Of a stretch of DNA of 23,634 nucleotides, positions 1 to 23,634 are shown piece by piece. Made by a program: the position numbers and the translations under genes. Position 1 is the first letter of the stretch; the number at the start of each line of letters is the position of its first letter. The DNA is taken from IMG/VR virus record IMGVR_UViG_3300007722_000112, positions 1 through 23,634 of that record; one strand, 5' to 3'. The notes beneath the pieces were generated by a model. The model was not told the DNA's origin, did not search any database, and saw nothing but the letters and a program-made list of their open reading frames with translations. This stretch comes from a virus.

Positions 1-3
1 GAG

Positions 4-198
4 ATGAATGAACAAGGTCCGCAGTTCCTAAATGACATGGGACGTGAAGAGAAGCGAGCTTTCCAAGCACTGTTCAACATGTGCGAAGACTTTATGAGTT
101 TAAGTGAAGAGATCACAGAGCAATCTGAGAATGAAGATGAGTATGACGGCCAGCCTGATGAGGCGCAAGAGTGGCACGACTTTGACCCTGATTGCTGA
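4..198 (+). CDS. Small acidic protein, unknown function (possibly 5'-partial)
   Basis: I do not recognise this 64-residue product. It is very acidic, especially in the second half (runs of E, D and Q from about residue 34 to the end), and has no cysteine cluster, signal peptide or membrane segment. The three bases before the ATG are in frame and open, so the gene may begin left of the window and no ribosome-binding site can be judged. It ends just upstream of the first strong early promoter, so it is the last gene of a preceding unit. Small acidic proteins are common in phage early regions, where some act as DNA mimics or inhibitors, but nothing here proves such a role. Confidence 0.5.
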   Translation: MNEQGPQFLNDMGREEKRAFQALFNMCEDFMSLSEEITEQSENEDEYDGQPDEAQEWHDFDPDC

Positions 199-209
199 AG
201 GGTTATTGG

Positions 210-238
210 TTGACAACTTGTCCAAAAGTTGTTATAAT
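210..238 (+). promoter_or_regulatory. Strong sigma-70 early promoter P1
   Basis: TTGACA (210-215), 17-bp spacer, TATAAT (233-238), preceded by TGT giving an extended -10. A perfect 7-bp inverted repeat, ACAACTT (213-219) and AAGTTGT (226-232), fills the space between the boxes. The shared leader ACATACATCAACAACGCA follows. Drives the gene at 271. Confidence 0.9.
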
Positions 239-270
239 ACATACATCAACAACGCAAAGAGGGCAAACAA

Positions 271-528
271 ATGCTAGCACTAAACAATTACGTAGCACAG
301 AAGAACAGCTGGGGCAAGATCTTCGGAAGCAAGCCGCTGGATCTTAACAACCTACAGGACCGCAAAGCGATTGCACAATCAATTGATGCAGACCTAAGCC
401 CTGAGAACCTGTGCTGTGATGGTGAACTGCCACGCAGTCAAGTACAAGCCAAATACAAGCGTCTGACACAGTGTGCGGCACAGTTGAAGAAGTTGGACCC
501 TACTGTTAAATTTTACGAATACGAGTAA
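271..528 (+). CDS. Conserved phage hypothetical protein (85 aa)
   Basis: The function is not known. The ATG is preceded by GAGGG at good spacing and lies about 26 nt after the likely start of the P1 transcript, so the start is secure. The C-terminal half (about residues 41-78, DLSPENLCCDGELP onward) resembles a short segment I recall from other phage hypothetical proteins, with a Cys-Cys pair at 48-49, a third Cys at 68 and an amphipathic helix rich in K, R and Q. There is no membrane segment. It is followed 10 nt later by the Api92-like gene, which has its own AAGGAG, so the two form a bicistronic early unit. Confidence 0.75.
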   Translation: MLALNNYVAQKNSWGKIFGSKPLDLNNLQDRKAIAQSIDADLSPENLCCDGELPRSQVQAKYKRLTQCAAQLKKLDPTVKFYEYE

Positions 529-538
529 GGAGCATATC

Positions 539-1075
539 ATGCCAAACTGGTGCAACAACACGATCACTATCACTGGTCCCACGCAGAAGATCCGGGCACT
601 CTACGAAGCAGCCACAGCAGAGGATGGTGGCTTGCTCAACACAATGGTTCCTATGCCTGTAGAGCTCAAGGACACTGTCAAAGGTTCTAATGGTGATGCC
701 GATAACTGGTATGACTGGGCAGTTACTAACTGGGGCACCAAGTGGGATGTGTCGTCCGAAGGACTAGAGTTCACAGACAACGGTGACGGTACTGCTGAGA
801 TCACAGGATACTTTGACTCAGCCTGGGCTCCACCCATTGACGCATACAGAACCTTTGAAGAGCAGAACGAAGACTGTGCGGTTGAAGGAAGTTACTATGA
901 GATGGGTTGTGACTTCGCAGGCTTCTACTTCAATGGTGACGATGAGCATCTGGAGAACCTGCATGATGAGTATGACCTACCAGAGGACGAGCAGAGCGAC
1001 TTGTTCAAACGATTAGACGAGGATTTTGGACTCAGCGAACTGTTCGCAGAGTATGACGAGATGAACAACGAGTAA
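539..1075 (+). CDS. Api92/DUF1281-like protein with ferredoxin-like fold
   Basis: The 178-residue product opens with MPNWCNNTITITG, the hallmark of phage and plasmid Api92/YubB-type proteins (DUF1281, ferredoxin-like domain). This is followed by a Trp-rich core, NWYDWAVTNWGTKWD at about 59-73, and the ITGYFDSAWAPP segment typical of the family. The C-terminal third is strongly acidic. The biochemical role of the family is unknown; it recurs in phages and conjugative elements. The start has AAGGAG 7 nt upstream and sits in the P1 unit behind the 85-aa gene. No cysteine cluster for iron-sulfur binding is present, so ferredoxin-like refers only to the fold. Family assignment is by motif recall. 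Confidence 0.8.
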   Translation: MPNWCNNTITITGPTQKIRALYEAATAEDGGLLNTMVPMPVELKDTVKGSNGDADNWYDWAVTNWGTKWDVSSEGLEFTDNGDGTAEITGYFDSAWAPPIDAYRTFEEQNEDCAVEGSYYEMGCDFAGFYFNGDDEHLENLHDEYDLPEDEQSDLFKRLDEDFGLSELFAEYDEMNNE

Positions 1076-1101
1076 TACTTTTTACTACATGAACCCTACG
1101 G

Positions 1102-1130
1102 TTGACAGGGATTAAGTTCCCTGTTATAAT
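1102..1130 (+). promoter_or_regulatory. Strong sigma-70 early promoter P2 with internal inverted repeat
   Basis: TTGACA (1102-1107), 17-bp spacer, TATAAT (1125-1130) with TGT in front. ACAGGGA (1105-1111) and TCCCTGT (1118-1124) form a perfect 7-bp inverted repeat. The leader ACATACATCAACAACGCACTAGGAG leads to the ATG at 1161. Confidence 0.92.
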
Positions 1131-1160
1131 ACATACATCAACAACGCACTAGGAGTTACG

Positions 1161-1355
1161 ATGCAAATTACTTACGCAGAACTGAAAGAGTTCATTAATG
1201 GGTTAACCTCTGAGCAGTTAGCCTTGCCCGCTATGGTATATGCTGGCGATGTAGATGATGCTATGGTGGTATTTGGTACCTGCTTCAACAGCCCGGAAGA
1301 GATGGGTGAGAGCATGGAAGGTATCCCCGAGACTCAGCCATTCATGCAGATATAA
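1161..1355 (+). CDS. Small hypothetical protein (64 aa)
   Basis: I do not recognise this product. It starts MQITYAELKEFINGLTSEQL, which looks like a helical N-terminus, followed by a more hydrophobic centre (LALPAMVYAGDVDDAMVVFG) and an acidic, Pro-containing tail. The pattern resembles short phage proteins that begin with an xxYxELxxxINxLxxEQL helix, but no function is known for them. AGGAG lies 6 nt before the ATG, and the gene is alone in its unit between promoters P2 and P3. Its stop is 9 nt before the P3 -35 box. Confidence 0.75.
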   Translation: MQITYAELKEFINGLTSEQLALPAMVYAGDVDDAMVVFGTCFNSPEEMGESMEGIPETQPFMQI

Positions 1356-1363
1356 CCCACCGG

Positions 1364-1392
1364 TTGACAGGGTTATTGAAATCTGCTATAAT
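1364..1392 (+). promoter_or_regulatory. Strong sigma-70 early promoter P3
   Basis: TTGACA (1364-1369), 17-bp spacer, TATAAT (1387-1392). AACCC (1354-1358) and GGGTT (1370-1374) are inverted around the -35 box. The leader ACATACATCAACAGCACACTAAGGAG runs to the ATG at 1425. Confidence 0.92.
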
Positions 1393-1424
1393 ACATACAT
1401 CAACAGCACACTAAGGAGTACTAA

Positions 1425-1868
1425 ATGGGAACTAGATCACTTACTTTCGTCTACGATGGCGACACACCTTTAATCAACTTGTATCGTCAATACGACGGCT
1501 ACCCAACAGGACACGGTGCTGAGTTGGCTGAGTTCCTCAATGGGTTTGCTGTAGGCAACGGTATGAGCGGTAATGAGCCTGCTAAGTATGCCAATGGTGC
1601 TGGCTGTTTGGCTGCACAGTTAGTCAGCAACTTCAAAGGCTCAGGTCCAGGACAGTTCTACCTGCACAGCGTAGACGCAACTGACTGCGGTCAGGACTAC
1701 GAGTATCGTGTTTTTGTCACACAAGGCAAAGAGATCCTAGTCAGCATTGTCAACAAGGGTTGCAATATGTTTGGCATGACACAGAGCGATACCACCGATG
1801 TGGTGTTTACAGGCACAGTCTCTGAGTTGGTTGCATTTTGTACTGAGAAGGAAACAGCAGAATCATGA
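1425..1868 (+). CDS. Conserved hypothetical protein, MGTRSLTFVYDG type (147 aa)
   Basis: The opening MGTRSLTFVYDG and the segment YRQYDGYPTGHGAELAEFLNG (about 21-41) match a family of uncharacterised proteins I recall from phages and bacteria. The rest is Gly-rich with four Cys residues and appears to be a compact soluble alpha/beta domain; no catalytic motif is obvious. AAGGAG stands at good spacing before the ATG, and the gene leads the P3 unit. Its TGA stop overlaps the next ATG in an ATGA junction (1865-1868), so the following 59-aa gene is translationally coupled. Confidence 0.8.
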   Translation: MGTRSLTFVYDGDTPLINLYRQYDGYPTGHGAELAEFLNGFAVGNGMSGNEPAKYANGAGCLAAQLVSNFKGSGPGQFYLHSVDATDCGQDYEYRVFVTQGKEILVSIVNKGCNMFGMTQSDTTDVVFTGTVSELVAFCTEKETAES

Positions 1869-2044
1869 GTAAATTAGCAGAACTAGCCTACGACATTGAG
1901 CAATTGTATATTGAGGGCTTCGGTGCCAAGACCATTGCAGTCATGTTAGAGTGTCCAATTGAAATTGTATTCGATTGGATTGAAGGAAATAATGTGGCTG
2001 ATTTGCAACAAGAAGAAGAACACTATATGCCAGATTTTGGTTGA
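1865..2044 (+). CDS. Small protein with HTH-like helix pair (59 aa)
   Basis: This short gene is coupled to its predecessor by an ATGA overlap and has AAGGAA upstream. The product begins MSKLAELAYDIEQLYIEGFG and continues AKTIAVMLECPIEIVFDWIEG, a pattern like the small helix-turn-helix fold of resolvase or sigma-region-4 type proteins (helix, turn near GFGAKTIA, second helix ending near FDWI). A DNA-binding role is therefore plausible but unproven. The tail is acidic. The stop codon TGA (2042-2044) lies inside the TTGACA box of the next promoter, so the gene's 3' end and promoter P4 share bases. Confidence 0.7.
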   Translation: MSKLAELAYDIEQLYIEGFGAKTIAVMLECPIEIVFDWIEGNNVADLQQEEEHYMPDFG

Positions 2045-2069
2045 CAAGGTCTTCAAAAGAGAGTATAAT
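2041..2069 (+). promoter_or_regulatory. Sigma-70 early promoter P4
   Basis: TTGACA (2041-2046), 17-bp spacer, TATAAT (2064-2069). The -35 box includes the stop codon of the upstream gene. The transcript is expected to begin near 2076, directly at a 9-bp hairpin, rather than with the usual CA-rich leader. Confidence 0.85.
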
Positions 2070-2075
2070 TAATAC

Positions 2076-2099
2076 ATGAACAGCAATAGTGCTGTTCAT
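2076..2099 (+). promoter_or_regulatory. 5'-end mRNA hairpin downstream of P4
   Basis: ATGAACAGC (2076-2084) and GCTGTTCAT (2091-2099) form a perfect 9-bp stem with a 6-nt loop, starting exactly where the P4 transcript should begin. A 5'-terminal stem is a known way to protect mRNA from decay; that function is inferred here. Confidence 0.7.
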
Positions 2100-2129
2100 A
2101 CTTTACACACAGAGAGAAAAGGAAATATT

Positions 2130-2483
2130 ATGTCTATTTTTGCATATGCTGGCGTGAGCCGCTTGAATGGTTCAATGAAGGTTCGTTTCGCCAACGATCA
2201 AATGCGTGTCAAGATCCTTCAAAAGAATGATCACAAAGACATCGACATTGTTCAACTAAAAACCCCTATGAGCAAAGAAGATGCCGTTACTTACCTGTTG
2301 AGCATCGACTTTGACAACGGTAATGCTGAAGTACGTGCCGCATTGGAAGATGCACAAGGCAAACGTGCTACTAAATCACCCAAAGCCACAACGGCTCCTA
2401 CTATGGAGAAGATCAAAGCCAAAGTCAAAGCGGCAAAGGCACCTGTAGTAGACACTTCTGATATGGATGACGCTCCGTTCTAA
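2130..2483 (+). CDS. Small basic protein with SSB-like C-terminal tip (117 aa)
   Basis: The chosen ATG (2130) has AAAGGAAA at proper spacing. An earlier in-frame ATG at 2076 lies inside the 5' hairpin and has no binding site. The N-terminal domain (about 1-70, MSIFAYAGVSRLNGSMKVRF) is a compact alpha/beta region I cannot assign. Residues about 75-105 are rich in K, A, T and P and probably flexible. The last residues, DMDDAPF, match the acidic-then-Pro-Phe tip of bacterial SSB proteins (DDDIPF type), which docks on replication and repair enzymes. No OB-fold signature is seen, so the protein either mimics the SSB tail or is a diverged ssDNA-binding protein. It is the only clear gene of its unit. 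Confidence 0.75.
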   Translation: MSIFAYAGVSRLNGSMKVRFANDQMRVKILQKNDHKDIDIVQLKTPMSKEDAVTYLLSIDFDNGNAEVRAALEDAQGKRATKSPKATTAPTMEKIKAKVKAAKAPVVDTSDMDDAPF

Positions 2484-2542
2484 ATAACCCCTGCCGTGTG
2501 CGTAGAGGCAATGTCAATAAGACCTCTTCGATAAAGAATAAA

Positions 2543-2719
2543 ATGAAGATTACAGCATTAGTTCTATTTGTATTGTTCGTCCTTGTTGCAGGACCATTCC
2601 TAATTATCTGGAGTGTCAATACATTGTTCCCAGCATTGGTAATTCCCTATACAATCCAAACGTGGTTTGCAATTATGATCCTTGCAGGCGTGTTTAAAAC
2701 AAAAGTAGATAATAAATGA
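2543..2719 (+). CDS. Small two-span membrane protein (58 aa)
   Basis: The product is almost entirely hydrophobic, with two membrane segments: about residues 3-25 (ITALVLFVLFVLVAGPFLII) and about 36-51 (YTIQTWFAIMILAGVF). A short Lys-containing tail follows. This layout recurs in small phage membrane proteins of unknown role. I chose the ATG at 2543; an in-frame GTG at 2498 would add a polar stretch with no binding site. The ribosome site is weak (AAAG), so translation may depend on coupling or read-through from the gene upstream. The TGA stop overlaps the next ATG (ATGA, 2716-2719). Confidence 0.65.
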   Translation: MKITALVLFVLFVLVAGPFLIIWSVNTLFPALVIPYTIQTWFAIMILAGVFKTKVDNK

Positions 2720-2787
2720 ACTTAGATTTTACCGAACTCGAACAAGTTGTACGCAATTGGGCAAATTCGCCGTTGACAACTGATTAG
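2716..2787 (+). CDS. Possible 23-aa micro-protein
   Basis: An ATGA overlap with the membrane-protein gene places a 24-codon reading frame here (MNLDFTELEQVVRNWANSPL and three more residues). It is acidic and could form one amphipathic helix. Its 3' part contains the TTGACA box of promoter P5 (codons Leu-Thr). It could be a real coupled leader-type peptide or a remnant of a longer gene cut short when the promoter arose. Only the junction and the helix-like composition support it. Confidence 0.35.
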   Translation: MNLDFTELEQVVRNWANSPLTTD

Positions 2788-2801
2788 TATCCTTGTACAA
2801 T
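2773..2801 (+). promoter_or_regulatory. Sigma-70 early promoter P5
   Basis: TTGACA (2773-2778), 17-bp spacer, TACAAT (2796-2801). A small hairpin, ACTGC (2810-2814) and GCAGT (2818-2822), sits at the expected 5' end of the transcript. The promoter lacks the shared CA-rich leader and drives the HTH gene at 2846. Confidence 0.75.
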
Positions 2802-2845
2802 AGTTATTAACTGCACAGCAGTGTAATTTAAAAGGAAACAGAAAG

Positions 2846-3115
2846 ATGAAAATGATTAGCAAAGAAACCAAAGACTTTAAACTATTCTCAGCAATGTACG
2901 CTGGTGAGAAACTATCACCAGCAGAAGCGAGCAAGCGATTTGGCATTAAGAATATGAGTGCTTCAGTAAGTCGCATTCGCCAGAATGGTTATGCAGTCTA
3001 TGCCAAAAGCCGTGTTGCAGGTAATGGTGTAAAGGTAACTGAGTATGAAATTGGCACTCCATCACGCAAGTTGGTTGCCGCAGGTTACAAGGCTCTTGCT
3101 CTCGGCCTTGCATAA
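2846..3115 (+). CDS. HTH_39-like DNA-binding protein (89 aa)
   Basis: Residues about 8-55 (FKLFSAMYAGEKLSPAEASK onward, then RFGIKNMSASVSRIRQNGYAVY) have the layout of the small phage helix-turn-helix family HTH_39: one helix, an LSPAEA second helix, a recognition helix around NMSASVSRIRQNG, and a short beta wing ending in YEI. Family proteins are presumed transcription regulators. The protein is basic, as expected for DNA binding. AAGGAA precedes the ATG, and the gene is alone in a unit between P5 and a strong terminator, which suits an independently controlled regulator. It is a candidate for the factor that reads the inverted repeats in the early promoters, but that is inference. Confidence 0.75.
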   Translation: MKMISKETKDFKLFSAMYAGEKLSPAEASKRFGIKNMSASVSRIRQNGYAVYAKSRVAGNGVKVTEYEIGTPSRKLVAAGYKALALGLA

Positions 3116-3165
3116 AAACTGAGAGCCGCTCCTAAGCCCTGGGGGTAGTGTCCCAGGCAAACCCC

Positions 3166-3205
3166 GAACCCTGCCTGCTGTGAAGTACGCAGGGTTCACC
3201 TTTTC
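3166..3205 (+). terminator. Rho-independent terminator after the HTH gene
   Basis: GAACCCTGC (3166-3174) and GCAGGGTTC (3189-3197) form a perfect 9-bp GC-rich stem with a 14-nt loop, followed by ACCTTTTCC. A second hairpin just upstream, CCTGGG (3138-3143) with CCCAGG (3152-3157), adds structure. Nothing codes in 3116-3210. This is the best terminator of the left arm and isolates the HTH unit from promoter P6. Confidence 0.75.
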
Positions 3206-3214
3206 CCCTACTGG

Positions 3215-3243
3215 TTGACAGAGTATTCGATCTTTGTTATAAT
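3215..3243 (+). promoter_or_regulatory. Strong sigma-70 early promoter P6
   Basis: TTGACA (3215-3220), 17-bp spacer, TATAAT (3238-3243) with TGT in front. ACAGAG (3218-3223) and CTTTGT (3232-3237) are an inverted repeat with one mismatch. Leader is short: ACATACACAACGGAG, then ATG at 3265. Confidence 0.9.
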
Positions 3244-3264
3244 ACATACACAACGGAGAAAAGC

Positions 3265-3405
3265 ATGCAGTACACACTGATCAAACCCAATGGCACTGAG
3301 ATTAAGTTTTGCATACGAGCAGCCGCTGATCTATATCAAACAATATACGGCGGTCGTGTTGTAGGAAAGCCACAGTTGATTTTGGTTGACAAGTTGGCTG
3401 CTTGA
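3265..3405 (+). CDS. Very small hypothetical protein (46 aa)
   Basis: The reading frame begins 22 nt after the P6 -10 box, with GGAG at good spacing, and ends at TGA 3403-3405. The product (MQYTLIKPNGTEIKFCIRAA, then a short alpha/beta stretch ending LILVDKLAA) has alternating hydrophobic strands at both ends and could form a small alpha/beta domain. No family is recognised. Its 3' end encodes the -35 box of promoter P7 as the codons for Val-Asp-Lys, and the coding sequence runs into the P7 spacer. The strong promoter and binding site make it more convincing than its length suggests. Confidence 0.65.
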   Translation: MQYTLIKPNGTEIKFCIRAAADLYQTIYGGRVVGKPQLILVDKLAA

Positions 3406-3414
3406 CAGTATAAT
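3386..3414 (+). promoter_or_regulatory. Sigma-70 early promoter P7, embedded in the upstream gene
   Basis: TTGACA (3386-3391), 17-bp spacer, TATAAT (3409-3414). A second TTGACA (3402-3407) lies within the spacer, too close to serve this -10. CAAG (3390-3393) and CTTG (3401-3404) are inverted. Leader ACATACATAAACAGCAACAAGGAG precedes the ATG at 3445. Confidence 0.85.
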
Positions 3415-3444
3415 ACATACATAAACAGCAACAAGGAGTAGAAG

Positions 3445-3528
3445 ATGCAAGCACTAATTAATCTAGCAGTAGTAATGATGCCCGTGATCATAATGGGCGT
3501 GGCAATGATTGTAAAGGGAGAATTTTAA
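3445..3528 (+). CDS. Single-span membrane micro-protein (27 aa)
   Basis: The frame starts with ATG after AAGGAG directly behind promoter P7, and its TAA shares one base with the ATG of the next gene (TAATG, 3526-3530). The product is one hydrophobic helix, from LINLAVVMMPVIIMGVAMIV, followed by KGEF. It is Met-rich and has no positive N-terminus, so it may insert N-out. Membrane micro-proteins of this size in phages can modulate host membrane enzymes or lysis, but the role here is unknown. It may also serve to couple translation of the 80-aa gene. Confidence 0.6.
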   Translation: MQALINLAVVMMPVIIMGVAMIVKGEF

Positions 3529-3770
3529 TGTTCGATCAAGTTACTGAAGTTGAGTTCGAGGGTCAAAAGTTCGATCAGTTCCACGGTAGTCCGTTTGATC
3601 GTGGCAGTGCCGATTCATACTACAGCCGCCCAGAGGAACCACATTGGTACCCAAACGGTACAGGCAACTTGCCCAAGATTACCGGCGAAGAGATGACCCT
3701 TGCCCAGATGCGTGCCTACTACGCAGGCTACCGTTGGAACGAGCAGGGCGGCGACAAGAAGCAATGGTAA
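3528..3770 (+). CDS. Conserved small phage protein, SPFDRGSADSYY type (80 aa)
   Basis: Residues about 20-42 carry SPFDRGSADSYY and PHWYPNG, a combination I recall from many short phage and environmental hypothetical proteins. The C-terminal half, MTLAQMRAYYAGYRWNEQ, forms the usual second motif (an E/T-x-x-Q/E-x-x-AYxxGY helix). The function is unknown. Aromatic, Gly and Asp content suggests a small globular domain. GGGAG precedes the ATG inside the micro-protein gene, and the TAATG overlap couples the two. The unit is closed by the next promoter, P8. Confidence 0.75.
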   Translation: MFDQVTEVEFEGQKFDQFHGSPFDRGSADSYYSRPEEPHWYPNGTGNLPKITGEEMTLAQMRAYYAGYRWNEQGGDKKQW

Positions 3771-3798
3771 CTGTGGCTAATTTGCAACAACCCTACGG

Positions 3799-3827
3799 TT
3801 GACAGGGTTTTTGTTTATTGTTATAAT
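3799..3827 (+). promoter_or_regulatory. Strong sigma-70 early promoter P8
   Basis: TTGACA (3799-3804), 17-bp spacer, TATAAT (3822-3827) with TGT in front. AACCCT (3789-3794) and AGGGTT (3804-3809) form a 6-bp inverted repeat followed by a T-rich stretch, so it also resembles a terminator for the preceding gene. Leader ACATACATCAACAACGCACTAGGAG, ATG at 3861. Confidence 0.92.
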
Positions 3828-3860
3828 ACATACATCAACAACGCACTAGGAGCACACTAA

Positions 3861-4214
3861 ATGATCACAGTAGACACTATCAAAGCCGCTGTACGTGAAG
3901 CACAAGAAGCAGCCTACGAAGCAGCCGACAACTACTTCAAAACTCGATTAGGTGGCGTTGATCAATACGCTTGTGGATTTGCTTGGGTCAACATCTATAA
4001 GCATGAGGGCAAGGCGATCAAAGGTTCGACCAAGATAGGCCGTGCAATGAAAGCCGCAGGTATCAGACAGAACTACACCAAAGCATTCCAGATCTGGAAC
4101 CCAAGTGGCTACGGTTGCCAGAACGTGGACACACTAGAAGCAGGTGCACGAGCAGCCGCTGATGTGTTTAAGAAGTACGGATTTGAAGCCTACGCTGGAT
4201 CACGTTTAGATTAA
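3861..4214 (+). CDS. Conserved phage hypothetical protein (117 aa)
   Basis: The product opens with an Ala- and Glu-rich helix (about 5-27). It then has YACGFAWVNIY (about 36-46), STKIGRAMKAAGI, FQIWNPSGYGCQNVD and a C-terminal AGARAAADVFKKYGFEAYAGSRLD-like block, which I know as a recurring set in phage proteins of unknown function. It looks soluble and mixed alpha/beta. AGGAG precedes the ATG behind promoter P8 and the gene stands alone. The conserved Trp, Cys and Arg positions hint at an enzyme or a nucleic-acid-binding fold, but I cannot name one. Confidence 0.8.
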   Translation: MITVDTIKAAVREAQEAAYEAADNYFKTRLGGVDQYACGFAWVNIYKHEGKAIKGSTKIGRAMKAAGIRQNYTKAFQIWNPSGYGCQNVDTLEAGARAAADVFKKYGFEAYAGSRLD

Positions 4215-4221
4215 AAAACAC

Positions 4222-4250
4222 TTGACAGGGCTCCGGCCCTGTGTTATAAT
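4222..4250 (+). promoter_or_regulatory. Strong sigma-70 early promoter P9 with internal hairpin
   Basis: TTGACA (4222-4227), 17-bp spacer, TATAAT (4245-4250). ACAGGGC (4225-4231) and GCCCTGT (4236-4242) form a perfect 7-bp GC-rich stem with loop TCCG, followed downstream by ATACATTTTTAA. The leader differs from the others after ACAT. Drives the AAA+ ATPase gene. Confidence 0.92.
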
Positions 4251-4278
4251 ACATTTTTAAACGCAAAAGGAACACAAG

Positions 4279-5139
4279 ATGGCCAAAGCAAAAAGTACCG
4301 CAGTTGCAACTGTATTAGAGTTTGATCAAGAGAAAATCCGTGCTAACGAAATGGCTGTGGCAAGAGAGTCTGATCAAGAGATCATTGAGCGCTTGCGTGA
4401 GCGCTTTGAGATCCTTACCGAGATGACCAAGGCAGTCAAGCAGGGCGATGTGCGAGCAATGATCGTCAGCGGTCCTCCAGGAGTAGGCAAGAGTTTCGGT
4501 GTTGAGCAGGTACTTGAGAAAGACGACCTATTCAATACATTGGGCAACCGCAAACCCAAGTACGAAATTGTCAAGGGTGCCATGTCAGCACTGGGTCTAT
4601 ATGCTAAACTGTACGAGTACAGCGATGAAAAGTCAGTACTGGTGTTTGACGACTGTGACTCAATCCTAATGGAAGACCTGAGCCTTAACATCCTCAAGGC
4701 AGCCTTGGACTCAAGCAAAAAGCGTTTCATTGCTTGGAACACTGACAGCCGCATGTTGCGCACAGAAGGCATCCCAGATCGCTTTGAGTTCAAGGGTGCC
4801 GCTATCTTTATCACTAACATTAAATTTGAACATGTCCGCTCTAAGAAACTTCGCGATCACCTGGATGCTTTGGAAAGCCGGTGCCACTACATCGATCTAC
4901 AGATGGACACTGAGCGTGAAAAGATACTTCGCATCAAGCAGATTGTAAAGGACGGCATGCTGGACACATACGAGTTTGAAGCGGGTGCCAGTGATGAGAT
5001 CATTGAGTTTGTGGTCAACAATGCCGCTCGCTTGCGTGAACTTAGCCTGCGTATGGTGCTGAAGATTGCGGACCTGCGCAAGAGTTTCCCCCGTAACTGG
5101 ACTGCAATGGCCAAGACCACATGTATGAAGCGAGTATGA
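4279..5139 (+). CDS. AAA+ family ATPase
   Basis: The 286-residue product has a full AAA+ module: Walker A GPPGVGKS (65-72), Walker B SVLVFDDCD (119-127), sensor 1 FITN (177-180), a likely arginine finger in ESRCHY (Arg201) and a helical lid with a sensor 2-like Arg near 258. The first 45 residues are a helical N-terminal extension. The closest style is the stand-alone phage AAA+ proteins that load or remodel nucleoprotein complexes; the substrate is not evident, and no helicase or protease domain is fused. AAGGAA precedes the ATG behind promoter P9. The TGA stop overlaps the next ATG (5136-5139), so the small membrane protein downstream is coupled and may be a partner. Confidence 0.9.
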   Translation: MAKAKSTAVATVLEFDQEKIRANEMAVARESDQEIIERLRERFEILTEMTKAVKQGDVRAMIVSGPPGVGKSFGVEQVLEKDDLFNTLGNRKPKYEIVKGAMSALGLYAKLYEYSDEKSVLVFDDCDSILMEDLSLNILKAALDSSKKRFIAWNTDSRMLRTEGIPDRFEFKGAAIFITNIKFEHVRSKKLRDHLDALESRCHYIDLQMDTEREKILRIKQIVKDGMLDTYEFEAGASDEIIEFVVNNAARLRELSLRMVLKIADLRKSFPRNWTAMAKTTCMKRV

Positions 5140-5381
5140 TACAACGACTAGCCCTGTACCTAGCACTAGGGCTGGTACTGACTCTATCGAACGTTACCCT
5201 AACCAATTGGGAGTTCTGGGCAGTACTGGCGCTGTTCTGGGCAAGCGAGCGCACGGCCAAGGCACAGCAACATGAGCAGAGTTATGTAGAAGGCATACTG
5301 ATGTTCATAGACTTAGACACACAACAACAACAAGACCTGGTCAAGACCATACGACAAGTAGAGAACAAGTACAATGACTAA
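5136..5381 (+). CDS. Small membrane protein coupled to the AAA+ ATPase (81 aa)
   Basis: I chose the ATG at 5136, which overlaps the ATPase stop as ATGA; an in-frame ATG 15 nt earlier also exists. Residues about 4-20 (LALYLALGLVLTLSNVTL) and 24-37 (WEFWAVLALFWA) are hydrophobic and could form two short spans or a hairpin. The rest is a Gln-rich helix (TAKAQQHEQSYVEG, then TQQQQDLVKTIRQVENKY), likely a cytoplasmic coiled coil. No family is recognised. Translational coupling to an AAA+ ATPase suggests a membrane anchor or adaptor for it, which is inference. The last 8 nt overlap the next gene. Confidence 0.65.
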   Translation: MIQRLALYLALGLVLTLSNVTLTNWEFWAVLALFWASERTAKAQQHEQSYVEGILMFIDLDTQQQQDLVKTIRQVENKYND

Positions 5382-5631
5382 TACCGTATACAACAAAGAG
5401 TGCCAGTACCTAGGAGCACAGGCCAAACCCTGCGGCTGCACCAGCGTGGCTCACAAGAGTTACTGTGCAGAGCATGTGTGGTTAGTCTACAAGGAAGGCA
5501 GCAACATCTTACGCAAGAAGGACACCAAGCGATACAGCCAACTGCAGATCATTGTGGACGACTTTAATGCTGTACTAGAAGAACTGGAAGCAGAAGGGTG
5601 GACAGTTGAGTGGGATGGTAGTGTGCAATAA
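5374..5631 (+). CDS. Small zinc-ribbon protein, GcrA-like Cys/His motif (85 aa)
   Basis: Cys10, Cys20, Cys22, Cys31 and His34 (pattern ECQYLG, PCGC, KSYCAEH) resemble the small zinc-binding motif seen at the end of GcrA-type and many phage proteins (CQ[YW]xxG...CG...SYCxEH). Residues about 45-80 form an amphipathic helix and an acidic end (AVLEELEAEGWTVEWDG). A nucleic-acid or RNA-polymerase contact is the usual guess for such ribbons; no direct evidence is present. The ATG lies inside the last codons of the membrane-protein gene (8-nt overlap), making the third gene of the P9 unit. The stop is 8 nt before the P10 -35 box. Confidence 0.7.
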   Translation: MTNTVYNKECQYLGAQAKPCGCTSVAHKSYCAEHVWLVYKEGSNILRKKDTKRYSQLQIIVDDFNAVLEELEAEGWTVEWDGSVQ

Positions 5632-5639
5632 CCCAGAGG

Positions 5640-5668
5640 TTGACAGGGTCTTTGTTTAGTGTTATAAT
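5640..5668 (+). promoter_or_regulatory. Strong sigma-70 early promoter P10
   Basis: TTGACA (5640-5645), 17-bp spacer, TATAAT (5663-5668) with TGT in front. ACCC before and GGGT after the -35 box are inverted, followed by a T-rich stretch, as at P8. Drives the gene at 5709. Confidence 0.9.
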
Positions 5669-5708
5669 ACACACATGTTCAACAGCAGTAGAGAGAGAGT
5701 AACACAGC

Positions 5709-5960
5709 ATGCAAGCAAGCACATACAACATAGAGTTTATTAACACTACTCCCGTAACAGCAAACTACAATGCACAAGTAGATGCACTACTAGCACAAGA
5801 TGCAGATGCAGAGTTAGATGAGTTAACAGAGCAGTTTGTAAACGAGTATGCACTGCAAGATGCATCTGCAGACAACATCGGGGGACTAATTGTATATACA
5901 CATGAAGATGCAGTTGTAGCAGTATACGATTACGAAACGTTTGTAGGCTGGGTAGTATAA
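5709..5960 (+). CDS. Small acidic hypothetical protein (83 aa)
   Basis: I do not recognise this protein. It is acidic throughout, with a helix at about 22-52 rich in A, D, E and L (VDALLAQDADAELDELTEQF) and a C-terminal half of predicted beta strands (GGLIVYTHEDAVVAVYDYET). A GA-rich ribosome-binding site lies 10 nt before the ATG. Codon choice leans to GCA, ACA and CTA, as in the next gene, and differs from the earlier genes, which may mean these two came in together. The gene is followed by a 15-bp inverted repeat and promoter P11. Confidence 0.65.
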   Translation: MQASTYNIEFINTTPVTANYNAQVDALLAQDADAELDELTEQFVNEYALQDASADNIGGLIVYTHEDAVVAVYDYETFVGWVV

Positions 5961-5963
5961 AGT

Positions 5964-6007
5964 ACTAGAGCAGTGTGTAGGGTCTTTACTAGACACACTG
6001 CTCTAGT
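5964..6007 (+). repeat. 15-bp perfect inverted repeat overlapping promoter P11
   Basis: ACTAGAGCAGTGTGT (5964-5978) and ACACACTGCTCTAGT (5993-6007) are exact reverse complements with a 14-nt loop. The right arm covers part of the -35 box. There is no T-run after the stem, so it looks more like an operator or mRNA 3'-end stabiliser than a classical terminator. Confidence 0.85.
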
Positions 6008-6019
6008 GTATGTTATAAT
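5990..6019 (+). promoter_or_regulatory. Sigma-70 early promoter P11 within a palindrome
   Basis: TAGACA (5990-5995), 18-bp spacer, TATAAT (6014-6019) with TGT in front. The -35 box lies in the right arm of the 15-bp inverted repeat. The leader is a long CA-rich run (ACATACACAGCAACACACAC) before AGAGAG and the ATG at 6059. Confidence 0.8.
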
Positions 6020-6058
6020 ACATACACAGCAACACACACACTAGAGAGCACACACACT

Positions 6059-6379
6059 ATGCAAGCACATACACTTGAGACTACTGCTACACAATACAAG
6101 TTTGCAGCAATGCAAAACGCTCGCATGCGCAACTATGCTAATGCTTCATTGTATACAGATGCTGTTAAGATACGTGCAGAGCGCATTAAGTTATTGCTTG
6201 AGATGCTGTACAGTGCAACTAACGTATACATTAACTATCGCAAGACTAAAATTGCAATTAAAGTAGCAGATGCACAAATTAAAGATCGCAAGCAATTACG
6301 TGCAATAGAAGCAGAATGGGCTGCAAATGGCATTACTAAAACAATTAGCGCACAAGGCGTTATATATAGTTTTAAATAA
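6059..6379 (+). CDS. Basic helical hypothetical protein (106 aa)
   Basis: No family is recognised. The product is rich in A, K, R and I and should be largely helical: a first helix at about 8-32, a second at about 34-58 (VKIRAERIKLLLEMLYSATN), and a third at about 60-95 with many Lys and Arg (KTKIAIKVADAQIKDRKQLR). It ends with a short beta-like VIYSFK. Its basic character contrasts with the acidic protein encoded upstream, and the two could interact; this is speculation. It is the last of the promoter-family genes before the non-coding island. Confidence 0.65.
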   Translation: MQAHTLETTATQYKFAAMQNARMRNYANASLYTDAVKIRAERIKLLLEMLYSATNVYINYRKTKIAIKVADAQIKDRKQLRAIEAEWAANGITKTISAQGVIYSFK

Positions 6380-6717
6380 TTAAATCTTTCTCAGCCTCGT
6401 GGGGGGGTGGGGGGTGGGGCACTAGTACTACTAAAGTACTAGCGCTAGCAGCAGCGCAATCAAATTCTCCCCCCAAAGTTCCCTCTAAAGTTCCTAATAT
6501 CCCCACCCCAGTTAGATGTAATCACCAGGGGCCGAGATCTCTGGACCCACTTTAATTTGCGCACAAAATTTTTAAGCCACTATATAGACCTCTCTCTAAA
6601 AACTTCGTTGGATTACTGTTTTCAACTTTTGAAATTTTTTTTACAATTTTTTTTACTCGCTATATACACCTCGGGCTGTTGCACTGTGATAATTACTGCT
6701 ATAACCATTCTTATACC
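6380..6717 (+). other. Non-coding island with G-tract, inverted repeats and T-tracts
   Basis: About 340 bp without a convincing gene. It holds runs of 7, 6 and 4 G separated by single T (6401-6419), a C6 run (6469-6474), and CCCCACCCC (6501-6509), which is the exact complement of GGGGTGGGG (6411-6419). CTAGTACT (6422-6429) and AGTACTAG (6435-6442) form a hairpin. AAAGTTCC occurs twice (6475-6482, 6487-6494) and two T8 tracts lie at 6635-6642 and 6647-6654. No TTGACA-type promoter is seen. Origin, terminator or regulatory function is possible. Confidence 0.6.
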
Positions 6718-6786
6718 ATGCTACGCCGTTTACTACGTCCTTTCCGTTATCCCACTATATACACATCTAGAGAACACTATATAGTC
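6578..6786 (+). repeat. Four copies of a CACTATATA motif
   Basis: CACTATATAGAC (6578-6589), CGCTATATACAC (6658-6669), CACTATATACAC (6753-6764) and CACTATATAGTC (6775-6786) share the core C-R-CTATATA-S-W-C. The first two are in the island, the last two in the putative 48-aa gene. They may be protein-binding sites. Confidence 0.5.
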
Positions 6787-6864
6787 ACTGTTGCTGCTCA
6801 CCGTGTGCTGGCCGTTGCACTAGTGTGTTCTTCTACGGGACTGTTATTAGGCTTACTGTTATGA
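6718..6864 (+). CDS. Possible 48-aa membrane protein
   Basis: The frame from ATG 6718 encodes a basic N-terminus (MLRRLLRPFRYP) and a C-terminal hydrophobic helix (VLAVALVCSSTGLLLGLLL), the layout of a small single-span protein with a cytoplasmic positive end. Its TGA overlaps the ATG of the oxygenase-like gene in an ATGA junction (6861-6864), the coupling style used repeatedly in this genome. There is no Shine-Dalgarno before 6718; an in-frame TTG at 6679 could extend it. I cannot tell whether it is expressed; the junction is the main support. Confidence 0.35.
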   Translation: MLRRLLRPFRYPTIYTSREHYIVTVAAHRVLAVALVCSSTGLLLGLLL

Positions 6865-7361
6865 TCCATTTGTTAGCATGGCCCGTACTGCCCGTTGAAC
6901 TACAGTCAATACATACTCGCATACAGTCTAATCAGCATCTACTCACTAATCAGGATGGATACACTGCTGATGCACGTTATGCGGGTTTATGGTCATGGCC
7001 AGAACAGTCATTGGACGCTGAACGGGTCAGTAGCAGTATCAACTACAGTCTACATCCCAGTCAGTTGCATCTACAGTGGGTTAAGCCGCCGGGAATAGGA
7101 TTTCATCAGGATCGTATTCGACGTTACAGTGCTGTTTGTTCACTTACACAGGATTATCCTACTGTATTCAAACAAGGCGGTAAGGCCTACAGGTTTGTCA
7201 TTCCGCAGTACCATTGGGCATTGTTTGACCACACTGTGCCGCATGCTGTACTGGGCCTGCGGGAGGATAGGTGGGCAGTGTGTATAGATTTTAGTTCATT
7301 ATATGAGCAGTTTACCGATCTAATCGCTGGCGCTACCGCTGGGTCGCTTCGCTCTATTTGA
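6861..7361 (+). CDS. 2OG-Fe(II) oxygenase-like protein (166 aa)
   Basis: The chosen ATG (6861) overlaps the preceding frame; an in-frame GTG at 6825 would add a hydrophobic stretch. The second half shows an HxD...H...R arrangement expected of 2-oxoglutarate/Fe(II) oxygenases: FHQD (His82, Asp84), VPHAV (His128) and a following Arg (134 or 137) before the strand WAVCIDF. The spacing (44 residues between the metal ligands) is short but within the range of small family members. Phages of this group often carry several such enzymes, acting on protein or nucleic acid side chains. The substrate is unknown. It is convergent with a radical SAM gene only 15 bp away, so the two may form an oxidative modification pair. 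A diverged cupin is the alternative. Confidence 0.55.
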   Translation: MIHLLAWPVLPVELQSIHTRIQSNQHLLTNQDGYTADARYAGLWSWPEQSLDAERVSSSINYSLHPSQLHLQWVKPPGIGFHQDRIRRYSAVCSLTQDYPTVFKQGGKAYRFVIPQYHWALFDHTVPHAVLGLREDRWAVCIDFSSLYEQFTDLIAGATAGSLRSI

Positions 7362-7376
7362 CAGGAAGTGCCGCCG

Positions 7377-8333
7377 CTATTTCACTGGCTGTATGCGCCA
7401 CACTGCCGCAGACTGTTTGCGTTTAGGTATGGATATGTCAGTAAGGCATTGGCATTCTGTGTAGCCGCAGATCACTGGCTTGACCACTTGCTTGTAGCCG
7501 TCTCGAATCCATCCTGAGTAGCCGCCTTGTTCGCAGTTGGCTCTACGGTAACTGCCGTCGAACTGTACAAATGCGGATTTTAGTCCTATGTCGCACTCCC
7601 AGCGACCGAAGTTGTTTTCTCTGCGATTGATCAGTTCCACAGTCCAACTCTTGCCGGGAAATGCCGGTTCGCCCTGACGATCCAGAATGGCAAAGTTTCT
7701 GGGAACAATGGGGTCCACCCAAAGATTTCTATACACAGCAGGATTGTCCAGGAACCAGCGTTGCTGCTGTTCAGTATAGGTGGGAGTTTGACCCGATCCC
7801 CAATCTACTATCATAGTGGGTATAACTGAGACGTCAGTTTCGTTCAACAGTTGATCGTAGATGATCATGCAGTGACCCCAGTAGTCGGGATCCATCATTA
7901 GATTCACCGTGACCTGTTTGACATACTGATTTGCTTGATTTGCTCGTTCGACCCAACCGTCGGCGTGAAACGCAGGATGATAACTGAGTCCTAGATTTTC
8001 TACATCTAGTCCGTCCCAGTATTCTGCCTTACGAACACCGTTGCTACTGACGCCAGCATAGTGTTTAGGGCTGGCAAATTTTTTAAGTAACTTTGGTAAA
8101 AAAGGACTTACTGTAGGCTCGCCCCCTGATATAACCAAATGTATCATGGGGTGCTGTTCTAATATGCTGTCGATAAAGTATTCCGCTTCACTCCAGTCGT
8201 AGTGATGATTCTTGCCCTCGTGTAGATATTTTGGGCAATAGCGGCAATGATTTGTACAGATGTTGTTGATTATCCAAGTTAGATAAAAACGTTTGTAGTC
8301 ACTTACTACTTGGTTGTATGGGCATGGTTGCAT
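7377..8333 (-). CDS. Radical SAM enzyme with C-terminal auxiliary cluster
   Basis: The 318-residue protein has the CxxxCxxC iron-sulfur motif CTNHCRYC (Cys26, Cys30, Cys33) and the SAM-binding GGEPT (70-74), then a partial TIM-barrel region. Five more cysteines near the end (247, 267, 289, 294, 296, with CGYTECQC) suit a SPASM/Twitch-type auxiliary cluster, as in enzymes that modify peptides or nucleosides. The substrate cannot be deduced; no precursor peptide is seen next to it. The ATG lacks a Shine-Dalgarno but has TAAATA exactly 5 nt upstream, so it may be translated from a leaderless late transcript. It is divergent from the tail fibre gene and convergent with the oxygenase-like gene. 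Confidence 0.88.
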   Translation of the reverse strand: MQPCPYNQVVSDYKRFYLTWIINNICTNHCRYCPKYLHEGKNHHYDWSEAEYFIDSILEQHPMIHLVISGGEPTVSPFLPKLLKKFASPKHYAGVSSNGVRKAEYWDGLDVENLGLSYHPAFHADGWVERANQANQYVKQVTVNLMMDPDYWGHCMIIYDQLLNETDVSVIPTMIVDWGSGQTPTYTEQQQRWFLDNPAVYRNLWVDPIVPRNFAILDRQGEPAFPGKSWTVELINRRENNFGRWECDIGLKSAFVQFDGSYRRANCEQGGYSGWIRDGYKQVVKPVICGYTECQCLTDISIPKRKQSAAVWRIQPVK

Positions 8334-8338
8334 AGATC

Positions 8339-8344
8339 TATTTA
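8339..8344 (-). promoter_or_regulatory. Late-type promoter box immediately before the radical SAM gene
   Basis: On the minus strand TAAATA (8344 to 8339) is followed by GATCT and the ATG at 8333. The box matches the last six bases of the T4 late consensus TATAAATA. Transcription from it would begin at about the A of the ATG. Confidence 0.45.
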
Positions 8345-8358
8345 CTTAACCGATCTGG

Positions 8359-8366
8359 GCTAAATA
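8359..8366 (+). promoter_or_regulatory. Candidate late promoter for the tail fibre
   Basis: GCTAAATA matches TATAAATA at 6 of 8 positions, 33 nt before the ATG at 8400. The expected leader is about 28 nt and contains AGGA as ribosome-binding site. A structural gene is the expected client of a late promoter. Confidence 0.4.
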
Positions 8367-8399
8367 GCGTATAGTGGAATCTACGTTCTAGGATTAGAA

Positions 8400-11300
8400 A
8401 TGACAAGCAATATCGACCCAACACAAATTAACCCAGAGTTTCCTGTATCAGGACAAAATAACAGTTCGCAGGGATTTAGAGACAATTTTCAAGGCACTGT
8501 ACAAGGCCTAACTGCTGCCCGTGACGAAATTACAGGGCTGCAACGTAATGCCACAGTAAAAGGCACTACCAGCACAACTAGAGTAGAAAACGCAGACGAC
8601 TTTCAAAACTACATGGTAGGTGCAGAACTGCGTGAAGTACAACTAGCAGATTGGACACAACGCTTGTTCAATCATGGCCCGCAAAGCGGCACAGTTGCTC
8701 TAAGTTACTACGAAGCACCGATACATTATGTAGAAGCGTTTCCCAACGTTACCTTAGGATTAAAACAGTTTCCAGTAGACCAATATGCCACAATGCGTGT
8801 GTATGTTTCAGTTCCGTCTACTGCTACTGTTGTGACATTCAGCGATGTCAGCAGTATTACCAACGTGACTAGATTGGTAAACTTCAACAGCGTCAGCGGC
8901 GAAATGACGTTTGAGACCAGCGGCGTATTTGGTATTGAAATTTCAAGCCGCACTGGTGTTGATTTTGAATTCTTTGACCTTGACCGTAGGAAAATTGATG
9001 CTAGTGTGCAAACAGTTAGTGCTGTGGGTATCAGCGGTAACTTCAACGATCTAAACAGTATTCCAACTGCAAGCGAATCCCTAAAAGGTATCATGCAAGT
9101 TGGTGACGGCCTATTGGTAAATGCCGGTGTTGTCAGTGTTGATACTGCCACAATACAGGTTGCGGTTTCTACAGCAACCACAGCATCAGTAGGTGTTATT
9201 CAAGTTGGGAATGGGTTGACTATTACTCCAGCAGGATTACTAAGTGCTAATCAGTATACTTTACCCACTGCTACAACTGCTACACTAGGCGGTGTTATTA
9301 TCGGCGCTGGCCTTGCAGTAGATTCCACAGGAACATTGAGTGTAGTAGACGGTATTACAGGTGCTACAGGACTAATCGGTGCTACTGGTCCAACAGGTGC
9401 TACTGGAGTGCAGGGCCCAGACGGATTAGGTGTCGGAGTTTATTCAAACAGTTCTATTACAATTGGCACTGGTGCAAAAGTGTTTGTTTTAGAAAGTTTA
9501 GCCGTTTGGTCAATTGGACAGCGAGTTCGTGCTAAAAACTATGCCAGCGGTATTCCTGTTAACGAATGGTTAGAAGGACAAATTACTGCATATGACACTA
9601 CTGGTTCTACAGTTACAGTATATGTTGACCGTACACAGGGTACTGCTACAACATTAACAACTTGGTTTGTTAACGTAGCAGGCGAAGTTGGTTCAACTGG
9701 ACCACAAGGCGCCACAGGCGGACCTGGTGCAACAGGCAGCGGTGCTACTGGTGCTACTGGTGAAAGAGGACCGTTGGGTATTCAAGGATATCAAGGTGCT
9801 ACTGGTGCAGGTGTACAAGGTACTACAGGTGCAACTGGTCCTCAAGGCCCCATTGGCGGACCTGGATCAACCGGATCAACTGGTCCTGTAGGAGCAACTG
9901 GTTTAATTGGATCTACAGGTCCACAAGGAGAAACAGGCGATCCAGGCGGAGCAACTGGTCCACAAGGCGCTACTGGTGCGGCTGGCGCCACAGGTCCTGC
10001 CGGACCAGATGGTGCTACTGGTGCAGGTTCAACAGGTGCTACTGGTTTACCGGGTGCTACAGGTGCGCAAGGACCTGCAGGGAATGTTGGTGCTACAGGT
10101 GCAGGTGCTACTGGCGCTACGGGAGAAGCAGGACCTGCAGGTGCAACAGGACTATATGTAACTAGTGCTACTATTAGTGGCACTAATCTAGTTATTATTT
10201 TAAATGATTCGACTGAAATTGATGCAGGCCCTGTTTCAGGTGCTACAGGAGCAGATGGTGGCATAGGTGCTACAGGAGCAGATGGTGGCATAGGTATCGA
10301 CGGCGCTACTGGTGCTACTGGCCCACAAGGTGCAATTGGTGCTACTGGCAGTTACGGGTCAACAGGCGCCACTGGTCCACAAGGAGAAATAGGTGCCACC
10401 GGCGCAGACTCAATAGTTCCTGGCACAACTGGTGCTACTGGACCAGCAGGTTCCACAGGACCTAGTGGAGTTGGATCAACTGGTGCAGACGGTGCTACAG
10501 GCGCTACAGGTGTTCAAGGCGCAACTGGTCCTGCAGGCGCAACTGGCGCTGGCGCAACTGGTGCTATTGGCAATGATGGTGCCACTGGAGCACAAGGTGC
10601 CACAGGATTATACGTTACTACTGCTACTGTAACCGGAACAAATTTGTTAATTACATTAAATGATAGTAGTGAAATTAATGCCGGTAATATTGTTGGTCCT
10701 ACAGGCGCTACTGGTGCGCAAGGAAATCAAGGCAATGACGGAGCAACGGGTGTACAAGGTGCAACTGGCGAAGGCGCTACTGGTGCAACAGGTCCTACAG
10801 GTGCTACTGGGACAATCGGAGTTGATGGTGCAACAGGTGCAACAGGACCTTCAGGTGCAACAGGTGCAGACTCTACGGTGCCAGGGTCTACTGGTGTACA
10901 AGGTGCAACAGGTCCAATAGGACCACTCGGACCAGAAGGTGCTACTGGTGCAACTGGTGCTACAGGAGAAACTGGCGCAACCGGTGTACAAGGTCCGCAA
11001 GGTATTGATGGAAGTGCTGCTGCCCAAGGTGCTACAGGCGCCACTGGACTATATATTACAACTGCTTCAATAACAGGAACAGAATTGTTGTTAGTATTAA
11101 ATGATGCTAGCGAAATTAACGTTGGATCAGTAATTGGTGCTACTGGACTTACAGGCTCAGAAGGTGCAACTGGTGCTGGTGTACAAGGTACCACAGGTGC
11201 TACTGGTCCAACAGGTGCAACAGGTGCATTAGGAACTACAGGTGCTACTGGTCCGCAAGGTGCAACTGGACCTACAGGTGATTTAGGCGCAACCGGTGCT

Positions 11301-12710
11301 ACTGGTCAGGGTGCTACAGGTGCGCAAGGAAATCCGGGAGCAGAAGGTGCTACAGGCGCAACAGGTGCTACTGGACCTGCAGGTGCTACTGGAGTTGGCG
11401 CCACAGGTGCTACAGGTCCTCAAGGACAATATGTTACTACTGCCAGTGTTACAGGTACTACATTAATACTTACATTAAATGATAGTAGTACAGTAGTAGT
11501 TGATGGATCTATACAAGGTGCGACTGGGCCAATTGGACCTAATGGTGGAAATGGCGGAACAGGCGCAACAGGCGCAACAGGTGCTGACGGGGCGACTGGT
11601 CCAATAGGCGCTACCGGCGTCGAAGGTCCAGTAGGTCCGACAGGTCCGGCACTACTTGCTTTTAGTAGTTCGACTAATACTGTTAGCACAGGAACTAAAA
11701 CATTTACAGATTTATACGATGTTAACGGTACTCCAAATGTATCGGGATACACCGCAGGTATGCGAATTAGAGCAGGAGCAATTAATTCTCAACCATTTAG
11801 TTATATGGACGGACAAGTCGAAAGTGTAAATTTAGCCACTACGTCGTTGATTTTTATATCGGATTACGCTCAAGGAACGCTAGGACTTTCGAGTAGTTCT
11901 TGGGCAATTAGCATAGCAGGCGAAAACGGACTTATAGGCCAGCCAGGTCTCGGGTATGTTCTTTGGGCATATGATAATCCTGTTAGTTTAGCAACTATAG
12001 GTTCTGATACTGAGGTACAGTTTGCCGTTGAAAGTGAAGAGCATGCATATACTACTGGGCAAAGAATAAGAGCAATTGTCAAAGAACGTGCATTTTTAAG
12101 TTACTTGGAAGGAACATTAGTTGCAAGAACAGGTACAGACTGGACCATATTAATTGACGAGTATTTTTTAAGTCCAGACGAAGATATTGTTACATTTAGC
12201 ACTTGGACCTTTGCAGTTGCAGGCAGTAGACCTACAAGTACTGCTACTCAATTATATTTGGCAGGTGTTACTATTGCAACAAATACTGTTAGTGGAACGC
12301 TAGTAGTTGCAGGTGGAGTAGGAATTGGAGAAAATTTATTTGTTAAGAGTTTACAAGGCGTCGGAAACCGAGCAGTGTATTCAAGCCAAGAGGGCGAAGT
12401 TACTAATAGTTCCTCAGATGCAAATTTAAAAACAAATGTACATCCGATTGATCAAGGACTTACTGCTACACTTGCATTAAATTCAATTAAGTTTAATTGG
12501 ATAGATACTGAAAGATTTGGTTCACAGACTGAAATCGGCTTTCTTGCACAACAAGTACAGCAAGTTGTTCCTGAAGTAGTCGGAACAAATAGTGACGGCA
12601 CATTAAGTGTGGACTATCCAAAACTAACTGCGGTGTTAACAAAGTCTATTCAAGAACTGTCTGCTAAAGTTGAAGAATTAGAAGCAAGATTATCTGCCGC
12701 TGGTTTATGA
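8400..12710 (+). CDS. Collagen-like tail fibre with C-terminal S74 chaperone domain
   Basis: This 1436-residue protein is the probable host-recognition fibre. Residues 1-about 320 are an N-terminal attachment region with beta-rich repeats. GATG-type Gly-X-Y repeats begin at about 320, pause for a beta module (about 345-428), then run from about 430 to 1083, interrupted by four related inserts of about 35 residues ([39 protein letters not shown] and [13 protein letters not shown] types, each continuing LNDSSEI-like). Two more copies of the first beta module follow (about 1084-1175 and 1180-1275). The end (about 1338-1436) is an intramolecular chaperone: [39 protein letters not shown] and a coiled-coil tail. 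S74 domains trimerise the fibre and often cleave themselves off near the Ser of the SSD motif. AGGA precedes the ATG. Confidence 0.95.
9357..11650 (+). repeat. Degenerate tandem repeat coding for collagen-like Gly-X-Y
   Basis: GGTGCTACTGGT-like 12-mers repeat hundreds of times in phase with the reading frame, encoding GATG units, with synonymous codons (GCT/GCA/GCC, ACT/ACA/ACC) mixed along the array. The mixture reduces exact repeat length, which should limit slippage and recombination. Confidence 0.9.
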
Positions 12711-12724
12711 AAATTTAATCAGGG

Positions 12725-12753
12725 TTGACATAGTGTTGTAAATATGCTACAAT
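12725..12753 (+). promoter_or_regulatory. Sigma-70 promoter P12 lying inside a palindrome
   Basis: TTGACA (12725-12730), 17-bp spacer, TACAAT (12748-12753). The expected start of transcription, about 12760, is only 4 nt before the ATG at 12764, so the mRNA would be nearly leaderless. Confidence 0.75.
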
Positions 12754-12766
12754 TTACAACACTATG
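12729..12766 (+). repeat. 15-bp perfect inverted repeat covering promoter and start codon
   Basis: CATAGTGTTGTAAAT (12729-12743) and ATTTACAACACTATG (12752-12766) are exact reverse complements with an 8-nt loop. The right arm ends with the ATG start codon of the following gene, and the left arm starts within the -35 box. Confidence 0.92.
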
Positions 12767-13531
12767 AACTCATTCTCACATTCAGGAACATTCGGCGATT
12801 TAATTTACTCCCTTGCTATGGTCAAGCACTTAGGTGGAGGAGATTTTTATTTGCGTCTTAACGATATGGATCGTATGGCACACCGTGTATTAGGTGCACC
12901 AAATGCTGGCGATCACAAGGGCGAGATGACCGAAGCCCAGTTCGAAGCACTCCGACCTTTAATAGAAAGTCTTCCTTATATCAACAGTTTTAAACCATAC
13001 AACGGTGAAGAAATTACACACGACCTAGGCGAGTGTGGTTTTGAAATTGTTAAACAAAACGGTAACTACATGTATTCGTATGCTACCTGATTAGGTCTCG
13101 ACTTTTATAAACATTATAAAGAATTCATGTATCAGCCTTGGTTAGAAATCAAAGACGCTATTCGTATTCCTGGTAAGCCAATTGTGGTCAATCGTGTTAA
13201 TAGACACCTGTATGGATGTGATCCCGATGCTAAAGCATGGAAAGATTTCTTTAAAAAAGGACTGTCGGACATGGCAGTATATGTAGGGAAAGAAAGTGAA
13301 CATGCATGGTTTGAGCAAAGCCTAGGTATTAAAATTCAGCATTATAAAACTGAAAATATTTTAGAAGTTGCACAAGTGATTGCAGGCGCAGAACAATTTA
13401 TAGGTAGTCAAAGCATGTGCCTAAGTATTGCATTAGGCTTAGGAAAAACTACACTATGCGAATGCCGCAAAGATTTACCTTTACAAAGAAATGAATGTTA
13501 TTTTATCAGACCCAATGTCCACTACTTCTAA
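12764..13531 (+). pseudogene. Glycosyltransferase-9-like gene interrupted by one TGA
   Basis: The frame runs 255 codons from the ATG at 12764 to the stop at 13531, with a single in-frame TGA at 13088-13090; both halves align with the intact paralogue that follows. The N-terminal SHSGTFGDLIYSLAMVKHLGGGDFYLRL and the C-terminal FIGSQSMCLSIALGLGK blocks resemble the nucleotide-sugar fold of heptosyltransferase-like (GT9) proteins. The paralogue has Ser where the TGA stands (YAT-stop-LGLD against YASSQGVD). Outcomes are a dead gene, two separately made halves (a second ATG is at 13127), or read-through. Everything after the TGA remains open and conserved, so the lesion is recent or tolerated. A nearly leaderless start at a palindrome is described separately. 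Confidence 0.75.
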
Positions 13532-14312
13532 TCTATCTTTTACCCACTCAGGCACATTAGGTGATGTGCTTACTAGTTTATCCGTTGTTAAATTGTTAGG
13601 CGGCGGCGATTATTATCTTCGTCTTAACAACATGGATAATGTTGTTAAACAGTACCTCGGCTGGCCTGGCTCTGGTATTCACAGCGGTCGTATGACACAA
13701 CAAGACTTTGATATGTTAGAATCTTTAATGACTAGCCAAAGTTATATTAAAAGTTTTCAAGTATGGCAAGGACAAGAAGTTACTAACGTATTTGAAGAAC
13801 AATGTCTTCATCATCAAGCAAGTGGTATTTGGCCTAGGAACTTCAGTAATCAATATGCATCTAGCCAAGGTGTTGATATGGAGGCAAACTTTGAAGCACT
13901 TCAGCAACGTTCCTGGTTAGAGTGCAAAGACCCCATTCGCATTCCGGGACGCCCTATTGTTATTAGTCGTAATGAGAAATATTTAGACGGCGCACCTATC
14001 TTTAATCCGCAATGGAAAGAATGGATTGACATGGGGCTAGCAGATCAATGTGTGTTTGTAGGACACGAAGGCGAACACGCTTGGTTTGAAGATTTATACA
14101 AGTGTGAAGTCGATTACTATAACACAGAAGACCTGCTACACTTATCAAGAGTATTAGCAGGTTGTGATTTGTTTATAGGTAATCAAAGCATGCCAGGAAC
14201 TATGGCAAGTATTTGTTTGGGCAAAACTAGTCGAATTGAATTGCGTAAGAACGAAACTTACAACAATAACGAATTTATATATCCTTACAGAATCAATATT
14301 TCTTATTTTTAA
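13491..14312 (+). CDS. Glycosyltransferase-9-like protein, tandem paralogue
   Basis: The 273-residue product repeats the preceding gene: LSFTHSGTLGDVLTSLSVVK (about 15-34), LLGGGDYYLRLNNMD, SWLECKDPIRIPGRPIV (about 140-157), FVGHEGEHAWFEDLY, and FIGNQSMPGTMASICLGKT (about 232-250). The GTLGD start and the late GNQS...A...LG block are reminiscent of GT9 heptosyltransferases, in which the second motif binds the nucleotide sugar; I hold this as a moderate inference. The start is either 13491 or ATG 13515, which aligns better with the paralogue; both overlap the end of the upstream gene. A role in modifying the Thr/Ser-rich fibre or host surface sugars fits the position beside the fibre gene. It ends tail to tail, overlapping the next gene by 4 nt. 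Confidence 0.7.
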   Translation: MNVILSDPMSTTSNLSFTHSGTLGDVLTSLSVVKLLGGGDYYLRLNNMDNVVKQYLGWPGSGIHSGRMTQQDFDMLESLMTSQSYIKSFQVWQGQEVTNVFEEQCLHHQASGIWPRNFSNQYASSQGVDMEANFEALQQRSWLECKDPIRIPGRPIVISRNEKYLDGAPIFNPQWKEWIDMGLADQCVFVGHEGEHAWFEDLYKCEVDYYNTEDLLHLSRVLAGCDLFIGNQSMPGTMASICLGKTSRIELRKNETYNNNEFIYPYRINISYF

Positions 14313-15115
14313 TTTTTCAATTGTTTTTCGAAAAATTCTTTTGTGCGCTTCTCAGCGTCCTGGGCTGCATTGGCATCGTACTTAATCGTATACCCGTAAC
14401 GATTAATGTAATTTAATCCAGGTGTATCAAAACCGTGATGAACGCTAGGGTAAATTTTTAAGTCGATATTCGGATTTTCATTGGCGAGATAATCGCAAAA
14501 AAATGGAGGTGTCCAGTCATCTGAATCACCAACTAAAATTAAAGTTGGAATTTTGGCTTTGACATGTTCCGGTTTGCAGGACGGATAGTATGCAACAGCC
14601 GCTGAAATATTTATATTTTGATACACATCCCTAGGAGTTTCTAATTTAAATATGTAAAGATTTCCCCCGTCCCCGGCCAAATTTAATGCTGCAACTGCTC
14701 CCATGCTATATCCAATTACACCAACTTTACCTTTATGCCAAGGTTGTTTCTTGACCCATTCCGCAGTTTTTAGTACATCCTCAAGTCTGTCATTATTGGT
14801 AACATTTACGAGACCACTACTGCTGCAAGCCGTATTGAATCCTCGACTTCGCAGACTATCTGGCTGTACGACATTGTAGCCCCAGTCATTTAATTTATTT
14901 TTCCAATCTAAATATGCACCATTAAGCCCGGAGCAACCGTGTGCATATATCACTGTAGGACTCGGGTTTTCGAGGGCATATGTGTTTATGATTAATGATA
15001 CTTCTTTGGGCTTTTGGGTTGGTAGCGGATTTAGTTGCTTATACCGAAGAGTATCGGTAGTAACACACCCGGCTAATGCAAATATTAAAACTAATAGTAA
15101 AAATACTCGTTTCAT
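14309..15115 (-). CDS. Lipoprotein alpha/beta hydrolase (dienelactone hydrolase-like)
   Basis: Residues 1-17 are a lipoprotein signal: MKR, a hydrophobic core and a lipobox LAGC with Cys17. The mature part has alpha/beta-hydrolase features: an oxyanion-type HGCSG (59-63), the nucleophile elbow GYSMG (Ser137), GDSDDW with a catalytic Asp candidate at 197-200, and HHGF with His226/227. This matches the dienelactone hydrolase family (PF01738), which cleaves ester or lactone bonds. The enzyme would be anchored to a membrane facing the periplasm, so it may act on envelope lipids, surface polysaccharide esters or an antibiotic-like substrate. A phage gene of this kind is unusual. Its ATG overlaps the stop of the nucleotidase gene (TAATG) with AAAGG upstream; it closes a three-gene operon. 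Confidence 0.88.
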   Translation of the reverse strand: MKRVFLLLVLIFALAGCVTTDTLRYKQLNPLPTQKPKEVSLIINTYALENPSPTVIYAHGCSGLNGAYLDWKNKLNDWGYNVVQPDSLRSRGFNTACSSSGLVNVTNNDRLEDVLKTAEWVKKQPWHKGKVGVIGYSMGAVAALNLAGDGGNLYIFKLETPRDVYQNINISAAVAYYPSCKPEHVKAKIPTLILVGDSDDWTPPFFCDYLANENPNIDLKIYPSVHHGFDTPGLNYINRYGYTIKYDANAAQDAEKRTKEFFEKQLKN

Positions 15116-15627
15116 TACTGTACCTTTCTTGCTTCTAAAAATAATTCCGCAACTTGATCAAGGGCTTTCTGATAGTCCTTGGTTACACGAACAGTAATGC
15201 CACCTACAGATTCCCATTGTTGGCAGTTATCAATTCTATCGTCAACAAGAATATCACTTGACTTGCAGTGATTTTGTTTGTCTTCTGAGTAAGGTCCAAA
15301 GTGAACAGGAATGTCAGGATATCTCTCTTGTGCCCAAAGTACTTTATCCCAAAACGCCCAGTGTACATCGTTGTAATGAGGAATAGCAGTTAGGAATAAT
15401 AGTTCATATCCTGCTTCATCTCTAAATTGACGAGCAAGATTAACCATGTCGTCTGCTTGTGGCATTTTTGGTAACTGTCGAAATATGCGTTGATTATTAC
15501 GGATTTTTTCCCAATCACTAGGAGAGTACATAGCAGTAGGATCATCAAGCCTGTAACCGATAAAGTCTCCAACGCCTGCGTTCCAATCGGCTACTACACC
15601 GTCCATGTCTAAATAAATTGTATTCAT
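15115..15627 (-). CDS. HAD-family 5'(3')-deoxyribonucleotidase
   Basis: The 170-residue protein has HAD motif I at the very N-terminus, DMDGVVAD (Asp7 nucleophile, Asp9), motif II FLTAIP (Thr80), a Lys near 117-122 and motif IV SSDILVDDRIDN (Asp129, Asp130). The C1-cap region and the DILVDDR...NCQQW ending match phage and bacterial 5'(3')-deoxyribonucleotidases (NT5C family), which dephosphorylate dNMPs and may tune nucleotide pools during phage synthesis. Because motif I begins at residue 5, the ATG at 15627 must be the start. There is no Shine-Dalgarno; a TAGACA-17-TATAAT promoter ends 5 nt before the ATG. It follows the nucleotidyltransferase by 15 nt and overlaps the lipoprotein gene by one base. 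Confidence 0.88.
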   Translation of the reverse strand: MNTIYLDMDGVVADWNAGVGDFIGYRLDDPTAMYSPSDWEKIRNNQRIFRQLPKMPQADDMVNLARQFRDEAGYELLFLTAIPHYNDVHWAFWDKVLWAQERYPDIPVHFGPYSEDKQNHCKSSDILVDDRIDNCQQWESVGGITVRVTKDYQKALDQVAELFLEARKVQ

Positions 15628-15632
15628 GCTAT

Positions 15633-15661
15633 ATTATAACATTTATATACTCATTTGTCTA
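15633..15661 (-). promoter_or_regulatory. Candidate promoter directly abutting the nucleotidase start codon
   Basis: On the minus strand TAGACA (15661 to 15656), 17-bp spacer, TATAAT (15638 to 15633), then ATAGC and the ATG at 15627. A late-like TATAAATG (15647 to 15640) overlaps the spacer. Either would give a leader of zero to seven nucleotides. Confidence 0.5.
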
Positions 15662-16329
15662 TCGTGTAATTTACCAATCGCATCCATGAGTTTGCCTACT
15701 TGTCCGTCGTTACGCAGTGCTTTGAATACTAGATTAGGGACACCAAATTCACCTGCTTGTGCAAGACCAGCCTTACGATACATTTTTAACATGTCTTTAA
15801 TATTGCGACACATTTCTAAATTTCCCGTAGCAATTGCACCGTCAATTGCTCGTTCCCAGATAGCAAATACTCGTTCTACTTCTGGTTTGTCATATTTGAC
15901 TGCATCTTGAGTAGGACGATTAATCCATTCACCTTTGATAACAGAGTAACTGCTACTAACTGGAGGATGGTCTACATCTTCTACATATAGTTCAACAGGA
16001 ACACCTGCAATATTAATATCATGTTGTTGTGCCCAGAGTTTGCGTTTTGCATCAAACAATTCGTCTACTGCAACGTCGCAGTTAACTTGACTGTAGGGAA
16101 CAATTAGGTGTAGGTCTAAATCGCTATGTTTGGTATAGTTGTAATTAACTTGACTACCTGAAACTACTAAATTTAACAAAGTAACATCTAAATCTAAAAA
16201 TGCATAAAATTCTTTTGCAATTTTTAATAGTGCAACTCTTACATTAGATCGTAAGTGATCGTCCTTCCATAATACAGGATTTAAGGTGCTGTGGATCTCG
16301 ATAGGATCAGTATATTCAAACATGCTCAT
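15643..16329 (-). CDS. Pol beta-superfamily nucleotidyltransferase
   Basis: With the ATG at 16329 the product is 228 residues. GSQ (58-60) followed by HSDLDLHLIV (68-77, metal-binding Asp70 and Asp72) and VPVELYVED (110-118, third acidic residue Glu113) is the signature of the Pol beta nucleotidyltransferase fold. The target is unknown: it could be a protein, RNA or small molecule. Related stand-alone enzymes occur in large marine T4-like phages. Residues after about 120 form a helical domain. An upstream TTG at 16359 would extend the frame by 10 codons but overlaps the divergent gene; the chosen ATG has AATAAATA 5 nt before it and no Shine-Dalgarno. It heads the three-gene minus-strand operon. 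Confidence 0.85.
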   Translation of the reverse strand: MSMFEYTDPIEIHSTLNPVLWKDDHLRSNVRVALLKIAKEFYAFLDLDVTLLNLVVSGSQVNYNYTKHSDLDLHLIVPYSQVNCDVAVDELFDAKRKLWAQQHDINIAGVPVELYVEDVDHPPVSSSYSVIKGEWINRPTQDAVKYDKPEVERVFAIWERAIDGAIATGNLEMCRNIKDMLKMYRKAGLAQAGEFGVPNLVFKALRNDGQVGKLMDAIGKLHDRQMSI

Positions 16330-16334
16330 ATCTT

Positions 16335-16342
16335 TATTTATT
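16335..16342 (-). promoter_or_regulatory. Late-type promoter box before the nucleotidyltransferase gene
   Basis: AATAAATA (16342 to 16335, 7 of 8 against TATAAATA), then AAGAT and ATG at 16329. It faces away from a similar box at 16348-16353 on the other strand. Confidence 0.45.
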
Positions 16343-16347
16343 TCCGG

Positions 16348-16353
16348 TAAATA
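16348..16353 (+). promoter_or_regulatory. Late-type promoter box before the YqgE gene
   Basis: TAAATA (16348-16353), TTTCA, then ATG at 16359: the same 5-nt spacing as the minus-strand cases. No Shine-Dalgarno is present. Confidence 0.4.
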
Positions 16354-16358
16354 TTTCA

Positions 16359-16919
16359 ATGATTGAAAAGAAAGACCTAACCGGACAAATTATTGCATCT
16401 CGCCCAAATAACGCAGATACTTATTTTTCCAAATCTGTTATCATAGTAGGAAAACACAGTCCGACAGGATCGTGGGGTCTCGTAGTCAATAAACCTACCG
16501 AAAAAATTACATTAGATCATATAATGCGGCAAACTGGAATACTTTCTAAAAAAGAAGATAAGGTCTATATAGGAGGTCCGGTAGACACTAATAGAGTATA
16601 TATTGTACATACCTTAGATTGGACTGCACCTACTACAATGCAAATTACCAAAGATATAGGTGTTACTACTGACATATCTATACTGGCCGCAATTGCAGGT
16701 AACGAAGGGCCTGCATTATTTAGAACATGCTTGGGTATATGCCAATGGGCACCTAAACAACTTGACGGAGAATATTTTAGTCAAGAGCCATGGAGTCCTG
16801 CCGATAGTTGGGTAGATGCTCCTGCTACAATAGAGGCAGTGTTTCATTTAAACGAAGAAGATCAATGGATACACGGAATTGATTATATTACCAAAAATAA
16901 TATATCTAATTGGTTTTAG
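16359..16919 (+). CDS. yqgE: YqgE/AlgH family protein (UPF0301/DUF179)
   Basis: The full 186-residue length and motifs match the bacterial YqgE/AlgH family: LTGQIIASRP near the start, SWGLVVNKPTEKITL (38-52), KVYIGGPVDTNRVYIVHT (68-85), ITTDI-like strand, and the late GICQWAPKQLDGEYF...WSPADS (126-150), which corresponds to the conserved G-x-x-W-x-P-x-QL-x-x-E block. The family's molecular function is unsettled; AlgH was linked to alginate regulation in Pseudomonas. Finding a whole copy in a phage suggests capture from a proteobacterial host, although its AT-rich codons match its neighbours, so capture is not recent. It is divergent from the nucleotidyltransferase and ends tail to tail, overlapping the helicase stop by 4 nt. 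Confidence 0.9.
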   Translation: MIEKKDLTGQIIASRPNNADTYFSKSVIIVGKHSPTGSWGLVVNKPTEKITLDHIMRQTGILSKKEDKVYIGGPVDTNRVYIVHTLDWTAPTTMQITKDIGVTTDISILAAIAGNEGPALFRTCLGICQWAPKQLDGEYFSQEPWSPADSWVDAPATIEAVFHLNEEDQWIHGIDYITKNNISNWF

Positions 16920-18364
16920 TCTTTTTCGGGACTAAACGCATTTAACATATCTCTAGCATTTCTTGTAGGCATGCTCGATTTTGCAATCTTAGAAACTGGC
17001 ATTCCTTTTGTAGGATCTATTTCGCCTGTTTCGGGATCTACGTTAGTACTAGTTACTAAACTTGTTTTCTTTAACCCGTCAATTAGCGCACTACTTGCTG
17101 CACTACGCTGACTTGCAAAACTTTGCTCTTCTGCTTCTTCACCTAGGTCATTAATGCGTAATGTATCAATGTTAAATTCCAAATCAACTTTTTGACCAAC
17201 ACCGCTTGATGACCGAGTTTTCATAAACTGAATTTGATAGCGGCCTCGCTCACGCATTGCTCGGCTTGTAAAGATACCAATAACGTTGTCTGCTGTTTGA
17301 ATCTTACTCAGGCCCCCGCTGATGTGACTGTGATCAAATTCAACTTCCTCAACTGCTGAACGATTTAACTGTGCCGCAGTGACTACTACTGACTGCGTTT
17401 CCATAGCAAAGTTACGAAGTTCTTCTGATACATATTTGTCTTTAACAAACAGATCACTTGGACTAACTTTAACAGATAGCGGCATCATAAGGTCTAAGTA
17501 GTCTACTAAAATAATGTCAGGTTTTTTTCCTGTTTTAACCTGAAATTCTTTTAAATATGACCGCAAATCGTTACAATTCTTACCTGAAGGCATGTACTTT
17601 ATCTGCATTCCACCGGCACGTCGACCTGTCATCTTAACCTTCATTTCTACATCATCAATGTTGCGGAAAATTTCTTTGGCTGCAATATCGGTAATCATCG
17701 AGTCAATCCGCATACTTACTAACTCTTCCGAAAGTTCGAATGTAAAGTAGACAACATTTAAACCGGCAAGTGAAAAGTTTACACCTAAGTTTGCTAAGAA
17801 CAATGACTTGCCGCCACCTGACCCGGCAGCGAAAATATTAAGTTCGCCTCTTTTAAAACCACCGTATAACTTTCTATCAATGCTTGGCCAGCCAGTTGAA
17901 ATCTGTCCATTATTGTCTTTCATTCGCAACAATCGAGCACGAGGATCATCCCAGTAATCAGTTCCCATATCTCTGCTCAAACTAATTTGAATAGCGTCTT
18001 TAATCAGTTTCTCAACCGGATTGTACTCACCTTTTTCCAACATATCTGCTGATTTAAGAATCGCTCTCTCAAGGCCTTTATGCCTGCTAAAAGTTTCAAA
18101 TTCATTTAGCAACCATTCATAGTTTTCCTTTGCAAGCGCAACAGATTCGAACGAATTACTAGTAGATGCATTAACAATGGTAACTTCTGGCATTACCTTG
18201 TAATCGTCAACATATTTGGTAATAAAGGTTGCCGCATCTTGATAACGCTTGTCAAAGTTTTCCGGATCGAAAATGTTTTGACAGCGTACAAAAGTTTCTG
18301 CATCTCCTAAAAACATTTCGAGATACAGTTTTTGCATCTCTGCATTATAGTTTGGTTTATTCAT
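16916..18364 (-). CDS. 41: Replicative DNA helicase, T4 gp41-like (DnaB family)
   Basis: The 482-residue protein has the RecA-type ATPase core of hexameric replicative helicases: Walker A AGSGGGKS (180-187), the FELSEE segment (209-214), Walker B IILVDYLD (284-291), VTAAQLNR (328-335) and a likely arginine finger in MKTRSSSG (Arg384). The N-terminal 150 residues are the helical collar domain that contacts the primase. It moves 5' to 3' on the lagging strand ahead of the T4-type replisome. The C-terminal 80 residues are polar and probably flexible. Its ATG lies inside the last codons of the primase gene (8-nt overlap), so the pair is made together and forms the primosome. Confidence 0.94.
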   Translation of the reverse strand: MNKPNYNAEMQKLYLEMFLGDAETFVRCQNIFDPENFDKRYQDAATFITKYVDDYKVMPEVTIVNASTSNSFESVALAKENYEWLLNEFETFSRHKGLERAILKSADMLEKGEYNPVEKLIKDAIQISLSRDMGTDYWDDPRARLLRMKDNNGQISTGWPSIDRKLYGGFKRGELNIFAAGSGGGKSLFLANLGVNFSLAGLNVVYFTFELSEELVSMRIDSMITDIAAKEIFRNIDDVEMKVKMTGRRAGGMQIKYMPSGKNCNDLRSYLKEFQVKTGKKPDIILVDYLDLMMPLSVKVSPSDLFVKDKYVSEELRNFAMETQSVVVTAAQLNRSAVEEVEFDHSHISGGLSKIQTADNVIGIFTSRAMRERGRYQIQFMKTRSSSGVGQKVDLEFNIDTLRINDLGEEAEEQSFASQRSAASSALIDGLKKTSLVTSTNVDPETGEIDPTKGMPVSKIAKSSMPTRNARDMLNAFSPEKD

Positions 18365-19349
18365 CTAAGTTTTCTAGTTTTTTCTTTAGTAGTTGTATTT
18401 TTATCTTGTTCGTTTCTTTGTAGTTAATAATTGTAAGTAGTGTATATAGCCTACCATATTTCTTAACTGCATCGGCACAATCTTTTATATCTGATTCCCA
18501 CGGCGGAATACTAACCGCCCATTCATTTTCTAATGCCGCTGTTATTATTTTTGCCCCGGGTTTATCTCTGTCCGGTACTACAATAACTGTTTTACCCAAC
18601 ATTTTTATTCTTGCTATTTGTGTTGCATTAGGTTCGTTATGCATAATTGCCACTCCGTCTACTGCAATGGCATCAAACTGTCCTTCTACTACTAATACAT
18701 ATTCTCTATCATCTTGTTGCGGATCTACGTTGAATACATATCCGGCCTGTGCATCAGTTAGGTATTTTGGTTTACCTTCAGTTATCTTTCTTCCAGTCCA
18801 TCCTACTGTCTCTTGATTGCAGTAGAAGGGCAAAAGTAATCGATCTCTATAACCATTTTCTGGACTCCAATGCCAGTTGTACCAATCTAATTCCATACCT
18901 CGATTAACTATATAATCAGCACAGGCAATAACATCCGAATTAGGATCTTCTTCTAACCATTCAATTATCGGCTTGCTATCTTTAGGAAGCAATCTTGGCT
19001 CTAGGTTAAAATTTATAACTGGGGTTTTTACTACCTCTGCGTCTTCTTTAGATCGCAATGCCTCTAGATTTAATTTGGTTATTTCGTCATTGGCCATACC
19101 CATCCAACGAAACAGGTCTTTTGTATTCTTACTTAGTAGTCTGCCCGGGCTCCATCCTGCTTTAAAATTACAATTGAAGCAGTGATATTGAAATCCTTCT
19201 TCGTTAAAAAGAACCCCGCCACGTTTTCTAGTGTCTGTTTTTTCGCCTCTATTGTGACAGCAGACTGCATTAAAACTTGTCCAACCGCTAGGAGTAGCCT
19301 TTCTTTTACCAGGTAAGAAAGTTTGTACAGTTGATTGTATGAGGTTCAT
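18357..19349 (-). CDS. 61: DNA primase, T4 gp61-like (DnaG family)
   Basis: The 330-residue protein has an N-terminal zinc-binding domain with ligands in VCCHNRG (Cys30/31, His32) and YHCFNCNF (Cys57, Cys60). The middle region includes RDRLLLPFY (168-176), then a TOPRIM core: VVEGQFDAIAV (Glu222), VVPDRDKPG (Asp260, Asp262) and WESDIKDCADAVKKYG. This is the layout of gp61/DnaG primases that synthesise RNA primers for Okazaki fragments. The gene overlaps gp41 by 8 nt. The ATG follows the virion-protein stop by 9 nt, has no Shine-Dalgarno, and has TTAAAATA 5 nt upstream. Confidence 0.93.
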   Translation of the reverse strand: MNLIQSTVQTFLPGKRKATPSGWTSFNAVCCHNRGEKTDTRKRGGVLFNEEGFQYHCFNCNFKAGWSPGRLLSKNTKDLFRWMGMANDEITKLNLEALRSKEDAEVVKTPVINFNLEPRLLPKDSKPIIEWLEEDPNSDVIACADYIVNRGMELDWYNWHWSPENGYRDRLLLPFYCNQETVGWTGRKITEGKPKYLTDAQAGYVFNVDPQQDDREYVLVVEGQFDAIAVDGVAIMHNEPNATQIARIKMLGKTVIVVPDRDKPGAKIITAALENEWAVSIPPWESDIKDCADAVKKYGRLYTLLTIINYKETNKIKIQLLKKKLENLDE

Positions 19350-19354
19350 GCATA

Positions 19355-19362
19355 TATTTTAA
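19355..19362 (-). promoter_or_regulatory. AT-rich late-like box before the primase gene
   Basis: TTAAAATA (19362 to 19355), TATGC, then ATG at 19349. It is the weakest match of the five (6 of 8 to TATAAATA), but has the same spacing. Confidence 0.3.
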
Positions 19363-20459
19363 CTTCTATACAATACTTTGTCAACTTTTCCGTTTGGATA
19401 ATATGCAGTTCCTGGAGTAGGATTTCCGGGCAATTGTGGACTGTAATGATTATAAGTTCCGTCAGTATCCGGAATCCATTTTATTCTAACATCGCTCCAA
19501 CTGCCAACAGCATTAGCATAATCGACTCCAGTAAATCCAGTATATGTTTTTGTTTCCAAAGTTACATAATTTCCAAACGAACCGGGACTATTATCTAGTG
19601 TTGCTTGAATTAGCACTGTGCCTGTAAAATTCTCAAGGTAAAGAGCGGCTGTTGTTGTTTGTGTTAGTTCTGGATATGCTCTTAAATTGCCTGTGTAAAA
19701 TTCGTATAAATTAGTCTGCTCATTTGCAAATCTTTGAAAACTTACGACAGAACCACTCTCTTTTAATGTAGGATATAAATCGTGTGTTAAGTTTACCGTA
19801 CCGTCTATTCCGTAGTAGGTATTCGAGTATGATGGTAATTTGCCGCCGTCGCTGTCTGTTAGAGTAATGCCGTATTTGTAATATCCGCTTGATAAAGATC
19901 GGGTGTCGTTTTCGTTTAAAGTTAATAAGGCTATGCCTCGAGTTGCTGTTGTGACACCGTCATCTAAAACTTCTAATTGTTTTTCTAAAACTAGTCGTTG
20001 TTCGTTAGCATTAAACATGCTGAATACAAAATTTTGATTGAATGCTATTGATGTACCCGAACTGATTGTAGTTAATATAGGTGATTGAAATTGCTCAGTA
20101 TCTAGGTTGTAAACAGGATTTAGGTTGGCAATAATAACGCTATCTGCATTTACAGAAGAAACATAAGTTCCCGGAAGCACATTATTACTGTTAACTGTCA
20201 TTCCTGCAACAATGCCAGTTGTGCTATCTAAAAATATTTCTGTGCTTGATGTTGAAATTTCCTGGGTAGTTGCGCCAGCGGCTTTGATTCTAACAGTTTT
20301 CTGGTCAGAATTTTTAACTTGAATTTGAACTTTATTTTTAAGTCCTTTTTGTATTTTTAGTTCACGCTGGTACATTGTTCTATCTATCCTTGTATTATTG
20401 TCCACATCTAATTGCACTTGCATTAAATTGGAGTATAAATAAACTGGTAATTTTTGCAT
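19359..20459 (-). CDS. Virion structural protein (baseplate/tail-associated, T4-like marine phage type)
   Basis: The 366-residue product begins with an extended beta segment (LPVYLYSNLMQVQLDVD) and MYQRELKIQKGLKNKVQIQVKNSDQK (about 29-54), which I recall from structural proteins of marine T4-like phages. The rest is beta-rich, Thr/Ser/Asn-rich and Cys-free, as in virion proteins, with GYYKYGITLTDSDGGKLPSY, NLYEFYTGNLRAYPELTQ and a final VDKVLYRS that recurs in these proteins. Residues about 60-125 (TTQEISTSSTEIFLDS onward) look like an inserted Ig-like or carbohydrate-binding module. I cannot say which virion part it belongs to. It sits among replication genes and has AATAAATA 5 nt before the ATG, fitting late expression. 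Confidence 0.7.
   Translation of the reverse strand: MQKLPVYLYSNLMQVQLDVDNNTRIDRTMYQRELKIQKGLKNKVQIQVKNSDQKTVRIKAAGATTQEISTSSTEIFLDSTTGIVAGMTVNSNNVLPGTYVSSVNADSVIIANLNPVYNLDTEQFQSPILTTISSGTSIAFNQNFVFSMFNANEQRLVLEKQLEVLDDGVTTATRGIALLTLNENDTRSLSSGYYKYGITLTDSDGGKLPSYSNTYYGIDGTVNLTHDLYPTLKESGSVVSFQRFANEQTNLYEFYTGNLRAYPELTQTTTAALYLENFTGTVLIQATLDNSPGSFGNYVTLETKTYTGFTGVDYANAVGSWSDVRIKWIPDTDGTYNHYSPQLPGNPTPGTAYYPNGKVDKVLYRS
20434..20441 (+). promoter_or_regulatory. Exact T4-type late promoter TATAAATA
   Basis: TATAAATA at 20434-20441 matches the T4 late consensus perfectly and points to the + strand gene at 20476. The expected leader is about 29 nt. It lies inside the start of the minus-strand virion gene. 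Confidence 0.6.
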
Positions 20460-20464
20460 ACATA

Positions 20465-20472
20465 TATTTATT
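20465..20472 (-). promoter_or_regulatory. Late-type promoter box before the virion-protein gene
   Basis: AATAAATA (20472 to 20465), TATGT, then ATG at 20459, in the 16-bp divergent gap. An out-of-frame ATG overlaps the spacer. Confidence 0.45.
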
Positions 20473-20475
20473 TTA

Positions 20476-20859
20476 ATGACCAGTAAGGACGACTTTCAGA
20501 AAAACTTTCCGTTTATAACCAGTGTAAAAACATCGGTTAACGAATATATCGGAATAGTAATCAACTACGACCTCAATGTTACCAGCATCTATAGTTATGC
20601 TGATATACGTTCTGAGGAAGAAAGAAAATTATTTCTAGAATTAGGAGAAACATGGTGGTGGGAATCCAATAGAAAAATTCCAATCAACATATTCTTAAAA
20701 CAGGATATGATAGACTTTAGACCATATGTTAAAACATTTAACAGTAAAGATGTTGAAATAATATTTGGACCAATTGTAAATTTAGGTGAAATTGCAGAAA
20801 AACGAGTTAAACGTAAAAGCATTCAACTGGTTAGAAACGTTAAGAAAAACCGTAACTAA
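20476..20859 (+). CDS. Conserved hypothetical phage protein (127 aa)
   Basis: The product has a beta-rich first half (SVNEYIGIVINYDLNVTSIY, likely a five-stranded small barrel), an acidic helix (RSEEERKLFLELGETWWWES), and a basic C-terminal third (NLGEIAEKRVKRKSIQLVRN). WWWESNRKIPINIFLKQDM is striking, and I believe it is conserved in T4-like marine phages, but I cannot attach a function. The basic tail suggests contact with nucleic acid or the capsid. It is the only + strand gene in the right-hand block and has an exact TATAAATA late promoter 35 nt upstream. Its last 20 nt overlap the 3' end of the DnaE-like gene on the other strand. Confidence 0.7.
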   Translation: MTSKDDFQKNFPFITSVKTSVNEYIGIVINYDLNVTSIYSYADIRSEEERKLFLELGETWWWESNRKIPINIFLKQDMIDFRPYVKTFNSKDVEIIFGPIVNLGEIAEKRVKRKSIQLVRNVKKNRN

Positions 20860-21427
20860 TATTTTCACATAGTAAATTTAGTTGTACCACAATTACATGA
20901 GCATACGCAACAGCATGAGCCTTTTTAAAGAAATAAGCATCTTCTGTTTTAACCCATATCTCATTTTCAATAGCATCGAAACCTTTTTCGTTGCATACTG
21001 GGATGAGATGTTTCTTACCAGGCCGGAGGAGAGCAAGAAACATGGCTAACTGCTCAATGCTACGAGGTTTAAGTTTAGCAATCATATTATGATATCCGTT
21101 AATGTGAAACATCTGATCGCATACCGCAGAATCTTCTAATAGATCCCATAGCGGTTCAATTTTTAACAACTGTTCAAGTTGTTCCTCGTTTTTTATTCCT
21201 TGATAAGCAGATACATTTAAAAAGTCTATTTTAAAATATCCTCTATCTTCTGCTTTCTTATACTCAATTGCAGATAGGCCAGTTAATGGATTATACGGAA
21301 TAACGTGACAATATACGCCAGTGTTGTGCTTTTTAAAATCTCCGTTCTCGGCACGAGATGCAGTAATGTGAGTTAATTTATCTAATGCTAGTTGTCTATT
21401 AGCAAAGTCTAAGTCAATATCAGGCAA
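20840..21427 (-). CDS. Miniature DnaE-like protein (Pol III alpha catalytic core relic)
   Basis: The 195-residue product strings together the signature blocks of bacterial DNA polymerase III alpha in the right order. MPDIDLDF (1-8) corresponds to the palm block with Asp401/Asp403 of E. coli DnaE. KHNTGVYCHVIP (33-44) matches KHAGGVVIAP. GYFKIDFLNV (63-72, Asp68) matches GLVKFDFLGL with Asp555. QMFHINGYHNMIAKLKP...LALLRPG (105-137) matches VFQLESRGMKDLIKRLQP...ALFRPG. KKAHAVAYAHVIVVQLNLL (168-186) matches NKSHSAAYALVSYQTLWL. All three catalytic carboxylates appear kept, but most of the palm and fingers and all PHP, clamp-binding and OB regions are gone; DnaE is about 1160 residues. It is probably not a full polymerase. 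A TTG start with GGAGA upstream overlaps the previous stop. Confidence 0.75.
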   Translation of the reverse strand: MPDIDLDFANRQLALDKLTHITASRAENGDFKKHNTGVYCHVIPYNPLTGLSAIEYKKAEDRGYFKIDFLNVSAYQGIKNEEQLEQLLKIEPLWDLLEDSAVCDQMFHINGYHNMIAKLKPRSIEQLAMFLALLRPGKKHLIPVCNEKGFDAIENEIWVKTEDAYFFKKAHAVAYAHVIVVQLNLLCENISYGFS

Positions 21428-22115
21428 TTCCTATCTCCCTACATACTTCTTTAACCAATGCAACATCAGCAGGAGTTTCTTTAAATTTCTTTGACCAAAA
21501 CCCAAAATCTAAAATTTTATCAACTATTTCCAATTGTTCGTCGCTAAACTTTCTCAATAACTCAACGCCTTCTGAACAGTTAAGAATTAACCACGGTGAA
21601 AGTTTTCCATCTCGAATATGATATACTGCACGATTAACACTTACATATCTAAAGTAATGTGTATACTCTGCATTTTGTTCTTCAGCCCATTCCATCATAT
21701 ATTGCAAACTACGTTGTACTGCACTTTCGGCAGGTTCTATTTTTACAAGATCCGCTAGATACTTGTCGTATAATTCATCTCGACACCAGTGATCTAATTT
21801 AACTCCGCTTTTAATCACCCAATCAATAAATCGTTCAGGGTATAACGGATTAACATTATTGATAAAACTGCCAAATTTTACAAATGCATTATAGTAACTG
21901 CTTTTACAAAAATCAGAATAAGACTTTTGTTTTTTGGCATTCTGTGTTAGTTGATAAAATCTGTTGTATGTAAAAAATCCTACCTGAACTCGCTTTTCTT
22001 CTTTCTGTAATACTCTACGTTTTTGCTCGCACATGTGAGCAATTAGCGTTTTTTCTTTCATAAACGCCTTACCGCAATGTACACAGTTAAAAGGTTGTTC
22101 TTCTAGTTTAATCAC
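21420..22115 (-). CDS. Conserved phage protein with N-terminal C2H2/C2HC zinc finger
   Basis: FNCVHCGKAFMKEKTLIAHMC (Cys11, Cys14, His27, Cys29) is a single zinc finger at the N-terminus, followed by a basic stretch. The remaining 190 residues are helical and carry RFYQL, SSYYNAFVKFGSF and a block near EPAESAVQRSLQYMMEWAE. I recall proteins of this layout in T4-like marine phages, without known role. The finger and basic linker suggest DNA or RNA binding, possibly an accessory factor of replication or recombination given its place between the DnaE-like gene and uvsW. The start is GTG, overlapping the previous TGA as GTGA. It could be a remote analogue of the helicase loader gp59, but I see no sequence match. 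Confidence 0.7.
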   Translation of the reverse strand: MIKLEEQPFNCVHCGKAFMKEKTLIAHMCEQKRRVLQKEEKRVQVGFFTYNRFYQLTQNAKKQKSYSDFCKSSYYNAFVKFGSFINNVNPLYPERFIDWVIKSGVKLDHWCRDELYDKYLADLVKIEPAESAVQRSLQYMMEWAEEQNAEYTHYFRYVSVNRAVYHIRDGKLSPWLILNCSEGVELLRKFSDEQLEIVDKILDFGFWSKKFKETPADVALVKEVCREIGIA

Positions 22116-22573
22116 TCGTAATCTTTCCGTTGCTTTTTGTCAAAACCCATTTTATCAAATAGTTCGTCTCGATCTTTTTTGTCCATCATAGATGCAAGTA
22201 ATTTAATATCACTCATCTTCATAGCAGGATACAGTTCTTCTAACAATTTTTCAATTTTGTTTGCTTTTTCTTTCGTACCTGATTTAAGATATGTATATCG
22301 CAAAGACGTGCCGGTACCGCAACTTGCAAACATTTTCCATAGCAACGGTTTATGACCTTTGCTTAGTTCCCAATGATTTTTGTTTACAAATTCGTTAACA
22401 CGATCAATTGTAAATTCATAAGTTTCAGAATCAGACTGAGGATTGCCCACGAACCTCATTAGGAGATACGGACTAAATGCTTTCTTTTCTTCGTCAGTAA
22501 GGTTATTATAGAAATCATAATTTCTAGAATTTACTGCTCTTAGTTCTTTGCCAATGTCTAATTTTGCTGCCAT
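22112..22573 (-). CDS. Possible clamp-loader small subunit (gp62-like), tentative
   Basis: With the ATG at 22573 (TAATG overlap with the previous stop) the protein has 153 residues and is helical and Lys-rich. FSPYLLMRFVGNP, IDRVNEFVNKNHWELSKGHKPLLWKM, RYTYLK and KIEKLLEELYPAMKMSDIKLLASMM follow the order seen in phage clamp loader A/gp62-like proteins (a P-x-x-x-x-R segment, an N-x-x-N helix, a short R-x-x-Y/W-x-K turn, a final helical bundle). The match is by pattern and not strong. If right, it would pair with a gp44 ATPase outside the window to load the sliding clamp. The alternative is a phage-specific protein of unknown function. Its stop overlaps the zinc-finger gene. Confidence 0.5.
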   Translation of the reverse strand: MAAKLDIGKELRAVNSRNYDFYNNLTDEEKKAFSPYLLMRFVGNPQSDSETYEFTIDRVNEFVNKNHWELSKGHKPLLWKMFASCGTGTSLRYTYLKSGTKEKANKIEKLLEELYPAMKMSDIKLLASMMDKKDRDELFDKMGFDKKQRKDYE

Positions 22574-22875
22574 TATACTGGATGCCAATCTAGTGGTTTA
22601 GGGTTGTCTTTACTGAGGTGATGTATAATTATACACTGGTCTAATGCTTTTTGCAAGGTAACATTAGTCCGGGCTACTCTTCGAATTTCATTCCATAAAT
22701 TCTTTTCTTTAATATCATCAAGTTTTGATCTAATATGTTCAGGCGCCAGTAATTGGTCATCTGAACTCCAATCCCACCCTATGATTATTTTTTCAGTTGA
22801 TGATAATTCCTGTGCGTATGTCACCCCATCAATTTTTTCATAAGAATATGATGCACCTGGTGTAAGCCTGCTCAT
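22573..22875 (-). CDS. Conserved hypothetical phage protein (100 aa)
   Basis: I placed the start at ATG 22875, 1 nt after the stop of the upstream gene; an ORF start 8 codons earlier would overlap it. The product begins MSRLTPGASYSYEKIDGVTY, has an acidic middle with IGWDWSSDDQLLAPEH, and ends with a helix (LWNEIRRVARTNVTLQKALD) and IIHHLSKDNPKPLDWHPV. This end, a helix plus LSK and a Trp-His-Pro close, is reminiscent of short hypothetical proteins of T4-like marine phages. No motif for catalysis or metal binding is seen. It belongs to the uvsW operon; its stop shares one base with the next ATG. Confidence 0.65.
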   Translation of the reverse strand: MSRLTPGASYSYEKIDGVTYAQELSSTEKIIIGWDWSSDDQLLAPEHIRSKLDDIKEKNLWNEIRRVARTNVTLQKALDQCIIIHHLSKDNPKPLDWHPV

Positions 22876-22876
22876 A

Positions 22877-23380
22877 TTACCAACACAGGCCGTAATCAAC
22901 TAATTCACTTTGCCTACTAACTTCTTTTACAAAATATGCACACACTGGTTTAGGATCATTGCTTAACGGAGTGCAAAGCAATTGACCTGGCTTCATTTTA
23001 GGAAAATACCATTTAACATCTTGATAGACATCAACGATATCAACATCAAAAAATTCTGGTCTAAAACTACTTAAAGGATTAAATGTAAAAGTTCTAAAAC
23101 CTCTATCATTTAAACTTGTCAGTGGAAGAATTTCCATTGAAGGGCCTTCAGGATCTCCTACAATAGTGCACCAATCAAGAGGCATATTAACTCTGTAGGG
23201 ACCTATTTGTAATACTGCTGCCGGAGCAGTAAAACTTTCTAAGAAAATTAACGGAATATAAAAATAATCAGGATTCGATGGATCACTATTGTCCATTACT
23301 GAAAATCTAAGGTCGTCTTCTATTTCATCTGGAAGGTCATTGAGGTGATAAATCTTATTATCAAGTGTTAATATTTGCAT
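22877..23380 (-). CDS. Conserved uvsW-neighbour protein (167 aa), unknown function
   Basis: The product starts MQILTLDNKIYHLNDLPDEIEDD-like and is beta-rich. ESFTAPAAVLQIGPYRVNMPLDW (about 48-70), LPLTSLNDRGF (about 84-94), FNPLSSF, VYQDVKWYFPKMKPGQLLC (about 118-136) and CAYFVKEVSRQSELVDY (about 148-164) look highly conserved, and I recall similar proteins next to uvsW in marine T4-like phages. The function is unknown. The ATG overlaps the uvsW stop as TAATG with AAAAGG upstream, so it is coupled to the helicase and may cooperate with it in recombination-dependent replication or the late switch. Confidence 0.75.
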   Translation of the reverse strand: MQILTLDNKIYHLNDLPDEIEDDLRFSVMDNSDPSNPDYFYIPLIFLESFTAPAAVLQIGPYRVNMPLDWCTIVGDPEGPSMEILPLTSLNDRGFRTFTFNPLSSFRPEFFDVDIVDVYQDVKWYFPKMKPGQLLCTPLSNDPKPVCAYFVKEVSRQSELVDYGLCW

Positions 23381-23634
23381 TAGTATTTTACCTTTTCTAC
23401 TGTGAATGGATAATGTGCTTCTTTGTAGAAACGTTTTCTCTCTGTTAAATGTTTTTTAGCGTATTTGCTACTGGCAGTTAAATCCCAAATTTGCACGAAG
23501 TCTTTGTCTTCTGCTTTTCTAATACCTCGCCCAATACTTTGTATAACTCGGACAAAGCTCTTTCCGGGCTCCAAAAGAACCAGATTAAAAATACGAGGGA
23601 TATTAATACCCACAGCGGCCACACCATAAGTCGC
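23380..23634 (-). CDS. uvsW: UvsW-type helicase, C-terminal part (cut by the window edge)
   Basis: Only the last 84 codons are present; the frame is open to the right edge (ATYGVAAVGINIPRIFNLVL at the edge). VAAVGINIPRIFNLVLLEP corresponds to superfamily 2 motif V, and RVIQSIGRGIRKAEDKDFVQ contains motif VI with its arginines. The tail WDLTASSKYAKKHLTERKRFYKEAHYPF fits the UvsW ending. T4 UvsW unwinds branched DNA and R-loops, shifting replication from origins to recombination. It heads the overlapping minus-strand operon. The assignment to UvsW over another SF2 helicase rests on the style of these motifs and on the T4-like neighbours. Confidence 0.85.
   Translation of the reverse strand, partial: ATYGVAAVGINIPRIFNLVLLEPGKSFVRVIQSIGRGIRKAEDKDFVQIWDLTASSKYAKKHLTERKRFYKEAHYPFTVEKVKY

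Follow-up and report, generated by a model that had tools for sequence, protein, structure and literature searches.

Late promoters that appear to give core virion genes leaderless mRNAs in the clade of an uncultured T4-related jumbo phage

Textbook late boxes of the T4 type are separated from the gene by a leader, and it may be asked whether such a box can be placed directly against a start codon. The question is raised by a stretch of 23,634 nt (the window; IMG/VR record IMGVR_UViG_3300007722_000112, positions 1 to 23,634), which is a fragment from an uncultured T4-related jumbo phage and whose clade departs from that arrangement. A preliminary description of this DNA had noticed TAAATA 5 nt before the ATG of several genes and had proposed that their messages are leaderless.

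Near-identical DNA relatives of the window were not found in the phage collection, and its hydrolase gene (14309-15115) gave two distant matches, neither pointing to a host. The clade set comprised 80 sequences (1.69 Mb, the window counted in), from which L002, with a helicase 100% identical to that of the window, and seven loci nested in larger contigs were left out. Because near-identical pairs remain in this set, counts are given by family where possible; orthologous rows are mutually dependent, and family counts are safer than row counts. Throughout, k is the number of bases separating the last A of the box from the A of the ATG, and a spectrum row is a TAAATA at a given k upstream of an ATG frame of at least 60 codons in the 80 clade sequences.

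Position of the boxes in the window and in its relatives

Four of the five sites first listed carry TAAATA at exactly k=5; at the fifth, 19349, the hexamer is AAAATA, as had been noted. On the minus strand, the box at 8339..8344 precedes ATG 8333 of a radical SAM protein gene (7377..8333; Pfam PF04055), for which the short box is present in both orthologue rows (the window and L005). The boxes at 16335..16340 (minus strand) and 16348..16353 (plus strand) lie back to back inside a 29-bp intergenic gap. The former serves ATG 16329 of a gene of unknown function (15643..16329, minus strand; phrog_36119 match) and recurs at k=4-9 in 62/62 orthologue rows, and the latter serves ATG 16359 of an AlgH-like gene (16359..16919, plus strand; PF02622) with a box at k=4-9 in 55 of 65 rows. 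The fourth box (20465..20470, minus strand) precedes ATG 20459 of a virion structural protein gene (19359..20459, minus strand; weak phrog_14467 match). For this gene 84 tblastn matches gave 80 rows, the remainder being without a usable start, and 60 of the 80 have a box at k=4-9, the other 20 including starts picked far from the alignment start. All four genes are predicted to be leaderless.

Such boxes might be produced by chance or by an A+T-rich composition. The window is 58% A+T, and TAATTA rises mildly at k=5 (29 rows versus about 12). However, no comparable peak was seen for AAAATA or AAATTA, and the k=5 rows of TAAATA number 119 to 151 although the hexamer as a whole is scarcer than predicted. 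The window has 16 copies on its two strands where dinucleotide shuffles give 25.7, and genome-wide the observed/expected ratio is 0.52. For the 36 listed starts of the window 0.012 boxes were expected at k=5 and four were seen (P about 9e-10, or about 4e-8 allowing for 40 possible distances). In the clade spectrum 151 rows occurred at k=5, 58 at k=6, 57 at k=7 and 33 at k=8, with a mean of 4.8 at k=10-17. The k=5 rows span 41 protein families, and the peak is present singly in each of seven large contigs (5-9 rows). Six further contigs, which overlap loci already among the 80, gave 36 matches versus 3 for the reversed pattern. At k=5 in the clade set the start codons were ATG in 151 cases, GTG in 8 and TTG in 5, TTG being no higher than at other distances. 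This makes an origin by chance or composition barely credible. The scan on which the preliminary description had made its proposal depend, when run on the relatives, does not refute it: the box near starts is commoner than expected.

In the isolates T4, RaK2, XaC1, Phosso and Atu_ph07 the box is commonest about 20-45 nt before the ATG. The cyanophages Syn9 and S-PM2 showed no clear enrichment, with 3 and 5 occurrences of TAAATA-N5-ATG and 3 of the reversed control in each.

Orthologues, initiator bases and the predicted 5' end

The genes behind short boxes include those for the large terminase, tail tube, head-tail adaptor, baseplate and other virion structural proteins (19 of 25 families scanned). 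In ten orthologous families the box lies at k=4-8 in 57 of 61 clade rows, the median Shine-Dalgarno (SD) duplex of these 57 being 0.4 kcal/mol, with a single row at -5 or below. In the same families 17 of 37 isolate rows carry the box at k=19-41, with a median duplex of -6.8 and 16 of the 17 at -5 or below. As another 17 isolate rows have no TAAATA within 50 nt and three more are off (two with k=9 and 12, one without a start), this leadered comparison covers less than half of the rows. Within the clade the virion199 family itself splits, with k=5-7 in five contigs and k=17-18 plus AGGA in two. Leadered and apparently leaderless orthologues, even within one gene family, thus offer a natural experiment on the trade-off among promoter position, SD use and gene dosage.

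In 37 of the 41 families with a box at k=5 the ATG is preceded by a pyrimidine, compared with 67/133 SD starts and 31/55 long-box starts. The long-box promoters of T4 have a pyrimidine at box+5 in 24/38 cases and a purine at box+6 in 27/38; for those of Atu_ph07 the figures are 45/76 and 64/76. The box+5 pyrimidine was not seen in the long-box promoters of RaK2, XaC1 and Phosso, so that the case for a start at box+6 is drawn from T4, Atu_ph07 and the clade itself. For k=8, 70% of 20 families have an A at box+6. A terminator T-run is present in 24 short-box rows, and in 16 of them it stops 12-17 nt upstream of the ATG, leaving scant space for any promoter but the box. A review places the T4 late box roughly one helical turn ahead of the start. 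Together, the initiator bases and the adjoining terminators suggest that the 5' end should lie at the AUG or 3 nt before it. RNA would begin at about the sixth base past the box: at k=5 with the A of AUG, at k=4 and 6 with a tolerance of one base, and at k=7-8 with the A of AYU-AUG, a leader of 3 nt. Exact 5' ends would thus be predictable from sequence.

Alternatively, the box could be an A/U-rich translation signal in a transcript begun farther upstream. The short class has no SD (median duplex 0.30 kcal/mol in 69 families, 4% at -6 or below), and a leader devoid of SD can be conserved, as at gene 20476. Against such a signal speak the identical hexamer 19-41 nt upstream in the SD-bearing orthologues (16 of the 17 rows), the terminators ending so close to the ATG, the pyrimidine-A signature and the narrow gaps between divergent genes, 29 bp (16329/16359) or 16 bp (20459/20476), which render it unlikely. 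Still less likely is that the boxes are late promoters from which RNA begins slightly within the gene, or that translation uses a downstream in-frame codon. A second ATG does occur two codons after 16329; however, most clade alignments in the ten families begin at residue 1 (offset 0), as do several isolate orthologues. That the messages are leaderless, as first proposed, is supported as probable by box position, absence of SD and initiator signature.

Late sigma factor, leadered genes and sigma70-type starts

A gp55-like late sigma (phrog_234, HMM) was matched in three of 15 clade fragments (G009, G011 and G014; E 4e-26 to 2e-25) and in all seven isolates; the remaining 12 fragments gave no match, nor did the window proteins scanned. 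The gp45 clamp model PF02916 matched T4 only (1/20 records), also missing RaK2, XaC1, PA5oct and Atu_ph07. A -35 element (TTGACA with at most one mismatch, 15-19 bp before the box) was seen in 4/69 families, while three control distances gave 4, 1 and 2 of the 69. The search by its design took the TAAATA core as the box, the leading TA of TATAAATA not being fixed. The assignment to T4-type late boxes is supported by this -10-type box without -35, the gp55 homologue and the virion genes. Phage-encoded bS21 as a translational partner received no support (PF01165 in 0/15 clade sequences, all of them fragments).

We consider it likely that in this clade T4-type late promoters abut start codons and yield leaderless or near-leaderless messages. 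Host RNA polymerase with the phage gp55-like sigma would read the TAAATA -10 elements late in infection, and the messages, devoid of SD, would be translated with no leader or almost none, other late genes of the same genomes keeping leader and SD.

The same box followed by a leader, reported for genes 8400 and 20476, does exist at both. TAAATA at 8361..8366 (plus strand) stands at k=33 from the ATG of the tail fibre gene (8400..12710, plus strand), with AGGA at 8390-8393. The box TATAAATA at 20436..20441 (plus strand) stands at k=34 from ATG 20476 of the divergent partner of gene 20459 (20476..20859, plus strand; phrog_11637 match), which has a box at k=18-44 in 85 of 96 orthologue rows and at k=4-9 in 8. 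As the leader of gene 20476 is without SD, a missing SD alone is no proof of leaderlessness, and translation of some mRNAs may proceed with neither a leaderless 5' end nor an SD. Among 457 boxes in the window and seven large contigs, 98 lie at k=4-8, 61 at k=13-45 with SD (duplex of -5 kcal/mol or below) and 42 at k=13-45 without, 256 falling elsewhere; this distribution bears out two late classes. The major capsid gene is leadered and retains a strong SD.

Gene 19349, first counted among the late-box genes, is better read as host-type sigma70, TTGACA-N17-TAAAAT-N6-ATG. Its -35 TTGACA (19379..19384, minus strand) falls within the terminal part of the preceding gene, and its -10 TAAAAT (19356..19361, minus strand), spaced 17 bp from it, stops 6 nt short of ATG 19349 of a DNA primase gene (18357..19349, minus strand; phrog_47) predicted to be leaderless from this promoter. 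In 71 of 78 clade loci a sigma70 match has its -10 ending 5-7 nt before the primase start codon; in PA5oct-like loci the distance is 6-7 nt in 7/18 and 9 nt in one more. By eye, a sigma70-like promoter can be read whose -10 TATAAT (15633..15638, minus strand; TAGACA at 15656-15661, 17-bp spacer) ends 5 nt before ATG 15627 of a deoxyribonucleotidase-like gene (15115..15627, minus strand; phrog_2643), which is possibly near-leaderless.

With the primase apparently leaderless from sigma70, late promoters are not alone in leaderless placement. Such placement may be a general property of the host, affecting sigma70 and late promoters alike, rather than a phage device. Besides the primase pattern, a k=6 peak in the clade sigma70 spectrum (42 rows from 17 families; 24 of the k=5-8 rows belong to the primase family) points this way. 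On the other hand, most clade sigma70 starts are leadered (mode k=23-36), part of the peak is an artefact, several of its ATGs lying inside the early leader ACATACATG, and the gp55 gene of G011 is preceded by AGGAGG. A host property, which is compatible with the late-promoter explanation, is thus possible though not the expected outcome. The proposed tie between leaderless mode and late transcription is loosened by the sigma70 primase and the SD-bearing major capsid gene. More speculatively, late translation might be two-tiered: a promoter fused to the AUG would free some virion genes from SD selection, major capsid and others keeping SD leaders, so that the promoter-AUG distance governs translation mode as well as timing, and the ribosome state of the infected cell perhaps favours leaderless messages.

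Comparison with known systems

A literature search, most subscription journals being outside its coverage, returned no paper describing leaderless mRNAs made at late promoters of the T4 type. For genome annotation, callers of start sites that rely on SD could overlook these starts. The gp55-dependent late promoters of T4 (TATAAATA) share with the clade the -10-only box, the late virion genes and the gp55-like sigma; they differ in that T4 boxes are commonest near k=28, whereas the clade has its main peak at k=4-8 and a TAAATA with no fixed TA in front.

The late mRNAs of phiKZ are reported to be leaderless. Jumbo phages of that type possess their own multisubunit RNA polymerases, whereas the clade has a T4-type sigma. 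The AR9 paper describes phage transcripts as often leaderless and gives the phiKZ late promoter as TATG, with the start at the G. The ATG and GTG starts of mycobacterial leaderless mRNAs have a parallel in the primase starts (69 ATG, 30 GTG and 4 TTG among 103). In mycobacteria these are bacterial genes, and no phage sigma is known to be involved. According to PMC4633059, an ATG or GTG at the mRNA 5' end suffices there for leaderless translation.

PA5oct (Wroclawvirus) has its structural, primase and helicase genes in the order of the clade, and a gp55 homologue. As a leaderless isolate it was rejected, having no k=5 peak genome-wide and AGGAGA as its top start-proximal hexamer. Its primase start follows TTGACA-N17-TATAAT-N6, like that of the clade, from which it differs in that the boxes found among the ten families are leadered.

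Relatives of the window

We treat the virus record G000 (23,634 bases) as a fragment. At least 595 IMG/VR stretches match its helicase, and 80 of them were kept. The jumbo phages PA5oct, Atu_ph07, Phosso, XaC1, SCTP-2 and RaK2 are among the 40 best phage records (helicase identity 39-55%). A midpoint-rooted tree built from 106 helicase rows placed the window inside an 80-row group (support 99), which was joined next by the sequences L251 and L252 and then by PA5oct-like contigs. RaK2, XaC1, Atu_ph07, Phosso and T4 fell outside this assemblage, their outer order being unsure because of long branches.

Inspection by eye shows small genes in the left part of the window (up to roughly 6,400), preceded by leadered sigma70 promoters and many of them with a clear Shine-Dalgarno (SD) sequence. 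At 1-6100 several early genes share the sigma70 promoter pattern TTGACA-N17-TATAAT followed by a ACATACATCAACA-like leader, often with a clear SD. Likewise by eye, TTGACA-N17-TACAAT (12725-12763, +) ends 10 nt before the ATG at 12764 (+), a short-leader sigma70-like start without evident SD. The frames at 12764 and 13491 (region 12764-14312, +) start alike (HSGTFGDL and HSGTLGDV), like duplicated genes, and frame 13127 (+) comes after frame 12764 past a stop in the same frame. Two tested genes of this region gave no PHROG match.

Distance between box and start codon

The preliminary description had proposed a late box ending 5 nt before each of five ATGs, at 8333 (-), 16329 (-), 16359 (+), 19349 (-) and 20459 (-). 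All were located as described, four as exact TAAATA-N5-ATG and the one at 19349 with AAAATA. The chance of four sites at one distance in the window is about 4e-8, corrected for the choice of distance. Independently of gene calls, we counted TAAATA-Nk-ATG wherever the ATG opens a reading frame no shorter than 60 codons, in the 80 sequences (1.69 Mb, 1,152 boxes), k being the number of bases between the last A of the box and the A of ATG. The counts were 22, 151, 58, 57, 33 and 10 at k=4 to k=9. The 151 at k=5 compare with 1-7 at each k=10-17. By protein families with the box, the numbers were 9, 41, 14, 14 and 20 at k=4 to k=8. Each of seven large contigs peaked at k=5 (5 to 9 matches), and six additional contigs, parts of which were already included in the 80 sequences, gave 36 matches of TAAATANNNNNATG vs 3 for the reversed pattern. 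No peak comparable to that of TAAATA was seen with AAAATA or AAATTA; TAATTA showed a mild rise at k=5. The short-box spacing (k=4-8) is real and clade-wide.

In T4 the box distance peaks at k=28, in RaK2, XaC1, Phosso and Atu_ph07 boxes are richest at about 20-45, and in PA5oct the distances have no clear peak. A smaller short class is present in two PA5oct-like contigs (G016 with 9 and G017 with 13 at k=4-8), and G018, of which 140 of 425 kb were covered, has one. Genome-wide, TAAATA is depleted in the clade, RaK2 and XaC1 (observed/expected 0.52, 0.35 and 0.23; Phosso 1.17), as though selection in most of these phages removed stray late promoters.

Predicted RNA start and Shine-Dalgarno use

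At k=5 a pyrimidine directly precedes the A of ATG in 37/41 families, compared with 67/133 SD starts (P 3e-6) and 31/55 long-box starts (P 3e-4). Among the 20 families with k=8, 85% have a pyrimidine at box+5 and 70% an A at box+6; AYT-ATG is common to k=7 and k=8. Long-box promoters have T/C at box+5 and A/G at box+6 in 24/38 and 27/38 cases in T4 and in 45/76 and 64/76 in Atu_ph07; in those of RaK2, XaC1 and Phosso the box+5 preference was not found. These initiator-base patterns agree with transcripts that begin at about box+6, with a leader of either 0 or 3 nt. A review of T4 late transcription locates the box, 8 bp long, roughly one helical turn ahead of the start. With at most one mismatch allowed, TTGACA at 15-19 bp occurred in 4/69 short-box families (controls 4, 1 and 2 of 69); these promoters have no -35. 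Terminators lie upstream in 8/69 short-box families (24/321 rows), 3/55 long-box families and 1/960 random 90-mers; the T-run stops 12-17 nt short of the ATG in 16 of the 24 short-box rows.

With one gene per family, short-box genes had a median SD duplex energy of 0.30 kcal/mol, genes with k=28-45 one of -2.6 and random ATGs one of -1.5. When the flanks were shuffled around an unchanged box the value was 0.6 (all rows), which indicates that the box itself displaces the SD. The clade does employ SD: SD-type starts occur in 133 families, and the late sigma (gp55) gene of contig G011 has AGGAGG. The best explanation of the boxes is that they are T4-type late promoters, positioned so as to yield leaderless or 3-nt-leader mRNAs; the 5' ends, lateness and translation mode of these messages we infer.

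Primase, virion genes and their orthologues in isolates

The assignment of 19349 (-) to the late-box genes had to be abandoned. The AAAATA there is better read as part of a primase start with a sigma70 pattern, TTGACA (19379-19384, -), a 17-bp spacer, TAAAAT (19356-19361, -) and 6 nt before the ATG. Allowing at most two mismatches over 12 bases, this pattern was found in 80/101 orthologue rows (clade 71/78, PA5oct-like 8/18), 0/101 shuffles and 1/105 helicase starts. In the clade the promoter overlaps the end of the upstream gene, which is itself conserved, and part of the promoter's conservation is therefore due to coding sequence. The -10 ends 5-7 nt ahead of the start in 79 of the 80 matching rows. 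The start codon is ATG in 69, GTG in 30 and TTG in 4 of 103 rows; cultured PA5oct has TTGACA-N17-TATAAT-N6-GTG. For the primase, a leaderless mRNA would likewise result, here from an early-type promoter.

The short-box rows of the seven large contigs (80, with frames of at least 90 codons) form 25 families, and six families occur in 7/7. The 19 families scanned against PHROG included terminase large subunit, tail tube, head-tail adaptor, baseplate wedge, several virion structural proteins and an endonuclease V-like protein; one family is possibly the terminase small subunit, and the others had matches of unknown function or none. The major capsid gene (PF07068) of contigs G008, G009, G011 and G014 is leadered (SD -7.3 to -8.5 kcal/mol), with TAAATA at k=24 and 27 in G008 and G011 and none within 700 nt upstream in G009 and G014. 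On the best explanation, the short-box class stands beside late genes with leaders and a primase whose sigma70 message is leaderless. At the divergent gene 20476 (+; window 20436-20476) a late box is retained at k=34, within the first codons of the neighbour gene, but no SD in 73 clade loci.

Ten families were followed in 61 clade rows and in 37 rows from isolates, where some start picks are doubtful. Seven clade contigs carry virion199, with k=5-7 in five (SD 0.4 to -3.1) vs k=17-18 and AGGA in two (-4.3 and -7.5). The isolate rows have a box at k=19-41 in 17, at k=9 and 12 in two and none within 50 nt in 17, and one yielded no start. TerL, tail tube and baseplate wedge have a long box in no isolate row; the 17 long-box rows are virionstr406, head-tail adaptor Ad2, the 885-aa structural protein, virion199 and phrog_11259. 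In the clade the box is at k=4-8 in 57/61 rows (k=9-18 in two, longer in one, none in one), and the SD of these 57 has a median of 0.4 kcal/mol, reaching -5 or lower in 1/57; in the 17 long-box isolate rows the median is -6.8, with -5 or lower in 16/17.
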